From: Pyrobaculum ferrireducens | GTDB taxonomy: Archaea > Thermoproteota > Thermoprotei > Thermoproteales > Thermoproteaceae | Direction of reading: 5' to 3' | Assembly (NCBI RefSeq): GCF_000234805.1 | Contig: NC_016645.1 | Span: 844,391 to 908,390, forward strand | Length of the DNA stretch: 64,000 bases | Part shown: positions 1 through 64,000 of the stretch, piece after piece | How positions within the stretch are numbered: the first letter of the stretch is position 1 | Layout: each line of letters starts with the position of its first letter | Made by a program: the position numbers and the translations under genes | The notes under the pieces: model-generated | The model's database searches: none | Seen by the model: the letters and a program-made list of their open reading frames with translations, nothing else | Told to the model about the DNA's origin: nothing

Positions 1-246
1 CCAATAAAAAGATTAGACCACACCACCCCCCCAGCCCCCCGAGATCCGCCGCCCGGTACACCCACAGCCACCACGGCTCCGCACCGCCCCGCTTCCAAGG
101 CCCCGCCGCAGGCGGCCACCAGGAGGAGCCAAAACCTTCAATACAACTACAGACCACACTCAGAACACCCGCCGCGTGCAGAGCGAAGCCCAGTCAAGGC
201 GCTAGATGCGTCGCCAAAGGATATATAGCTGAGCCAGGTTTAACCC

Positions 247-713
247 ATGTCTATGGAGGTTCTGGAGAGGCCCCTCCCCAAGCCCTCCTCGGAGGACTGC
301 GCCTCGGCCCGGCTCTTGGAAGCCTTAGCCAAGGGGCGTCTGGCGGCGGAGTTCCTAAAGAGGGGCCTCGTTAGAAACACCGCCGGCAAGGCCTTCCAGG
401 CGTGGACAGCGCTTCTAGCAGCTTTGTTGAGCCCCGCCTCCCCACAGGTAGAATAAAGGCGCTGTCCCAAATGCTAGAAGAAGCCGGCCACGTGGGAATT
501 ACACACAGCACAAACACAGCACTAAACCTCCACGACTACCAACACCACGGCCCAGACCCAGACACGGCGCTAAGCAAATATCGAAATAGAGAAGAAGCGG
601 CTAGAGACACCGCGCTACTTCTAAAAGAACTCAGAGAAAGAGCCGAGGCCCTAAAACAGAGAACAAAATGGAATAAAGAAATGGAAGAAACCCTCAACGC
701 ATTAAAACACTAA
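247..713 (+). pseudogene. PaREP1-family protein, broken by internal deletion/frameshift
   Basis: Two reading frames together match the PaREP1 family of Thermoproteales. The first (from ATG 247, residues EVLERPLPKP, then a helical AGKAFQAW segment) closes at 456. The second, in another frame, carries VEPRLPTGRIKALSQM, LNLHDYQHHGPDPD and ALSKYRNREEA and ends at 713. From recall of the family, about 25-30 residues between the LLAALL helix and the EPRLPTGR segment are missing, so an internal deletion plus frame change broke the gene. A TATA-like ATATATAG at 218-226 lies about 25 nt before the ATG. PaREP1 proteins are small, helical, of unknown function and occur in many copies. An annotation as two small genes is possible but less likely. 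Confidence 0.7.
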
Positions 714-1389
714 CCCAACAAAGCCGGAAGCCACCCCCCAACCACCACCGCCAGCAACCCACCCGCAGATAGACACCGCCGAGGCTACAGCCAAAACCCA
801 AACAGCAACCACACACGAAAAACACAGCCCCCGACCATCAACAACACGGCGGCCGCCAGGCCGTCCCCATCTCTCTAGACACTCCACATTATCGACAGCA
901 GATAACAAGAGGAAGACAGCCCCAAACCGGCGCCCACCGCCGCCAAGACACATGGCCCCCCCCCACCCAGAAGCCAGAAAAACCCACAGCCACAACCACG
1001 GCCAAATCCCAAAGAGGGGAGCAAAACCCCGCCTGGGCCACGCCACATCCACCCCTACCACACTCTATCCAAAGCCGTCAACCACAATCCCAGACACGGC
1101 GCCCAGAAGGCCCCCACCCCCAGCACCCCACCACACCAAAAACCCACACCTAAGACCCCAGCCAACCCCGCGGCCTCAACCACAGCCACGACAAACCCAA
1201 CGCGCACAACCCCACACAAAAACAGAAAAACAACTAAAACCACCTAACACTCCACTCTAAGAACCTTGAGCCCCCACCCCCCAGACTTCAAACACGTCCC
1301 AAACCACACCCCTCCACAGACACCCCAACCACCCCAAAGGGAGCCCAGCATCAAGACTATATGATGCACCTCAACACGACGTATATCGC
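714..1389. other. Gene-free A+C-skewed stretch
   Basis: No convincing gene is seen in 676 nt. The + strand is extremely rich in A and C; 1081-1260 is roughly 85% A+C with very few T. Apparent frames on either strand are low-complexity (Pro/Thr/His-rich on +, Gly/Val/Trp-rich on -) and show no family motif. The stretch lies between the PaREP1 remnant and the old end of CRISPR array 1. It may be decayed sequence. Similar skew is seen in 1-240 and 7325-7400. Confidence 0.6.
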
Positions 1390-2863
1390 GCTTCAATTCT
1401 TTTGTAGATTCTTCCAGGATTATATTAGAGAAGATCAACTTAGATCCCCCGAATGGGTTTCAATTCTTTTGTAGGTTCTTCAGGCTTAAAGAGCTGTACG
1501 AGAGCATACGCAGAATAGCAAGTTTCAATTCTTTTGTAGGTTCTTCATCAGAGACGTACCGCTCCTAGTTGCGTACAAGTGCAACGGGTTTCAATTCTTT
1601 TGTAGGTTCTTCTCGACCTGCCAATAGTGCCAGTCCTCCACGGCAGGACCCCGGAGTTTCAATTCTTTTGTAGGTTCTTCCTTATGATTTCAGCGAGTGG
1701 CTGTGTGCTTATGATTATGAGAGTTTCAATTCTTTTGTAGATTCTTCCTCTACGCCTCCGTTGCGTCTGAGCACCTTGACTACCTTCCTGTTTCAATTCT
1801 TTTGTAGGTTCTTCCAGAGGTATTGATGTCGCGTCGTGTTTAAGCCACAACTCAGGTTTCAATTCTTTTGTAGGTTCTTCATCGAGGACTTGTTCACAAT
1901 CACCACAGCAACAATGCCTACTGGTTTCAATTCTTTTGTAGGTTCTTCCTCACGGCGGTCTGAGTGTACACGAAGTTAATTTATGTTTCAATTCTTTTGT
2001 AGGTTCTTCACAGACATTATCAGTAATAGGGATGTGGGGTCTGATATTGCAGGTTTCAATTCTTTTGTAGGTTCTTCTAGTGCTGGAGGGTGGAGGTGTT
2101 GTTGAGATTAATATCAAGTTTCAATTCTTTTGTAGGTTCTTCACTCCACCGCGGAGCCCGTATACTCGACGCCGTCGACTCGTTTCAATTCTTTTGTAGG
2201 TTCTTCTAAAACAAAATAATTCTCTCAATAAAAGTCAACTCTTTGTAGTTTCAATTCTTTTGTAGGTTCTTCAAGGTATTTGGCGCTACTGGCAGACCAT
2301 ATCTAGCGTTTCAATTCTTTTGTAGGTTCTTCACGGGGGGTGGTCTAAAGCATATGCCGCTGAGGAAGTGCTAAGTTTCAATTCTTTTGTAGGTTCTTCT
2401 AGATCAATGCGTGAACGTGGGATATACACTCTGCTTACTCTAAGTTTCAATTCTTTTGTAGGTTCTTCGTAAGAAAGTGACACAGAGAGACAGATGAGAT
2501 ATGCAGGCGCGGTTTCAATTCTTTTGTAGGTTCTTCCCCCCACCAAAATCCTACCCCAAATCGCCGAGGAAATAAATGCAGTTTCAATTCTTTTGTAGGT
2601 TCTTCAAGAGAATACGCGCGCCACGCCGAGCCACAACAAGAAAAAGTTTCAATTCTTTTGTAGGTTCTTCCAGGAAAGCAGATAGAGGCGCATTCGTTGG
2701 CATAGCTAAGGTTTCAATTCTTTTGTAGGTTCTTCCCCCAAAAACCCCAAAGAAAACTTTTTCATAGACATGTTTCAATTCTTTTGTAGGTTCTTCCGAG
2801 GCCGTCAAAATCAAGTCGAACTGGATATGAGTACATTAGTTTCAATTCTTTTGTAGGTTCTTC

Positions 2864-2962
2864 TTGCTAATTCTTTGCGTGATGTGGTTAGGATATGCGG
2901 GTTTCAATTCTTTTGTAGGTTCTTCTTGCTAATTCTTTGCGTGATGTGGTTAGGATATGCGG
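2864..2962 (-). repeat. Duplicated spacer in array 1
   Basis: The 37-nt spacers at 2864-2900 and 2926-2962 are identical (starting TTGCTAATTC on the + strand), separated by one perfect repeat. A 62-nt repeat-spacer unit was duplicated by recombination or slippage, or acquired twice. Within-array duplication is simpler. Confidence 0.95.
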
Positions 2963-3245
2963 GTTTCAATTCTTTTGTAGGTTCTTCCGGGTTTAGGGTC
3001 ATGGAGTGTGTATCATACGACTCAGTGTGGGTTTCAATTCTTTTGTAGGTTCTTCACCACTTGTAGCTCGTGCCCCACGTTGCAACTAGCGTAAAGTTTC
3101 AATTCTTTTGTAGGTTCTTCATGCTGAGTCTCAGAATATGGCCTATGCCAGGTGGACGTTTCAATTCTTTTGTAGGTTCTTCTCATAACCAACAATTTTG
3201 TATTTGGCCACGTAGCTTTAGTTTCAATTCTTTTGTAGGTTCTTC

Positions 3246-3464
3246 GAAGACGCCATACATCTACATCCAAAAAGATTACAAGTTTCAATTCTTTTGTAGG
3301 TTCTTCGAAGACGCCATACATCTACATCCAAAAAGATTACAAGTTTCAATTCTTTTGTAGGTTCTTCGAAGACGCCATACATCTACATCCAAAAAGATTA
3401 CAAGTTTCAATTCTTTTGTAGGTTCTTCGAAGACGCCATACATCTACATCCAAAAAGATTACAA
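3246..3464 (-). repeat. Spacer present in four consecutive copies
   Basis: The same 36-nt spacer (GAAGACGCCATACATC at its + strand start) occurs at 3246-3281, 3307-3342, 3368-3403 and 3429-3464, a perfect 61-nt period. Copies look identical, so the amplification is recent or kept uniform. It raises the dose of one crRNA fourfold. Confidence 0.96.
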
Positions 3465-3816
3465 GTTTCAATTCTTTTGTAGGTTCTTCATTAGGCTGGA
3501 TTTAGTGCCTTATCGCTTAGTTGATATTTTAGTTTCAATTCTTTTGTAGGTTCTTCCCATGGAGTCACAGATCGTGGCAACTATAGAAATGTGGATGTTT
3601 CAATTCTTTTGTAGGTTCTTCTTTTTACGTCTGTGGATGGGATTCGCTTGGGGGTTGGGGGTGTTTCAATTCTTTTGTAGGTTCTTCTACAGGCTGTTGC
3701 CTGAAGAACTGGTCAGAGAAATAGAGTTTCAATTCTTTTGTAGGTTCTTCCTGGATATGAGTACGTTTTGTACCACGCCAGGCTACTTATTGTTTCAATT
3801 CTTTTGTAGGTTCTTC

Positions 3817-4100
3817 TGTGGGTTTTTATTTGGGATTTTGGTTTTTGCTCTTTTATAAATGTTTCGTGTGCCGTCGAGACTTTTACACGGCGCGGTTTAG
3901 GCTAAGGCGGCCGCCACGGCGCGCCACCCAAAACACTGGGTAGGTTTATAGAAAAGATATATTTTTTAAAAGTGGAATATCAAATTGTCTGAGTAGGTGT
4001 CTGGGGGATTTTTCTCGATTTTGATATTTCTAAAGCGCATGATTTTTATTAAATTTATAATTTTCTTTTTAGTTTGTAAATTTATCCAGCGGTTTGAAAT
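3817..4100 (-). promoter_or_regulatory. Leader of CRISPR array 1
   Basis: AT-rich region directly right of the newest repeat. The proximal part (3817-3941) is the inverted near-copy of 7668-7792, with about six differences in 125 nt. It contains the promoter box CTTTTATAAA at 3850-3859 (TTTATAAAAG in the - sense), 43 nt from the first repeat. A second block at 4071-4100 is 28/30 identical to the inverted 7510-7539 block. The region between (3942-4070) aligns without clear gaps but is much more diverged. The outer block overlaps the region just upstream of the cas2 promoter. Confidence 0.88.
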
Positions 4101-4178
4101 CTCTCTATAAGAGTTTTTATATGGGGGGTTTTACTGTGGTTGCTTCTTAATGTTTTTAAAGGGGGGGGGGTGTTTGGT

Positions 4179-4466
4179 GTGGAGCTGTATCTCTTGGTTA
4201 TCTACGACATTTCTGATGACGAGTTGCGGGTTAGGGTTGCGGATTTTCTCAAGTCTAAGGGGCTTGTGAGAGTTCAGCGGCCTGCCTTTATTGGGCCTGG
4301 CTCCACCGCCCTTAAGCGTGAGGTGGAGGCGGGGCTGGCGGGGCTGGTGAGGGGGCGGCGTGGGGTGAACGTGCAGGTGTTCCTCCTGACGGGGGCGTGC
4401 TACAAGACGCGTTCTGTTGTCGGCGACGTGAGGTACGAGTGGGACGGGGGGCTCGTGGTGACGTAG
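4179..4466 (+). CDS. cas2: CRISPR adaptation protein Cas2
   Basis: Cas2 forms the spacer-integration complex with Cas1. The N-terminus (VELYLLVIYDISDD) has the ferredoxin-fold first strand and the family Asp (residue 10 from the chosen start). Length from GTG 4179 is 95 residues, normal for Cas2. The frame is open from TTG 4140; GTG 4170 is also possible, but a G-rich tract ending about 8 nt before 4179 and the family N-terminus favour 4179. A TATA-like TTTTTATATG lies at 4113-4122. The gene ends 3 nt before the end of convergent cas1. Codons are more AT-rich at the start, next to the leader. Confidence 0.93.
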   Translation: MELYLLVIYDISDDELRVRVADFLKSKGLVRVQRPAFIGPGSTALKREVEAGLAGLVRGRRGVNVQVFLLTGACYKTRSVVGDVRYEWDGGLVVT

Positions 4467-4469
4467 CGC

Positions 4470-5384
4470 CTACTTCAAGCTCCACGGCACGTAGCCGAGG
4501 CCGTCTCTTATGGCGGCGGCTAGGGACCGGGCCTGGCGCTGGATGTCCTCCCTCAGCGCGGCGGCGGTTTTAACCATCTCCTCAAGCCTCTTGGCGGGGT
4601 CGAGGAGGGCGCTGGGGGCCCTCCTGGCGAGGGCTAGGACGGCCTTGTCCACGGCGGGGCGGAACTCCTCCACCAGGTCGTACACGAGGGCGGGCTGGGC
4701 CCTCCGGGGCTTGTGGAGGTAGCCGATGTGGGGGTTGAGGCCGGCGAGGTGGAGGGCCCTCCAGCACTCCTTCTTGAGGAGGCCGTAGCCGACGTTCAGC
4801 GCGGCGTTGACCGGGTCCACGGGCCCGGGGTCGTAGCGCTTGAGCCTCTTCTTGAAGCCGAGGTGGGGCGGGACGAGGGTTTTGTAGGCACTCCAGTATA
4901 TCCTCGCCCCGGCGGCCTCCATCTGCCTCACCTCCGCCACGGAGCTGGCGGCGTTGAGGGCCCTGGCGTAGCCCAGAACCTCCTCCGCGGCTTTGGCCAG
5001 CTTGGCGTCTCTGTGCATCTTGGCGTAGTGTCTGAGGAGGGCTGACTGGTTCTCCAGCTTCCCCTGGGCGAACCTCCTCGCCAGCTCCACCCGGCGCTTG
5101 ACGTAAGCCGCGGCCTGCCTCACCCAGAGCTCCACCGGAGGGGCGTAGCGGGCGGGGACCAGCCTCGCCACCGGCCTCCACCCCGGCATCAGCACCACGT
5201 CGATGCCGAACTCAGCCGCCTTGGCCAGGGCCTTGGCGCTCAGAGCCGCCCCCGGCACCGCCACCACTATGGAGTCCACCTGAGGCGGCGCCACCTCCAC
5301 CTTCCCGTCCTTTTTCACCAAGACGAAGACGCCTCTGCGGAAGTACAGCCGCTCCCCCCAGCCGTCCAGCACCAGCCACCTCAC
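4470..5384 (-). CDS. cas1: CRISPR adaptation integrase Cas1
   Basis: Cas1 is the metal-dependent integrase that joins new spacers to the leader end of arrays. The 304-residue product has an N-terminal beta domain and a helical catalytic domain. The metal ligands are visible: E156 in RQMEAAGARIYW, H224 in GYLHK and D236 in VYDLVEEFRP. The start is GTG 5384 (MRWLVLDGWG), inside the end of csa1 in another frame, so csa1 and cas1 are transcribed together leftward. It converges on cas2 with a 3-nt gap. No sign of damage. Confidence 0.97.
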   Translation of the reverse strand: MRWLVLDGWGERLYFRRGVFVLVKKDGKVEVAPPQVDSIVVAVPGAALSAKALAKAAEFGIDVVLMPGWRPVARLVPARYAPPVELWVRQAAAYVKRRVELARRFAQGKLENQSALLRHYAKMHRDAKLAKAAEEVLGYARALNAASSVAEVRQMEAAGARIYWSAYKTLVPPHLGFKKRLKRYDPGPVDPVNAALNVGYGLLKKECWRALHLAGLNPHIGYLHKPRRAQPALVYDLVEEFRPAVDKAVLALARRAPSALLDPAKRLEEMVKTAAALREDIQRQARSLAAAIRDGLGYVPWSLK

Positions 5385-6300
5385 AGTAGTGGTAGTACGG
5401 GCACTGTTTTGAACATTTCTCCGGAGCCCCCGGGTCCACGCCGGACTCCACCAGCCTCGCCTTGCGGTCCCGGGCCTCGGCGAACTCCAGCCTCAGGGAG
5501 TCGCCTATGGGCACCACGGCGTAGTAGTAGTGGAAGGGCTCCGGCTGGACGTAGACCAACACGCCGAAGTCAACTGGGGTGTGGAGCGTGGCCTCGAGAG
5601 CCAGGGCGTAGGCCGCCAGCTCCACCCGGTGCCAGTGCGCGGCGGCCCCCACCTTGATCTCGACGGGCACCGCCGGGGGCAACAAGGCGTCTACGTAGCC
5701 CTGTGTGAGGCCTAGGCGGTAGCCCTCGACGGGGTACTCCACGTGGAAGGGCGCGACGTAGGCGGCGAGGGAGTCGCCGGACAGCCTCTTGGCCCTCCCC
5801 CTCTCCAGCGCGCCTCCGAAAATAACCGAGGCGTGGTCCCAAACCGGCCACGCCGTCTTGAACACCTCCTCCCTGGTGAGGCCCCACCGCTGGCTGGCGT
5901 AGAGGCCGTGGATAAACTCCTCAAACCTCGCCCTCATGGAGTCTATAAAGTCCTGCCCCGTGGCGACGCCGGCGAGGGCCAGCATCTTCGCCGACGCCAC
6001 CGCGGCGGAGTAGGCCGCGTGGACCACGTACCCCACCTCCACCTCCGGCGGGAGGACCTGCGACTTCACCCTAGCCACCCGCCTGAGGTAGACGTCCCTC
6101 CCCGTGGGGCACACGCCGTAGGACACGTCGCTGAAGGAGAGGTAGACCGCCGAGGTGTGGAGAAGGGGGGGCTCGCTCCACCGCCACCCCCTAAGCTCCT
6201 CGGAGACGTGCCGCGGCATCCTCGACACGTACTCAGCCAGCCGGGCCACCTCCTCAAAAGTAAAAAAGTAGAGAGTAGGGCATGTGTGTATAACACCCAC
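5212..6300 (-). CDS. csa1: Csa1, Cas4-family nuclease of archaeal type I-A adaptation modules
   Basis: Csa1 is a Cas4-related Fe-S nuclease linked to prespacer processing. Seen here: C64 (YGVCPTG), the nuclease residues D204 (GYVDALL) and E214-x-K216 (VEIKVG), and the C-terminal cluster C296, C300, C306 (CSKQCPYYHYC). The conserved part ends about where cas1 starts. The frame then runs 56 residues further (Gly/Arg/Ala-rich, low complexity) inside cas1, giving a 173-nt same-strand overlap. The 362-residue length therefore exceeds the usual roughly 300. The only plausible start before the conserved YFFTFEE segment is GTG 6300, which overlaps the 5' end of divergent cas4 by 17 nt. Confidence 0.9.
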   Translation of the reverse strand: MGVIHTCPTLYFFTFEEVARLAEYVSRMPRHVSEELRGWRWSEPPLLHTSAVYLSFSDVSYGVCPTGRDVYLRRVARVKSQVLPPEVEVGYVVHAAYSAAVASAKMLALAGVATGQDFIDSMRARFEEFIHGLYASQRWGLTREEVFKTAWPVWDHASVIFGGALERGRAKRLSGDSLAAYVAPFHVEYPVEGYRLGLTQGYVDALLPPAVPVEIKVGAAAHWHRVELAAYALALEATLHTPVDFGVLVYVQPEPFHYYYAVVPIGDSLRLEFAEARDRKARLVESGVDPGAPEKCSKQCPYYHYCEVAGAGRLGGAAVLPQRRLRLGEKGREGGGGAASGGLHSGGGAGGGSERQGPGQGG

Positions 6301-6802
6301 CGACGTGAAGCACTACCTCTACTGCCCGGGGATAATCGCGGCGAAGAGGATAGGCGCCGAGGAGCCCCCAGCCGAGTACCTCTCCGAGAGGCGGCCCCTC
6401 CCCCCGGAGCTCGCCGCAGGCTACAGGCGGGTAGAGGCGGAGGTCCCCCTGAGGAGGCCCTCTCTCCGCGGCGTTGCGGACTACATCGCCGTGGATAGGT
6501 GGGGAGGCGTGGTGCCCATAGAGACCAAGGCAGGGCCTGGGCCCCCCGCGACCCCCGAGATCTACCAGCTAGCCGCCTACATGTGGATGGCCGAGACCCG
6601 CGGCCCCGTGAGATACGGCATATTGATAAAAGACAAGCCCCACACCATCCCCTACACCCCGGACCTCGCAGAGGCCCTCATGACCATCATAAAAAACATA
6701 GCCCAGATATACGCCGGCCGCGACCCCCCGTACGTCACGAGGCGATGCGCCGCCTGCGGCTACGCCAGACACTGCATATACAAAAACACACGCCGCGCCT
6801 AG
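6284..6802 (+). CDS. cas4: Cas4 RecB-like Fe-S nuclease
   Basis: Cas4 trims prespacers and helps select PAM and orientation. The 172-residue protein has C14 (YLYCPG) and C155, C158, C164 (CAACGYARHC) for a 4Fe-4S cluster, and PD-(D/E)xK residues D66 (GVADYIAVD) and E80-x-K82 (IETKAG) followed by a QLAAYM helix. It starts at GTG 6284, divergent from and overlapping the start of csa1, so each promoter sits in the other gene's 5' coding sequence. With csa1, cas1 and cas2 it completes an adaptation module between two arrays. Confidence 0.94.
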   Translation: MCITPTDVKHYLYCPGIIAAKRIGAEEPPAEYLSERRPLPPELAAGYRRVEAEVPLRRPSLRGVADYIAVDRWGGVVPIETKAGPGPPATPEIYQLAAYMWMAETRGPVRYGILIKDKPHTIPYTPDLAEALMTIIKNIAQIYAGRDPPYVTRRCAACGYARHCIYKNTRRA

Positions 6803-6985
6803 CCGCCGAGACCCACGGCCCGGAGCCCCACCCACAGGAGCCCCGCGCGCCGGCACGACGCCCGGCACCCAGCGGCTGTGCGGGAGAGGCCGCGGCCACC
6901 AGGCGCCGAGATTCGGCGGAGGGCGGGGGCCGCCGCCCGGGGGGAGCTGCCAGACGTCTTTTTAAAGGGGGCCGGTCTCCGTGCC

Positions 6986-7324
6986 GTGTACCTCTTTGTC
7001 TACGGCACCTTGAAGAGGGGTTGCGTCAACCACTGGCTCCTCCAGGGGGCTGAGTACGTGGGCGAGGCGTACGCCCCCGGCTTCACTCTCTACGTCGACT
7101 TAATCCCCTACGCCGTCCGCGCGCCTGGCTGTATGGTTGAGGGAGAGGTCTACGAGGCGGGCGAGGAGGTGGTCGAGAGGGTGGACCAGCTGGAGTTCCC
7201 AGCGGGCTACGCCAGGGCCCGTACCCGCGTCGTGTTGAAAGACGGCCGGCGGCTGGCCGCGTGGATCTACATCCACCCAGAGGCGCGGAGCCGCATATGC
7301 CTCGACGAGCGCTACCAGTGCTAG
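6986..7324 (+). CDS. GGCT-fold (AIG2/gamma-glutamylcyclotransferase-like) protein
   Basis: The N-terminus YLFVYGTLKRG is the signature of the gamma-glutamylcyclotransferase/AIG2 fold, followed by a GEVYEAGEE segment whose acid residues fit the active-site region. The frame is open from 6878, but GTG 6986 gives the family N-terminus at residue 1. TTTTTAAA at 6959-6966 sits about 25 nt upstream, as for a leaderless mRNA. Length is 112 residues, typical. It lies between cas4 and the leader of array 2 with no known CRISPR role, so it is probably a passenger. Substrate unknown. Confidence 0.8.
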   Translation: MYLFVYGTLKRGCVNHWLLQGAEYVGEAYAPGFTLYVDLIPYAVRAPGCMVEGEVYEAGEEVVERVDQLEFPAGYARARTRVVLKDGRRLAAWIYIHPEARSRICLDERYQC

Positions 7325-7509
7325 CGGCGCCGCGGCCCAGCAACCAAGAACCAACCCCATTCAGAAACCCGCCAAGCACGGCGACACGCGACGCTACCCC
7401 CTCCTGAGGACTGCTTAATACATTCTAGAGACCAGCTACCGCAACCTCTCTAGACATTAATAAAACGGATAGAAATGCAATGTCTCGCTTGACTTAACTT
7501 AAGCATTAA

Positions 7510-7792
7510 ATTTCAAACCTCTGGATAAATTTACCAACTCAAATAATAATTTTACATATTATTCATAACATTCTCTTTACTCATATAAAATTCATTTGTG
7601 AAGCCTCTTCCTATCGCGCGGTCAGTAGTTATTAAACTAGTATAATTTAGGCAATGTTTATCTTTTTACCCAGTGTTTTGGATGGCGCGCCGTGGCGGCC
7701 GCCTTTGCCTAAACCGCGCCGTGTAAAAGTCTCGACGGCAGACGAAACATTTATAAAAGAGCAAAAACTAAGATCCCAAATAAAAACCCACA
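7510..7792 (+). promoter_or_regulatory. Leader of CRISPR array 2
   Basis: AT-rich region before array 2. The proximal 7668-7792 is the inverted near-copy of the array 1 leader, with the promoter box TTTATAAAAG at 7750-7759, 43 nt from the first repeat. Transcription should begin about 10-15 nt before the array. The outer block 7510-7539 (ATTTCAAACC, CTGGATAAATTTAC) is 28/30 identical to the inverted 4071-4100. It ends 253 nt from the first repeat, against 254 nt in array 1. The preceding 7325-7509 is gene-free; its first part is A+C-rich. Confidence 0.88.
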
Positions 7793-9194
7793 GAAGAACC
7801 TACAAAAGAATTGAAACTGTGCTAGTGAGTTTTGTCGCAGTTGCGAATTCTGTGAGAAGAACCTACAAAAGAATTGAAACTCAGTTGAAAGCCGAGATAG
7901 TTGAAAGGTGGGTGGGGACAGTGAAGAACCTACAAAAGAATTGAAACTTAGTAGGTTTATAGGATAATGGCCTACCCCTTTTACCACCAGAAGAACCTAC
8001 AAAAGAATTGAAACATTTTGCCGAAATACCTACTCCACTGGGGACACACAATTTTGAAGAACCTACAAAAGAATTGAAACGATGGAAAAAAAGGGGGGGC
8101 TACTTGAATACGTACGTCACAGAAGAACCTACAAAAGAATTGAAACTTAGATGGCTTACTACTGGAGGGGCGCCCACGCGCACTGTGAAGAACCTACAAA
8201 AGAATTGAAACTCGTGCGGCAGTGAAAGCAACGCGAAAAACGCCGCCTGGAAGAACCTACAAAAGAATTGAAACAGCCAAATACCGCTCATAGAAGCGAG
8301 TTAGTAAACTGGCCTCGAAGAACCTACAAAAGAATTGAAACTTAATGTGAAGAGCGTAGCTCCTCTTGCCCCACGGCGAAGAACCTACAAAAGAATTGAA
8401 ACATGATAGCCCGCTCCTCCTCACCCTCAGGCATACAGCAGTGAAGAACCTACAAAAGAATTGAAACGTTGTACTAGATGGCTGTATAGGACTTAAATAT
8501 GTGACAACAGAAGAACCTACAAAAGAATTGAAACTTAATAGGTACGTATACTAAGATGCCCCTCCTCCTAGTCTTTGAAGAACCTACAAAAGAATTGAAA
8601 CGCCTATATACCGCGGTGCGCAGGTCGCGCCTGACTTCTGAAGAACCTACAAAAGAATTGAAACATTTTTGCGCGCGCTACGACATCCAGCGCCTGTATG
8701 CTACGTGAAGAACCTACAAAAGAATTGAAACTACATCTAGCACCCCATATTTCCTAAATGAACCTTTCATTGAAGAACCTACAAAAGAATTGAAACTATA
8801 CCTGCTTATTTTCTCGTTTATTTCAAGTATTTCAAAAATGAAGAACCTACAAAAGAATTGAAACTAATCACCCCAAATTCCACCATACATAACGTAAATG
8901 CGGTAGAAGAACCTACAAAAGAATTGAAACACAGCACTGGGTCGTCTGTAGGCGACAGTCCCGTGTACCTCAGAAGAACCTACAAAAGAATTGAAACACT
9001 GTAGAGCTTTAGCTGATAGCTCGACCGTGGCGGCTTCTTGAAGAACCTACAAAAGAATTGAAACTGATTGGAATTGGGGGGAGAATTGGGGGGCGGTATG
9101 CGCGGAAGAACCTACAAAAGAATTGAAACTTTATTGTAGCGTTGGGCTTAGCATTCCATATCTCAGCCGGAAGAACCTACAAAAGAATTGAAAC
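7793..9194 (+). CRISPR. CRISPR array 2, 22 repeats / 21 spacers, transcribed rightward
   Basis: The 22 repeats (GAAGAACCTAC at the start, ATTGAAAC at the end, 25 nt) run from 7793 to 9194, with spacers of about 36-43 nt. All repeats appear identical, including the last (9170-9194). The handle sequence and the leader at 7510-7792 give rightward transcription, so the newest spacers are near 7818. I saw no repeated spacer. The last repeat overlaps the 3' end of the gene at 9177-10901 and supplies its stop codon. Confidence 0.98.
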
Positions 9195-10901
9195 AGAAAA
9201 TATGTGGCATCGGATTCTGCAGGTTTTGATGTGGATGGTGGTGTAGTGGGTGATGGAGGTGACGGCGGCGGCCAGCCACAGGCTGAATAGGAGAAGCCAG
9301 CTGTAGATCGTGCCCTCGTAGTTAATTATTAAGATCAGAGCGGCGTAAGTGGCGGCTAGGTACAGGGCCATTGAAGGGATTTTTCTTCTGTCGTGAATCG
9401 CGTATGTGGTTGCTACGGCGAGGGGGACAGTGGCTAGTACGTAAATGCCGAATGCGTCAATCAAATCGAGGGCTCTCGACATATAGGGCCCCACAACCGC
9501 GGCGAATATGAGCGGCAGAGTGAGCACGAGGTAGAGCTCGAGGGAGCGGCTTATCAAAGCGTCGAATAGTGTTGGCATCCTGTCTCTTATCAACACGGCA
9601 ACAGCTATGACGGCTACTACGGCTAGAGTTATGACTCCGGTAAATCCCCACGGCTTTATAATTTCCAGCTCCACGTGTCTATCATGCCCAGCGGTGGCGT
9701 AGGTGCTGAGGCCAGGCGCGGCTTTGCTCAGGTTTAGTTCAACCCTGTATCCAGGCGGCGCGTAGACGACGGCTTCGTATAGGGGCCTAGAAAACAGCCC
9801 TACAACCCTCACCGTTACGGGGACCAGCTTCAGCGTGACGTTGCCGCTGGCTTCGCCGCTGTAGTCCACCTTGGCGACTGCCGTGGCGTTGTAGTACCTA
9901 TACCTCACGCGGTAGGCGCCTTCTAGGCAGTAGGTGGCCACGGATCCCCTGCCCGCGGCGGCTTTGTAGTTGCCGTAGTAGATCTCCAGGTCTAGGGGGG
10001 CTCCGTTTGTGGCGTAGCCCGTCACGACGCAGTGCCTCCCCTCCACCACGTAGCGCTGGCCCGGCCTCAGCGCTACCTCGCCGCGGGGGGTTCTGAGGCG
10101 GGCCTCGCCGTAGTGGTACACGACGCCGTCTTCAAGCCCCGCGGCGTCAGAAACGATTAGGTTCAGCACCCAGCTTGGGACGGGGCGCCCGTCCAGCCCC
10201 ACGACGTAGGACTTGTTGGGGGGCACCCGGGCGGTGGCGAAGATGTAGTAGAGCTTGACGGCGGATTCGGTGATGCTCTTGTCCCAGTGGAAGCGGATGG
10301 CCGAGCCGTCGCCTCTGACCAGCCCGCTGTACCACCCCGTCTTGACCTCCGCCTTTACCCACCTGTCTCGTTGGAGGACCTCGGCCTCCCGGGCCCTCTT
10401 GCCCATGGTGCATGCAACGACCTCGCCGGGGTAGTCCAGCTTGAAGGTGTAGTTGCCGGCGGCGGTGCGGTTCGCCACGTAGGGGAGCACGTATAGTCTG
10501 CCGACTCTCATCTCGCCTCCGCCTTGGCGGCTGACGAGGATGTAGGCCTCCACCCTTAGCCCGGTGCGCACCTCGACCTTGCCGGGCCACTTGGCCTCGA
10601 ATACGGCTAGGTAGACGTTGGGTTTGTAAACGTCGTCTGTTTTGTATATGTACATCTTGACGGGGGCCTCCCTCCCCCCGACGAGGACTCTGACGGCGCG
10701 GTCCGCCGTGGAGTCGTCCACCGCCCCGATGACCCCGACGCAGTCGCCGTTGCAGTAGCCGTAGTCCTTATCCACGTCTGCGCCGCATGTATACGTGTAG
10801 GAGATCGCACCTGAGAAGTCGTATACCGCCACTGGCTGGGCGACCACGGCCGCGGCGTAGGCCAGGGCCGCGGCTAGAAGGACAAAAGGAGCTAGCTTCA
10901 T
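9177..10901 (-). CDS. Exported multi-domain protein with C-terminal membrane region, unknown function
   Basis: The 574-residue product has a signal peptide (MKLAPFVLLAAALAYAAAVVAQ), a long exported beta-rich part with many NxT/NxS sites and Cys residues, and several hydrophobic helices in the last 160 residues. A segment VRVVGLFSRPLYEAVVYAPPG near residue 375 resembles the VxxDFFRRP domain of the family B proteins at 40-51 kb. The last 18 nt lie in the final repeat of CRISPR array 2, so the C-terminal VSILL and the TAG stop are repeat-derived. The original C-terminus is probably lost. The start at 10901 fits the signal peptide. Function unknown. Confidence 0.75.
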   Translation of the reverse strand: MKLAPFVLLAAALAYAAAVVAQPVAVYDFSGAISYTYTCGADVDKDYGYCNGDCVGVIGAVDDSTADRAVRVLVGGREAPVKMYIYKTDDVYKPNVYLAVFEAKWPGKVEVRTGLRVEAYILVSRQGGGEMRVGRLYVLPYVANRTAAGNYTFKLDYPGEVVACTMGKRAREAEVLQRDRWVKAEVKTGWYSGLVRGDGSAIRFHWDKSITESAVKLYYIFATARVPPNKSYVVGLDGRPVPSWVLNLIVSDAAGLEDGVVYHYGEARLRTPRGEVALRPGQRYVVEGRHCVVTGYATNGAPLDLEIYYGNYKAAAGRGSVATYCLEGAYRVRYRYYNATAVAKVDYSGEASGNVTLKLVPVTVRVVGLFSRPLYEAVVYAPPGYRVELNLSKAAPGLSTYATAGHDRHVELEIIKPWGFTGVITLAVVAVIAVAVLIRDRMPTLFDALISRSLELYLVLTLPLIFAAVVGPYMSRALDLIDAFGIYVLATVPLAVATTYAIHDRRKIPSMALYLAATYAALILIINYEGTIYSWLLLFSLWLAAAVTSITHYTTIHIKTCRIRCHIFSVSILL

Positions 10902-10949
10902 AGAATTTGTTGTATAGTTGCTTTTAAGTTTTGTATCTTCTTTTATTGT

Positions 10950-11846
10950 TTAAGGTATAGAGGCGGTGCAGTCCCGGGGCGGCGTTTGGCGTGTCCCGCA
11001 GTTTTCTAGTTGGATAGGTAGGAGGGCGCCGTAGCCGAGTTCGGCTAGGTAGCCTTCGTTACCTCTGCACCCCCTTGCCTCCACCACTGTGCCGGGGGGG
11101 AGGGCTGGGTACATGGGCCTCCTCTCTCTGCATACTTCGGAGAAGCCTAGGCCCCACTGCACTAGTTTGACTTTGTGGTCTGGCTCAAAGCGGTCTTTCT
11201 CTTTCTTGAGGGTGCCCAGTGGTTTGAGGCAGTCTGGTAGCTTGCCTTCGGGGGCGAGGAGTGGGGATATGACGAGGGCGGTGCCGTCTATCTGGCTGGG
11301 TGGCGGTATTGGGAGTTGGCCGTCTTGTATCTCGACGGTGGCTAGTCTGCCTTCTCCTCCAAGTCTGGCGACGCCTCTCTTCAGCCCCCGTGCCTCGACG
11401 TAGTATATGTAGGCGGCCCTCTCGGCGACGTAGGTGGCGCTGTAGAGGTAGCCGGGGGCGGCTGTCTTGTGGGGGCCGAGGGCGAGCCCGATCCTCCTCA
11501 CCACGTGTAGCTGCCTGACGTCGACGGGCTTGGCCGCCGCGCCCTTGGGCTCTATCTGGTATAGGAGGGCGGCGCCGGGGGCGTAGAGGGCGCCGTCTAT
11601 CTCCACGAGGGGGCCCCATATCCGCTTGACCCCCAGGACCTCGGCGAGCTGTTCCAGCTGTCTTTCGGCGGCTTCCGGCCCGTTGCCGGGGCACTGCGTT
11701 GTTACTCCCGCCAGCGCGCCTAGCAGGCCTAGGAGGGTGGAGGGGGGCGGGGCGGCGGCCGCGGCGTCTCTGGCGGCGACTGTGGGCGTCGATAGGGGCC
11801 TGGCGGCGAGGCGGGCGTAGCCTAGGGGCTTTATGACTACTTTCAT
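10950..11846 (-). CDS. cmr3: Cmr3 (Cas5-like subunit of type III-B complex)
   Basis: Cmr3 is the RAMP subunit that binds the crRNA 5' handle next to Cmr2 at the foot of the complex. The roughly 298-residue sequence has the N-terminal RAMP strand (VVIKPLGYARLAARPL), a helix-rich PPSTLLGLLGAL segment as in Cmr3, and a Gly-rich C-terminal region (GNEGYLAELGYGALLPIQL). I chose ATG 11846, which overlaps the cmr2 stop as ATGA; the frame also allows 11852. It is translationally coupled with cmr2. Annotation rests on position and fold pattern as much as on motifs. Confidence 0.85.
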   Translation of the reverse strand: MKVVIKPLGYARLAARPLSTPTVAARDAAAAAPPPSTLLGLLGALAGVTTQCPGNGPEAAERQLEQLAEVLGVKRIWGPLVEIDGALYAPGAALLYQIEPKGAAAKPVDVRQLHVVRRIGLALGPHKTAAPGYLYSATYVAERAAYIYYVEARGLKRGVARLGGEGRLATVEIQDGQLPIPPPSQIDGTALVISPLLAPEGKLPDCLKPLGTLKKEKDRFEPDHKVKLVQWGLGFSEVCRERRPMYPALPPGTVVEARGCRGNEGYLAELGYGALLPIQLENCGTRQTPPRDCTASIP

Positions 11847-14566
11847 GCCCACTCCCTCAGGGCTTTCAACAGCTCAACCGCGTTTTTCCACAGATCGGCG
11901 GTTTTCCACCGCGGCGTCTCCTCCGCCTTGCGGGGTTCCCCCACGCCGTGTTCCCTGGCTTCGAGATTTGTCAGCAGTTTGAGGAGGTCGGTGGGGGCTG
12001 TCTGGGCGCCGCTCTTCACGTTGCGCTGGGCGACGTAGGTGAACACGGCTTTGGCGGCTTCTAGGCAGGCCTCCTCGTTTTGGCATTTGGTGTCTGGGGG
12101 GTAGGCCCTTTCTAGGTCGTAGGGGAGGTTTCGGCTGAGTTTGCCGGTCCTGTAGTCCTCGGCGATTTCTTTGAGGAGTTTGGCGTCTTGGGTTTTGGCA
12201 AAGCCGGCGTGACCCGTGGAGGTGGATACGGCGAGGGCGTCTTTGCCGGGGACCGCGTCTTTCGCCTTTTCGAGGAGGTCTGCGGCGGCGTTCACCTCGT
12301 GGGCCATGAAGTCAGTGATGGCGTGAGCGGCTCTTATGGAGTAGCTCTTGCCGTAGGCCGCAAGCGCCGGGATGACATACGCGCCGAGTTTGTGGAATCC
12401 CCCGTCTCCCTCAAATGCTTTTCTGCTCTCGCTAGCTAGGTCAAACGCGGTCGCCATAGGCGCGAATACCAACAAGTCGTCGCCTCCCGCGAAGACGACC
12501 TCGCCGCTGTGCTTCATGGCGATGTATACATCTTTTAGAGCTGTGATCATCAACGAGGCGGAGAGCGTTGCGTAGTAGGCTGGGGACGGAACCACGTAAG
12601 CCCCCGTCCAGCCCCTCCCGCACACCCTCTCCACCTCTTCTTTAAACGCCTCCTTTACAGCCTTTACAAGCCTCCGGAACCGCTCCGCGTCCCTCTTCCA
12701 TTGCTCTATGTCTCCCTCGACATCTGCGTCGGGAGGTTGCGGCGCCGCTGGGAGGCACCCGGAGATCAGCTTCCCTATGTTGTCGGCATCCGCTCTAACT
12801 ATGGCGTACATGAGCGTGGGGGGTGGGAGGCTGGCGTCCCCGTCGCATATCTTTGGCGCTTCTGCAAGCGCCTTGTCGGCCGCCTCTGAGGAGCCGAAGA
12901 GGAGCTCGGCGTCGCCTCCATCTAAGATCTCCTCGACCTTGCGCCGGAGCTCGTCGCATTTCTTGAAGTACCCCATCCTGTAGTGCCGCATCAACGCCAC
13001 GGCTTCTACAGAGTCTATCTTGTTCCGGTATCTGTAGTAAAGCGCGCGTCTGAGCACATCTACGGGGCCTAGGGCCTCCTTAGGCTTGAAGACCTTCTTC
13101 AGCTCGTTGTAGTTCTGGACGCCGAGTTGGCCCAGCACCTTTTTGGTTTCGTCGTCGTAGTCCAGCACGCCGTTGACAAAGACCCCCGACAGCCTCAGCA
13201 CGGCTGGCTGATCCGGGTCGAGGGTGCTGTGCATCCACGTGCCGTCGTAGTGCTGGGCGAACCTGGGTACGCCGCCTTTTCCAAACCAATAGACGGCGTG
13301 CGGTACGGCGGGCTTTCTGCGCAGGACATCCAGCAAGGCCCAGAAGATAAACCTCATGGGATCTACCTCGAACTCGGCCCTCTCCCCCACCCCCTTGGCG
13401 GCTTCCTCAGCGCAGGGCCGCGCCTCTTTTATAGACGCGGTTCGGACCCTTAGCGGTAGGTACCTCCGGGGGATCTTAGCCAAGGCGGCCTTCGCGATTT
13501 TCAAGACGTCGCCGCCCGGCGCCTTCACTAACGGTAGCCACGGCTCCTTCTCCCCCAGCGCCGTCGCTCTAATGTCGTCGAGGACCTCTTCAAAATAGTC
13601 AACGGCCCTGCGCGCTTCGTCACAGCTGGGAAGGGCGAGATAGGCCGTGCCTGGGACGACGGGCGCATGTTCGACGATCTGCTTAACGAACTGATGCTCC
13701 GCCGCCATGCCCAGCGCCTTGCTCAACACAGATGTGTACAATCCATACGCCTTACTGCCCCACTCCGATTTCCATTTCCTTATTTGCACGTAATGAAATA
13801 CTTGTAGATAGTGGAATGGGTTGAAGCGGGGCGACGGCGAGAGCAACACGTCTGGGCCGTATTTCTCCATGTATCTCCACGCGGTGCCCCACACCGCCAG
13901 CGAGACTAGGAAGCTACCCGCCCTGTAGTCCCCCGCCTTCCTAGCCGACGATATTAAACTCTGGATCCCCGGGATGTCTATTTCTAAAAGGCAGCCGTCG
14001 TCCCTTAGGCTTCCGTTTTCATCTATCCAGTTCAGCACCGCGGCGGTGGCGTACAGGTGGTCGAAGATCGTGTGGGTGGGCATCCGGGTGTCTGCGGGGA
14101 GCGCGGGGAGGCCGGCGTCTATCCAAGCCAGCTCGTACGCGGCGTATAGGGCGAAGTAGGCCTCCCTCTCGTCGCCCGCGGCCTTGACCGCCTCGTTGAC
14201 TTTCTCGGCGTATTTCATCACCCTCTGCCTGAGCTCATCAAATGCCGGGATTTCCAGAGGAGTTCTCAGGGCGGGGTTGAATGGGTTGACCAGCTCCTTT
14301 GGCTTTACCCAGTACCTGGCCTCGCCCTCCGGCGCCAGGGCCCACCTGTCGAAGGAGGAGGCCAGCATGTCCGCGGCCTGGACGGCCTTGGCTGTCTTCT
14401 CGTCGGGGGCGCCGCCCCCAAGCTTGGTGCCTTGTAGGACTAGATCCAACAGCCTGCGGGCCTCCTCTTCGTGGGTGGTGCCGCCGAGCGGCTTAAAGCC
14501 GAGGGGCCAGAGGGCCTTATATGGGGGGTCGTGGAGAAGGGCCCAGGCCTTGGCGAACCAGTCCAT
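11843..14566 (-). CDS. cmr2: Cmr2/Cas10, large subunit of type III-B complex
   Basis: Cas10 senses bound target RNA, makes cyclic oligoadenylate (cOA) and can cut DNA. The 907-residue protein has the HD motif at the N-terminus (H12-D13 in LLHDPPYK), a first palm domain (around RADADNIGKLISG) and the second palm with intact GGDD at residues 694-697 (VVFAGGDDLL). Both catalytic centres therefore appear kept. Cys residues near the middle and C-terminus may bind zinc. It starts at ATG 14566 with a TATA-like GTTAAAAA about 25 nt upstream, divergent from cmr4. The functional GGDD agrees with csx1 being nearby. Confidence 0.97.
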   Translation of the reverse strand: MDWFAKAWALLHDPPYKALWPLGFKPLGGTTHEEEARRLLDLVLQGTKLGGGAPDEKTAKAVQAADMLASSFDRWALAPEGEARYWVKPKELVNPFNPALRTPLEIPAFDELRQRVMKYAEKVNEAVKAAGDEREAYFALYAAYELAWIDAGLPALPADTRMPTHTIFDHLYATAAVLNWIDENGSLRDDGCLLEIDIPGIQSLISSARKAGDYRAGSFLVSLAVWGTAWRYMEKYGPDVLLSPSPRFNPFHYLQVFHYVQIRKWKSEWGSKAYGLYTSVLSKALGMAAEHQFVKQIVEHAPVVPGTAYLALPSCDEARRAVDYFEEVLDDIRATALGEKEPWLPLVKAPGGDVLKIAKAALAKIPRRYLPLRVRTASIKEARPCAEEAAKGVGERAEFEVDPMRFIFWALLDVLRRKPAVPHAVYWFGKGGVPRFAQHYDGTWMHSTLDPDQPAVLRLSGVFVNGVLDYDDETKKVLGQLGVQNYNELKKVFKPKEALGPVDVLRRALYYRYRNKIDSVEAVALMRHYRMGYFKKCDELRRKVEEILDGGDAELLFGSSEAADKALAEAPKICDGDASLPPPTLMYAIVRADADNIGKLISGCLPAAPQPPDADVEGDIEQWKRDAERFRRLVKAVKEAFKEEVERVCGRGWTGAYVVPSPAYYATLSASLMITALKDVYIAMKHSGEVVFAGGDDLLVFAPMATAFDLASESRKAFEGDGGFHKLGAYVIPALAAYGKSYSIRAAHAITDFMAHEVNAAADLLEKAKDAVPGKDALAVSTSTGHAGFAKTQDAKLLKEIAEDYRTGKLSRNLPYDLERAYPPDTKCQNEEACLEAAKAVFTYVAQRNVKSGAQTAPTDLLKLLTNLEAREHGVGEPRKAEETPRWKTADLWKNAVELLKALREWA

Positions 14567-14685
14567 ATTTATTACATTGGGCGGATTTTTAACTTTGCGC
14601 CAGCGCCGAGGCCGTTCCCCCGCATGACAGTCCTCTAGTTTCGCCGCCGCGGCTAAGGTTTATATATTAGGCCCATCTAAAGATT
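14567..14685. promoter_or_regulatory. Divergent promoter region of the two cmr operons
   Basis: The 119-nt gap between cmr2 and cmr4 holds a TATA-like box for each direction: GTTAAAAA (- sense, near 14590) for cmr2-cmr3, and GTTTATATATTAG at about 14657-14669 for cmr4, both about 20-30 nt from the start codons. No clear palindromic operator was seen. Confidence 0.65.
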
Positions 14686-15615
14686 ATGGCGGGGAGAATT
14701 CTCTGGGTCCTGGCCTTGACCTCTCTGCACCCCGGCGTGGGCCGTTCTGAGGAGGCGTATGTGGACCTGCCTGTCCAGAGGGATGAGTTCGGCCTCCCCG
14801 CCATATGGGCATCCAGCCTGAAGGGCGCGGTGAGGGCTAAGGCGGAGGGCGGGCTCTTCGATGGCCCCGCCTGCGTCGACGCGTCTAAGGCTGAAGACTG
14901 CGCCAAGGTGATAGCAGCTTTCGGCCCCAAGCCAGAGGCCGCCTCTGAGCACTCGGCGGCGGTGTCTTTCCTCGACGCGAAGCTCTTCGCAATCCCGGCC
15001 CGGTCCCTCAAGGGGGTGTGGCTCTACGTGACGTCGCCGCTTTTATTCGGCTTCGCGAAGCTCTACGCTGAGGCTCTGGGAGAGGGGCTCAACTTGCCCC
15101 AGCTTCCCCCGGTGGCTCCTGGGGAGGTGGCCCTCTCCGATAAGTCGTACGCGGTTGGAGACCACGCGGTGATCAACGAGATCAAGCTCAAGGTGTCTTC
15201 ACAACAGGCGCCCCGCCTCGACATCGGCCCGTTTAAGAAGGTGTCGCAAATACTGGGCGCACAGCCCGGCTTCGCTGTGGTGAGCGACGAGGATCTGCCG
15301 AGGATTGTCAGGAGGAGCCTCATGGTGCAGTACAGGGTGAGGCTCAAGAAGGAGACCAAGACCGTCGAGGTGGGGCCGTGGAGCGAGGAGTACATCCCGC
15401 CCTTCACGGCGTTCGTGACCGGCATACACTGCAACGGGAGGGCGAGGACCGCCGTTAAGGTCAAGGTGCGCTCTAATGATCCTAATAAGTTCGAAGAACA
15501 CACGGTGCAGTTGAAACAGTTCGACCCGTGCGAGTACGTAGAATCTAAGGCTAAGGGCCCGTTGTGGATCGGGGGGAAGGAGACGGTGGGGAAGGGCCTC
15601 GTGGAGATACTATGA
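14686..15615 (+). CDS. cmr4: Cmr4 (Cas7-like backbone subunit, target RNA nuclease)
   Basis: Cmr4 forms the helical backbone that cuts bound target RNA every 6 nt. The 309-residue product has the family N-terminus (LALTSLHPGVGRSEEAYVDLPVQRDEFGLPAIWASSLKGAVR in outline: residues about 10-50). This includes the conserved Asp of the YVDLPVQRD segment and the SSLKGAVR RAMP motif; a Gly-rich loop (WIGGKETVGKG) is at the C-terminus. It starts at ATG 14686 and overlaps cmr5 by an ATGA junction. Confidence 0.94.
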   Translation: MAGRILWVLALTSLHPGVGRSEEAYVDLPVQRDEFGLPAIWASSLKGAVRAKAEGGLFDGPACVDASKAEDCAKVIAAFGPKPEAASEHSAAVSFLDAKLFAIPARSLKGVWLYVTSPLLFGFAKLYAEALGEGLNLPQLPPVAPGEVALSDKSYAVGDHAVINEIKLKVSSQQAPRLDIGPFKKVSQILGAQPGFAVVSDEDLPRIVRRSLMVQYRVRLKKETKTVEVGPWSEEYIPPFTAFVTGIHCNGRARTAVKVKVRSNDPNKFEEHTVQLKQFDPCEYVESKAKGPLWIGGKETVGKGLVEIL

Positions 15616-16040
15616 CGTGGCTTGAGAAGGCGCTGGCCTGCGTGAAGTACGTCGAGGCCTACTGCGATGAAGACGCCAGGTCGGCGTTTAGGACGAGGGC
15701 TAGGCAGATCCCCTCCGAGATCTATTACGTCGGCTCGGCCTACGCCTTCGCCATACTGGCCGCGAGATCCAGCGAGAAGGACATATACGCCGGGGGGAGC
15801 TTCGAGGAGAAGGTTAAGGCCATCTGCGGCGATAGGGGGAAGGGGAGGGAGGAGAAGGGCTACGCCCTCTACGGGGCCTGCCTTCTGGAGGCGTTTAGGG
15901 AGCTGGGGATACCGGTAAACAACCTCGCCGAGACTTTAAAGTCGCTGGACGAGAGGGGGGCTCTCGTGGATTTAGAGCTGGCGGAGTACGTGGACTGGCT
16001 TAAGAAGCTGGCTGAGGCCAAGTTCGAGGCTGAGAGATGA
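15612..16040 (+). CDS. cmr5: Cmr5 (small subunit of type III-B complex)
   Basis: Cmr5 forms the inner filament beside Cmr4. The product is all-helical, 142 residues, with the family pattern WLEKALACVKYVEAY at the start, a central IYYVGSAYAFAILAAR helix and a C-terminal YALYGACLLEAFRELGI segment. The frame opens at 15564 but ATG 15612 overlaps the cmr4 stop (ATGA) and gives the normal N-terminus. It also overlaps cmr1 by 4 nt. Confidence 0.9.
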   Translation: MTWLEKALACVKYVEAYCDEDARSAFRTRARQIPSEIYYVGSAYAFAILAARSSEKDIYAGGSFEEKVKAICGDRGKGREEKGYALYGACLLEAFRELGIPVNNLAETLKSLDERGALVDLELAEYVDWLKKLAEAKFEAER

Positions 16041-17209
16041 GGGCTCAGTTTGACTTGACTATCGCGACGCCGCTGTCCGTGGGGTGGTATCGGCCAAATA
16101 TATTGGATACTCAGTCTTTCATCAGGCCTACGTCTATCAAGGGAGTGTGGCGTTGGTGGGCGAGGGCTTTTGTGGGCGGCGTTTTGTACGAAAGGGGTTG
16201 TCTCCGGGCGCGTAGGGGTAAATTGGTGTTTTTGGAGCCTGATCTTGATGTTGTGCGGAGGATAAGCCAGATAACTGGTAAAGTGCTGGGGCTGGGTTAT
16301 GCAGGTGGTGGAGATGCCTCTGCGTCTAGGTTTAGGATAGTTGTGAGGGTTTTGGGGAGGCCGTATATAGGTTCTGTTACGAGAGCAAGTCGCTACGTGG
16401 AGTATGGCTATGGTAAGAGGGCTGAGTTTCAGAGGTTTAACCTGCTATCGTTATCTGATAAGGTTGAGTACGCGCTTGGTGGGAGATTTAGGTTGGAGAT
16501 ATCCGGTAGAGGGGTGGATTCGAAGATCTTCACGCTAGGCCTCCAGATGTTAGCGGTTGCTCTCACTCTTTCGGGCCTGGGGAAGGGCTCTAGGAAGGGG
16601 CTTGGTTCACTAGATATGACGTGGTCCGACTTCTTGCCCCGGACTTCAGTAGGCAAGCTTATAGAGGAGGTTAGGGCCTCGCTGGAGAATCTGATAACTG
16701 ATAGATGCGGGGGTCCTCAGAGGGAGTTGCCGCCGATGCCTGTGGTGACCAAGGCGTCGCTGGATATGAGGCTGGCTTCTGTGTACCGAGTCGTGGGCTT
16801 GGATGCTCCGTCTCTACACAACTTCTTTCTGCGGCCTCAGAGGGCTAGGGTGACTGTCGGTAGCCCTAAGGGCCAGGACGAGCTCAGGCGGAGGCTTGAG
16901 GCGTGGGTTTTGGGCCTGCCGCGGGAGCAGAGGGGGACTGGATACATCGCGGAAGTGGATAGGAGGGCCTCGACGTTTATGGTGGCGTACCACGGCCAGG
17001 GCCATTGGTTCAACTCCTCCGGGGAGGCCGGCGGCTACCTGACGGTGTTGGTGTCGGGGGATTGGCCGACATCGATTACGTGGAGCAACACGGGAGAAAG
17101 GGAGCTGTCTATAGACGCGGCTAAGGTTATTTCTGCTTATTTAACGGCTTTCCACGAGTTTGAGGATTATGTCAAGAAGATGGGGGGAACTATAGCGGCG
17201 ATATGGTGA
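16037..17209 (+). CDS. cmr1: Cmr1 (Cas7-like head subunit)
   Basis: Cmr1 caps the complex and helps bind target RNA. The 390-residue protein opens with FDLTIATPLSVGWYRPN and the RAMP motif RPTSIKGVWRWWAR (residues about 30-43), which is diagnostic of Cmr1; GLGKGSRKGLGSL is the Gly-rich loop. ATG 16037 overlaps cmr5 as ATGA; the 3' end overlaps cmr6 by 7 nt. The gene is more AT-rich and uses more GTT/TTG codons than cmr4-5, suggesting a different recent history for the distal part of the operon. Confidence 0.93.
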   Translation: MRAQFDLTIATPLSVGWYRPNILDTQSFIRPTSIKGVWRWWARAFVGGVLYERGCLRARRGKLVFLEPDLDVVRRISQITGKVLGLGYAGGGDASASRFRIVVRVLGRPYIGSVTRASRYVEYGYGKRAEFQRFNLLSLSDKVEYALGGRFRLEISGRGVDSKIFTLGLQMLAVALTLSGLGKGSRKGLGSLDMTWSDFLPRTSVGKLIEEVRASLENLITDRCGGPQRELPPMPVVTKASLDMRLASVYRVVGLDAPSLHNFFLRPQRARVTVGSPKGQDELRRRLEAWVLGLPREQRGTGYIAEVDRRASTFMVAYHGQGHWFNSSGEAGGYLTVLVSGDWPTSITWSNTGERELSIDAAKVISAYLTAFHEFEDYVKKMGGTIAAIW

Positions 17210-18009
17210 GAGGAGCCGGAAAGAGGCGCGGGGGAAAGTCTAAGAAGTTAGAGGAGGAGATTATCAAGATCATAAGGGGGGCCTTAGCTAGGCTGTGTAG
17301 CGATAGCTACAACGTGGTGTCGTGTTTTAATCTTGCGTTTTTAGAGTCAATGCGCGAGGCGGCGGGGCTGGGGCTTAAGCCCCCGCTGTTCTCTAGAGAG
17401 GCCGTGGCGTATCTATATGAGAAGCCTCCTATGTATTTACGTCCTGACGTTGTTGGGCGATATGTAGAGGCGGTTATGGAGGCTGCTAAGTCAGTTTTTA
17501 GGCCGGTGTACAGGTTTGAGTTTACGCTCGAGACGAGGCTTGTTATTCATACCAAGTGGCCTTATCTGCCTCTGGAGATCGGGATCTCATGGCATCCTAT
17601 TTTCAACATTCCCTATATACCGGCTACCTCTCTAAAAGGCGCGTTGAGAGCAACCTTTCCTAACTCTTTATGCGAATTGGATAAGACAGCTCTATTCGGG
17701 GAACAATCTGAGGAGGGGAAACTAACAGTGTTTGATGCCTATCCAGTAAAGTGGGAAAAGCTGGTGGAGCCCGACGTCATCACGCCGCACTATAAGGAGG
17801 TAAGTGGCGTCATTCATGAGGCCGCCGCCGATCCGATACCGCTTGTGTTTCCCGCGATTCCCCCAGGTGTTACATTCGCCTTTATAATTGGCGTTAAGAG
17901 CCACGGCCTAGGCTCTGAATGTGTTACTGAACTTTTTAACGCTGTCAGAGACGCGTTACGCCTAGGGGTAGGCGCCAAGACAGCAATAGGTTACGGAATA
18001 TTTAAATAA
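17203..18009 (+). CDS. cmr6: Cmr6 (Cas7-like head subunit)
   Basis: Cmr6 sits between the Cmr4 filament and Cmr1. The 268-residue product has an N-terminal basic/helical extension and the RAMP core IPYIPATSLKGALRATF (residues about 140-156), then a C-terminal GLGVGAKTAIGYGIFK, the family's Gly-rich end. It starts inside the cmr1 end at ATG 17203. It is the last standard cmr gene; transcription very probably continues into the ATPase 11 nt downstream. Confidence 0.92.
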   Translation: MVRGAGKRRGGKSKKLEEEIIKIIRGALARLCSDSYNVVSCFNLAFLESMREAAGLGLKPPLFSREAVAYLYEKPPMYLRPDVVGRYVEAVMEAAKSVFRPVYRFEFTLETRLVIHTKWPYLPLEIGISWHPIFNIPYIPATSLKGALRATFPNSLCELDKTALFGEQSEEGKLTVFDAYPVKWEKLVEPDVITPHYKEVSGVIHEAAADPIPLVFPAIPPGVTFAFIIGVKSHGLGSECVTELFNAVRDALRLGVGAKTAIGYGIFK

Positions 18010-18020
18010 TTAAACAAATA

Positions 18021-18884
18021 ATGCAAATTATTATGAGAATAACCAAGATAGAAGTGCTAAATTTCAAGAGAATCGAAACCGCAGAGATAGACGTAGACAA
18101 CAACAAGCTTCTTCTCTTCGGCCCCAACGGAGCAGGAAAAACTAGCCTCATACATGCACTTTTGACATTATTAGGTTACATTAGCGAGGAAAGCGGGGTT
18201 GAAAATATAATCAGTGGATTGTTGGCGAGATCTCCGCAATCTCATATTAGGCTAGGCGCTGATAAGGCAACCATTTCAGCAGTTATTGACGGGAAAAAAT
18301 ATAGTTTAGAAATAGATAGATTCGCTGGCACAACCCTATACGTTGATGGGGAAAGAAAGGATACTACGTTGAGATTTTCTCTTTCATACCTCGCTCCATG
18401 TGTAGTGCGTAATTCAGTGGACGAGGAGCTGTGGGAGATCTCTCTATGTCCGCCTGGGATCAATATAAGGGATCCTAGGATAGCTGAATTGGTTAGGCGA
18501 GAAATTTATCTTCTAGGAATTGAAGACTTCTACTTTGACATGGTAAAAGAGAGAGGACATTGGATCAATTTGCGTGACCTCGCATATGGATTAGTCCGAG
18601 TTTTAGGGTTGCTCTTAGCCATATATGGTGAGCCTGAGATCTTAATATTGGATACCTTTGAGGCTGGGATGCACTACGACTTGGCTGTAGATGTGATAAA
18701 GTTCTTGACTTCGTTGCCGTCTTTCGTAATTTTGGAGTCTCATATTGGTCTTTCTGTCAAGGCGGCTCTTAAGAGGGGATGGTCTGTCTACTATGTGAAA
18801 GAGGGTGAGTTTATAAGAATTCGTAACATGGACGAGTTGAAGAATATCGCATATGCAGAGGCCAGGGCCTTCGCAGAGGCATAA
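18021..18884 (+). CDS. AAA/ABC-type ATPase at the end of the cmr operon
   Basis: The 287-residue protein is an SMC/OLD-like ATPase: N-terminal strand ITKIEVLNFKRIE, Walker A GPNGAGKTS (residues about 35-43), and a Walker B region ILILDTFEAGMH. The usual DE(P/I)E is replaced by DTFE, so the standard catalytic Glu after Asp is Thr. ILESHIGLSVKAALKRGW holds the switch His. The start is ATG 18021 or 18033 (MRITKIE). The gene lies 11 nt after cmr6 and overlaps the next gene by 32 nt, so it is in the cmr operon. Codon use is AT-rich, unlike cmr2-5, hinting at transfer. ABC-type ATPases are known accessory proteins of type III loci; its exact role here is unknown. Confidence 0.8.
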   Translation: MQIIMRITKIEVLNFKRIETAEIDVDNNKLLLFGPNGAGKTSLIHALLTLLGYISEESGVENIISGLLARSPQSHIRLGADKATISAVIDGKKYSLEIDRFAGTTLYVDGERKDTTLRFSLSYLAPCVVRNSVDEELWEISLCPPGINIRDPRIAELVRREIYLLGIEDFYFDMVKERGHWINLRDLAYGLVRVLGLLLAIYGEPEILILDTFEAGMHYDLAVDVIKFLTSLPSFVILESHIGLSVKAALKRGWSVYYVKEGEFIRIRNMDELKNIAYAEARAFAEA

Positions 18885-19338
18885 AATCAGCGGCTACAGC
18901 ATAAAGGATAGCCGTTGCGTCGACGTCGAATGGGGGGCTTACTGTACTAAGCCGTACTGCGTCTGTAGCCCCGACGTATCTAGCTCCTTCCCCTATAAAT
19001 GCGATGATGTCGCAGCGCGTATGAACAGTGGCGATTTGCCGCCGTTGCCCGACTGTCTACTTGTGTTGGTGGGCCCGAGGGGGCCGGCTGAGAAGATTTT
19101 GGTTGAATGTAAGTGTAATCTTGACCGGGGGGCTAGGACAAGGAAGGAGCCAGCGAGACTTCTGGGAGAGATAGAGAGTAAGTTCAACGCAACATCTCAT
19201 TACCAGGCTAGTCGCCGTGTTGTAGTTATCCCGCCGGGGCGTGAATTTTCTGCGCTGGCTGAAGAGATTAAGGGGAGGGGGTGGGAGGTGGAGTTTTGCT
19301 GTAGCGAGGTTTGTGGGGTGTGTAAATGGTGCTCTTAG
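18853..19338 (+). CDS. Candidate PD-(D/E)xK nuclease, Cys-rich, partner of the upstream ATPase
   Basis: The 161-residue protein has LPDCLLVLVG followed after a short turn by ILVECKCN, spacing that fits the D...ExK core of restriction-endonuclease-fold nucleases. A following helix (RLLGEIESKF) and a strand RRVVVIPPG fit the fold. It carries many Cys: several in the first 45 residues, and CCSEVCGVCKWC at the C-terminus, which could bind zinc or an Fe-S cluster. ATG 18853 overlaps the ATPase by 32 nt, a coupled pair. The fold assignment is inference from motif order; I do not recognise a named family. Confidence 0.6.
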   Translation: MQRPGPSQRHKISGYSIKDSRCVDVEWGAYCTKPYCVCSPDVSSSFPYKCDDVAARMNSGDLPPLPDCLLVLVGPRGPAEKILVECKCNLDRGARTRKEPARLLGEIESKFNATSHYQASRRVVVIPPGREFSALAEEIKGRGWEVEFCCSEVCGVCKWCS

Positions 19339-19868
19339 TGGTTGTTAGGGGAGAGGACGCGGGGAGGGTTGCGGAAAGGCTGGGATGCCCCCGGGGGCCT
19401 TCTAGGCCGGGGGAGCTGGTGCGATGCGGGGAGTATGCGCTTTACCTCCAGTTGGTGGAGGCTGTCGGGGGGGTGGAGTACTACTATATGGACGTGACGC
19501 TGGCCGACTTCTGGAGGGATGGGGAGTATCTTTCTGAGGAGGCGGAGAGAGCAGGTGCCTACAGCCCGGAGAGGGCGTTGGAGGTTTTGAAGAGGGTTGC
19601 CGATTTGGCGCTTCTGGCTGTCGGGTCGAGAGCGCCTAGTGTGACTAGTGCCGGGGACAGCGTCTTTCTTCACCACGACTTTGTCTGGGTGAGAGAGGGA
19701 TTTACGCCGGTGGGTAGGAGCCGCGATATTTTGGCATATGTGTTTGGGAGCGTAGCCGCTCTTGATGTTGAGTTTCTGATACAGGTGAATGAGGGGCGTT
19801 TTGAAAAGTTTGCGGGGGGCTATCTGGTTAGGTTGCGGAGTTTTTCAACATCTGGGGGGTTTCAGTAG
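19326..19868 (+). CDS. Unknown protein, last gene of the extended cmr operon
   Basis: 180 residues, no family recognised. It starts at ATG 19326, overlapping the nuclease candidate by 13 nt, so it is probably co-translated. The N-terminus (VLLVVVRGEDAGRVAERLGCP) reads as beta-alpha. A middle acidic part YYYMDVTLADFW and a helix PERALEVLKRVADLALLAVG follow. No Cys cluster, membrane segment or nuclease motif is clear. The 3' end overlaps convergent csx1 by 24 nt. By position it may be a regulator or partner of the ATPase-nuclease pair; function unknown. Confidence 0.6.
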   Translation: MVLLVVVRGEDAGRVAERLGCPRGPSRPGELVRCGEYALYLQLVEAVGGVEYYYMDVTLADFWRDGEYLSEEAERAGAYSPERALEVLKRVADLALLAVGSRAPSVTSAGDSVFLHHDFVWVREGFTPVGRSRDILAYVFGSVAALDVEFLIQVNEGRFEKFAGGYLVRLRSFSTSGGFQ

Positions 19869-21311
19869 TTGTATTAACTCAGCCACTTTATCGCCGTCGT
19901 AGGCGGCCTCGACTATCTTGGCCTCTCTCACAGTTACTTCTCTTACTACGGTATACGCGAAGCCGCCGTGGGCCAGCAGGTTGCGCAGGTCCCTCTCCGA
20001 TACGCCCTTTCTGCCCTCCCTCCTGAGGAGCGCCTCGGCCGCGCACAGCGCGTCTTCCCACGCGTCTCTCAGAGCGTCGGCGTCTTTAATCTCCAAGAGC
20101 CTCTTGCTGTTATCGAAGAGGGCGGCGACTTCGCGTTGCGCCAGCCTCACGGCCCCCTCCCTCGTCTCCAGCACGCCCTTGTCGGCCATGACCTCGGCGG
20201 CTTTCGCCATGAGCCCCAGCTCGTCGGCTGTCGTTCTGAGCACCTTGCTCACCAAGGCCACGCCGGCCTTCTCGTAGTGGCCGGCCGCTTTGTTGAGGAA
20301 GGCGGCTAGGTCCTCCGCCTTCAGCTTGTCGAGCTCCCTTTCGAGGTAGTGGAGAGCCACTTGGATGGGGTACGAGACGTCGGCCTCTCCGTATGAGACG
20401 GTGTGCGTTTTGTCGTCGGGATTCACTTCGTCGGGGGGTGGCGGCAGGCCGCTGGATCCGGAGCCCGGCTTGTAGATCGCCGGTTCCCTCCCCACGTACC
20501 TCGCGTGGGGGAACAGCAAGGCGGCGGCTCCGGAGGCCAGCAACATGTAGGAGGTGACGACCTTCTCGAATCTGGGGCACAGCTCCTGGGGCATCTCTCT
20601 CGGCGTATCGATTCTGGAGGGGGCTAGCGATTTCAGTGCCGAGAGCTGTCTGATAGCCCTTATGACGCTCTGTAGCTCCGTTACGTCGAGTACCGCAAGG
20701 CTTGGGAGCTCTTTCTTGACCTGCTTCTGTCTCTCTTCTTTTATGCAGTTCTCCGTGATGTGGTCGGGCGGATATGGTTCCGAGTTGTAGATAATTGTCC
20801 TGCCCTCCAGGTCCAGCAATACGGAGGCGGCCACGGCGGCGTAGAGCACGGCGACGGTTTGGTAGTTCACGCCGTGGGTTAAGTCGACGACTATGAAGCT
20901 GGGTCTCGACTTCTCCTCCGCTTTCTGGAGGATGGCGTGTAGCGTCTTGTTGAAGATGTGCAGAGCCGTGGCCTTGAAGTGCCAGCCGTGGTAGAGGCCG
21001 ATGCCGGGGAGCGACACCACGTCCGCCTTGACATCGAGTTTCTCCGCCCACTCTCTGTATTTTTCCTCGACTGCCTTCCTAAGCACCTGGTCGGCGGGGG
21101 GTATGGCTGTGTCCATGCCGAAGATGAGGACATCAACGTCTCTTGCCTTTCTGAGCTGTTGCGCCAGAGCCGCGGTGGAGCTACAGCCCTCCACGTCCTC
21201 GGCCTCTATCCGGAGGGCAGGATGTTTGACCTCAACGCGGTATTTGGCTTTGCGCCACTGGGGTGGGTTTCCCCATGGCGCTATTAGGAGAAATCTCATC
21301 TTTCTCTCCAT
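19845..21311 (-). CDS. csx1: Csx1-family CARF-HEPN ribonuclease
   Basis: Csx1 proteins bind cOA made by Cas10 through a CARF domain and then cut RNA with a HEPN domain. The 488-residue product has a Rossmann-like N-terminal half with VVDLTHGVNY (DLTHGVNY at residues 143-150, the CARF motif of the Csx1/TM1812 group). The helical C-terminal half contains R443-N-L-L-A-H448, a Rx4H HEPN active site. Start at 21311, or MRFLLIAPWG four codons on. It is convergent with the cmr-linked operon rather than part of it. Activity is expected from the intact motifs. Confidence 0.93.
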   Translation of the reverse strand: MERKMRFLLIAPWGNPPQWRKAKYRVEVKHPALRIEAEDVEGCSSTAALAQQLRKARDVDVLIFGMDTAIPPADQVLRKAVEEKYREWAEKLDVKADVVSLPGIGLYHGWHFKATALHIFNKTLHAILQKAEEKSRPSFIVVDLTHGVNYQTVAVLYAAVAASVLLDLEGRTIIYNSEPYPPDHITENCIKEERQKQVKKELPSLAVLDVTELQSVIRAIRQLSALKSLAPSRIDTPREMPQELCPRFEKVVTSYMLLASGAAALLFPHARYVGREPAIYKPGSGSSGLPPPPDEVNPDDKTHTVSYGEADVSYPIQVALHYLERELDKLKAEDLAAFLNKAAGHYEKAGVALVSKVLRTTADELGLMAKAAEVMADKGVLETREGAVRLAQREVAALFDNSKRLLEIKDADALRDAWEDALCAAEALLRREGRKGVSERDLRNLLAHGGFAYTVVREVTVREAKIVEAAYDGDKVAELIQLLKPPRC

Positions 21312-21430
21312 TGAGTGGTCTCCGGTGGCGTTTTTAACATTGGTGCCGCTACTTGGCGGCGGGTTTCGACATATGTTTAGGGATTGTGTGATTTAGAGAA
21401 GAATTAAATAACTAAGCATCTTCTAATATC

Positions 21431-21718
21431 ATGTCTCTGTGGGTTAGGAATGTGCATAGAGAGGTGGCTAGCAACGCGGTGGTGTATGAGCCGGTTGAGG
21501 TGAGGCGGGTGCGGTATTACTACGACTCGGGTGTAGATGTCGTTTCGATTAGGTTGCGGGATGGGGAGCCTAAGTACGTCATCGATGGGAGTGGAAATTT
21601 TGTGATTTTCGCAGATGACTTGGGTGTGTGGTCTGTTGATCTTGAGGTTAAGAAGTGGGGCGGGGAGCACGGCGATGTTGTGAGGAAGATGAAGATGGCT
21701 GGGTTTGAGATATGGTGA
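21431..21718 (+). CDS. DUF2283-like protein
   Basis: 95 residues with the DUF2283 pattern: YYYDSGVDVVSIRLRDGEP, then NFVIFADDLGVWSVDLEV. Such small proteins are often found beside DUF4258-type toxins and may be antitoxins; the role is not proved. ATG 21431 is about 10 nt after a TATCA-rich stretch; a TTAAATAA sequence at about 21404-21412 may be the promoter. It overlaps the next gene by 7 nt. Confidence 0.7.
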   Translation: MSLWVRNVHREVASNAVVYEPVEVRRVRYYYDSGVDVVSIRLRDGEPKYVIDGSGNFVIFADDLGVWSVDLEVKKWGGEHGDVVRKMKMAGFEIW

Positions 21719-22098
21719 CGCCTTTGGAGGTTGAGGTGTTGGAGGAGCAGACGGGCGAGGTGGAGGCGGAGGGTCTGCTCATTACATATAGGGTCGTCGG
21801 CGTAAAGATTGCGAAGGTTGGCGAGGGGTACGCTGTGAGCGTTGCCACCGAGGTGGCGGCTAGGTTTAGGGAGGCGCCGTCTCCCCCGGTCGGCGTATGT
21901 ATGGGGGGCGGCGTCCCATATAGGCCTATTAGGTTTAGAGTTGTTAAATTAGCCCGCGCCGTGGTTAAAGCCGACGGAAGGGTTTTTGATGTCTACGTGG
22001 AGCCGCTGGCCGTCATGGCTGCTGAGGGCTTCGTGACGCCTCTTGGCGAGCCCTGCGTGGCCATATCCACAGCCGTCGGGTGGATCACCAGGGGGTGA
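21712..22098 (+). CDS. Unknown small protein in a toxin-antitoxin-like operon
   Basis: 128 residues from ATG 21712, inside the DUF2283 3' end. The sequence looks like a compact beta-rich domain (LLITYRVVGVKIAKVGEGYAVSVATEV, RFRVVKLARAVVKADGRVFDVYVEP) without membrane segments. No family recognised. Stop codon overlaps the start of the following DUF4258-like gene. Translational coupling with both neighbours suggests one operon. Confidence 0.6.
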   Translation: MVTPLEVEVLEEQTGEVEAEGLLITYRVVGVKIAKVGEGYAVSVATEVAARFREAPSPPVGVCMGGGVPYRPIRFRVVKLARAVVKADGRVFDVYVEPLAVMAAEGFVTPLGEPCVAISTAVGWITRG

Positions 22099-22392
22099 TG
22101 GGATGTGGGGTGGAGTTTTCGAGACACGCGTTAGAGAAGCACAGACTAGACGTGGCGAAATACGCCGGGTTGGAGTTCCTGGAAGCCGTGGTCTCGAACG
22201 TAGAAGCGGTTTTCCACCGCGGAGAGCCGGACGCTGTTCTTGATAGGTTTATCGGCTTGGATTGAGAGGAGGAGGGCTGTGGTTAAGTATAGGTGTAAGA
22301 CGCTACGCGTCGTGGTGGCGAAGACGCTGCGTTGCTACTTAATCGTGACTGTGTTTCCAGATCCGGGGACCCACTTCGTTGTGGAGGGCTAA
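22098..22392 (+). pseudogene. DUF4258-like toxin gene, apparently frameshifted
   Basis: From ATG 22098 the frame gives VEFSRHALEKHRLDVAKY and an EFLEAVVSNVEAVFHRGEPD segment, the N-terminal half of DUF4258-type proteins, and stops at 22263-22265. A different frame from about 22258 to 22392 gives ERRRAVVKYRCKTLRVVVAK and CYLIVTVFPDPG, which fits the C-terminal half of the same fold. A single frame change between about 22210 and 22262 would join them. It follows a DUF2283 gene, a common pairing. Two separate short genes is the less likely alternative. The 3' end overlaps the convergent gene by 4 nt. Confidence 0.55.
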
Positions 22393-23255
22393 ATCTCTAG
22401 GAACTCCAGTATCCAGTCTAGGGGTCTGGAGAGGCCTATCATGAATCCCTTGACGTCGCTTTTCATGCCGCCGAAGGCGTAGCGGGTCGCCTCCAGGTCG
22501 GCGCTGTATCCCAGCTCTCCGAGGGCCTGGCTGTACGCCTCGATTACGCGATCCAGCTCCTCGGCAGTGCCGACATCTAGGGCGAGGACCTCCAGCGCCA
22601 CTACGTACTTCAGCCTGCCTGACCGCTCCATAAGCTCTAGGTAGTCCTCAGCCGCGTGGCTCGCCCCGCGTCTGCGTATGCGGTAGGCCAGGGCGTAGCC
22701 TAGGAGCGTTGGCCTGCCCCGCGGGTCTGCTAGGTGGAGGCTGTAGAGGTAGGCTTTTCTAAACCTCATCTCCCGGCGGTAGGCGTCTGGATCCGCGCCC
22801 CTCGGCCTCCGCTGTATGTCTAGGAGCCGTATCGTCTTTTCGAGGTCGAATTTCTTGGAGGCGCTCAGCGCCTCTACCAAGATCACTTTCTCGGGTAGCG
22901 TGAGGATAGGGGGGAGGTACGCCAAGTCCTCTGGCGACTTTGCGTTGACTGCTTTCTGGACCGCCGCCATCGCCTTGGCCAGCCTCTCGCCGTCGATGGA
23001 GAGGTCGCGGATGAAGTCGGCGACGGCGCCGAGGTTCGGCTCGCGGCCACTCCTCGTGGTGTATCCGAGGTTGTTCAGCCTCTCGGTTATCCAGCTCTGG
23101 TGGGGGCCGAGCCTCTCTATCCGTCGTATATGCCGTTCATACACCATCTGCTTATCTAGGCCGGATCTCTCTGCGTATGCTAGTAGTAGTAGTACCCTGG
23201 GGGATTGGTATATCCACGTGCCGCGTCGGCCTTGGAAAAGGCTCGGCGGCTTCAT
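22389..23255 (-). CDS. Unknown helical protein, third gene of a three-gene operon
   Basis: 288 residues, largely alpha-helical with many Arg/Leu, no recognised motif. The N-terminus GRRGTWIYQSPRVLLLLAYAERSGLDKQMVYERHIRRIERLG could be a winged-helix or helical DNA-binding part; a conserved-looking NLGYTTRSG lies near residue 65. ATG 23255 overlaps the upstream ATPase stop by 4 nt. It may be a partner or target-recognition subunit of the ATPase. Function unknown. Confidence 0.6.
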   Translation of the reverse strand: MKPPSLFQGRRGTWIYQSPRVLLLLAYAERSGLDKQMVYERHIRRIERLGPHQSWITERLNNLGYTTRSGREPNLGAVADFIRDLSIDGERLAKAMAAVQKAVNAKSPEDLAYLPPILTLPEKVILVEALSASKKFDLEKTIRLLDIQRRPRGADPDAYRREMRFRKAYLYSLHLADPRGRPTLLGYALAYRIRRRGASHAAEDYLELMERSGRLKYVVALEVLALDVGTAEELDRVIEAYSQALGELGYSADLEATRYAFGGMKSDVKGFMIGLSRPLDWILEFLEI

Positions 23256-24460
23256 GCCAGGAATAGCTCTATAGCTAGGTAGAAGTTGTCCTCCCCGCTC
23301 TGTGTCAGCAGTCTTTGTTGCGGCTCTTCGCCTACTAGGGCGTCTCTTAGGTGTGTAATTGCCGACGCGGTCAGCACGTAGCCGCCTGGGGCCCTCCGCA
23401 TCAGCGGCCTCCGCCTCTCCACCAACAGCTCAACTACCTGCGGTTCGCTTGTCACTGCTTCCGTGCCCGTCAGCGTCTTGCCTAGTTCTAGAGCTCTGTG
23501 TATATCCACTTCTGTCAGAGTTGCATATATGTTCTGCTTGAGCCAGGCGGCGAGGTAGGCGACGTAGAGAGCCTCCTTTGTCTTTACAGAGGATCTGTAC
23601 ATGTAGGCTATGTTTTTTAGATGCTGGGCCCTCGCCTTGACCACTTCCTCGGGGGCTCTGCCGGCTTTTATCTCCGCCACAATCCTCATAACAGCCCTTG
23701 GGTTTCTAAACTCCACGGAAGCGAGGGGTTCCCCAACCCTCCCCACTTTTCTCTCGAGGAAGATCTTCATGGCGCTGGGCGTCACGTCTTGGTGGAGGTA
23801 GTATATAGGCGCTATGCGGCTTTTGATCTGTATGTCGAAATGTACCCAGAGGGATGTGGGTATGGCGATGCCAGCGGCGTTTCCCCACCTATCCACGAGA
23901 TTGAAAAACTCCTCGACGAGGTGGCTCAAATCTCTAAAGCCGTAGCTCTGTGGCTGCTCCACCAGCCTCTCGAACTCGTCCACCACAACGTGGTACCCCC
24001 TCTCCCGCAGGGCCGCCACTGCGTTGCGAAGCTTCTCTAACCCCTCCCCCTCTATCGGGACGTCGACGTCCGGCAGATCAGCCGCCTCCCCTAGCTTGAG
24101 GCCCCTCTCCCAAACCCAGCCAAGCCCATTGAACCACTTTTTGTAGTTCATACACTTCAGAGCTCTCCCCAGCTCTGCGAGGTTCGAAACCTCGCTGAGC
24201 TTCGCCTTCTTTTTTGAAAAAACGACTTGATTAGCCTTGAGGACGACAGACGGAGTCCCAGCGAGGTTTTTAAGAAGCGCCGTTAGCGTGGCCACGAGAC
24301 TCTTGCCCTGTCCGTAGTGCCCCGCCACCGCCCCCCCGACGTCGAGGACTTGGTAGGCTTTTCTCACCATTTCGCCAAGCGCCGGGTTTGCCGGCTCGCC
24401 GAATTCGCCAATCTCATTACATATCTCCTCTAGCGCCGACGCCACAGATGTGGTTATCAT
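23252..24460 (-). CDS. P-loop ATPase of a three-gene operon, possible defence component
   Basis: 402 residues with Walker A GHYGQGKS (residues about 48-55) and Walker B HVVVDEFERL (around residue 160). The GxYGxGK...VDEFExL style resembles AAA/STAND ATPases such as the BREX BrxD/DUF2791 group, but a specific family is not claimed. A C-terminal helical region (PQVVELLVERRRPLMRRAPGGYVLTASAITHL) reads like a winged helix. It overlaps both neighbours by 4 nt, so the three genes are one operon. About 3 kb from csx1. Confidence 0.7.
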   Translation of the reverse strand: MITTSVASALEEICNEIGEFGEPANPALGEMVRKAYQVLDVGGAVAGHYGQGKSLVATLTALLKNLAGTPSVVLKANQVVFSKKKAKLSEVSNLAELGRALKCMNYKKWFNGLGWVWERGLKLGEAADLPDVDVPIEGEGLEKLRNAVAALRERGYHVVVDEFERLVEQPQSYGFRDLSHLVEEFFNLVDRWGNAAGIAIPTSLWVHFDIQIKSRIAPIYYLHQDVTPSAMKIFLERKVGRVGEPLASVEFRNPRAVMRIVAEIKAGRAPEEVVKARAQHLKNIAYMYRSSVKTKEALYVAYLAAWLKQNIYATLTEVDIHRALELGKTLTGTEAVTSEPQVVELLVERRRPLMRRAPGGYVLTASAITHLRDALVGEEPQQRLLTQSGEDNFYLAIELFLA

Positions 24461-25062
24461 ACTACCAGAAGTTTTCCTCCAAAAGATTTATTAAGTGTTT
24501 CACCTAGCCGCCCAATACGTTTTTGTAATACCTCTTCATTTACTTCTCTGCCTGGTCCCTTTTCCATCACTTCGAGATATGAGAGCAACGCGGCGTAGTA
24601 GGCCACCACATCGCTTAGAGCAACAAAGTAGTTTTTACCCTCCCTCCGCCCCTTAACACCCGCCTTCTCTAGCAAGCGAGCCTCAACTTTATGAGGTCTA
24701 TCTGTAAAAATTATTGGATTTAGTTTGATGTATTTTTCTATATAACGCTTTAGCTTCATACTATCTACATTCTTTATAGCATAGGCCTTCTCGACTGCGA
24801 ATAGCTTAGTAGATGAGAGATACTGCTCTAAAAATTCCTCCGTTTCACGCATGTGTATCCCCCAAAATGCCGTGGTTAAGGCCATGTAGTGGTCCCCCCT
24901 TCTTTCTAGTGATTCACCAATCTCGTGGCTTGTCTTGGCGAGCTCTGCACTCTGCTTTACAACCGGCCCGCGGAACACGACAACGCCGGCTCCCATGGCG
25001 CTGTGGTATGCGGAGAAGTCGATAGCTAATACATACGGCGCATTAGCTAACTGCAGAAGCAC
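24457..25062 (-). CDS. Candidate RNase H-fold nuclease, first gene of a three-gene operon
   Basis: 201 residues. The order of segments fits an RNase H/RuvC-like fold: strand YVLAIDFS with Asp, strands GAGVVVFRG and VVKQSAEL, a helix, strand KLFAVEKAYAI with Glu, NPIIFTDRPHK with Asp, and a C-terminal helix ALSDVVAYYAALL with Asp. These four acids would form the metal site. This is inference from pattern only. It starts at GTG 25062 with TTTAAACCTCTAAAAG about 20-30 nt upstream. It overlaps the ATPase start by 4 nt. AT-rich codon use differs from 25099-27700. Confidence 0.55.
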   Translation of the reverse strand: MLLQLANAPYVLAIDFSAYHSAMGAGVVVFRGPVVKQSAELAKTSHEIGESLERRGDHYMALTTAFWGIHMRETEEFLEQYLSSTKLFAVEKAYAIKNVDSMKLKRYIEKYIKLNPIIFTDRPHKVEARLLEKAGVKGRREGKNYFVALSDVVAYYAALLSYLEVMEKGPGREVNEEVLQKRIGRLGETLNKSFGGKLLVV

Positions 25063-25098
25063 AGAGGAGAGCTTTTAGAGGTTTAAAACTGGGGGTTG

Positions 25099-26469
25099 TT
25101 AACTGGATAGTATTTTTGCTAGTATGTTGGCTACTGCGTCTGGCATCGGCAGTGTCTGTAGCACGGCGAACTGCGGCTTGCCATCGGCGAAGGTTATCTT
25201 GACTATGTTGACTTTGCGGTTGGGTAGATCGGGGGCTATTGCCTTGACGGTTTTCTGGGAGAGCCACTGTATGTTTTCTTGGCTGAGCTTGGTGAGGCCG
25301 GCGGTGGCTCTGAGGACGAAGGCGTGTATCAGCACATCGCCTTTGTAGTCTATCTGTCTGAGGACCGTGATTACGTCGTCGGTGGCTTTGGCTATGGCGT
25401 AGGCGGGCTCCTCGCCGCCGAAGGCTATGAAGACGGCGTCGGGGGCGTAGTTCTGTATCTGCGCCTTGAGGGCCTCTAGGTTGCCGGTGTAGGTGAAGAT
25501 GGCTGTGGAGTTGGCGCGGGATGTGGAGTAGGCGGCGGCGCTCAAGGCGGCGCAGTAGGGGTCGGTGGAGGTGACGACGGCCACCTTGCCGTAGCCCTGG
25601 AACAGCACGGCGCCGGCTACCCTACCTACGGCGGTTCTTAGGAAGAGGGCCTCGGCTTCTGTGTAGGGCTTCTCCGCCTTGCCGGTTGTCCTCTGGATGT
25701 ACATGACGGGGGTCAGCGCGCCGGTTGTGGCGTTGTACCTGGCGATGGTTAGGTGGGTGGCGTTTAGCAACACGACGTAGATCTGGACTGTGTTGAGCCA
25801 GGGGGCGATTCTCGTGTCGTTTTTAACTGTGGCGAACTGCTTCGTGGCGGCCCACGCCCTGGCGTGGACCACAACCGCCCCTCTGTATCCAGTCTCCGCG
25901 AGGGCGGCGAGGAAGTCTCTCGTCGCCTTGTCGGCCTCTTGCAACGGCTCCTCGCCGCCGAAGGCTAGGAACACGGCTTGGTACTGGGCGGCCTTCTCGG
26001 CGGAGGACTTGGGGTTGGTGGCGTTGTAATCCACCAAAGCCGCATTAACGTACGGCGGGAGGGCGGCCGCGGCGGCCGTGGCCAGGGCTGTGCAGAGGAG
26101 GTTGGGGTACCTCACGATGGCGACGCTCTGGAACCTCGGCAGGAAGTTGCTACCCACCGCGGAGCCGATGGCTCTCCTCAGCTCCACCTCAGAGGCTGGG
26201 ACCAGGGGCGCGGCTGTGACCGTCGCCGTGGCGGTCACGGTGGCGGTCTGAGTAGCCGTGGTGGTGGACGTGACTGTCTGGGTGGTGGTCTGGATCGCCG
26301 TGGTGGTGACTGTCTGCTGTTGAGTGGCTGTGACGGTCTGCTGGACTGTGGTGGTCACCGTCTTGGGCGGAGCCGTGGCGCCTCCTATCAACGCGCCCAC
26401 CGCGATTCCTATGATCAGCAGTATTGCTCCTAGAATTCCGGACTTCATACGATCAGTTTCGAATTCCAT
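25099..26469 (-). CDS. Exported, N-terminally anchored protein with duplicated domain
   Basis: Start at ATG 26469 (26448 also possible: MKSGILGAILLIIGIAVGAL). An N-terminal membrane helix is followed by a Thr/Val/Gln-rich linker (TVTTTV, TATVTATATV), as in crenarchaeal surface-anchored binding proteins. Then come two similar domains: FLAFGGEEPLQEADKATRDF about 90 residues into the first, and FIAFGGEEPAYAIAKATDDV in the second, each followed by Y(R/K)GxVxxHA. The halves read like a periplasmic-binding/cell-wall-binding-repeat type fold. No transporter genes are adjacent. Ligand unknown. Confidence 0.75.
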   Translation of the reverse strand: MEFETDRMKSGILGAILLIIGIAVGALIGGATAPPKTVTTTVQQTVTATQQQTVTTTAIQTTTQTVTSTTTATQTATVTATATVTAAPLVPASEVELRRAIGSAVGSNFLPRFQSVAIVRYPNLLCTALATAAAAALPPYVNAALVDYNATNPKSSAEKAAQYQAVFLAFGGEEPLQEADKATRDFLAALAETGYRGAVVVHARAWAATKQFATVKNDTRIAPWLNTVQIYVVLLNATHLTIARYNATTGALTPVMYIQRTTGKAEKPYTEAEALFLRTAVGRVAGAVLFQGYGKVAVVTSTDPYCAALSAAAYSTSRANSTAIFTYTGNLEALKAQIQNYAPDAVFIAFGGEEPAYAIAKATDDVITVLRQIDYKGDVLIHAFVLRATAGLTKLSQENIQWLSQKTVKAIAPDLPNRKVNIVKITFADGKPQFAVLQTLPMPDAVANILAKILSS

Positions 26470-26614
26470 TTTTATCAGTGGAGGAAAACAGAAAGGGAAG
26501 CGCGGGGGGCGGGTGATCGACTCCGCTGTTTTTACTTGTCGGGTTTTTGTTTGTAGTATTGGTAGTGTTTGCCGTATACACAATAGGCTTTAAATAATGT
26601 ATGTAGATAGCTTC

Positions 26615-26869
26615 ATGGAGCTGGTTATGCTGTGTCCTGTCTGCAACTCGCGTTTTAAGGAGGGGAGTTGCCCAAACGGCCACGGGGGGCCTTACCTCTC
26701 CCGCGTCTTGGTGGGGGACTGCGAGGTGAGGGATTTTGAAAGGTTTTCGTTGCTAACTGGCACCGTGCAACAGCTTGTCCTCACCTCTATAGAGGCTGGG
26801 GAGGGGCCTGGCTACCTCTACCCCCTCCTCCTTAGGCTTAGGGACTTCGGGGTGTTGGTATGCAGCTGA
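26615..26869 (+). CDS. Small zinc-ribbon-like protein
   Basis: 84 residues from ATG 26615 (MELVMLCPVCNSRF); the frame opens at 26597, but CTTTAAATAA at 26588-26597 is about 25 nt before 26615. CPVC and CPNGH provide four likely zinc ligands in the first 25 residues; the rest is helical without motif. It overlaps the methyltransferase-like gene by 10 nt, so the two are coupled. Role unknown. Confidence 0.65.
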   Translation: MELVMLCPVCNSRFKEGSCPNGHGGPYLSRVLVGDCEVRDFERFSLLTGTVQQLVLTSIEAGEGPGYLYPLLLRLRDFGVLVCS

Positions 26870-27705
26870 GTAGGTTGAGGGAGCTGTACGGGGGGCAGAG
26901 GGAGCTTCAGAAGGCTGCTCTCTGGAATCTCTGGCTGGCGGCGAAGTGGGGGAGGTCTGCCAGGGCTGTGGATAGGGTGTGGGCGGCGCTTGGGGGCCGG
27001 AGGCTGGGGAACCCCGGGGGCGGCCCGCCGGAGAGGCCGGTGAACGCATACATGGCTGAGCATGTGGAGTTTCTAGAGTCTTTTGACGGGGTTTTTGCCC
27101 AGGAGGCGGGGGGCGGGGCCGACAGGAACTCCATAGAGGTCCTCCGGGCGTCTTGGCAGTTGCAGAGCTGGCGCCTCGCCGCGGCGAGGGCGCTGGTGGA
27201 GGAGGTGCCGAGGGACTCGGCTGTGCTGGAGCCGCTGGCGGGGGACGGGGCCCTCGGCTACCAGCTGGTGGAGGAGGGCTTCGCCAAGTACGTGGGCTAC
27301 GGGCCCGACGTGGAGCTGGCGTCTAGGGTGGTGCCGGGGGCTGGGTGGCACAAGGCCCTCTCGGCGTGCGACCTGCGGACCTCCGCCGACATGGTGTTGC
27401 TTGTGGATAAGGCGGCGTGGTTTGTTGACGTTGTTAAAGAGCTGAGGTGTCTGGGGAGGGCGCTGAAGCCGGGCGGCCTCCTCCTAGTGGCTGAGCCCGA
27501 CCCGGCGCTGGCCCCCGCCTACGCCGCGGCTCTGCTCCTCATGGGGGCGCTCCACGTGTTGCCCAGGGAGCAACTGTACAAGTTCCTGAGGGCGGCTGGG
27601 TTTGTGCAGATGGGTAGGGACGTGGAGGCTGTGCCCTACGTCCTCTCCGCCTGGCGCAAGCCGGCTAGGCCCGAGCTCAGCCCCTCAGACCGCTGGATGG
27701 AGTGA
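26860..27705 (+). CDS. SAM-dependent methyltransferase-like protein
   Basis: 281 residues. After a helical N-terminal 110 residues, a Rossmann core follows: [19 protein letters not shown] (motif I with ExxxGDG), YVGYGPDVE, a VLLVDKAAW strand, and [15 protein letters not shown] (motif VI-like). That is the class I methyltransferase order. Substrate unknown. ATG 26860 overlaps the zinc-ribbon gene. The 3' end overlaps convergent trpB2 by 29 nt. Confidence 0.7.
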
Positions 27706-29050
27706 GGGCGCGGGCCCTCGCTATGTGCGCGGCGAGTTCCTCGGCTGTGGGCACGGCGTCGGCCATGGCTCCGCGGAGGTACTCTTCGTAGGCGGAGAGG
27801 TCTAGTAGGCCGTGTCCAGACATGTTGAAGAGTATCGTGACGGGGGTGCCCTCTCTCTTTGCCTTGAGGGCGAGCTCCACGGCGGCTTTTACTGCGTGTG
27901 CCGACTCGGGGGCTGGCACCACGCCCTCGGCCGCGGCGAAGAGCCTCGCGACTTCGAATACCTCCGTCTGTCTGTACGCCGCGGCCCCAACTTCGCCCTC
28001 TTCTACTAGGAGGGAGAGAGTGGGGGCGCATCCGTGGTATCTAAGGCCGCCGGCGTGTATGGGGGGTGGCTTGTAGGTGTGGCCTACTGTGTGCATCTTT
28101 ATCAACGGAGTCAAGCCGGCGGTGTCTCCGAAGTCGTAGAGGTACTCGCCCCTTGTCAAGGTGGGCACCGCGGCTGGCTCCACGGCGAGGAACTTCACGT
28201 CTTTCTCCGCCCTGCCGGCCCTCTTCTCGTAGTAGAAGGGCCAGAAGAGGCCGGAGAAGGAGCTGCCGCCTCCGCAGGCCCCCACGACGTAGTCGGGGTA
28301 GTCGCCGAAGTACCTAATCTGCTCCAGCGCCTCCAGCCCGATGACTGTCTGGTGGATGAGGACGTGGTTGAGGACTGAGCCGAGGACGTACTTGGCGCCG
28401 CTCCTCACTGCGTCCTCCACGGCCTCTGATATGGCGATGCCGAGGGAGCCGGGGTGGCTCGGATCCTCGGCTAGATACTTCCTTCCGGCCTCGGTGCGGT
28501 CGCTGGGGCTGGGCACCACCTCGGCGCCCCAGAGCTCCATGAGGACGCGGCGGTAGGGCTTCTGCATGTACGAGGCCCTCACCATGTACACCGTGGCCTT
28601 GACGCCGAAGAGAGAGGCGGCGAAGGCGACGGAGGAGCCCCACTGCCCGGCGCCGGTCTCCGTAGTCACCCTCTGGACCCCCTCTCTAGACACGTAGTAG
28701 AGCTGGGCTACCGCTGTGTTGGGCTTGTGGCTACCGGGGGGCGACACGCCCTCGAATTTGTAGTAGATGCGCGCCGGCGTCTTGAGGAGGGCTTCCAGCC
28801 TCCTCGCCCTGAGGAGGGGGGTGGGCCTCCATATTAGGTAGACATCCCGCACCTCCGTGGGTATCTGAATCCAACGGTCCTTCGAGAACTCCTGCCTCAC
28901 CAGCTCCTTGGCAAATAGGATCTCGAACTCGTGCGGCGCCACCGGCTCGCCGTTTGGCTTGAGGTAGGGGGGCAGGGGCTTGGGCAGGTCGGGGACGATG
29001 TTGTACCAGCTCCGGGGCACCATCCACTCGTACTGGGGGGCCCTGGCCAT
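27677..29050 (-). CDS. trpB2: Tryptophan synthase beta chain, TrpB2 type
   Basis: PLP enzyme condensing indole and serine. From ATG 29050 ([10 protein letters not shown]) the protein has 457 residues, the long TrpB2 form. Visible are [12 protein letters not shown], the PLP-lysine segment [16 protein letters not shown], the phosphate loop [10 protein letters not shown] and the end [12 protein letters not shown]. The frame runs further upstream, but a TATATATA box 25 nt before 29050 supports this start. No trpA or other trp genes are nearby; TrpB2 enzymes often act alone or with a distant TrpA. Confidence 0.95.
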
Positions 29051-29092
29051 GCAACAAAGAAAAAACTTGTATATATAGATGGGGGCTGTGTC

Positions 29093-29707
29093 GTGTTTAG
29101 GAGCAAGAAGGAGCTCGAGCGCTTTGTGGAGGGGGTGACGGTATTTCGCCGGCCGAAGCAGAGGCTTGAGCAGTACCCCACGGACGCCCACGTCGTGGCG
29201 GCGGCTGTCTGGGATGCCTACATGAGAGGCCTCCTCGACACGGCCGTTGACCTCGGGTGCGGCACGGGGAGGTTCGCCATCGCCGCTGCGGCGATGGGGG
29301 CGCGTCTGGTGGTGTGCCTAGACGTGGATCCGGAGGCTCTGGAGGTGGCCAAGCGGGAAGCGGTGTCCCGCGGCCTCCTGGACAAGATCGACATAGTGGC
29401 GGGGGACGCGGCGAGGCCTCCTCTGAGGGGGAGGTTTAGGGTGGCGTTTCAGAACCCGCCCTTCGGCATCTGGTCCGGCCGGGGGGTTGACATCGCCTTC
29501 CTCGCCGCCGCGGCCTCGCTGGCCGAGGTGGTGTATACTATTCACAAGCTACCCACCTTGGACTACGTGAGGAGGGTTGTGGAGGGTTGGGGCCTCCGCC
29601 TGGACGTGCTGGACGTGGCTACTCTAAACATAAAGCCGGTTTTTCCCCACCACCGGAAGAGGCTTCACAAAGTCGAGGTGTTTCTGGGGGTGGTGCGGAA
29701 AGGTTAA
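29093..29707 (+). CDS. METTL5-like adenine-N6 rRNA methyltransferase
   Basis: 204 residues from GTG 29093 ([11 protein letters not shown]). [13 protein letters not shown] is the family N-terminus, [18 protein letters not shown] is motif I, LDVDPEAL binds SAM, NPPFG is the catalytic motif, and VVYTIHK follows as in archaeal/eukaryal METTL5-type enzymes that modify small-subunit rRNA. It is divergent from trpB2, with both promoters in a 43-nt gap. Specific target inferred from family. Confidence 0.85.
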
Positions 29708-29729
29708 AAAGCGTTGGCTAGGTAGAGGC

Positions 29730-30734
29730 ATGGCTCACATACCTGTGGAGATCAGGCGGGTGAGGCCCTCCAGAAAGGCGACCGCGGCGCTGGCTTTGGC
29801 TGTGTTGGCTTTTCTGATTGTGGCAGTTTTGGTGGCTCTCTCTGTGTTTAGCCTCCCGGCGGGCGTGGTGGCTGTGGTGGTGGATCCGGTTTCGGGTACT
29901 GTGAGTAAGCCTGTGATTGGGCCGACGGTGGGGTTCAAGGCGCCGTGGGCCTACCTCATCGAGGATACCTACGCCATTGAGGTTATTGAGTTTGTGCAGA
30001 GGGAGAGGGCTTCTGGGAGGTGGACTTTCTCGGCGCCTGAGGTCTTGACAAAGGATGGGGTGGTGGTGACGGTGGAGATGGTGGTTAGGTACCGCATCGT
30101 GCCTGAGCGCTTTGACGAACTTGTGAAAAAGTTCCCCCAGGTGGACTACGACGACAAGGTTCTTGTGCCGAAGGCCCGCCAGCTTATTAGAGATGTTATT
30201 TCTAAAGTCTCGCTTGACGAGCTTATTGCAAACAGGGACGTAATTGCTAAACAAATTGAGCAACTGTACAGAGAGGCTGTGATTAACGACCCCGCCGTGG
30301 CGGGGCTGGTCGAGGTGCTGGACGTTAATGTGCAGAACTTTGTACTGCCGCAAGATATTGTGAACGCCATCAATAGAAAAATCGCCGCTCAGCAAGATGC
30401 CATCAGGGCGCAGTTCGAGAGGCAGAGGGTAGAGGAGCTGGCGCGGGCTAACTACACTCGCACAGTCTTGGCCGCAATGGCCGAGGCAAACGCAACTCTT
30501 ACCCGCGCAGTCGCCCAGGCGAGGCAGATTATGCTCTTGGCCAACGCCACGAGGACTGCCATCGAGCTGTTGATTAAGGCGTCGGGCGCCAACGCCACCG
30601 AGGCAGTCCGCCTCGCCGAGCTGTATATCTACTTATCGGGGCTGAGGGAGGTGGCGCAGACAGGCAACGTCCAGATAGTGGCTGTGTCGGGTGGGGCGGG
30701 CCAGGTGGTGCCTGTGATACCCATCGCCAGATGA
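29730..30734 (+). CDS. Band 7/SPFH (stomatin/prohibitin-like) membrane protein
   Basis: 334 residues. Basic N-terminus, one membrane helix (residues about 18-40), then an SPFH domain (AGVVAVVVDPVSG, a TKDGVVVTVEMVVRYRI segment, DVNVQNFVLPQ) and a long Ala/Glu/Arg helix likely to oligomerise. TTAAAAAG about 20-28 nt before ATG 29730. It overlaps the next gene by 4 nt. Likely membrane microdomain or protease scaffold. Confidence 0.85.
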   Translation: MAHIPVEIRRVRPSRKATAALALAVLAFLIVAVLVALSVFSLPAGVVAVVVDPVSGTVSKPVIGPTVGFKAPWAYLIEDTYAIEVIEFVQRERASGRWTFSAPEVLTKDGVVVTVEMVVRYRIVPERFDELVKKFPQVDYDDKVLVPKARQLIRDVISKVSLDELIANRDVIAKQIEQLYREAVINDPAVAGLVEVLDVNVQNFVLPQDIVNAINRKIAAQQDAIRAQFERQRVEELARANYTRTVLAAMAEANATLTRAVAQARQIMLLANATRTAIELLIKASGANATEAVRLAELYIYLSGLREVAQTGNVQIVAVSGGAGQVVPVIPIAR

Positions 30735-31069
30735 ATAGGTACCTCCTAGCCGCCATCGTCGTGGCGGCCTTCACGGCCGCTCTGTCTGTGGTATTCCCGA
30801 GGCTGGCCCCCATCGCTGTGAGGATAGGCGTCGTGGCTCTCATAATAATAGCAGGTTTTTGGGTGTATGAGTACCTAACTACGAGGCCTCCCCGGCTCGC
30901 GGGCAGGATCTTGGCTTTGTTGAGGAGCAGGGGCCCCATGACTCTGAGGGAGATTGTCCTCGAGGCGGGGGCCGACTACCAGGAGGTCGAGGAGGCTTTG
31001 AGATACCTCCTGGAGCGGGGCGTCGTGCGTAGGTATCTTAGAGACAACGTGGAGTACTACGACATATAG
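30731..31069 (+). CDS. Membrane protein with cytoplasmic winged-helix domain
   Basis: 112 residues: two hydrophobic helices in the first 50 (LLAAIVVAAFTAALSVV; IGVVALIIIAGFWVYEYL), then ILALLRSRGPMTLREIVLEAGADYQEVEEALRYLLERGVVRRY, a typical winged helix-turn-helix. Overlaps the band 7 gene by 4 nt (ATGA), so they probably work together; a membrane-tethered regulator is the simplest reading. Confidence 0.75.
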   Translation: MNRYLLAAIVVAAFTAALSVVFPRLAPIAVRIGVVALIIIAGFWVYEYLTTRPPRLAGRILALLRSRGPMTLREIVLEAGADYQEVEEALRYLLERGVVRRYLRDNVEYYDI

Positions 31070-31132
31070 CGGGCGCCTTTTACTGAGGGGCAGGGGCGTT
31101 GTATATTTATATCTCCGGGCTCTCCCCCCTCT

Positions 31133-31685
31133 GTGAAGGGGTGGGTTAAGGACCTGCTGTGGTTTGTGGGGATTGTGGCCGCCCTCCTTGTGTACTCAGC
31201 CGCCACAGGAGTCACCTGGCCCATCGCTGTGGTGTCGTCCTACTCCATGGAGCCCACGCTGAGGGTGGGCGACTTCGTCTTCCTCGCGGGGGCCACCTGC
31301 AAGTCGGTGGAGCCTGGGGACATTGTGGTGTACGTGGCTAGGAACCCCATGTGGCAAGGTAGCTGGATTATACACAGAGTTTATCAAAAAGTCGACGTGG
31401 GAGGTTGCGGCCTCGTGACGTGGGGGGACAACAACAACTTCCCCGACCAAGCCGCCGCCGGGGAGCCCCCCGGTCTCTACAAACATCATTGGCAGAGTGG
31501 CGGTGGTTGTGCCGTACGTGGGGCTGTTCCCCCTGGTGGTTAGGCCCCAGGGGGTTGGGGGAGCGGCGATGGCGACGTGGATTGGCAGGTTGCTCGTCTT
31601 CGGGGCGGCCACCTACGCCTTTTACTACTACTTCAAGTCGGCTGAGGCGGCGCCTAGGAGGAAGAAGAGGCGTAAAGCTTTATAA
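31133..31685 (+). pseudogene. Archaeal signal peptidase I with one-base frameshift
   Basis: From GTG 31133 the frame gives an N-terminal membrane helix, the catalytic Ser motif SYSMEPTLRVGD, IIHRVY and WGDNNNFPDQ, all hallmarks of archaeal (Sec11-type) signal peptidase. After GEPP the frame goes wrong. Removing one C from the six-C run 31466-31471 restores GEPPVSTNIIGRVAVVVPYVG and a C-terminal membrane helix (WIGRLLVFGAATYAFYYYF) to 31685. The enzyme normally is essential. A sequencing error in the homopolymer, a recent mutation or ribosomal slippage are all possible. TATATTTATATC lies about 25 nt upstream. Confidence 0.88.
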
Positions 31686-31700
31686 GGGTCGATATATCGG

Positions 31701-32660
31701 GTGTCTGTGAGCGCCATAGTGGCGGAGGGGCTGGTGAAGAGGTACGGCGACGTCACGGCGCTTGACGGGGTGTCTTTCGAGGTGGTTAGGGGGGAGGTGT
31801 TCGGCCTCCTTGGGCCGAACGGCGCTGGTAAGACCACGACGATTAAGATCTTGACGGGGCTCACGAAGCCGACCGCGGGGAGGGCGTATGTGGCTGGCTT
31901 CGACGTGGTGAGGGAGGCTGCTGAGGTTAAGAAGAGGGTTGGGTGGGTCGCCTCCGAGGTGATTGTAGACGACGAGCTAACAGCCTGGGAGAACTTGGAG
32001 ATTCAGGCTAGGCTGGTGGGGGTCGGGGGGTGGAGGGAGAGGGCTGCCGAGCTTTTGAAGTACTTCGGACTCCTCGAGGCGGCGGGGAGGCCTGTGGGGA
32101 AGTTCTCCACCGGCATGAGGAAGAGGCTGGAGGTGGCCATGGCCCTTCTCCACGGGCCGGAGGTTCTCTTTATGGACGAGCCGACGGTGGGGCTTGATGT
32201 GGGGGCGAGGGTTGGGCTTTGGGAGGTGGTTAGGCAGATTAATAGGGACTTCGGCGTGACGGTGCTCCTCACTACGCACTACATGGAGGAGGCGGAGGAG
32301 CTGTGCCGCAGAGTAGCCATTATCAACAGAGGGAGGGTCGTGGCGGTTGGGTCACCGGACGAGCTCAAGGCGAGGTACGGGGTCGACGTCGTGGAGCTGG
32401 AGGTGGAGGGTCCCGTGGACGCGGCGGCGCTATCGGCCTTTGGAGAGGTGGCGATTAGAGACGGCGTTGTCGTCGTGAAGACTCACGGAGCCGAGGAGAA
32501 GCTGGCGGAGATCGTCAAGGCGGTGAGCGGCGTGAAGAGCGTGAGGGTGAAGAAGGCTAGCCTCGACACCGTGTTTATAAACCTGACGGGGGCCTCTATA
32601 GAGGGGGAGCAAGTGGACGTCCGTAAGCTGTATATGAGGGTTAGGTGGGCGAGGCGATGA
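31701..32660 (+). CDS. ABC-2 type exporter, ATP-binding subunit
   Basis: 319 residues with Walker A GPNGAGKTTT, signature FSTGMRKRLEVA, Walker B VLFMDEPTVGLD, switch LLTTHYMEEAEE and a C-terminal DUF4162-like domain (ending in KKASLDTVFINLTG), the DrrA/CcmA type. GTG 31701 or GTG 31707; CTTTATAAGG lies about 25 nt upstream. ATGA overlap with the permease gene. Exported substrate unknown. Confidence 0.92.
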   Translation: MSVSAIVAEGLVKRYGDVTALDGVSFEVVRGEVFGLLGPNGAGKTTTIKILTGLTKPTAGRAYVAGFDVVREAAEVKKRVGWVASEVIVDDELTAWENLEIQARLVGVGGWRERAAELLKYFGLLEAAGRPVGKFSTGMRKRLEVAMALLHGPEVLFMDEPTVGLDVGARVGLWEVVRQINRDFGVTVLLTTHYMEEAEELCRRVAIINRGRVVAVGSPDELKARYGVDVVELEVEGPVDAAALSAFGEVAIRDGVVVVKTHGAEEKLAEIVKAVSGVKSVRVKKASLDTVFINLTGASIEGEQVDVRKLYMRVRWARR

Positions 32661-33427
32661 TTGCCCAGACGTACGCCCTGTACAAGAGGGAGGTGCTTAA
32701 GCTCTTCAGGAGTAGGTACATGTGGCTGATGCTGGTGGCCCAGCCCCTTATGTGGATTGTCTTCTTCGGCAATAGCCTCGCCGGCCTGCCCCGGGGCTTC
32801 TTGGCGCAGTACTTCGGCGTTGAGAACTACCTAGCCTACATCCTCCCCGGCATGATCTCCATCTCCATGATGACCACAGGGATGTTCGCCTCCATGAGCC
32901 TAGTCTTCGACAAGAGGGTGGGGTACCTGAAGCGGGTGTTGACCACGCCTACGCCTAAGTCCGCCGTTTTGCTCGCCAAGGCCGCCGGCGCCATGACGAG
33001 GGGTCTGCTCATGGTCCCCATAATCCTAGCCGCCGGCGCCGCCCTAGGCGTTGGCTACAGGGTAAACCCGGCCTCTCTGGCGGCGTGGCTCCTCGCCCTT
33101 GTGCTGGCCGGCGTGGGGTTCGCCTCTCTATTCACCCTCTTCACAGTAAACACCGCAGACGTCCACGCCCCCGGCGTCATCAGCAACTTCATAACCATGC
33201 CCCTCATGTTCACCTCCACAGCCCTATTCCCCCGTGAATTTTTCCCACAGTGGCTCAAGGCGATAAGCGAGGTTAATCCCCTCACATACGTCACCGAGCT
33301 GGGGAGAGACGCCCTTGTATACGGCGCACCCCCGGATCCATCAGCTCTGCTCTACACAGCGATTTTCGCCGCGGCGACCCTGTCGATGGGGGTGGCCGCG
33401 GTTGAGGCGAAGCTCACGGCGGACTAG
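32657..33427 (+). CDS. ABC-2 type exporter, permease subunit
   Basis: 256 residues from ATG 32657, six hydrophobic segments (LMLVAQPLMWIVFFGNSL; YILPGMISISMMTTGMFASM; LLMVPIILAAGAALGVGY; AWLLALVLAGVGFASLFTLF; ITMPLMFTSTALFP; AIFAAATLSMGVAA) in the DrrB/ABC-2 order, with the family NPLTYVTELGRDAL near the end. Pairs with the ATPase upstream as a two-gene exporter operon. Confidence 0.9.
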   Translation: MIAQTYALYKREVLKLFRSRYMWLMLVAQPLMWIVFFGNSLAGLPRGFLAQYFGVENYLAYILPGMISISMMTTGMFASMSLVFDKRVGYLKRVLTTPTPKSAVLLAKAAGAMTRGLLMVPIILAAGAALGVGYRVNPASLAAWLLALVLAGVGFASLFTLFTVNTADVHAPGVISNFITMPLMFTSTALFPREFFPQWLKAISEVNPLTYVTELGRDALVYGAPPDPSALLYTAIFAAATLSMGVAAVEAKLTAD

Positions 33428-33458
33428 GTGTTTAAAACTCCACATCGCCGACCCCCAC

Positions 33459-33752
33459 ATGCCTCTCAAGATTCGGGAGTTGCCGGAGGGCGTGATAGTC
33501 CCCGTGCCGGGGACGGAGGTCTTCGCCGTGAGGAGGGGAAACGAGGTACATGTCTACAGAGACGAGTGCCCACATGCGTACTGCAACTTCACCACCTCGG
33601 GCCTGGTGGAGGGGGACTACCTCATATGCACCTGCCACTGGTGTAGATTCGACTTGAGGACGGTGGCCTCGCTGACGCCGGAGCTCACAGCCGAGCCGCT
33701 GAAGAAGTTGCGCTACAGAATCGAGGGCGACGAGCTGGTCGCCGAGTTCTAG
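33459..33752 (+). CDS. Rieske-type [2Fe-2S] ferredoxin
   Basis: 97 residues from ATG 33459 with CPHAYC and CTCHWCRFDL: the C-x-H and C-x2-H pairs that bind the Rieske cluster. No membrane segment, so a soluble electron carrier or oxygenase-type ferredoxin. GTTTAAAAC at 33430-33438 fits a leaderless start. No oxygenase partner is adjacent. Confidence 0.88.
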   Translation: MPLKIRELPEGVIVPVPGTEVFAVRRGNEVHVYRDECPHAYCNFTTSGLVEGDYLICTCHWCRFDLRTVASLTPELTAEPLKKLRYRIEGDELVAEF

Positions 33753-33766
33753 CGCCGCTCCCGGGC

Positions 33767-34099
33767 CTACCTAATTTTTACCCAGTAGCTCTCGGCGTCT
33801 CTAACAACGACGCTACGCCTCCGGGCCTCTTGAAACTCCTCTGGGGTGTAGGGGAGCACCTCCACCCACTTCTCCAAGCCCAGCCTCAGCCATACCTTCG
33901 CCACGGCGTCCAGCCTGTCTAGCCACCTCAAACCTGCGAAGTCCGGCGAGACGACTATTAAATCCACGTCGCTCTCCTCTAGCCAGTCCCCCCTGGCGTA
34001 GGAGCCGAAGAGGTAGGCCTCAGCCACCCTAAAGCCGGCCTCCTCCAGCGCCTCGATAAGCCTATTTACAGTCTCTAGTATCTCCGGGGGTGCCTTCAT
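33767..34099 (-). CDS. MNT-type nucleotidyltransferase (antitoxin of HEPN-MNT pair)
   Basis: 110 residues with GSYARGDWLEESDVDLIVV, the GS...DxD active site of minimal nucleotidyltransferases. In HEPN-MNT modules this protein AMP-modifies and silences the HEPN toxin. Its start (34099) lies 38 nt inside the HEPN gene, so they are coupled. Motif residues appear intact. Confidence 0.9.
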   Translation of the reverse strand: MKAPPEILETVNRLIEALEEAGFRVAEAYLFGSYARGDWLEESDVDLIVVSPDFAGLRWLDRLDAVAKVWLRLGLEKWVEVLPYTPEEFQEARRRSVVVRDAESYWVKIR

Positions 34100-34505
34100 A
34101 CCCCAGACTCCTGAGAACCCCCTCGACCAGGGTCAATACCTCGCCGGCAGTTTCGAGAGAGCGCTCGGCGTCTCGCCTAGTTACCACCTCGTAGGGTTGC
34201 CCCGCGGCGGCGTCTGGGTACCTAGACACTATGTAGAACTTGTTCAACTCAGCGACGCCCTCCTCAAGAGAGGGGCTCAGCTCCACGCCCCTCCCCCGCC
34301 TCAGCTCCCGGTAGAGCTCCGTGAGGACGTAGGTCTTGGGGGGCTCCCGCCTGAGGGCAACTAAGTAGAGGCTCTTCAGCGCCTTCTCCACGGCTTGGTG
34401 GCAGTGGAAGGCGGCGGCGCTCCACCTCCTGGCTTCGAATAGGAGCCTCGCGGTGCAGTAGTCGTACCACGCCTCCCGAATCCAGTAGGCCGCCTCGCGC
34501 CTCAC
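34062..34505 (-). CDS. HEPN-domain protein (toxin of HEPN-MNT pair)
   Basis: 147 residues from GTG 34505; GTTAAAAAG about 25 nt upstream supports this start. Helical HEPN pattern: AAYWIREAWYDYCTARLLFEARRWSAAAFHCHQAVEKALK in outline (first 50 residues), then NKFYIVSRYPDA, the usual RYPD segment. Likely RNase toxin controlled by the downstream MNT protein. The promoter region is shared with divergent superoxide dismutase. Confidence 0.85.
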   Translation of the reverse strand: MRREAAYWIREAWYDYCTARLLFEARRWSAAAFHCHQAVEKALKSLYLVALRREPPKTYVLTELYRELRRGRGVELSPSLEEGVAELNKFYIVSRYPDAAAGQPYEVVTRRDAERSLETAGEVLTLVEGVLRSLGYEGTPGDTRDCK

Positions 34506-34560
34506 GCCTCTACCGCGCCTCTTCTTTTTAACGTTTATATTGTACAAACGGGGTGGTGCC

Positions 34561-35196
34561 ATGGTCACGGTGAAGAAATACACCCTGCCAGAGCTACCCT
34601 ACGCCTACAACGCCCTTGAGCCCTACATAGCCGAGGAGATTATGAAGCTCCACCACCAGAAGCACCACCAGGGCTACGTCAACGGGGCAAACGCCGCTCT
34701 TGAGAAGCTTGAGAAGTTTAGAAAAGGCGAGGCTCAGATAGACATAAGAGCCGTGTTGAGAGACTTCTCCTTCCACCTCAACGGCCACGTGCTACACTCC
34801 ATATTCTGGCCCAACATGGCGCCGCCCGGGAAGGGAGGCGGCAAGCCAGGCGGCAAGACGGCAGACTTAATCAACCAGTTCTTCGGAAGCTTCGAGAAGT
34901 TCAAGGAGGAGTTCAGCCAAGCCGCCAAGAACGTAGAGGGCGTCGGCTGGGCCATCCTGGTATACGAGCCTCTAGCAGAGCAACTGGTAATTCTCCAGGT
35001 GGAGAAGCACAACCTCATGCACGCCGCGGACGCCCAGGTGCTCCTAGCCCTCGACGTGTGGGAGCACGCCTACTACCTCCAGTACAAAAACGACCGCGGG
35101 AGCTACGTAGACAACTGGTGGAACGTAGTCAACTGGGACGACGTGGAGAGGAGGTTGCAGAAAGCCCTCAACGGCCAAATAGCGCTTAAAATCTAA
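34561..35196 (+). CDS. sod: Iron/manganese superoxide dismutase
   Basis: 211 residues from ATG 34561. Metal ligands are in the expected places: His in KLHHQKHHQGYV, His in GHVLHSIFW, and Asp/His in DVWEHAYYLQY. Length and N-terminus (YTLPELPYAYNALEP) match archaeal Fe/Mn SOD. AACGTTTATATTGT about 25 nt upstream is the promoter. Detoxifies superoxide in the cytoplasm. Confidence 0.97.
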   Translation: MVTVKKYTLPELPYAYNALEPYIAEEIMKLHHQKHHQGYVNGANAALEKLEKFRKGEAQIDIRAVLRDFSFHLNGHVLHSIFWPNMAPPGKGGGKPGGKTADLINQFFGSFEKFKEEFSQAAKNVEGVGWAILVYEPLAEQLVILQVEKHNLMHAADAQVLLALDVWEHAYYLQYKNDRGSYVDNWWNVVNWDDVERRLQKALNGQIALKI

Positions 35197-35636
35197 CACC
35201 TAGCTTTTTCCGCGTAGAAACCCGCCGCCAAGTCGGCGATTTGAATCCCCGGCGTTTTGTGAGACGGCTTATTCACAGCCCTCGGGAACTTAGACGCATC
35301 CGCCAGCCCCACGTCGAGGACATACAAGTCGGCAGGCACCTCGACAAGAAACCTCCACAACGCCTTCTCAAACTCCACCTGGGACGTGTAGTGAACCGCG
35401 AAGTGCCTCACCTCCAGCCCCCCAAGCAACTCCTCCACCAGCCCCCTCCCCCCACGCCTCTTCACCACACGCCACTTAAGCTCCCCAGAGACGCCGAGAG
35501 CCTCCCTAATTCGCCTAACCACCCCCTCCCCCCAGTACATGTAGCTACCCGACACCACCGCCAAAACCCCCGCCACAACGACACAGTTGCAAAAAGACTT
35601 TAGCCCAGACTCGTCCACATAAAATACCAGCCTCAC
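35193..35636 (-). CDS. DUF3800 family protein (RNase H-like)
   Basis: 147 residues from GTG 35636 (MRLVFYVDESG). YVDESG at the start, ELKWRVVK in the middle and TPGIQIADLAAGFY at the end are the DUF3800 motifs, probably acidic metal-site residues of an RNase H-like fold. GTTTAAAAGG about 20 nt upstream fits. An upstream extension of the frame into the hairpin repeats is rejected. DUF3800 proteins are common in mobile and defence settings; function unknown. Confidence 0.8.
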   Translation of the reverse strand: MRLVFYVDESGLKSFCNCVVVAGVLAVVSGSYMYWGEGVVRRIREALGVSGELKWRVVKRRGGRGLVEELLGGLEVRHFAVHYTSQVEFEKALWRFLVEVPADLYVLDVGLADASKFPRAVNKPSHKTPGIQIADLAAGFYAEKARC

Positions 35637-35691
35637 GTCAGAAGAAAACCTTTTAAACAAATCCACAACACTCAACGGGATGTGGGGAGAG

Positions 35692-35770
35692 ATGCGGCCC
35701 CGAAAGGGGCACAAGCACCCCCCAAACCGCGTGAAGGGGGGCATGCGGCCCCGAAAGGGGCACAAGCACC
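35692..35770. repeat. Two 28-nt direct repeats, each with a GNRA-capped hairpin
   Basis: The same 28 nt (starting ATGCGGCCCC, then GAAAGGGGC) occur at 35692-35719 and 35743-35770. Each contains GCCCC-GAAA-GGGGC, a five-pair GC stem closed by a GNRA tetraloop. The 23 nt between start with CCCCCC and end in GGGGGG and could form a third hairpin. They lie between the DUF3800 promoter and the SWIM gene. They could be a structured leader RNA, a transcription signal or a minimal CRISPR-like remnant. Confidence 0.85.
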
Positions 35771-35804
35771 TCCGACAACCCCACAGCCAGACAAAACCTA
35801 TAAA

Positions 35805-36413
35805 ATGCAAAAACCTACACCACACATTACGCCCAGCAACGCCTTCAAAAAAGCCATAGAGGATCTAAAAACAGACTTCCCCGGCAAGTCCAACAGCTGG
35901 ATTAAAAGAGCCCTCCTAAGGCTCGGCGACGTTAAGGAGGTGAGGGAGGACCTCTACGTGGTGGAGGGGAGGCGGGAGCTGGGGGATTGGAGGCCTCTTT
36001 ACCAGGTCTGGTGGTCTTCTGCAGAGGGCAGGTGGCTCTGTACCTGCTACTACACGCAGTTCGGCCTCAGGCGCAGGAGGGACATTTGCACACACGTAGC
36101 CGCCGTCATGCTCTTCCGCAGATACAAGAGGGCTTTGGAGAGGGCCGAGAGGACAACGGTCTACGTTGCCGAGGCTGTTGTTGATTGCAGAGGCCGCATA
36201 TCGGCAAACGGCGAGGCGTACGTCAAGCCAGACGCCGATAAGATAGACTTGACTTTCTTCGCCTCGCCGCGCTTCAGAGTATTGGTGATCTCTAGGCAGA
36301 GGCGCATCGCCGTGAGGTGCGGCGGCTACGTCGTCTACGAGGCGGAGGGGGAGGAGGTGCCCCTAGCCGTGGCTAAGTTCCTTGTCGCAAAATTCCATGA
36401 GAGTGAGGACTAG
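35805..36413 (+). CDS. SWIM zinc-finger protein
   Basis: 202 residues from ATG 35805. The centre has LCTCYYTQFGLRRRRDICTHVAAVML, a CxC-x(n)-CxH SWIM finger (motif residues C-T-C and C-T-H). The helical N-terminus (AFKKAIEDLKTDFPGKSNSWIKRALLRLGDV) fits nucleic-acid binding; the C-terminus is beta-rich. A TATA-like CCTATAAA directly precedes the ATG, closer than normal, so the true start or promoter is uncertain. Overlaps the next gene by 17 nt. Confidence 0.8.
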   Translation: MQKPTPHITPSNAFKKAIEDLKTDFPGKSNSWIKRALLRLGDVKEVREDLYVVEGRRELGDWRPLYQVWWSSAEGRWLCTCYYTQFGLRRRRDICTHVAAVMLFRRYKRALERAERTTVYVAEAVVDCRGRISANGEAYVKPDADKIDLTFFASPRFRVLVISRQRRIAVRCGGYVVYEAEGEEVPLAVAKFLVAKFHESED

Positions 36414-36819
36414 GAAGGGCGTCTTCGAGCTTAAGCCAGACTCGCCGGCCAACTACCGGAGGCTGTACGTAGACGTCTTCTCCATAGCGGCCGCCCTCAG
36501 CGATCCGGAGGAGCTGTTTAGGTCGGCGGCTGAGGCCGGCTTAGACGCCGTCTTCGTGGTAGACGCCTGGAGCGAGACCCACATGCCTCTCGCTAGGCGC
36601 TACTTGGAGCTCTGCGCCAGCTACGGTCTCAACTGCAGACTATCCGAGCAGAAGCCCGCCGAGGTGTACGCCGCGGAGCTGTGCGAGGCTGAGTGCGGAG
36701 CGGGATGCGCAGTCGTTACAAGGGACTACGACGCCGTTGCGGTAGTTAAGAGATGCGCCATCCTTCTGTTTAGAGGAGGTAGGTTTTGGCGTGTTTATAG
36801 TGAGAGAAACCTGTGGTGA
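36397..36819 (+). CDS. PIN/NYN-like nuclease candidate, partner of SWIM protein
   Basis: 140 residues from ATG 36397. LYVDVFSIAA, VFVVDAW, and GAGCAVVTRDYDAVAVV follow the acidic-residue order of PIN/FEN1-like nucleases (the last resembles the vSxDyDxL strand). Several Cys near residues 80-110. It overlaps the SWIM gene by 17 nt and is surely co-expressed. A DNA-repair or toxin-like nuclease guided by the SWIM protein is a guess. Confidence 0.5.
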   Translation: MRVRTRKGVFELKPDSPANYRRLYVDVFSIAAALSDPEELFRSAAEAGLDAVFVVDAWSETHMPLARRYLELCASYGLNCRLSEQKPAEVYAAELCEAECGAGCAVVTRDYDAVAVVKRCAILLFRGGRFWRVYSERNLW

Positions 36820-37127
36820 TGCAGTTGCGACATATCGCCTTTGGGGGTACAAATAGAGTTGAAAATTGCCAAAAACTACTGAGGGCGCGCCGGTGTTCAA
36901 AGTCTACACTATGTGACAAATTAATTTAGGAAACTACCTGAGCGATAGGGTACTCTGAGTTTTAGCGTAACCGTTCTTAACCTCGTTTCTCCAAGCGTGC
37001 ATATAGAAGTTTGCAGTGGCGGCATTCCGGCATGTAGCTTGAATCGCCAGATAAAGCCGATGCCTAGCATTGTAAGCAGAAGAGCTGTGGTAAACGATAT
37101 ATTTGTAGAATCCTATATACAGCCGAT
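36820..37127. other. Intergenic, 308 nt, no gene seen
   Basis: No reading frame with family features and no tRNA-like cloverleaf. The right end holds AT-rich boxes (GATATATTTG at 37096-37105; CCTATATAC at 37112-37120), one of which is likely the promoter of the gene at 37128. Confidence 0.5.
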
Positions 37128-37877
37128 ATGCAGTCCCGAGATCGACGTAGATCCCACTCAGTGAAGTTCTTCCTCTTACTCAGCGTCCTTGCCGCTATAC
37201 TTGCCGTCTTGCTTTTCTCAACTTCGCGGGGCGGCGGCGCCGTGGCTAAGGCCAACGCGACTGTGAGCGGCGAGGTGGATCACTGCAAGCTTCAACTAGA
37301 GGTGGTATGCCTCGGCGTTTTTACAGAGGTGAGTGGGGTGGTGTGGGGGCCTTGTGAATATAATGGAGATGTGGTCTTGTCCCCCTCTCCGCCGATTAAC
37401 TGGATGCCGGGTTGGGGCTATATATGCCACGCGGCGGGGAAAGTGGGAAACGAAACCTACGTCGTGTTTGTAAGGCCGGCGTCGGCCCAGCCGCCGAGTA
37501 GGACAGACCCCTTCCCCGAGAACCTGGTGTTAAAATGTTATGCTAGATATGTCAAAAACAAGACAATTGTCATGAACCCCGTCTTGTATCCTGTAGATGT
37601 TTTGTTAGTCGTTAATGTAAATAAAAGCGTGGGGTATCTTACATTTGTCTACAGAGCCCCGACACCTTTCCATAACGCCACCGTGGTTTTTAGTAATTCG
37701 GGAGTATACATAGCTCTGCCGGAGTGGGCTGAGGTGGGGGTTAAGAGAGAGGTATTAGGCCCTGTGCTCAGCCGTTGCTCATACGTAGTCAATGCCACAA
37801 TTGACGTCTCAAAGCTGAGGCTTGGGGAGCCGCTGTACAACGCCACGGGGAGCTTCCTAAGGATATCCACCAGGTGA
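37128..37877 (+). CDS. Membrane-anchored exported protein, unknown
   Basis: 249 residues: basic N-terminus, one membrane helix (FFLLLSVLAAILAVLLFS), then an exported beta-rich domain with several Cys and N-glycosylation-type NxT/NxS sites (NATVSG, NETY, NKTI, NATV). No family recognised. First of a run of exported genes that extends to 52 kb. Confidence 0.6.
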   Translation: MQSRDRRRSHSVKFFLLLSVLAAILAVLLFSTSRGGGAVAKANATVSGEVDHCKLQLEVVCLGVFTEVSGVVWGPCEYNGDVVLSPSPPINWMPGWGYICHAAGKVGNETYVVFVRPASAQPPSRTDPFPENLVLKCYARYVKNKTIVMNPVLYPVDVLLVVNVNKSVGYLTFVYRAPTPFHNATVVFSNSGVYIALPEWAEVGVKREVLGPVLSRCSYVVNATIDVSKLRLGEPLYNATGSFLRISTR

Positions 37878-38238
37878 GGCGTAGCAACGGCGGGAAACGC
37901 GTAGCGAAGGCGCCTAGAGGATTCTCCCACTAACGACGGCAACACCACTGGCTAAGAAATTTTTGAAGCCGAAAATCCCAACCGCTTCTTAAAGAAAAAA
38001 GACATATATCAGCAGGTTTAGTAAAGACGCCTCGCGTGGTTTGCGATGCGGCTACATTTACGGCCTCGCCGGGGGGCCAGACGCGGGGTGCCGTGTGCGC
38101 TGTGCGCGTCTCTCCGCCGGCTACTGGCGAACCGCGAATGTGGACGCCTAGGGGGGATACATCACTATTTGAGAGAGCGGCTTGGAGTTCGGCTTCGGCG
38201 GGTTGTCAATTTTTTGAGTCCTCAACGTGTCCACGTTT
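37878..38238. other. Intergenic, 361 nt, no gene seen
   Basis: Ends of the 37128 gene and convergent 38239 gene enclose a region with an AT-rich part (37960-38030) and a GC-rich part. No supported gene, RNA or repeat. Confidence 0.5.
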
Positions 38239-39102
38239 CTACAGCTGGGCGTCTACGTGGTAGTCTGGTCTTAGGGGTATGTCTATCACAAGCCTCGCAG
38301 TGTATTCGCCGCCCCCGCCGTAGCCCAACAGCCCCTCGCGCTCTATCCCGAGTACACCGGCGCGTGTCGGGGGGACGGCGCCTTTGATGACGTAGAGCCC
38401 AGGCCTCCCGCCAATGTCCAGCTCGACGCGTCTAGATCCGCTCTCGGCGGCGAGCAACACCTTCTTGAATCTGTGGTGTCCCGTGTCTACGTGGAGCTCG
38501 AGCCGCGCCGACCTGGCCTTGACGGGCCAAAAAGTCAGCTCGGCCTCCAGCACGGCGCCTCTGAGGGCTAGGCCTGCCGACGCGGAGTCCCCCTCCGGCG
38601 TGGAGAGGGTGAGTTGCACCGGGCCTCTCTGGGGGAGAAACGCCGGATCAACAGCGGCGATGTAGACGCCGCGGCAACAGTCGTCCAGTATCTCGTAGGC
38701 GGGTAGCCAGAGGTACAGCCTGTACCCCGAGGCCGCTACTATGTACCCCCTGGCGTGTGTCCACTCGAGCCGGGACAGCACCGTGGGCTCCCCCGCCGGC
38801 TCGAACTTAAAGTAAATGGTGCTGTGCCTCCCCGCGTCGTGGTAGTACGACACCACGTAGCCGGGCCGGGCCGCCACGGGCCTCTTAAGCGCCCCTCCGC
38901 AGTCCACTAGCTCAGCGGCTCTCGACGCCTTGTTAAACCTCTTGGCCGCGAGTATTATAGTCGCGGCGGAGGCGAGGAGCAGTATAGGGACGGCCCACAG
39001 AGCTCGCGGGGCCAGCATCGCTATGAACACCACGGCGATTATCGCAATACCGGCGCGGTCCCAGGCCGAGTCGACGAGTACCTCGGGGCGGCATGCCTCC
39101 AC
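38239..39102 (-). CDS. Two-helix membrane protein with extracellular domain, unknown
   Basis: 287 residues. Two hydrophobic helices close together near residues 15-55 (AGIAIIAVVFIAMLAP; LWAVPILLLASAATIILA), then a large beta-rich domain with a DDCCRG Cys pair. No catalytic motif or known family. It is divergent from the gene at 39132 with only 29 nt between starts. Confidence 0.6.
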   Translation of the reverse strand: MEACRPEVLVDSAWDRAGIAIIAVVFIAMLAPRALWAVPILLLASAATIILAAKRFNKASRAAELVDCGGALKRPVAARPGYVVSYYHDAGRHSTIYFKFEPAGEPTVLSRLEWTHARGYIVAASGYRLYLWLPAYEILDDCCRGVYIAAVDPAFLPQRGPVQLTLSTPEGDSASAGLALRGAVLEAELTFWPVKARSARLELHVDTGHHRFKKVLLAAESGSRRVELDIGGRPGLYVIKGAVPPTRAGVLGIEREGLLGYGGGGEYTARLVIDIPLRPDYHVDAQL

Positions 39103-39131
39103 GTCCTAGAGCCTGCGGAAAGTTTTAAAGA

Positions 39132-39572
39132 TTGGTGGGAGATTGTTGCGTGGAGATCCCCGAGCTCTCCGAGGTGGATTTTGAAAATGTGTCCCTCTCG
39201 GCGTCGGGGCCTGCGGAGTACACGGTGAAGTTCGGCACGCCGTGTAAAGCCGCCGCGGACGTGAGGGTGGACAGCCTCATGTTCACCTGGCCGAGGATCT
39301 TCGCCAAGGCCCTGGTGGTGGTCTACAGATGCGGGGACTTCTGGCCGCACTACGACGTGAAGACGAAGGCCCTCTCCGTGGGGCGGAGCCTCTACGTTCT
39401 TGTGAACTCGGTAGCGCGCCACAGATCGCAAGACGCCGAGCTGGTCCCCCTGGAGAGGGGGCTCCAGTGGAACTACATAGCAAAGATCGCCTCGGCGGCC
39501 CTCTGCAAGACGCTTAGCGACGTCCTCCACCTCGAAATGAGGTGCAGGTCCTATGTCTCGGCGGAGTTTTGA
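39132..39572 (+). CDS. Unknown small protein
   Basis: 146 residues from GTG 39132; GTTTTAAAG about 15 nt upstream. Several Cys (DCCVEIPE, TPCKAA, YRCGDFW, LCKT, MRCRS) and mixed alpha/beta pattern, no membrane helix and no family recognised. It overlaps the multi-helix membrane gene at 39553 by 20 nt, suggesting an operon. Confidence 0.6.
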   Translation: MVGDCCVEIPELSEVDFENVSLSASGPAEYTVKFGTPCKAAADVRVDSLMFTWPRIFAKALVVVYRCGDFWPHYDVKTKALSVGRSLYVLVNSVARHRSQDAELVPLERGLQWNYIAKIASAALCKTLSDVLHLEMRCRSYVSAEF

Positions 39573-40497
39573 CCCCCGCATATTCGCCACCGGCCTCTGG
39601 GGCCTCGCCATAGTCCTCACGGGATGGACGGCGGCGGCCGCCCTCAGCTACGCAACCCCGGCGGCCTCTCGGCCCCTCCTCTACGCCGTGTCGTTTATCC
39701 CGTGGGCGCTTGCGATCCTGCGGCGCGACCCAGCCACTCTGGCCGCCCTCGCCGCGGCGGCGGCCCTGTTCCTTCTGCCGCACATGAGAGATCTGGAGGC
39801 CCACCACGCCATCGCGGCGGCCATAGGCATCGCGGCGCTGGAGGCGAGAAAGCCCCTGGGCCTCCTCGCCTACGCCGCCGCCGTCTCCTCAGCCCTCGCG
39901 CCGCACGGCTACACGGGGGCAGTCTTCGCCGCGGCCTTCGCCGCGGTGTCTACCCTCGTGGAGACTAGGTGGGGCTGGGGGGCGCTCTTCGCCGCCGTCA
40001 CAGCGCTGGGGATCCTCTGGCCCGAGCTACACCGGGGCCTCCAGTGGCAGTACATAGCGGCTGGAGTCGCCGGCGCCGCCGTGTTGAGAAACAGGAGGCT
40101 GGCGCCCCTCCCCCTCTCAGTCGCCGCGCTCGGCGCCGCCTCCTACTTCCTCAACACGGGCGGGGTTGTGTACCTCTCCTACCCCCCTATATACTCCGAG
40201 AACTATGCAGTGCCGCTGTGGCTTGCGTGGCTAGCCAAGGCGGCCTTCGCCGCGGCTCTCCTCTGGGACGGGCGCCGCCGCGGGCCGGCCTTCCTAGGCG
40301 CAGTCTTCGCCGCGGCTGGGGTGGCCTCGCTCCCCACCCCAGCCGGCCATGCATACTACATCGCGAGGGCTGACCTTGCACACATGTTCTTCATGGCCGC
40401 CGCCGCGGCGTATCTCTACAAAGGCCCCATCTATATGACCCGCGGGTCAGCACATCCACAGCCCCCGAGGTCTACCGAGGCGCGTGCCGCCTTTTGA
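39553..40497 (+). CDS. Multi-spanning membrane protein, unknown
   Basis: 314 residues, very rich in Ala and Leu, with about nine hydrophobic segments (for example GLWGLAIVLTGWTAAAALSY, LLYAVSFIPWALAIL, FFMAAAAAYLY). No transporter signature seen. It overlaps the 39132 gene at its start and the convergent family B gene at its end by 26 nt. Confidence 0.65.
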   Translation: MSRRSFDPRIFATGLWGLAIVLTGWTAAAALSYATPAASRPLLYAVSFIPWALAILRRDPATLAALAAAAALFLLPHMRDLEAHHAIAAAIGIAALEARKPLGLLAYAAAVSSALAPHGYTGAVFAAAFAAVSTLVETRWGWGALFAAVTALGILWPELHRGLQWQYIAAGVAGAAVLRNRRLAPLPLSVAALGAASYFLNTGGVVYLSYPPIYSENYAVPLWLAWLAKAAFAAALLWDGRRRGPAFLGAVFAAAGVASLPTPAGHAYYIARADLAHMFFMAAAAAYLYKGPIYMTRGSAHPQPPRSTEARAAF

Positions 40498-41026
40498 CCC
40501 GCCCCCACGCCTTCTCTCCAAGATACATCGCGAGGAGCGCCGCCGCGATGTATATGAAGTCTGTGTAGACAGCACCGTCGTAGTAAATGTAGATAACGGG
40601 CTCCCCAAAGCTGAAGTAGCTAAACCAGTCCCCCATTACACCTACGCCGTTTTCGCCGTCGGCAGTTATCCAATACACACCGCATGTGGCGCGCTCCCAC
40701 TCCCCCCAGCTGTGCCGCTCCATCCTCCACACGCAGATCTCCACGGGGTGCCACATCCCCCTGGGCACCTTGAATTGAAATGTAGAGCCTGTGTAGACAG
40801 TTTTTACAAAACCCCTGGCGTATATATACATCGTGGCGTTGACCGGCCTGCCGAAAAAGTCCACGACGCGGATAGTCACGTCAACCCAGCCGTCCCCGTC
40901 GAAGCGGACCTGCGGCGGGGTTCCCGCCGGCGCCGTCTGCCCCTTCACCATGTCGCACAGCTTAGGCACGCCTACCGCCGCAACTGCGGCTAGGAGTAGT
41001 AACGCGGCGAGCGCACCCTTTCCCAT
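40472..41026 (-). CDS. Family B protein, short form (C-terminal domain only)
   Basis: 184 residues: signal helix, Pro/Gly linker, then VDVTIRVVDFFGRPVNATMYIYA, homologous to the VxxVDFFRRP domain of the full-length family B proteins at 42234, 45069 and 49565, and the same end (IYIYYDGAVYTDFIYIAAALLAMYL, a membrane anchor). The N-terminal propeller-like 300 residues are absent. It keeps its own signal peptide, so it looks functional rather than decayed. It overlaps the family A gene by 37 nt: last gene of the run A-B-A-B. Confidence 0.7.
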   Translation of the reverse strand: MGKGALAALLLLAAVAAVGVPKLCDMVKGQTAPAGTPPQVRFDGDGWVDVTIRVVDFFGRPVNATMYIYARGFVKTVYTGSTFQFKVPRGMWHPVEICVWRMERHSWGEWERATCGVYWITADGENGVGVMGDWFSYFSFGEPVIYIYYDGAVYTDFIYIAAALLAMYLGEKAWGRVKRRHAPR

Positions 41027-42234
41027 ACGTACACCGCTAGGACTAGGAATAAGAAGACTACTACAGACTCAAACAAGCCGTCTGTCGCTATGAGAACCGC
41101 GTGTCTGCCCGCCTCCACGTTCACTACATCTCTCCACGGAAACGGCACAGACGGAAAATCGACACGATACACCTCAAAGAAGTACCTCGCGGGTGTAGCC
41201 GCCGGAATTGAAACACATCCAAATCGCCCTGGAAAGCTCTCAAAATTTACATAAACAGTAATACGGCCGGGGGGGTTGATCCCGAAGTAGCAAAATGTCA
41301 ACGAGGCGGGTGGGCCTCCTCCGATATCAAGCTCGTCGATAAAGACGCGCCTCCCAATTACGTCTCTGGCCACTACCAGTGTCTTATTCCCTCCTGGCTT
41401 CTGGAGAAACTTCTCAACCTTGCCGAAGTAAGCCGCCGCCCACAATATCCTCAAATCGCTGTCCAGGACGTATAGGTAGCTCAACGCAGGTGTGTTTGCT
41501 AGTGGATCTGTATCCGCCCTGATCTTGACGTAGATATACCTCCCGTCGGTGTACACCGATGGAAAGTTGCCCTGGAGCTCAAGACTCGCCGACTCCTCTC
41601 TAGACATCTTTATAATTCTACCATTCCGATACATGTAGATAGAATCGCCTAGACAGACAAAACTATAGAAGCGTAGAAGGCGGTTGGCGCTGACAATTTC
41701 GCTACCGTTAATCGTAATGATAGTTACGGCGTCGTCCCGCATAAGGGCGAACCCGCCTCCACAGTTTACATATTCATAAAACCTCCCAACCTCGCGCTGA
41801 GACACAAGCGAGAAGTCGTCGAGACGCCTAATCTCGACATAGTTCCGCTCCCCCCTTCCCACCAGCAACGCCACTACGCCGTCCCCGACGACGACGCTTT
41901 TGCCATACCACAGAGAGCCGTTGAGAGGCACAAAACCCAGATACCTCAGCGACTTGTCAAATAGATAGGCCCCGCTACGTGTCAGCAACAGGAGCCTGCT
42001 ATCAGACGCGGCGCATGCGACGATCCCACCCTCCACCTCAATTACGCCGCTTACATCGCCTTTTACGTGTACCAGCGACTTCGGGCTGGGCAGGTCGTAA
42101 AAAACCTCGACGGCGTATACACGCCCACCGCCGCTACACACGTCGACAAATTCCCCACCCACGACGCCCTCGATAAGATAAGCCTGGCCGAGAGCCAAAG
42201 CGGCCAATACCGCCAAGGCTAACACCAGCCGCAT
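40990..42234 (-). CDS. Family A exported, C-terminally anchored propeller-like protein (pair IV)
   Basis: 414 residues: signal peptide (LVLALAVLAALALGQA), repeated beta motifs of about 45 residues with patterns such as DSRLLLLTRSG, DGVVALLVGRG and DGRYIYVKI, as in beta-propellers, and a C-terminal membrane helix (VVVFLFLVLAVYVWE). Paralogous to 43730, 46790 and 51082. ATGA overlap with the upstream family B gene. Function unknown; a surface or sensory/adhesion role is an inference. Confidence 0.65.
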   Translation of the reverse strand: MRLVLALAVLAALALGQAYLIEGVVGGEFVDVCSGGGRVYAVEVFYDLPSPKSLVHVKGDVSGVIEVEGGIVACAASDSRLLLLTRSGAYLFDKSLRYLGFVPLNGSLWYGKSVVVGDGVVALLVGRGERNYVEIRRLDDFSLVSQREVGRFYEYVNCGGGFALMRDDAVTIITINGSEIVSANRLLRFYSFVCLGDSIYMYRNGRIIKMSREESASLELQGNFPSVYTDGRYIYVKIRADTDPLANTPALSYLYVLDSDLRILWAAAYFGKVEKFLQKPGGNKTLVVARDVIGRRVFIDELDIGGGPPASLTFCYFGINPPGRITVYVNFESFPGRFGCVSIPAATPARYFFEVYRVDFPSVPFPWRDVVNVEAGRHAVLIATDGLFESVVVFLFLVLAVYVWERVRSPRYYS

Positions 42235-43733
42235 CAGCGCCTACCTAGACGTCTGGACGCCGCGCTGGAGAGCTTGTCCAGCGCGTAGAAGACGCCAAGC
42301 AACGCGGCCGCTGGCAACAGTTCGAGGTAGGTAACCCCGTCGCGGTAAATGTAGAGCGTGTTGCCCTCCACTGCGAATAACCTGTCCAGTAGCATATCTC
42401 GCAGGGCAATGCGGCCGCTGGGCTCTACACGAAATGAATACCACGGGGAGATATATTCCTCTGTGCGGTAGCCGCCCCTCTCCATGTCTCTGAAGAAAGA
42501 TACCCCCGCATTGTACTCGCCCTCTGGCAACACCACGTCTAGGGGGGACTTCGCAATATCTCGAAAACACGTGCCAGCGATACCGTAAATCTCGACATAG
42601 AGGTGGCCGTCTAGAGGACGCCTGAAGAAGTCCACAAGTACAATTCTCACATGATGGCCCCTAACCTCTATTACAACTTCCTTAGCATCCCCGTCGCCTA
42701 CCTCAAACTCGACGCTCTTAACACCCCCGCAGTGGGCCACGTATCCCACATACCTCCCGGCCAGCACCTTGACAGGCCCGTAGACCGGCCCCTCGACCTC
42801 ACCCACGTCTCCAATACCAATTTTTACATTTCCGTGTTTAATGTCGGAGGCCGCCCTCACGACGGCTGTGCCGTTTGGCAGGTAGGGGCGCCTCTCCAGA
42901 CGGCTCCCTCCGTAGTAGATGTAGATGTAGCCGCCGTCTGCGGCTAGATCCACGCGGCGGGAGCCCAGATATATCCTATCCACCTCCCCCCAAGGCCTGG
43001 CCACCGTCACGTAGTTAGGGCCGTGGGGAGACTGCAAAGCCACCGCGTATATGGCGTCGCCTTTGATAAACGCTTTGTGTGTCAAATCCCGCACCCCGCG
43101 GCCAATGTTAACGACCCCGTCTTTGCTAATCTTCAGCCACTTCGTCGGCGTGATGTAGTAGACGCCGCCGACGCCGTCGGGAACCGCCACGCCGTACTCC
43201 TCCGCGGTGTGCGTCAAGGTGCGGGTGCCGCCGACGCCGACGTAGTATATGTTGACTCTCCCAGCTGGCCAGTGGTATTCAATAAGCCAGAGTTCACAAC
43301 CGCTGGACACAAGCGTATAGTAGGTACCGGCTCTTCTCCACCACTCTTCTCCCACCGGCTCGAGATCTGGCGTGAACCACTTAATAGCGATGTGGGACAT
43401 GTTGTCCACAAGAACGGCTACTCTACCGCAGTGATTAGTCAACGCGACGAGCCCGTCGATTTCCAGACGCCTCTCCACCCCCAAGGGGCCCGCCTTGACG
43501 ACCACGCCTCTGTAACCAATTATCGCGCCGAGGTACAGGCTGTCTCCAATAACTACACATCCTCTTGTTAATTCCGCGTCCACGCCGTCCTCAAATTGGA
43601 AAGATTTGACAAGCTTCAAGGAATGTTTCTCAAAGACATATACAGCGTCCCCCAGGGCGTATATGTAGTAGTTCCCAATGCAGAGAGCCGACGCGCCTGC
43701 CGCTAGGTAGAGGAGAAGTAGAAGACCCCTCAT
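42234..43733 (-). CDS. Family B exported, C-terminally anchored propeller-like protein (pair III)
   Basis: 499 residues. Signal peptide with Cys soon after (LLLLLYLAAGASALCIG), N-terminal blade-like repeats (GDAVYVF, DSLYLGAI, GDAIYAVAL, GGYIYIYYG), a CGG-containing beta segment (YVAHCGGVKSVEFEV), then VRIVLVDFFRRPLDGHLYVEIYG and the end YIYRDGVTYLELLPAAALLGVFYAL with the membrane anchor. Paralogues at 45069, 49565 and (short) 40472. It is overlapped by ATGA junctions on both sides, so A-B-A-B here is one operon. Confidence 0.65.
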   Translation of the reverse strand: MRGLLLLLYLAAGASALCIGNYYIYALGDAVYVFEKHSLKLVKSFQFEDGVDAELTRGCVVIGDSLYLGAIIGYRGVVVKAGPLGVERRLEIDGLVALTNHCGRVAVLVDNMSHIAIKWFTPDLEPVGEEWWRRAGTYYTLVSSGCELWLIEYHWPAGRVNIYYVGVGGTRTLTHTAEEYGVAVPDGVGGVYYITPTKWLKISKDGVVNIGRGVRDLTHKAFIKGDAIYAVALQSPHGPNYVTVARPWGEVDRIYLGSRRVDLAADGGYIYIYYGGSRLERRPYLPNGTAVVRAASDIKHGNVKIGIGDVGEVEGPVYGPVKVLAGRYVGYVAHCGGVKSVEFEVGDGDAKEVVIEVRGHHVRIVLVDFFRRPLDGHLYVEIYGIAGTCFRDIAKSPLDVVLPEGEYNAGVSFFRDMERGGYRTEEYISPWYSFRVEPSGRIALRDMLLDRLFAVEGNTLYIYRDGVTYLELLPAAALLGVFYALDKLSSAASRRLGRR

Positions 43734-44983
43734 GTCCTCCTCTTTATGTAGAACGCCGCCGCGGCCGCCACCGCCATAGCTAGGTAGAGTATGTGGTCGT
43801 CGTAGAACACCACCAGGTTGGCACCGCCTGGCTGAAGGGCCTTTACCTCGCTATGGTGTGGATACCCGTCTATATACGTCTCGACTAGGTAGGTACCTGC
43901 CAGGAGATTGTCTACAGTTACACAGCCTGGGTAATTCACCATAGCCACCAAAGCCCTATCTACAGCCACATATTTCAGTCTCAGCGATAGCGAGTAGATA
44001 CAGATGGTGAGACTACTAGTCGCGGCATTTCGTAAATCGACTATGTGGATGATGGCCTTTCTGCCGCCAAACTCACCCCAAGTCACAATAGCAAGTTTAT
44101 CAGTTCTAAATCTGTGGATGTGGACATCGAGCCATCTGTAGGAAACTATGTTAAATCTACCCAGCTGTCGAAGCTCGCCGTCGAAAACTAAAACCTCCGC
44201 CACGCTGAGGCCGCGCCTCCTCACAACGTATACATAGTCCCCATCTACGAAGACCTGCTCAACGCCTTCGACGCTCTTCGCGACGGCCGTGCCGCGCCCC
44301 CTTGGCATCTTCACCAATGAGGTGGAGTTGTAGAGAAGAACTCCGTCACCGAGGCACACAACTCGGGTATATGGTCCCACCTCAATCTTCTCCATATCGG
44401 TGCCGCAGAAGAGCAACGCCGTGCTTCTTCCCATGTACACGACTACGCCGTGCGGAGACTCCTCTATAGATCCCAGCGGCTCCCCGCTGAGGACCTCCAG
44501 TAGCGCGAAGTCGGAAAGCCGCCTTACCTCTAGATAGCCCCTCCCGTTTATGTACCTGACTATTAACACCTTGTCGCCTAATTTCCCCGCGTATTTATAA
44601 GACGGGTAGTCTATGTTGGAGTTGTTATACTCCAGCCTGGTTAATCTGTTAGCCACAGCGTCGTAGATCGTGACATACTTCCTGGAGAAGAGCAGAACCC
44701 TGCCCCCGTCTGCGACGCAGTCTGCCACGTAGTCGTCAATATAGACGCGGGAGGTTGAAAGACTAGTTAGGTTAACAACATGCAGAACGGTCTTGTCGCC
44801 CAGATCTACGATGTAGATATACGGGCCGTCGCTACACACAGCGACCATATAATTATACGTCATAGCCACCTCCACCTTGTGAGGCATCCCCTCTGCGAGG
44901 AGAAAAACCGCAACGGCAATATACGCAATAAGAAATCTCATACCACCTCTAGAAGCTCTCCATATAAGCCTTAGCTCGTACAA
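43730..44983 (-). CDS. Family A exported, C-terminally anchored propeller-like protein (pair III)
   Basis: 417 residues. N-terminal signal segment (FLIAYIAVAVFLLAEG), blade-like repeats (DGPYIYIVDLGDKTVLHVV, DGGRVLLFSRKYVTIYD, DGDYVYVVRRRGL, DGVLLYNS), a late CVTVDNLLAGTYLVETY segment, and a C-terminal helix (YLAMAVAAAAAFYIKRR). The NLLxGxYxVE segment recurs in the other A proteins. First gene of the four-gene run, with upstream AT-rich promoter-like sequence. Function unknown. Confidence 0.65.
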   Translation of the reverse strand: MYELRLIWRASRGGMRFLIAYIAVAVFLLAEGMPHKVEVAMTYNYMVAVCSDGPYIYIVDLGDKTVLHVVNLTSLSTSRVYIDDYVADCVADGGRVLLFSRKYVTIYDAVANRLTRLEYNNSNIDYPSYKYAGKLGDKVLIVRYINGRGYLEVRRLSDFALLEVLSGEPLGSIEESPHGVVVYMGRSTALLFCGTDMEKIEVGPYTRVVCLGDGVLLYNSTSLVKMPRGRGTAVAKSVEGVEQVFVDGDYVYVVRRRGLSVAEVLVFDGELRQLGRFNIVSYRWLDVHIHRFRTDKLAIVTWGEFGGRKAIIHIVDLRNAATSSLTICIYSLSLRLKYVAVDRALVAMVNYPGCVTVDNLLAGTYLVETYIDGYPHHSEVKALQPGGANLVVFYDDHILYLAMAVAAAAAFYIKRRT

Positions 44984-45068
44984 ATGTGCAAAGTTCTGCC
45001 TGTGACCATCGTCAAGCGTCTACGTGGCCGCAGAGCGTTGCTTGGGCTGTGGTTGGCGACGCCGCCCC

Positions 45069-46607
45069 TTAGGCGCTTGTCTGCGGCTGGTTGTGCCGCG
45101 GCGCCGCGGCGCGGCTTCTTGTCTTGTGGAGGAGCTTGGCGATTTTGTCCACGGCGTAGAGCGACGGAAGCACCACGGCCGCCGCCGTCAAAACCTCCAT
45201 GTAGGTAATCCCGTCGCGGTATATGTACACGGCGTCGCCCATGTGGACAAAGGGAGAGTCTGCGGAGATTTTGACGGATCCGTCGCGGCCTATCTCTACG
45301 TAGAGTCCGACTTGGCGCAGATCTTCGACGTATCTACCCCCACCCCGTTCTATCGGCATGTAGGTGACGTCGATTACGTACTTCTTGCCCTTAAGCAACA
45401 CGAGCCTTGTCTCGTAGCCAGGTGAGGTGTAGTTGTGGCAGTCGCCAACCGCTACGCCTATGTGGCTCTCCACGGGCCTTCTAAAGAAGTCCACGGGGAC
45501 GAAGCGTAGTGTGACTGCGTCGAATTCCATCTCGACGTATCCTGACATCCCGTCGGCTACGTATATACGCTTTTCTTCTCTGACGCCGCAGTGCTTCAGA
45601 TAGGCGGTGTATATCCCAGGCCACAGCTTTACAGGGCCGAATACCTCGTCAAGCGTTTCGCCTACCCCCTCGATACCTATACGCACGCCGTGGGGGCCAC
45701 CCCTCCTAATGAGGTAGATGGTGGCGTTGGGCACATAGCTACGCCTCTCTATACGGCCGGTTTCAAGAAGGTGGCGCTGTAGGTAGAAGTAGAGGCGCTC
45801 TCTGTCTGTCGTTACCGTATCCACCTCTGGGGTGTAGATCTTCCCCACCACAGCCCCCTTTTCAAGATCGACGACTATGATGCTTTTGATGTAGTTCCAC
45901 GCGTCTACGCTCTGAACGTCGAGGAGGTACAGGCGGTTTTTGGCCACCGCATAGGCAATTGGCGTCGCGTGGAGGCCTCTACCTACGATAGACACGCCGC
46001 CTTCGTCGACTCTGTAGATCCAGTCCTTTCCGATGTAGTACACCCCACCTCTGCCGTCGGGGACAACCACGCCGGTTGTATTCAGCGTTAAGACTCTTGT
46101 TAGGTTGCCCGAATTCAAGACGTACAGCGCCGGCGTTGGCGGCGGCTCGGCTAGCCAGATCTTGCAACCGCTGGCGGCCACCTGCCACCACGCAGATTCT
46201 GAGCGCCAGACAGACTGGTGGATAAGCTGTAGGTCTTGGTTGTAGATTCTGAGCGACCAGTGGCTACCGTTGTTCATCAACGCGGCCACGCCGCCGCATG
46301 TAGGCGCTAGGCCGTAAACCTACCAGCCACTCGGCTTAATTTTCTTATCGACGCCTCGGGGCGTCAGCTTGACGAGGCTTTCGTCTATAAATGCGTAGGC
46401 ATCGTCGCCTACGGCCACACATACAGGAGACGCTGAGTGTACCTCTATCCAGTCGTGTAGCTTTAGGCTTTTTTTGTCATAGATCTCAACGGGGGGACCG
46501 ATGTGGTAGATATAGTTCTTGTCTACGCAGAGATATCCAGCCTTCACTAGCAACGCCGTTAGGAGTACAACGGACACGGCTGTGTAGAGCAGGCGGTGTC
46601 TAGTCAT
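45069..46607 (-). pseudogene. Family B gene with one in-frame TAG stop (pair II)
   Basis: Full-length frame of 512 codons. It opens with a signal peptide (ATG 46607, LLYTAVSVVLLTALLVKAGYLC) and continues to KPSGW, meets TAG at 46320-46322, then goes on in the same frame (VYGLAPTCGGVAALMNN) to the normal family B end: CGVREEKRIYV, VPVDFFRRPVESH, IYRDGITYMEVLTAAAVVL. Nothing else is damaged. The region around the stop aligns with GLVALTNHCGRVAVLVDN of the pair III protein. Recent nonsense mutation, sequence error or readthrough are the options; a restart at ATG 46289 would lack the signal peptide. Confidence 0.8.
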
Positions 46608-46789
46608 GTGTCAAACAGCGCCGGCGAAATGGCGTCAGCGCAACATAGAGCCTTACCGCCCGCCGCCAGGAGGCCGACTTCTTTGACAAGGGGCTTCTGT
46701 TGGACATCTACGTCGTTCCACGACCCGCGTTATATATGTTGACCCGCTGTAGATGCCGGGCGCGTTGCCCCGGGGCGGCGAGGTTATTA

Positions 46790-48118
46790 TCAGCGTAGTA
46801 TATCGCTGATGTCGCTGACGCGTCGTCTGTGCTTCTTATGCAGAAGCGCCACGTATAGCGCCGCCGCCAGCCCTACGTAGACGGTGGACTGGTCGTAGAG
46901 TAGGACGAGGCGATCCTCGCCGGGTTTGAGATCCACCACCTCGCGGACGGCGTGGGGGCGCCAGAAGAGCACCACAATGGCGATATTGTCAGCGTCGACG
47001 TAGTAGCGCCCCGGGAGTAGGTTCGCCAGTTTTATACAGTTAATGCCGATTCCTTCATACTGCATAAAAATATTGTAATTGACTAACAGCTCGAAAAATC
47101 CTATGTATGTAAAGAGTTTGCAAATCTGTAGCGATGAAGGCTTGATGCTGGCTATGTCCGTGGTGTAGAACACCTTTATCCACAGGTAGTTGCCATAGTG
47201 GTATCTTAATATCCGCTGCGGATACCCAACTAGGATGAGCGCTGTGTAGTTGCCAACTTTCACAAGAGGCGAGGGTTTAGTGAGGAAGTGATTGTATCCA
47301 ATCGGAAGTAGGGTTGCCACATGCCTCAGCTCGGCGTCGTATACATACACAACCACCTGCGTACCGTGAGGATTGGGGTAGTCCACTGCTAGATACAGGT
47401 AGTTGCCGTCGGCGTCTAGGGCCACCGCGTCATCGCGCGGCGCTTTCTTCACGGCGATTCCGTCGGTTTCTATCTCGTCTGCCCCGCCTACTATGTACAG
47501 ACGGCCTTTTAGCAACGCAGCCTCCATAAATCCACGCGTCGTGAAGGTTTTGTTTTGGCCGAGTACAGTGACGTTATTTGATCCATAGGCCAACACGCCG
47601 TCGGGGAAGCTCTTGATGGCATATATCCCGTCCGCTGGGATTGTGTTGACTAGGCTAAAATCGCGCGGGTCGCGTATCTCAATTACTCTCCTCCCGTCGA
47701 CCTCTCTGAGTATGTAGAGGAGGCCTTAGTGGGATGCCACTGCCGGGTTAAGGGGGGTTACCGCCCTGTTTGGGTACGGGATTCTAGCCCAGGCGTTATA
47801 TCTAAGGAAGTATATTACAACTGAATCCTCCGTAAATAGATAGATTTTGTCCCCAGCGGTTGCGCATTGGACGCTTCTCACATACTCAGGGATAACGCCT
47901 TTAATTCCAACTCTCCTTACAGACACATCCGTTAGATTTACTATATGTATAGATACGTCGGGGGGCGCGGGGCTGATTAGGTAGATGGCGTGGGCGTCGC
48001 TACAGTGATATAAGTCATATGACTGGGGGATGTAGAGCTCTATCTCTTTCCAGTTGGCCCCTGCCGCTACTGTGAATAGGAGCGCTAGGCAGAGGGCGAG
48101 GCGGCCGGCTTTTCCCAT
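46790..48118 (-). pseudogene. Family A gene with one in-frame TAA stop (pair II)
   Basis: 443-codon frame from ATG 48118 with signal peptide (LALCLALLFTVAAG). After PAVASH a TAA at 47726-47728 interrupts it. The same frame continues GLLYILREVDGRRVIEIRDPRDF, matching LIVRYINGRGYLEVRRLSDF of the pair III protein, to a family A end (LANLLPGRYYVDAD, YVGLAAALYVALLHKK). No other lesion seen. It directly follows the Trm112-like gene (stop-start adjacent). The 46608-46789 gap before the B gene holds GTTATATATG, a promoter candidate. Confidence 0.8.
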
Positions 48119-48541
48119 CTATTTTTTGGATAGGTTGAAGGGTTTGCCTTGGTTTATTATCTTGTCGGCGATGTCGGGGGCGATGCGCCTCAGGTCTTGG
48201 CCGACGGACTCCAGGAATTGTAGCTCCTCCTTTTCGTTTCTCAGCTCGTCGGGGAGCATGCGGGGTATCTCCTCGATTATGGGGTACCACCGGCCGCATG
48301 TGGGGCAGTATATTACGCCAGTCTCTATCTCCCACCTGTGGCACTCCTCACATGGGAGGGTGTCTGGCTTGGGGTGCTCCTTGATCTTTAGGTCGCGGTA
48401 GGAGCAGTATTCCTCGCAGAAGGGCTTTCGGGGCCATGTGTACTGCCTCTCGGGGTGCTCCGTACGCTTAATAACGACAAGTCTAAGGGGGAAGGTCTTG
48501 TCGTAGGGACAGGCCAAGACGTCCATGAGCCTGTACTTCAT
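48119..48541 (-). CDS. Trm112-like zinc protein
   Basis: 140 residues: MDVLACPYDKTFPLRL at the start and EIETGVIYCPTCGRWYPIIEEIPRMLPDELR in the centre are the Trm112p/UPF0434 motifs; Trm112 activates tRNA, rRNA and release-factor methyltransferases. An extra Cys-rich insert (FCEEYCSYRD, PCEECH) suggests further zinc binding. GGTGTTAATAAAAATTG upstream is the likely promoter. A truncated copy lies at 52348-52460. Its stop abuts the start of a family A gene. Confidence 0.85.
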   Translation of the reverse strand: MKYRLMDVLACPYDKTFPLRLVVIKRTEHPERQYTWPRKPFCEEYCSYRDLKIKEHPKPDTLPCEECHRWEIETGVIYCPTCGRWYPIIEEIPRMLPDELRNEKEELQFLESVGQDLRRIAPDIADKIINQGKPFNLSKK

Positions 48542-48596
48542 AACACCCAGATTGTCGGTGTTAATAAAAATTGTTTTAGGGGAAGCCCGGTTATAG

Positions 48597-49033
48597 CTAG
48601 ATTTGTCTGCAGATAACTCCTTCTGACTCAGCCGCGTTGCAGAGCTTCTCGTCGCCTGTTATCAACTCTGAGTTTGTCTGGATGGCGGAGATTATCTGCA
48701 AGGCGTCTACGATGTAAGGCTGTGTTTTTCTACGTATCTACTCGCCTCTAGGATTTGGCTTATTGTCAGCGGTGTCAGCCTCATAGCGCCTAGTTTTGTC
48801 AACCTCCTCACGTCTCCCAGCAACCTCTTCTTGAGGAGGGGGTAGATCTCGGGCCGGCCGGCTCTCCTCGTGGCTTTGTGAATTGCGGATAGGGCCTCGC
48901 CCACGTTGAACAAATGCATGTGTAAAACCACGTCGCCGTTGTAGGCAGAGATAAATATTTTTCTCACTTCTTCAGAGCCTTCCTCCTTTATGTACCTCTT
49001 CACAAATGCGCTAGTGTCTAGATAAAGCCTCAT
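48597..49033 (-). pseudogene. VapC-type PIN toxin, frameshifted
   Basis: MRLYLDTSAFVKRY is the PIN N-terminus with the first catalytic Asp; the frame ends at 48707 after YVEKHSLTS. In the next frame QPYIVDALQIISAIQTNSELITGDEKL supplies the missing C-terminal PIN half (VDALQ and TGDEKL) to a stop at 48597-48599. Adding one T in the CTTACATC segment would restore the gene. Start 49033 overlaps the antitoxin by 23 nt. Confidence 0.82.
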
Positions 49034-49244
49034 CTCTCATCTCTCTAACTAGGCGAGAAGCCCGCAGTCCTAGGTCGATAGGTTCGAAGTCTAGCTCCTC
49101 TGTGGAGACGGGTATTTCGCCAAAATACTCCCTCAGAATTTTCTCCAAGAGCTCCGACACGTCCATCCCCTCCCGGGCCGCCTCTTCTCTAAGCCTCTTC
49201 CAAATCGCGGCGTCTATGTATACGCTAGTGCGAATTTTCTCCAC
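49011..49244 (-). CDS. VapB-type ribbon-helix-helix antitoxin
   Basis: 77 residues: MEKIRTSVYIDAAIWKRLREEAAREGMDVSELLEKILREYF is a ribbon-helix-helix DNA-binding domain (first 42 residues); the acidic tail binds the toxin. It overlaps vapC, the usual order. An orphan antitoxin if the toxin frameshift is real. ATATACTTAAGAG upstream is the promoter. Confidence 0.85.
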   Translation of the reverse strand: MEKIRTSVYIDAAIWKRLREEAAREGMDVSELLEKILREYFGEIPVSTEELDFEPIDLGLRASRLVREMRDEALSRH

Positions 49245-49564
49245 AGTGCATATACTCTCTTAAGTATATATGTTTTAGCGCGCCGCCACCGCCATCTGGA
49301 GATAAGTTTTCTAAACGCCAGAGATCTCGGCGTCCGCGATTAATACCTCACCGCTACCAGGTGGTCGTCAATATAGGCGCCGTGGACTTAAATCACCACA
49401 TCCGCGGATTATGGCAACATACGCCGGCGAATTAACACGTCAGCCCCAGAAGCCCACGGCCTTCAGAGCGGCTGAGGCATACGGGGTTTCTCGAGGCGGG
49501 GTTGAGGCTGTTAATCTGCATAGGTCGGGGGGTCTCAGCGTTGAGATTTTGGAAGGAGAGCTCT
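49245..49564. other. Intergenic, 320 nt, no supported gene
   Basis: Contains the vapB promoter at its left end. An open frame at 49411-49650 (+) has no family pattern and runs into the 3' end of the family B gene, so it is not called. Confidence 0.45.
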
Positions 49565-51100
49565 TTAACGTCTTGTCTGCGTGTAGCCACCTAGGCGCGT
49601 TTTTACATGGCGCCAGCTCACGTACAGAGCCGCGAGTGCCCCCGCCGTAATGACTTCTAAGTATGTCACGCCGTCTTTGTATATTTGAATTGTAACCTCG
49701 CCTCGGCCCCACGCGAAGTACATGCCCGGGCTTTCCTCGTAGCCTCTAATAATGTTTCTACCTGGTTCTACAAGCACCGAACCGTCGTCGCTTGTTTTTA
49801 CAGTGTACCTCAGCCGCCTGACCTTCTCCAAGACGTAGCCCGCACCCCCCTCAGAGATGTAGTACGCCACGACGAGGCTGTACTCGCCACCGCCGGGCAC
49901 AACCACCTCAGCCACGCCTTTGTCAGACAGCACAGATGCGCATGTGGCCCTCCCGTACGCCGCCGTTGACAAGTAGCCTGAGGTGCGCCGGAAAAAGTCC
50001 AGCACCTCTACTCTTATCCTCACGCCGGTAAGCCTAACGGCCACCGTCTCCTCACCGCCGTCCTTCACCTCTGCGACCACCTCCCTACTCCCCCCACAGT
50101 GCTCTACTTTTACAGTATATCTCTGGGCAAATACTCTCACAGGCCCTAGTACACCTTCGGCAGACAGCCCAGCGCCTTCAATCTCTATGACATGGGGCAC
50201 CTCCCCAAGAACTCTAACCGTAAGCGTCCCATTTGGAACATATCTGTATTTCACAAAACCCCTCGGGCCGTCGGGGACGTAGATATACTCCCCGTCCGAC
50301 ATCGCCCAGGAGAATGGACCCGCCCCGTATATCTCCACAATCTCTCCCCCAGGCTTGAAGTAGGCCACCACTCCGCCGTCGCTAACGAGGTAGTACCCGT
50401 CTCTGACAACTAGGTGCTTAACTATGGGCTTGGCGTACCCCTCCCCCACGCGGAGGACCTGGCCCGCCGCCACGTGGTAGGTATGGCGCCGTGTTATGAC
50501 ATACACGCCGCCCCTCATGTCGGGCATCACATAAGCGGGTAGATCTAGATCAAAGATTTTTTCAAGCCCGTCGTCCCCCACGTGGTAGAGCACAGCGCGC
50601 CCCTCTCTTAACACCGCCAGCCATAAGCCGCACCCGCTCCCCACCAACTGCACCCCCTCAACAGGCTCCAGCTCGGTAGATAAGAGAAGCCTAAATTCGT
50701 GGGTGTAGAGGAGTAGCGTGGCGTTTCCCTCATGTATTAACAACACCGCGACTCTGCGGCAGTCCGCGCCTACGTGAGCATATGTAAAACTCGGCAAGTC
50801 CACAGCGCGCTCAACACCCCCTGGCCCTATTTTCCACAGGGCGTATCTACCACGCTTAATCCACCTGGTACCATCTGTGTAGTAAGGCACGGTTACTGCG
50901 AAGAATACGTCTCCAGCTACGGCGTAGCTCTGCACAACGCCGTCAACAGGCACCTCAGCTATTCGCACCCCACTGTGTTTGTCGTATACATAGACTTCCA
51001 CTTTGGCATCTACATAGATATGATCCGTGCCCACGGCGTTGGCCGGCGCGAAGGGCGCCATTAGAAGAGCGGAGATTATTACTATGAAAATTGGGGCCAT
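49565..51100 (-). CDS. Family B exported, C-terminally anchored propeller-like protein (pair I)
   Basis: 511 residues with signal peptide (IFIVIISALLMAPFAPANA), blade-like repeats (GTDHIYVDAKVEVYVYDK, VAGDVFFAVTV, DMRGGVYVITRRHTY, DGEYIYVPDG), YTVKVEHCGGSREVVAEV, VRIRVEVLDFFRRTSGYLS, and the end IYKDGVTYLEVITAGALAALYVSW. Same domain order as the pair III protein. Overlaps the upstream family A gene by 19 nt. Intact. Confidence 0.65.
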   Translation of the reverse strand: MAPIFIVIISALLMAPFAPANAVGTDHIYVDAKVEVYVYDKHSGVRIAEVPVDGVVQSYAVAGDVFFAVTVPYYTDGTRWIKRGRYALWKIGPGGVERAVDLPSFTYAHVGADCRRVAVLLIHEGNATLLLYTHEFRLLLSTELEPVEGVQLVGSGCGLWLAVLREGRAVLYHVGDDGLEKIFDLDLPAYVMPDMRGGVYVITRRHTYHVAAGQVLRVGEGYAKPIVKHLVVRDGYYLVSDGGVVAYFKPGGEIVEIYGAGPFSWAMSDGEYIYVPDGPRGFVKYRYVPNGTLTVRVLGEVPHVIEIEGAGLSAEGVLGPVRVFAQRYTVKVEHCGGSREVVAEVKDGGEETVAVRLTGVRIRVEVLDFFRRTSGYLSTAAYGRATCASVLSDKGVAEVVVPGGGEYSLVVAYYISEGGAGYVLEKVRRLRYTVKTSDDGSVLVEPGRNIIRGYEESPGMYFAWGRGEVTIQIYKDGVTYLEVITAGALAALYVSWRHVKTRLGGYTQTRR

Positions 51101-52308
51101 GTTTTTTCAACCAGTCTGTATACAATGACAAAAGTAATTAAACCTATAGCAAATATTAAAAATATATCGTCTTGATGGTATATATACACCGTCGTCTCGC
51201 GCCCTGGCGTAACCTCTCCCCGCCAGTAGTACTCAAGTCCCCATAGGAGAGACTCGGCCCTTACTTCATACACGCCTGGTATTAACCTAGGGATGGTTAA
51301 ACACGGGCCATGCCGTGACGTAACGAAATGGTTTATGCTCGCCGGCGCATCTCTGAGTAATAGAGTGATGTAGCACACCGTAAGGCGCCCTGGCTTTATC
51401 TTCTTCACATCTACTTTAAATATAGAGATTTTCACCCAGTTCTCAGTAAAAATGACTGTGTAGTTGCCGCTTTGATAAAAACGCGCCCTTTTCATACGTC
51501 CGTGAATGCCCAACATACCGGTGCTACTTTCTAGCAGTGTGAAATTATTAATTTTATTTAAATCTTTATCATATACAACTACGTTTAAATATTGATGCTT
51601 GACAATTTTGTATATGTATCGGCCGTCTGTTTCTATTACTCCCCACGGCTCCGATAAAGGCACTTCTCTAATCTTACGTGACCCTTGATAAAGGGCCAGC
51701 GTGCCGTTAGGCGTCAGCACGTATACCACATCGCCTATTTTCACAGGGCAACACCTCACCAGAGAAAAATTTATTGTAACTATCTCATCGCCAACCAGTA
51801 TCCAGTCTCTCGGAGTGTCGATAAGGACACCGTCTTGTAAGATCAGATAGTCGTAGAGTTCTATCTGCATCCGATATACGAGTTCTAGAGTGTCCACCTG
51901 GTATATCTCCACAACCTCTGGGTAGCCAACTATCAGCTTATCCGCAGATATTGCCACGAACTTCAGATAAGGAGGGAGAGTTACGCTACGAATTAAACTG
52001 CGGCTCTTTACGTCGTATACCGCCAGGCGACCACTGGGGTTCAATAGGTATAGGTGGGGGCCGCGCGCGGCGCATCTTATCCACGAGCCATTTATTACCC
52101 ACCTAGCCAACCTCTCTTCAACGAGGTCTACTACTATTATTTGTGTTAAGCCTTTGAAATTTTCCAATAGGTAGACAGCCTTCTCATCTACACAGAAGTC
52201 GGTAAACGAGTTTATAGGCTCAACAAATGCGTGGAAATAACCCAACTGGTCTGCCAACGCTGGCGCGGCTGTTAATAGGAGTCCAGTAATTAACAAGCTA
52301 ATCCACAT
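51082..52308 (-). CDS. Family A exported, C-terminally anchored propeller-like protein (pair I)
   Basis: 408 residues: signal peptide (ISLLITGLLLTAAPALA), repeated beta segments (DEKAVYLLENFKG, GPHLYLLNPSGRLAVYDVKSR, GDVVYVLTPNGTLALYQ, DGRYIYKIVKHQYL), a TIPRLIPGVYEVRAE segment equivalent to NLLAGTYLVE of pair III, and a C-terminal helix (IFLIFAIGLITFVIVYRLVE). More AT-rich than the other A genes. Intact. Confidence 0.65.
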   Translation of the reverse strand: MWISLLITGLLLTAAPALADQLGYFHAFVEPINSFTDFCVDEKAVYLLENFKGLTQIIVVDLVEERLARWVINGSWIRCAARGPHLYLLNPSGRLAVYDVKSRSLIRSVTLPPYLKFVAISADKLIVGYPEVVEIYQVDTLELVYRMQIELYDYLILQDGVLIDTPRDWILVGDEIVTINFSLVRCCPVKIGDVVYVLTPNGTLALYQGSRKIREVPLSEPWGVIETDGRYIYKIVKHQYLNVVVYDKDLNKINNFTLLESSTGMLGIHGRMKRARFYQSGNYTVIFTENWVKISIFKVDVKKIKPGRLTVCYITLLLRDAPASINHFVTSRHGPCLTIPRLIPGVYEVRAESLLWGLEYYWRGEVTPGRETTVYIYHQDDIFLIFAIGLITFVIVYRLVEKTWPQFS

Positions 52309-52347
52309 TCCAACCTAAGGTCGTATATTAATTTTCCATGAGAGGGG

Positions 52348-52460
52348 GGTTTGCCTTAGTTTATTATCTTGTCGGCGATGTCGGGAGCAACGCGTCTCAA
52401 ATCTTGGGCGAAGGATTCAAGCCTATCGCAACACCCAGGTTATCAGTGTTGATAAAAATT
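52348..52460 (-). pseudogene. Remnant of a duplicated Trm112-like gene
   Basis: 52348-52421 matches the 3' end of the Trm112-like gene (48141-48215) at about 85%; translated it gives LESFAQDLRRVAPDIADKIIN and then TAA where the intact gene has CAA. 52427-52460 matches that gene's start/promoter region (48537-48577; AACACCCAG and GTTGATAAAAATTG). The middle of the gene is deleted. Like the intact copy it sits just upstream of a family A gene, so the unit Trm112-A-B was duplicated. Confidence 0.88.
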
Positions 52461-53633
52461 GCCGTGGGTGAATGTTTTGAATATCGACTGGGCCATCTCA
52501 ACCAGTTGCTGGGGGCCGTAGGCCTCGTCTGCGACGTCTCGGGGCGGCTCCTCGGCGAGGCTCACAAGCCCGGCGCGGGGGAGGCCGGCTCTGCGTATCT
52601 TTTCCACGGCCCGCCGCGCCTCTTGTCTAGATATGGGGCCTGTCTTGATTTCGTAACCCACGGCGCCTTCCGCAGTAATCACCACGGCGTCTATGTCTCC
52701 GTGTGAGAGGTAGGCTAGCTGGCCCCCCTTTGCCTCGGCTAGTAGCTCTCCTATGTTGAACTGTAGCTCCACGCCCCATGGGAGGGGGCCGGGGGCCCTG
52801 CCCTCTGATATGTGGTACTTGGCCTCGGCGTATAGGGCGAGGCGGAGGGGGGTGGAGGAGATGCGGTGGTAGCTCCTCTTAGAGCCGTATATGGGAATCT
52901 TCTCGACTAGCCCCATCTCAACGAGTCTGTTTAGATACGCGCTGGCGGTGGAGGCGGTGACGTCGAGGCCTCTCGCCGCGGCGTAGTTAGCCACCACGGC
53001 GGAGTTCCACTCCCCCTCTGCGAGGGCGGAGAGGACTACTTGATACAGCTTGGTGATGGTCCTCTCCTCTTCTGTAAACACCTCGCCGATGAGGCCCATG
53101 GCGGACATGTAGAGGGCGTATATCTTCTCCTCGGCCTCCCGCGGGTGGGCCACGATGGAGATAGTCCAGGGGTCGCGCCATAGCGCCGCCTTCTGGAAAT
53201 CTCTCAGCTGGGCTAGGGCATCTGCGTATTTGATCAAGCCCATTTTGTAGACGTCGAATAGCCCCAGGAGGGGGCTACGGGAGTCGAAGATTTTTCTAAG
53301 CATTCCGAAGCTGGAGCCGCTTATTATGAGTGAGCCGTGGGGATGGGCTGACGCGACCAGGTCCCAATACCTCTCGGGCACTCTCTGGAATTCGTCTACC
53401 ACGGCGGAGCCCCCCCTTTTCAACGTCTTTACCACCTCGCGCAGGGCCTCGTCGAGGCGCCAGAGGTCGTCGCCGATAAGCGCCTCGCCCGACCTAGTCA
53501 CAGTGATGTAGAGGTCGTACCTGGCGCAGTTCCTGAGAGTGAAGGTCTTCCCCACCTTCCTCCTCCCGTAGACCAACAGCCACCCGGCGGCCCCGGCCAC
53601 CCTCCCACACTCTCTTCTCTTAAGAATATTCAT
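52443..53633 (-). CDS. Archaeal AAA ATPase with DUF234-like C-terminal domain
   Basis: 396 residues: Walker A YGRRKVGKT (residues about 22-30), Walker B GSAVVDEFQRVP, sensor LIISGSSFGM, a winged-helix segment, and a C-terminal nuclease-like HGDIDAVVI...GYEIKTG (D...ExK) as in archaeal ATPase/DUF234 proteins. The 3' end lies in the duplicated Trm112 promoter sequence, which provides the stop (HGNFYQH), so the native C-terminus may be altered. The promoter overlaps a palindromic operator. Confidence 0.82.
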   Translation of the reverse strand: MNILKRRECGRVAGAAGWLLVYGRRKVGKTFTLRNCARYDLYITVTRSGEALIGDDLWRLDEALREVVKTLKRGGSAVVDEFQRVPERYWDLVASAHPHGSLIISGSSFGMLRKIFDSRSPLLGLFDVYKMGLIKYADALAQLRDFQKAALWRDPWTISIVAHPREAEEKIYALYMSAMGLIGEVFTEEERTITKLYQVVLSALAEGEWNSAVVANYAAARGLDVTASTASAYLNRLVEMGLVEKIPIYGSKRSYHRISSTPLRLALYAEAKYHISEGRAPGPLPWGVELQFNIGELLAEAKGGQLAYLSHGDIDAVVITAEGAVGYEIKTGPISRQEARRAVEKIRRAGLPRAGLVSLAEEPPRDVADEAYGPQQLVEMAQSIFKTFTHGNFYQH

Positions 53634-53648
53634 GTGAGAATATTCTCA
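53624..53648 (-). promoter_or_regulatory. Two GAATATTC palindromes at the ATPase start: operator candidate
   Basis: GAATATTC occurs at 53624-53631 and 53638-53645; the second is the core of the perfect 14-nt palindrome TGAGAATATTCTCA (53635-53648). It lies between a TATA-like box (TTTTTATA in - sense, about 53651-53659) and over the start codon at 53631-53633, where a repressor would block a leaderless transcript. Centres are 14 nt apart. Confidence 0.6.
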
Positions 53649-53660
53649 TGTGTATAAAAA

Positions 53661-54572
53661 CTATGCCGTGGCCACGGCTTGGTATAGCTTTCTGAAGACG
53701 GGGGTCCGCGGGGGCTGGGTCCACGACCTCGTCACTACCCAGGCGTTGACCAGGGCCCTGTATTCGAAGCTTGTTTTTATTCTCTCGTAGAAGCCGTCTA
53801 GCGCCGGGAACCCAGTCTCTCTTAGGAAGCTGTAAAGCTCCTCCAGCTCGCCGTCGCGGGGCTTGGCCCTGCCGAAGTTGACTGCTCTGTCTGTGACGTG
53901 CCTCTCGCCGCCGCCTGGGAGTATGACTTTGCCGTAGGCGGCTTTGAGGCGCCAGGTGGCGCTGTCCGTGCTGTCCACGCCCATGGCGTGGAGAATAGGC
54001 GTAACCGAGGGGCTACCCATCCCCAGGACATGGAGGGGCCCTCTGAACTCCCGCCTCGCCCTGGCTATAAGGCGGAGGGCGAGCATCCGCGATCCCTGCG
54101 GGGCGCCCCTGGTGATCAAGACGTAGGGCACCGCGGCGCCGATGGCGAGGGCGGGGGCGTCTACGTAGAGGCGGAGGTATCTGAAGAAGAGGGCCTCGTC
54201 TCTATACACGTGGAGTACTGGGACAACGCTGTCCCCCACGGCCCTCCTCAGCCTCACCCAGTTTCGGTATGTTTTTTCAAACTTCCTCTCGGCGACGTCG
54301 GGGGGGTCGCCTGGGGAGGGGGGCACGTCTAGGGAGAGGTAGAGCTGGGCGTCGACCCGCCTATATACCTCGGCTATCTTATCCACGTCTACGGAGAGGC
54401 CTTTTCTCAGTATCTGGTAGCCTCCGGAGTCTACCCAAAGCTCCCCTTCGTAGCCCAGCACGGCGCGGGGGTCCCTCCTAACCTCGAGCGCGTTGATCAT
54501 CAGCGCCGGGATGTCGAAGTAGAGCCACGGCCTCGGCACGGCGTTTATAGGCGTCCCCAGCACTATTCTCAC
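53661..54572 (-). CDS. TGT-like (tRNA-guanine transglycosylase family) protein
   Basis: 303 residues with WVDSGGYQI, VVPVLHVYRDE, AIGAAVPYV, LHVLGMGSPS and VDSTDSATWR: the strand-end motifs of the TGT TIM barrel with both Asp residues. The Cys-rich zinc site and PUA domain of tRNA-modifying TGT are not present. It could be a split archaeosine TGT or a paralogue such as the DNA-modifying DpdA group (DSxxW). Full-length barrel, intact. Confidence 0.75.
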   Translation of the reverse strand: MRIVLGTPINAVPRPWLYFDIPALMINALEVRRDPRAVLGYEGELWVDSGGYQILRKGLSVDVDKIAEVYRRVDAQLYLSLDVPPSPGDPPDVAERKFEKTYRNWVRLRRAVGDSVVPVLHVYRDEALFFRYLRLYVDAPALAIGAAVPYVLITRGAPQGSRMLALRLIARARREFRGPLHVLGMGSPSVTPILHAMGVDSTDSATWRLKAAYGKVILPGGGERHVTDRAVNFGRAKPRDGELEELYSFLRETGFPALDGFYERIKTSFEYRALVNAWVVTRSWTQPPRTPVFRKLYQAVATA

Positions 54573-54799
54573 TTTATTTTAGCTGTTGGACTTATAAAAC
54601 AGGTCCGTGGGGTAGACTGAAACTTTCAGCAAACTCCATGAGATAATATTTGTGTAATATCCCCACGCGGCGGTCAGCTAGGGCTAAGCCCCATCACCAC
54701 TCAACCTCTGCCGAACACATCACCGAAAAAAGACGGCGGCCTCTAATAAAAATCTTTCCGCGGCCGCGAAGTTTTAATACACGCCCCGAGGGGGACTGC

Positions 54800-55285
54800 G
54801 TGTTGCTCGTCGTAGTCAAGTCAGACAGTGAAGAGGTGGTGAAGAGGGCTAGGAGGGCCGTGGGGGGTTTAGAGCTACTCCCAGGCCTCTACCTCACCTG
54901 GACTCCCCGGGAGAGGCTGGCGAAGGCGGTGGAGGCCTTGAAGAGGGAGATCATCAAGCGGTGGGACGCCGAGGGCCGGGGGCCCACTCTAGAGGTCGCC
55001 GTGTTGCCGCTGACCGAGGAGCAGTACAGAGAGCTGAGGCCCATGGCGAGGGCAGTAATCGAGGAGGCGGCGGAGTCCCTCCTCGCCGAGATGGACAGGT
55101 TGCTGGAGGCCATGCGCTCAGGTAAGAGGCGCGGCGAGGGTCTGCTGGGGTGGTACCGCGACGTGGCCAGCCGCTACCAGAAGCTGGTAGACGCCTCCGT
55201 GGCCCTGGACATAGAGCCCACCGTAATGGGGAGGCTGAGGGAAAAATGGAAGGAGGTTTCCCTCGAGGCTGGACGCCTACGCTAG
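54800..55285 (+). CDS. Unknown helical protein, weakly ChrB-N-like
   Basis: 161 residues from GTG 54800; AGTTTTAATAC at 54770-54780 is the promoter for this leaderless start, and the longer frame upstream is not used. N-terminal alpha/beta part (LLVVVKSDSEEVVKRARRAVGGLELLPGLYLTW), then long amphipathic helices. The pattern recalls the N-terminal domain of ChrB-like proteins, but only weakly. The 3' end overlaps the convergent regulator gene by 9 nt. Confidence 0.6.
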   Translation: MLLVVVKSDSEEVVKRARRAVGGLELLPGLYLTWTPRERLAKAVEALKREIIKRWDAEGRGPTLEVAVLPLTEEQYRELRPMARAVIEEAAESLLAEMDRLLEAMRSGKRRGEGLLGWYRDVASRYQKLVDASVALDIEPTVMGRLREKWKEVSLEAGRLR

Positions 55286-56455
55286 ACGCGCCTCCACGAC
55301 GCCCCCAGCCACCTCCGCGTTTAGAGTCACGGTGCCCCGCCTCCCCGCCCTCGGCGGCGGCAACCTCGCCACGCCCCCCGCCACGTTGGAAACGGCGTTG
55401 AAGCCCACCTCCTCGGGCAGTCCCAGCTCAAGCTCCACCACCCCCCCGGCCGCCTCCACGTTGATTACGGACTCGCCGTCGAAGGGCTGGTAGCGTATCC
55501 TCCCGCCGAAGGCGCCCCCCGCGGCCTCCACGTCTATCCTCCCCGGCGCCGCGGCGACGTCCATCTCCACCGCCCCGCCCGTCACCTCCGCCTTCAACAC
55601 CTTGAGGTCCGCCTCCACGGAGACGTACCCACCGGCCACCTCGAGGACAAGCCTCTCCAGCCCCTCGGCCTTCGCCTCCACTTCGCAGTTCTCGACGGCT
55701 ATGCGGCCCTCCGCAATCTCGAAGTCGTCCTCAGACCTGCACCTGGCCACAACGAAGTTAGGCCCCCTGGACAGCTTCACACGGCCCCCAGCCACCTCCA
55801 GCTGGAGCGCGCCGTTGTGTTTAAACTCGCCCCGGTAAACCTCTCTGAGGGGGCCGCGTACGGCTCTGAAAGCCTTTAGCGGGGATAGGTAGGTGAGGGC
55901 CTCCAGCCCCAGCTTCAGCGCCGACGTCAACACCCCGCCGGTGGTGACGAGGGCGACGTCCCTAACCTTGACCTCGACGTACGGCCTCAGCTCCCTCGGC
56001 GTCTTCACAACCCCCACGTCTCTAATCTCCTCCACCACCTCGTAGAAGAGCTTTGGATCCACGTCTTTCCCAACCTCGACAATCGCCACGTCTTGGATCC
56101 TAATCCTCCGCCCCTCCCTCCTGGCCAACTCCAGAAGCGCGTTGTCGATCTTGAGGAGGGCCCTGTCGTGGAGGAGGATGTCCTCGGCCCTGGGGGCCGC
56201 CGGCTCGACTGGCCGCACTCCCTCCACCTCTTTTATTATCTTTACCGCCCTCTCGCCCGCATCTGTGAGCTGGTAGAAGCCCTTCTCGTTCTTCTCCACA
56301 AGCCCCGCAAGCTTCTTCAAGTGGAAGGCGAGGGTTGGGCTGTCCACCCCGGCCCCCTCCATGAGTTCGCTGTAGAGCCTCGGCCTCTCCGCCAGCAACT
56401 GCAGTATCTTCCGCCTGACCGGGTGTGACAAGGCCTCGAATACGTGTTCAGACAT
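55277..56455 (-). CDS. ArsR-like winged-helix protein fused to DUF4097-like beta domain
   Basis: 392 residues. The first 75 (VFEALSHPVRRKILQLLAERPRLYSELMEGAG, TLAFHLKKLAGLV) are an ArsR-type winged helix. The last 200 contain repeated GGxVxLxR / VEVAGGxVxVEA strands, as in DUF4097 beta-helix domains. A transcription regulator with a ligand- or assembly-sensing beta domain. No membrane helix. Divergent from the amidohydrolase. Confidence 0.78.
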   Translation of the reverse strand: MSEHVFEALSHPVRRKILQLLAERPRLYSELMEGAGVDSPTLAFHLKKLAGLVEKNEKGFYQLTDAGERAVKIIKEVEGVRPVEPAAPRAEDILLHDRALLKIDNALLELARREGRRIRIQDVAIVEVGKDVDPKLFYEVVEEIRDVGVVKTPRELRPYVEVKVRDVALVTTGGVLTSALKLGLEALTYLSPLKAFRAVRGPLREVYRGEFKHNGALQLEVAGGRVKLSRGPNFVVARCRSEDDFEIAEGRIAVENCEVEAKAEGLERLVLEVAGGYVSVEADLKVLKAEVTGGAVEMDVAAAPGRIDVEAAGGAFGGRIRYQPFDGESVINVEAAGGVVELELGLPEEVGFNAVSNVAGGVARLPPPRAGRRGTVTLNAEVAGGVVEARLA

Positions 56456-56581
56456 GGCTCTCTAAACACCTGTGGATATAAGCCGATTTGTCGAGGCCGC
56501 TCCACAAAGGCGGCGCGGCGCGGCGAGGTCTGTGTAAGTTGGAATTTACACTTCTTTATATGGTGGTTTTTTCGCTGGGGT

Positions 56582-57631
56582 GTGAGGTACAGGGCTAGGT
56601 ACGTCTTGGCGGGCGGGCTGGAGGTCGTAGAGGACGGGGTGGTCGAGGTGGACGACGCGGGGAGGGTAGTGGGGGTGGGGCGCTACACCGGGGGCGTCGC
56701 CGCCGATCTTGGCGCCGTCGTCTTGATGCCGATGCTTACCAACGCACACGTCCACGTCCTCGACGCGGTTTTGATGGACCGCGACGACCTCTACATAGAC
56801 GACCTCGTGGGGTGGCCCCACGGCGTGAAGTACCACGTGGTGAGGCAGTTAGTTAGGCGGGGGCGTCACATCTCCGTGCTGAGGCGGGTTGCGGAGAGGA
56901 TGAGGATGTACGGCGTCGGCTGCGCCGTCGTGTACGCGGAGTACGCCGCCCGCGACGTGGAGGAGGTTTTTAGGCAGTACGGGATAGAGGCGGTGGTTTT
57001 CCAAGAGGCGCACGGAGACTTCCCCAACTACCCCAACGTACAGGTGGCGTCCCCCCTGGACCACCCGCCGGAGTACCTCAGAGAGCTGAGGCGGAGGTAC
57101 AGGCTTCTGTCGACCCACGTCTCGGAAACCGCCGACTGCCACGAAGGCGGCGACCTCGACCTCGCGCTGAGGGTCATGGACGCCGACGTGTTGATCCACC
57201 TCGTCCACCTAACGCCGGAGGAGGCCGCCCAGATCCCGCCCGGCAAGACAGTCGTGGTCAATCCAAGGGCCAACGCCTACTTCGTAGGCCGCGTCGCGCC
57301 CGTGCCCCACCTCCTCCACCTAAAGCCGCTATTGGGGACCGACAACGTCTTTATGAATGAGCCAGACCCGTGGGCCGAGATGAAGTTTCTCCACGCCTAC
57401 GCCGCGGCGGCCGGCTGGCAACTCGCGGAGCGCGACATCTTGGCGATGGCGGCGCTGTGGCCCTGGGAGAAGCTGAGATGCAACCCCCCGATAGAGACTG
57501 GACAGCCCCTGAGGGCCCTCGCCGTGGCCGCCCCATACGCCGGAGACAAGATCTACAAATACCTCGTGAAGAGGGTATCCCACCGCGACCTCATCGCGGT
57601 GATAAAGGGGGATAGAGTCGAGGCGCTTTAA
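56582..57631 (+). CDS. Amidohydrolase-superfamily enzyme
   Basis: 349 residues from GTG 56582; CTTTATATGG about 25 nt upstream. Metal-site motifs: NAHVHVLD, STHVSET, LIHLVHLTP and GTDNVFMNEP, as in cytosine/guanine deaminase and chlorohydrolase-type enzymes. The N-terminal beta strand pair (YRARYVLAGGLEVVEDGVVEVDDAG) is typical. The substrate cannot be told; a deaminase of a nucleobase-like compound is likely. Confidence 0.85.
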   Translation: MRYRARYVLAGGLEVVEDGVVEVDDAGRVVGVGRYTGGVAADLGAVVLMPMLTNAHVHVLDAVLMDRDDLYIDDLVGWPHGVKYHVVRQLVRRGRHISVLRRVAERMRMYGVGCAVVYAEYAARDVEEVFRQYGIEAVVFQEAHGDFPNYPNVQVASPLDHPPEYLRELRRRYRLLSTHVSETADCHEGGDLDLALRVMDADVLIHLVHLTPEEAAQIPPGKTVVVNPRANAYFVGRVAPVPHLLHLKPLLGTDNVFMNEPDPWAEMKFLHAYAAAAGWQLAERDILAMAALWPWEKLRCNPPIETGQPLRALAVAAPYAGDKIYKYLVKRVSHRDLIAVIKGDRVEAL

Positions 57632-57643
57632 GAATCCGCCCGC

Positions 57644-57838
57644 CTACCCCTCCTTGTTGAATTTTCTAAGCAGAAGCGGCGCGGCGGCCCCCACCGCCAG
57701 CGCCACCAAAGAGATGGAGAGGTCCCTGGCGAATATCAGGGGATCCGTGGAGGGGGCAGACACGGCGCTTATCAACGAAAGCGCGCCTAGCGCCAGAGCC
57801 ACGGCGCTTAAGACGTAGATCAAAACACCCCTACTCAT
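57644..57838 (-). CDS. Small two-helix membrane protein
   Basis: 64 residues with two hydrophobic segments (VLIYVLSAVALALGALSLISAV; LSISLVALAVGAAAPLLL) and a charged C-terminus. No family recognised; short, so moderate confidence. It is convergent to the amidohydrolase. Confidence 0.5.
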   Translation of the reverse strand: MSRGVLIYVLSAVALALGALSLISAVSAPSTDPLIFARDLSISLVALAVGAAAPLLLRKFNKEG

Positions 57839-57947
57839 GTCAGCGCCTCCCCACCCCTATTTATTTGTTTCATGCCTTATAGACAGCACAAGCCGTCTAG
57901 AGACCAGAAGCCGCCGGAGGGCACTTGGGTCTCGCAAACGGCGGCGC

Positions 57948-58664
57948 CTATTTATGTAGATCATGCTGATTACCTTCCTTCCTATATTGCGAGAGTAGCG
58001 CATCTTCAAAGACGTCCTTGGCTTTACCCGCGGCGAAGTACAGCACGATGAGGAAGGCCAAGTCTAGTAGGTCAGAGATAAGACTTACGGGGGATAACAC
58101 CGCCGATAGTATTGTTAACAACGCCACAATGCCAAAGGTATCGACGTTGGTGTCGATCTCCACTTGCTTCCACACCCTATACCAAAACGCGCCAAATAAA
58201 ACGCCAACTAGCCATAAAACCAACCTGACGCCAAGATCAGACCCGGGCACAGGCGGCCTCTGCAAACCCCACGCAACGGAGATCAGATAAGCCGCCAACA
58301 CGACGCCGATCACCGGCATTGCGACGATGACAATTAGGAGCACGTAGGCCGCGTATCTATACAACACACTGTCGAAATTTCTATGCAGAAGGGAAAAAGC
58401 CCTCCACATTAAGTAGACTGGGTATGCCGAAGCTATGAACATTAGAGCTAGCCACACTGCAAAAGTGTACACGGAGAATATCGACGCAATGCCGAACAAA
58501 ACGCCAAAGATCAGTATTACGATGCCAGCCCCCACCGCCTTCTGCATCAACTCAAAGGCGTTGATTACCTCTCCATACTCCACTTGTGAACTCAGTCTAA
58601 ACTTTATAAAGTTGCGTCTGTAGGGGGTTATCTCACAGTAGTGCAGTGATGCGCCATACGGCAC
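57948..58664 (-). CDS. Multi-spanning membrane protein, DUF996-like
   Basis: 238 residues from GTG 58664, with GATATATG about 22 nt upstream. About six membrane helices (AVGAGIVILIFGVLFGIASIF, YVLLIVIVAMPVIGVVLAAYLI, LVLWLVGVLFGAFWY, IVALLTILSAVLSPVSLI), with FWYRVWKQVEIDTNVDTFG between helices, as in archaeal DUF996 proteins. Function unknown. Confidence 0.6.
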   Translation of the reverse strand: MPYGASLHYCEITPYRRNFIKFRLSSQVEYGEVINAFELMQKAVGAGIVILIFGVLFGIASIFSVYTFAVWLALMFIASAYPVYLMWRAFSLLHRNFDSVLYRYAAYVLLIVIVAMPVIGVVLAAYLISVAWGLQRPPVPGSDLGVRLVLWLVGVLFGAFWYRVWKQVEIDTNVDTFGIVALLTILSAVLSPVSLISDLLDLAFLIVLYFAAGKAKDVFEDALLSQYRKEGNQHDLHK

Positions 58665-58689
58665 GCATATATCTTCCCGCCAACTGCAT

Positions 58690-59088
58690 CTACTCAGCCG
58701 CCGCGGCTTCGCTTAGGAGGTGGAGTACCGTGTTTCTAAACCTCCTCGCGGCGTCCCAGAACCATATGAACAAGACTACTGCTGGGATTTGGAGATTTGG
58801 CACTAGGAAGAGCACAAGGGCAAGCGGCCAGGGCCACTCCGTGCTGACTTCTCCTTTCTTGCAGTTCACCACCACCGCCAGCGGTATGTACCCGCTTCTG
58901 GCGCGAAACGCCACGTAGTCTCCGAATTTAACCGTCCTCACGTCGTCGAACATGGCAGAGAGGGCCCTCTCGACGTCGCCGACTTCTCGGGGGCACTTCA
59001 CCGGTGTACGCACCGCCCTTGTGAGGATGGCGATGAGAATTATCGCAATGACGCCGGCGACGATCAGCCACTCTACGCCGGGTAGCAC
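58690..59088 (-). CDS. Membrane protein with two membrane regions, unknown
   Basis: 132 residues from GTG 59088; GGATAAATA about 25 nt upstream. N-terminal helix (WLIVAGVIAIILIAILT), a short domain with two Cys (VKCPREVG, VNCKKGE), then a hydrophobic hairpin (LALVLFLVPNLQIPAVVLFIWFW). No family recognised. Confidence 0.6.
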   Translation of the reverse strand: MLPGVEWLIVAGVIAIILIAILTRAVRTPVKCPREVGDVERALSAMFDDVRTVKFGDYVAFRARSGYIPLAVVVNCKKGEVSTEWPWPLALVLFLVPNLQIPAVVLFIWFWDAARRFRNTVLHLLSEAAAAE

Positions 59089-59159
59089 GTTGAACCTGGG
59101 GTGGTGGTATTTATCCTTTACCTCAAAGCTTATTACCCCCAGTCGTGTTTTGTATAAGC

Positions 59160-60044
59160 GTGATTGCGTGTGAAAACCTTGGGAGGCGGTACGGCGAGTT
59201 CTGGGCTCTGAGGGGGGTCACCTTCGAGGTTGGGAGGGGGGTGGTGCTTGGGGTGCTGGGGCCAAACGGGGCTGGCAAGACGACGTTGGTGCGCATCCTA
59301 ACTACGGAGCTCATGCCCTCCGAGGGTCGGGCCTCCGTGGCGGGCTTCGACGTGGTGGGGGAGGCGGAGAAGATCAGGCGGGTGGTGGCCGCCGTGCCTC
59401 AGGAGAGCAGGCCAATCGACTTCTTGACGCCCTACGAGTTTGTGCTTAGCTACCTCCTGCTTAGGGGGCTCTCCCTTAGGGAGGCTAGGCGGAGGGCCCG
59501 GGAGGCGCTGGAAGAGTTCGGCCTCTGGGAGGTGAGGGATCGGGAGGTGGATACCCTGTCGGGGGGTATGAAGAGGCGTGTCCTGATAGCCGCGGTCTTC
59601 GCGGCGGATGCAGACGTGGTGTTTCTCGACGAGCCCACCACGGGGCTTGACGTCTACTCCCGGAGGCTTGTGTGGAACTCCGTGGCGGAGATGAAGAGGA
59701 GGGGCTCCACGGTTGTGCTCACCACGCACTACGTGGAGGAGGCCGCCGCTCTGAGCGACGTTGTCCTCGTCCTGAGCGGGGGGCGTGTCGTGGACCTGGC
59801 CCCTCCGGAGAGGCTGGTGGAGAAGGTCCCCGGGAGGTACGTGGTGGAGGTCTACGGCGCCGACGGCGGGGTTGCTGAGGCTAAATCCGTCGTGGATATC
59901 GGGGGCAGGAGGCTGTACTACGTCGACTCCGCGCCAGCCTCCGCCGAGCTCACAAAGCTGGGGACTAGGGTGGTGGTTAGGCAGAAGTCGCTGGAGGACT
60001 ACGTATTGCTGACCGTGGGGGAGCTGGGCCATGAAGATAGTTAG
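59160..60044 (+). CDS. ABC-2 type exporter, ATP-binding subunit (second system)
   Basis: 294 residues from GTG 59160 (59145 possible). Walker A GPNGAGKTTL, signature LSGGMKRRVLIA, Walker B VVFLDEPTTGLD, switch LTTHYVEEAA, then a short C-terminal domain. Same class as the protein at 31701. AGCTTATTA about 25 nt upstream. Overlaps the permease gene by 14 nt. Confidence 0.92.
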   Translation: MIACENLGRRYGEFWALRGVTFEVGRGVVLGVLGPNGAGKTTLVRILTTELMPSEGRASVAGFDVVGEAEKIRRVVAAVPQESRPIDFLTPYEFVLSYLLLRGLSLREARRRAREALEEFGLWEVRDREVDTLSGGMKRRVLIAAVFAADADVVFLDEPTTGLDVYSRRLVWNSVAEMKRRGSTVVLTTHYVEEAAALSDVVLVLSGGRVVDLAPPERLVEKVPGRYVVEVYGADGGVAEAKSVVDIGGRRLYYVDSAPASAELTKLGTRVVVRQKSLEDYVLLTVGELGHEDS

Positions 60045-60756
60045 AGACGCCTTGGTGATCGCCTGGGTGAACGGCTGGATAGCGGCGGTGAGGGGGTGGA
60101 TATGGGTAGTGGCCAGCTCCGTTAGCCCCGTCTCCTTCCTCGTCATACTCTCCATATACGGAGGAGTGGAGGGGCTTAAGTGGGGCCTCGTGGGGGGCTT
60201 TATCTGGACCTTGGCCTCCAACGGCATCTCTCTCATAGGCGACGCCACCTACTACCGCCTCGGTGTTAAGTACCAGAGCATGTTGACCGCGGCGCCTGTA
60301 TCGCCCGTGGGCTACGCCCTGGGGCTGGCCCTAAGCTCTTTTATCTTCGCCCTCCCCACCTTGGCCGTGTACCTAGCCGTGATGCTGTGGCTGGGTTTGT
60401 GGATTCTGACGCCCACCGCCGTGTACGCCTTGGCGGCTCTCTGGCTGGCTTCGGCTGGCGTGGGGTTTACACTAGCCAGCTTTATACGTCATATGAGATA
60501 CGCCTGGTCTCTGCCGCAGATACTCACCGCGGTGTTTACGGTGGGCTCCCCAGTCTACTACCCGGCGACTCTCCTGCCGAGTCCCTACCTGGGCGTGGTT
60601 CTCCCGACCGGCGCGGCAGGCATAATTATACAACACGCCCTGGGCCTCGTTGAGTACGGCGGCGACTTGCTGGCGGCGGCCGCGGCGGCTCTGGCGGCTC
60701 AGAGCATGGCCGGGCTCTACTCGCTGGTGAAGCTGGCCCGCTGGAGACAGCCCTAG
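60031..60756 (+). CDS. ABC-2 type exporter, permease subunit (second system)
   Basis: 241 residues, six hydrophobic segments in ABC-2 order (VASSVSPVSFLVILSIYGG, GFIWTLASNGISLIG, ALGLALSSFIFALPTLAVYLAVMLWLGL, ALAALWLASAGVGFTLASFI, and a C-terminal Ala-rich helix). It pairs with the ATPase. The 3' end overlaps the convergent QueF-like gene by 4 nt. Confidence 0.88.
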   Translation: MKIVRDALVIAWVNGWIAAVRGWIWVVASSVSPVSFLVILSIYGGVEGLKWGLVGGFIWTLASNGISLIGDATYYRLGVKYQSMLTAAPVSPVGYALGLALSSFIFALPTLAVYLAVMLWLGLWILTPTAVYALAALWLASAGVGFTLASFIRHMRYAWSLPQILTAVFTVGSPVYYPATLLPSPYLGVVLPTGAAGIIIQHALGLVEYGGDLLAAAAAALAAQSMAGLYSLVKLARWRQP

Positions 60757-61082
60757 ATATACATGGCCTGTGCCCCGCCCGACTCGGCCACCACCTCGAT
60801 CTCCACGCCGGAGTAGTACGACTTCAAAATCACCTTGACGTAAGGCGGGTTGACAGCCGCCTTGACCTTTTCAAGGATGTCTACGGCGAGTTCTTCGTGA
60901 AGTATCTCGCGGCCCCGGTAGCTGTCTACAATTTTCTTAAACTCCTCAATGGCGAGGGCGGCTCCCCGGGGGATGTACTCCACGGTGATTTCAAAAGAGT
61001 CGATGGTTTTGCTAATGGGGCATATAGACTCCCCCCTTGTTTTTAGCCTAACGAGGTGGGGGTTTTTGGAGAGCTTAATCAC
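60753..61082 (-). CDS. queF-L: QueF-like archaeosine synthase
   Basis: QueF-like enzymes of Crenarchaeota turn preQ0 at tRNA position 15 into archaeosine. The 109-residue product has ESICPISKTIDSFEITVEYIP, the T-fold motif with the nucleophilic Cys and Asp/Glu substrate residues, and EEFKKIVDSYRGREILHEELAVDIL as in the family. Start GTG 61082. The length is that of the crenarchaeal unimodular form. Only the TGT-like gene at 53661 is a possible pathway neighbour. Confidence 0.85.
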   Translation of the reverse strand: MIKLSKNPHLVRLKTRGESICPISKTIDSFEITVEYIPRGAALAIEEFKKIVDSYRGREILHEELAVDILEKVKAAVNPPYVKVILKSYYSGVEIEVVAESGGAQAMYI

Positions 61083-61116
61083 GGCGTCTGGTTTCTACAT
61101 TTATTAAATTGTTGAG

Positions 61117-62730
61117 ATGGCCGTGGCTTGCCGCATTGAGAAGTGGAGGTCTGACCCCTACTACGGGAAGGTGGCGGTTGTCCAAGCCGGCCCGGGCTAC
61201 GTGGTGGGGGACTTCACTGGGTGGATCCACGGCGCGTTTAGAGACCGCGTGGAGTTGCCCCCAGGCGTTTACCGCTTGATGTCCGGGGGAGGCGAGGTTG
61301 AGTGCGTTGTGGAGCCGCCCAGCTACCCTTGGCACTTCGCCGTTCCCTATATGTCGGGGGACTGGGGCGGGGTCGTGGAGCTTAGGATCTACGCCCCGGA
61401 GCCGCCCGAGGTGCCCGGCGGCGAGGTGGTGGAGCTGTTGCAGGAGGAACGGTTCTCCATATATATGGCCGTGGTGAGGCATCGGCGGTACGAGGTAAGG
61501 TGTTGCGGCAAGAAGGCGGGGTTTAGGTCGCCTCCGTACGTGGGCGATCCGGGGATCCGGTCCATGTACGAGGTTCTGCCGGATAGATCGGCTAATAGGC
61601 TCGGCTGTAGGGATCTTAGGCGGGAGTTCTGCGGCGGCACTTTAAAAGACGTGGCGCGCGTAGCGGTAGACGCCTCCCGCTTCGCCGACGCGCTGTATCT
61701 CCACCCAATATACCCAGCTATGAGCTACCATAGATACGACGTGGTTGACCACTTCCAGGTGGACGAGAGGCTGGGGGGCTGGGCCGCCTTTGAGGCTATG
61801 AGGGGGGAGCTGGGCCGCGCCGGGCTGAAGCTGGTGCTGGACCTGGTGCTCTACCACGTAGGCCTCCGCAACCCCCTCTTCCCCGGCGGGCCGTTTATAA
61901 TACGCGACGGCTCCTACACGCGGCTTGTGACGGAGCTCGCGGCGAGGTTGCCCAGAAGCGCCCTGGCCGGCATGCTGGGGGGCGACCCTCCCTACGAGAC
62001 CTTTCTAAAAGTGTGGTTTATGCCTAGGCTAGACTACTCAAGGCCGGAGGCTGTGGAGTATGCGCGTAGGGTAGTGGAGTTCTGGGCTCCCCATGTCGAC
62101 GGTTTTAGGCTTGACGTGGCGCATGGGGTGCCTCCTGGCGTCTGGGAGGAGGTGCTGTCCCCCGCGGAGGGCCGCTACGTGCTGGGGGAGCACGTGGGCA
62201 ACCCCGCCCCTTTCTACAAGGCGGTTAGGGGCTTCACGGCGTACGTCCTCTACAACGGGCTTATCAACAGCCTTACAAAAGGCGCCGAGGAGGTGGCCGA
62301 CGCGGTGAATAGATACTTGGCCTTGACGCCGCCCTCAGCCCTGCCCTACATGAATACGTTTCTTGAAAACCACGACGTGGACAGGGCGGCAACGCGCCTC
62401 GGCGGTCATGCACAGCTCTCCATGGGATACGCCCTGCTCTTCTCCCTCCCGGGAGTGCCCTCGATCTACTCCGGCGGCGAATGCGGCGAAGGCGGCCTAG
62501 CGGCTGACCACACCAATAGGCGGCCCCACACGCCCTGTCCAGACTCGCAACTTGCGAAGCTATTGGAGACGCTGTACAGATTAAGATCCCGGGGGCTGGG
62601 GAGGGGGCCCCACTGGGCCTCGGCGAAGAGGGGGAGGATAGAGCTTAAGAGCCTTCAGTCAGGCGTAGAGGTTGGGAGTGGCGGGCTTGTGTTTGGTGAT
62701 ACCTGGGGAGTGCGGGAGGTTAGGTTTTAA
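61117..62730 (+). CDS. GH13 alpha-amylase-family glycoside hydrolase
   Basis: 537 residues. An N-terminal beta domain (about 150 residues) precedes the TIM barrel with YHRYDVVDHFQVDERLGG, LVLDLVLYHVG (region I), DGFRLDVAHG (nucleophile Asp, region II), YVLGEHVG (acid/base Glu, region III) and FLENHDVDR (region IV). Catalytic residues are all there. Likely acts on maltodextrin, pullulan or a similar glucan inside the cell (no signal peptide). CATTTATTAAATT just upstream. Confidence 0.9.
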   Translation: MAVACRIEKWRSDPYYGKVAVVQAGPGYVVGDFTGWIHGAFRDRVELPPGVYRLMSGGGEVECVVEPPSYPWHFAVPYMSGDWGGVVELRIYAPEPPEVPGGEVVELLQEERFSIYMAVVRHRRYEVRCCGKKAGFRSPPYVGDPGIRSMYEVLPDRSANRLGCRDLRREFCGGTLKDVARVAVDASRFADALYLHPIYPAMSYHRYDVVDHFQVDERLGGWAAFEAMRGELGRAGLKLVLDLVLYHVGLRNPLFPGGPFIIRDGSYTRLVTELAARLPRSALAGMLGGDPPYETFLKVWFMPRLDYSRPEAVEYARRVVEFWAPHVDGFRLDVAHGVPPGVWEEVLSPAEGRYVLGEHVGNPAPFYKAVRGFTAYVLYNGLINSLTKGAEEVADAVNRYLALTPPSALPYMNTFLENHDVDRAATRLGGHAQLSMGYALLFSLPGVPSIYSGGECGEGGLAADHTNRRPHTPCPDSQLAKLLETLYRLRSRGLGRGPHWASAKRGRIELKSLQSGVEVGSGGLVFGDTWGVREVRF

Positions 62731-62751
62731 AAAGGTGGCGTTTATCTTGCA

Positions 62752-63900
62752 ATGTTGCTAGATTTTAGGGGGGTCACCGCCATATATGGAAGGCCTGGCG
62801 TGGGGAAGACAAGCCTCGCCATGAGGATGGCCCACGAGAGGGTGGCGAGGGGCGAAAAGGTGCTCTGGGTCTCGCTCTACGAGGATAGGGACGTCTTTAT
62901 GAAAAACGCCGCCTCCCTCGGCTATGACCTGCCAAGAGTTGATTTCTGGGATATGATTTTCGTGAAGACCGACGTCATACTCAACCAGATAGTCTCTACC
63001 GTCTCGCAGAGCGACTACAGCCTCGTGGTGGTGGACTCCATCTCGTCTCTCGTGGAGGGGCCCCAGTCCCGGGAGTACTTAATAAACGCGGTGTACAGAG
63101 TCTTTAGACCCGCCAAGATCGACTTCGTGGGAATCGCCGAGGAGGAGTCCGTAACGCCTCTGGACTACATCGCCGACAACTTGCTGAGGCTCGAGCTGCG
63201 GATTGGCAGAAACGTCACGGAAAGACTTATGTACGTTGTCAAGTCCAGGGGGAGGAGGGCGGGCTACACAGTGGAGTTCGACATCCTGGAGGGTCAGGGC
63301 GTTGTATTCCTCGACGATCTCCCCCGCCCCGCCCCCCGGGCCGCGTGGGAGGCGGCAACCGAGGCGCTGCCACAGCCCATGGGGCCTGTGAGGGGGGGCC
63401 GCATATACCTATTCGTGGGATGTGACTTCACCCCACTTCTGGCCAGGGTCGCGGCCGACCTATCCCGCGAGGGGCGCAAGGTATTGTACCGCGTCTTTGG
63501 CCGAGGCGCCTTTTCAGTGGAGAGGCTGATCGAGAAGTACGGCGGGAAGGCGGTGGTGCAGAGGGTGGAACCGAGGCCCCAGAGCCACTTCACCCACATG
63601 AAAAACCTATACGACTCTCTTACCGAGACAGACGCCGATGTTGTAGTGTCCGACGGCGTAGATATGGAGTTCTTTATTTACGGCCGAAAGGCCTTCGAGC
63701 TAAACAAGACTGAGTTCGACGAGCTGAGGCGGCTTGGGATAGCGACATTGGTAAATGCTTGTAGAGACAGGGGCCTTAGAGTAGTGGCCGACGTCACTGC
63801 GCAACTTCACGACGGAGAGGTTCTCCTCACATCGCCGGAGGGTGGCACTAGGTGCCGCTACGAGGTCCAGCCGCTCCCAAGGCTGGCTTGTAATGTCTGA
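62752..63900 (+). CDS. KaiC/RadA-like RecA-superfamily ATPase
   Basis: 382 residues from ATG 62752; TTTTAAAAAGG about 25 nt upstream. Walker A YGRPGVGKTSL, Walker B YSLVVVDSISSLV, and the KaiC-type strand VLWVSLYEDRDVFMKNAASLGYD. The second half (residues 220-380) looks like a second, P-loop-less RecA-like domain (YLFVGCDFTPLLARV). Role unknown; such archaeal KaiC-like proteins are often regulators. Overlaps the next gene by 8 nt. Confidence 0.78.
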   Translation: MLLDFRGVTAIYGRPGVGKTSLAMRMAHERVARGEKVLWVSLYEDRDVFMKNAASLGYDLPRVDFWDMIFVKTDVILNQIVSTVSQSDYSLVVVDSISSLVEGPQSREYLINAVYRVFRPAKIDFVGIAEEESVTPLDYIADNLLRLELRIGRNVTERLMYVVKSRGRRAGYTVEFDILEGQGVVFLDDLPRPAPRAAWEAATEALPQPMGPVRGGRIYLFVGCDFTPLLARVAADLSREGRKVLYRVFGRGAFSVERLIEKYGGKAVVQRVEPRPQSHFTHMKNLYDSLTETDADVVVSDGVDMEFFIYGRKAFELNKTEFDELRRLGIATLVNACRDRGLRVVADVTAQLHDGEVLLTSPEGGTRCRYEVQPLPRLACNV

Positions 63901-64000
63901 ATGCATATGGATTGAGGGTCGGGCATACATCGCCGGGGGCTTCCGCCGGGTGAGACTCGGGAGGCGGGGATGCAGGCCTCTCCAGCTCTCAAACAGCTAC
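63893..64000 (+). CDS. Start of a gene cut by the window edge
   Basis: ATG 63893 opens a frame that stays open to 64000 (MSECIWIEGRAYIAGGFRRV...). It overlaps the stop of the KaiC-like gene, so probably the same operon. Only 36 codons are visible; no function can be given. Confidence 0.55.
   Translation, partial: MSECIWIEGRAYIAGGFRRVRLGRRGCRPLQLSNSY

Follow-up and report, generated by a model that had tools for sequence, protein, structure and literature searches.

The question raised by this locus is what three genes at the end of a type III-B (cmr) operon do there, and whether they work together with the Cmr complex. The window, by which we mean the whole stretch of 64,000 nt analysed here, comes from a crenarchaeal genome of 2.47 Mb (G000:C1:844391-908390). 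An earlier note on this DNA had taken the three genes as a candidate for an undescribed effector. They are called A, B and C in the list below, in which percentages are protein identities to L102, a cmr operon of genome G002.

10950..11852, minus strand: cmr3, of the group-II lineage, 66% to L102 (TIGR01888, 8e-9, below the NCBIfam cut-off; PADLOC Cmr3, 4e-14)
11843..14566, minus strand: cmr2/cas10, with an intact GGDD and an HD-like "LLHDPPYK" near the N-terminus (TIGR02577, 2.5e-45)
14686..15615, plus strand: cmr4, 76% to L102 (TIGR02580, 4e-50)
15606..16040, plus strand: cmr5, 72% to L102 (TIGR01881, 2e-8, called as 15564-16040 in that search)
16037..17209, plus strand: cmr1, first gene of a block of different ancestry, 47% to L102, third-position GC (GC3) 63 vs 81 in cmr5 (TIGR01894, 1.7e-7)
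17203..18009, plus strand: cmr6, GC3 53 (TIGR01898, 4e-32)
18021..18884, plus strand: gene A, minimal ABC-class (AAA_21/AriA-like) ATPase of 287 aa (Pfam AAA_21, 8e-14)
18853..19338, plus strand: gene B, Cys-rich PD-(D/E)xK-like protein of 161 aa, with a PDC...VECKC hairpin and a C-terminal Cys cluster
19326..19868, plus strand: gene C, PADLOC cas_RFas (PDLC01070) of 180 aa (E=6e-50)
19845..21311, minus strand: csx1, CARF-HEPN family of cOA-activated RNases (TIGR01897, 3.4e-66; Csx1_CARF, 7.9e-33; PADLOC CARF9, 7.6e-212)
16037..19868: block cmr1-cmr6-A-B-C, defined by an identity break, by trees with AU tests and by a GC3 dip against cmr3-2-4-5

The NCBIfam and PADLOC searches recognise all six cmr genes, of which cmr3-cmr2 are read from the minus strand and cmr4-cmr5-cmr1-cmr6 from the plus strand. 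A gap of 11 nt separates cmr6 from A, A and B overlap by 32 nt and B and C by 13 nt, and csx1 is convergent to C with an overlap of 24 nt between their ends. The gap, the overlaps within the trio and the motifs Walker A (GPNGAGKT), Walker B DTFE (LILDTFEAGMH) and PDC...ECK are all present in the sequence as the earlier note had described. The start of A is possibly at 18033 and not at 18021, since homologues align from 18033. The statement that no CARF is seen in the cassette was wrong, because the next gene (19845-21311, minus strand) is csx1 with its CARF-HEPN architecture (TIGR01897, Csx1_CARF). Since this gene is adjacent and the GGDD of Cas10 is intact, cOA signalling very probably operates in the system of the window, and the argument that a missing CARF points to a trigger by direct contact falls away. 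Such a trigger is possible on other grounds, namely the co-segregation of the trio with cmr1-cmr6 described below. The GGDD motif is kept in every trio-bearing Cas10 examined, and the messenger arm is therefore probably alive in the trio systems, where it may also be the trigger.

The trio A-B-C adjoins Cmr operons in about 17 loci of about 13 genomes, mainly in Thermoproteales and once in another family of the phylum. Its gene order is the same across the loci, and the genes overlap in most of them. Besides the window, it occurs at L013, a second cmr locus of the genome analysed here, and in G010 (L011), G012 (L012), G009 (L014, where a first A/B copy is decayed), G024 (L107), G037 (L109), G025 (L108), G039 (L131) and G044 (L135), and with a weakly recognised C in G042 (L122). 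A divergent form, which we call group II, follows cmr6 in G002, G005, G008 and G010 (L102, L103, L104 and L106), and a second locus of G008 (L105) carries the trio with just a cmr3 fragment. In the different family (L240 of G243) the trio lies between cmr3 and cmr4. It is not immediately 3' of cmr6 in L011, L012 and L108, and A is divergent from cmr4 in L108 and L240. Several trio loci other than the window also have csx1-like genes. Within Thermoproteaceae, all intact cmr operons that were found by the cmr6 search and inspected have the trio, and the extra cmr6 matches in G002 are remnants. A third copy in G010 (L242:4615-7111, minus strand) flanks the first operon of this genome, where it lies beyond csx1 on the other side of the trio-bearing cmr operon, and its ATPase is longer (an ORF of 476 aa).

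With profiles of B and C, 290-398 genomes of the phylum were searched, and all convincing matches lay at type III loci. In viral contigs there were no relatives of B or C and just remote ATPases for A; no B was found in plasmids and no C in phage records, and a scan of genome contigs with the ATPase profile gave remote ATPases only, among the matches listed. Among the outcomes that the earlier note had named as speaking against it are a trio not conserved next to cmr genes and genes found mainly apart in unrelated settings. We found instead conservation at about 17 loci, with B and C at type III loci only in the genomes searched. Co-localisation with cmr genes together with rarity elsewhere is what identifies an ancillary module of type III-B systems, and both were observed.

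The operon of the window is a chimera, as examined by protein identity to L102, by trees with AU tests and by third-position GC. Identity to L102 is 66, 66, 76 and 72% for cmr3, cmr2, cmr4 and cmr5, respectively, and drops to 47, 48, 33, 26 and 27% for cmr1, cmr6, A, B and C. In the trees, cmr3-2-4-5 of the window and L102 are sisters (100/100) and a placement in group I is rejected (p=1e-13), whereas the sisterhood of window and L102 is rejected for cmr1-6 (p=8e-78), A (8e-80) and C (3e-6). A and C of the window fall in group I (98/98 and 96/94), and group II is rejected for them at p=0.021 and p=0.008, respectively; for cmr1-6 the placement in group I is not significant (46/69) and group II is not rejected (p=0.12). 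GC3 is 75-81% in cmr3, 2, 4 and 5, is lower at 63% in cmr1, 53% in cmr6, 44% in A, 60% in B and 65% in C, and reaches 77% in csx1. The simplest reading of these sequence data is that a group-II operon acquired the 3.8-kb block 16037-19868 in exchange for its own version of these genes. On this reading, the trio travels together with Cmr1 and Cmr6 and can be combined with other Cas10, Cmr3, Cmr4 and Cmr5 proteins. Cmr1 and Cmr6 form one end of the Cmr complex. Since the trio co-segregates with the genes of just these two subunits, the most economical guess is that it docks at the Cmr1/Cmr6 end, and it is to this site that a natural chimera with Cas10, Cmr3, Cmr4 and Cmr5 of one lineage and Cmr1, Cmr6 and trio of another points. 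A plain crossover in mid-operon would leave an identical pattern, and the co-segregation may reflect no more than recombination of the downstream half.

Gene A had been called an SMC/OLD-like ATPase, and the searches support an ATPase of the OLD/AriA class. It matches Pfam AAA_21 and AAA_15 and has an H-loop (ESH) in addition to the Walker motifs given above. Among PDB entries, the family profile matches AriA of PARIS best (1e-12), with PtuA, Rad50 and OLD next among others, and gene A itself matches the PADLOC AriA model at 1.6e-13. The family conserves GPN..GK, a G..R signature, [DE]-x-[FL]-E-A-G-L-H and the H-loop E-[ST]-H, and A has no coiled coil. In the alignment to AriA, the DE of the AriA Walker B falls on E-n of the A family. 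At the position of the canonical catalytic Glu, A of the window has T. Nearly all of the 19 members have one of N, A, T, G, V, P and D there, and one locus (L105) has Glu. From what is known of ABC ATPases in general, a protein missing this residue is predicted to hydrolyse ATP slowly and to form dimers that are stable with ATP bound, and A would behave in this way.

Comparison with known systems places the trio near PARIS, with which it shares an ABC ATPase, AriA being the best solved relative of A, and a separate small effector gene. However, the Walker-B Glu of AriA (DEPE) is absent in A of the window and in nearly all relatives, AriB is a TOPRIM protein and neither B nor C has a TOPRIM match, A is shorter than AriA, the trio has a third gene C, and it is tied to Cmr whereas PARIS is stand-alone. 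Having neither TOPRIM nor the canonical catalytic Glu, both of which were looked for, the trio is best read as PARIS-like in its logic and not as a member of PARIS. OLD, Gabija and Septu (GajA, PtuA) share the AAA_15/AAA_21 class of ATPase with A; the trio differs from them in its link to CRISPR and in having no fused TOPRIM, no GajB helicase and no PtuB HNH. The two-gene logic of OLD/Gabija type that had been suggested is retained as an ATPase of the OLD/AriA class wired to a type III-B system, and not as regards a fused TOPRIM or a GajB helicase, since A is an ATPase only (287 aa) and the trio contains no helicase. Like the type III CARF/SAVED nucleases (Csx1, Can1/Can2/Card1 and NucC), it is a Cmr-encoded unit with a nuclease-like effector, but its ATPase and C protein are separate and no CARF or SAVED domain was matched in A, B or C with Pfam, NCBIfam and PADLOC.

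Gene B is a more difficult case. It has no match in Pfam, NCBIfam, PADLOC or PDB sequences, and single members of its family have weak Pfam matches (RE_BsaWI 0.086 and PDDEXK_13 0.23), which are in the right superfamily and not significant. When relatives are anchored on the motif, they have in common a hairpin of the form [P]D-x(n)-hhh-[E]-x-[K] followed by a helix, a hydrophobic strand and a helix, usually with Cys near the C-terminus, and B is Cys-rich throughout. One relative alone departs from the hairpin D (E in L013), and two depart from the hairpin E (S in L109 and D in L131). At the Lys position about half of the members have K and the others T, M, A or R. B of L240 has the canonical PD...ExK form, PDLVFKIKRMCYLVELKV. 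The putative active-site residues of B in the window are D67, E85 and K87. With hhalign, the full alignment of B gave no signal against Hjc and Cas4; the motif-anchored alignment brought their catalytic residues into register with the D and E-x-K hairpin of B, at an HHsuite probability of about 1%, which is not significant. The anchored scores exceeded nearly all column shuffles, as did those of the cmr5 control, and the result is therefore no more than consistent with a PD-(D/E)XK fold. B differs from Cas4/Hjc in its much smaller conserved core and in a Cys layout unlike that of Cas4; there is no Pfam match to Cas4 among B members, and the hhalign probability for it is 0.1-0.9%. AlphaFold modelling of B from the single sequence reached a pLDDT of 40, a confidence at which Foldseek matches are uninformative. 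Support for B as a candidate PD-(D/E)xK nuclease thus comes only from its D...E-x-K hairpin, and not from any family, PDB or significant profile match, and the Lys is replaced in about half of the family. We consider it rather probable that B is a true member of this fold, with a putative nuclease role.

Several copies of B are disrupted. B of G010 (L011:9700-10153, minus strand) is interrupted by an in-frame TAG, soon after which an ATG might allow a restart, with A and C intact, and B of G024 (L107:9494-10010) is apparently frameshifted in an A-rich stretch right after the ECKC motif, with A and C open. In G002 (L102:14185-15581), a second copy of A-B-C is decaying, with B frameshifted and C truncated where a CRISPR array begins. 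A broken B beside open A and C (L011, L107) might fit a costly effector, and the disruptions could also be decay or sequencing errors.

Gene C is already catalogued. PADLOC covers it with PDLC01070 for group I and PDLC01095 for group II; the two models are named cas_RFas and bear the descriptions "cluster 17 associated" and "Unknown function". Of the 14 members of the C family, six match PDLC01070 and four PDLC01095. No statistically significant fold match was obtained for C, and AlphaFold modelling from the single sequence gave a pLDDT of 51, at which Foldseek matches are meaningless. C is thus a member of cas_RFas, whose entries (PDLC01070, PDLC01095) carry no function and describe neither the A-B-C module nor B; the trio gives this orphan a context. 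No description of the module was found in the parts of the literature searched, which did not extend to a dedicated survey of type III accessory genes, so an earlier mention of A or B is possible. The main survey of this kind is reportedly that of Shah et al. in RNA Biol. In a Pyrobaculum CRISPR survey, the cmr and csx1 genes of these loci are reannotated, with no ATPase term in its text and no trio genes in the appendix table (PMC3396285), and a term search of the 2025 classification paper gave no description of the module (PMC12669027). Gene B is uncatalogued in the libraries searched and the module A-B-C apparently undescribed, while C was catalogued without a function, and the candidate effector proposed earlier is upheld as a conserved three-gene unit of type III-B systems.

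The three genes probably constitute an undescribed helper module of Cmr immunity. As to its action, we tentatively favour an ATP-gated ancillary module of type III-B (Cmr) systems that is docked on Cmr1/Cmr6, with B as the likely effector and C as a dedicated adaptor or regulator. A would bind ATP, dimerise and probably hydrolyse slowly, acting as a clamp or switch and not as a motor, and B would cut nucleic acid with its PD-(D/E)XK-like active site. Docked at the Cmr1/Cmr6 end, A with C would silence or position B on or near Cmr, and recognition of target RNA would license or release B, in parallel to the cOA-Csx1 arm. The model for the gating of B by A is the closest worked-out precedent, in which AriA sequesters the nuclease AriB and then releases it on a trigger (PMC12409363). 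A protein relay in place of a diffusible messenger, in which ATP-locked A and adaptor C on Cmr1/Cmr6 would signal directly to nuclease B alongside the cOA-Csx1 arm, seems to us speculative and unlikely. Type III immunity has so far been described mainly through cOA/SAM-AMP messengers and CARF/SAVED-type sensors. Should B prove to be a nuclease that A gates on Cmr, an effector branch controlled by an ABC ATPase would be added to it, and ATPase gating in the style of PARIS and OLD would be linked with CRISPR targeting.

Other explanations have to be weighed against this module. A and B could be a helper in DNA processing or adaptation, a pair like Rad50/Mre11, HerA/NurA or Cas4 that trims invader DNA for spacers or degrades it at transcribed targets, which we regard as possible but doubtful. 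The membership of A in the Rad50/OLD/SMC class and the register of the B hairpin with Cas4 and Hjc (at the non-significant probability given above) argue for it. Further, in a sister family the cmr operons L123, L124, L125 and L127 are without the trio and carry at its place long genes that we read as CARF, NurA-like and HerA-like from their sequences and from the published Pyrobaculum arrangement; a CRISPR-linked nurA-herA pair is reported for this genus (PMC3396285). This set is possibly a functional counterpart of the trio. However, the trio is tied to cmr and not to cas1/cas2/cas4, NurA/HerA-like genes stand alongside it in L135, and A has no coiled coil and is missing the catalytic Glu that a motor should have. 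We give a similarly low probability to a cOA- or SAM-AMP-dependent effector, in which C or A would be an unrecognised sensor of the Cas10 messenger that turns B on; the GGDD of all trio-bearing Cas10s examined the csx1 gene of the window and the csx1-like genes of several more trio loci fit this idea, while Csx1 is already there as cOA receptor and no CARF/SAVED match is found in A, B, C or the A4/A5 families.

It is quite unlikely, in our estimate, that the trio is a module for assembly, turnover or regulation, in which A and C remodel or load Cmr and B is a catalytically degenerate, Cys-rich protein stabilised by metal or disulfides. The loss of the putative active-site Lys in about half of the B family, its Cys content and the co-segregation of the trio with cmr1-6 would agree with such a role, but D and E of the hairpin are nearly invariant while the rest of B diverges, and some members, as in L240, have the canonical PD...ExK. 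That the trio is a selfish element or a hitchhiker of a defence island, functionally unconnected with Cmr, is very improbable: although the block has a foreign composition, a relative of A occurs with no cmr nearby (L111), and in L110 A and a decayed B adjoin a type III operon of another kind, B and C were not found away from type III loci in the 290-398 genomes, and the trio is conserved with cmr across genera and in one other family.

Two further regions of the window were noted. Beyond csx1, at 22389-25062 on the minus strand, there is a run of three genes of 288, 402 and 201 aa with no significant family match, whose start/stop overlaps suggest one operon; the 402-aa protein has Walker-like GHYGQGKS and VVVDEFE motifs. 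Two CRISPR arrays (1377-3850 and 7793-9214) have one repeat family in opposite orientations, and a 151-nt inverted repeat (97%; 3792-3942/7667-7817) extends into the flanks of both. In the array at 1377-3850, identical repeat-spacer units follow one another in tandem at 3220-3463, and one unit is duplicated (2839/2901).
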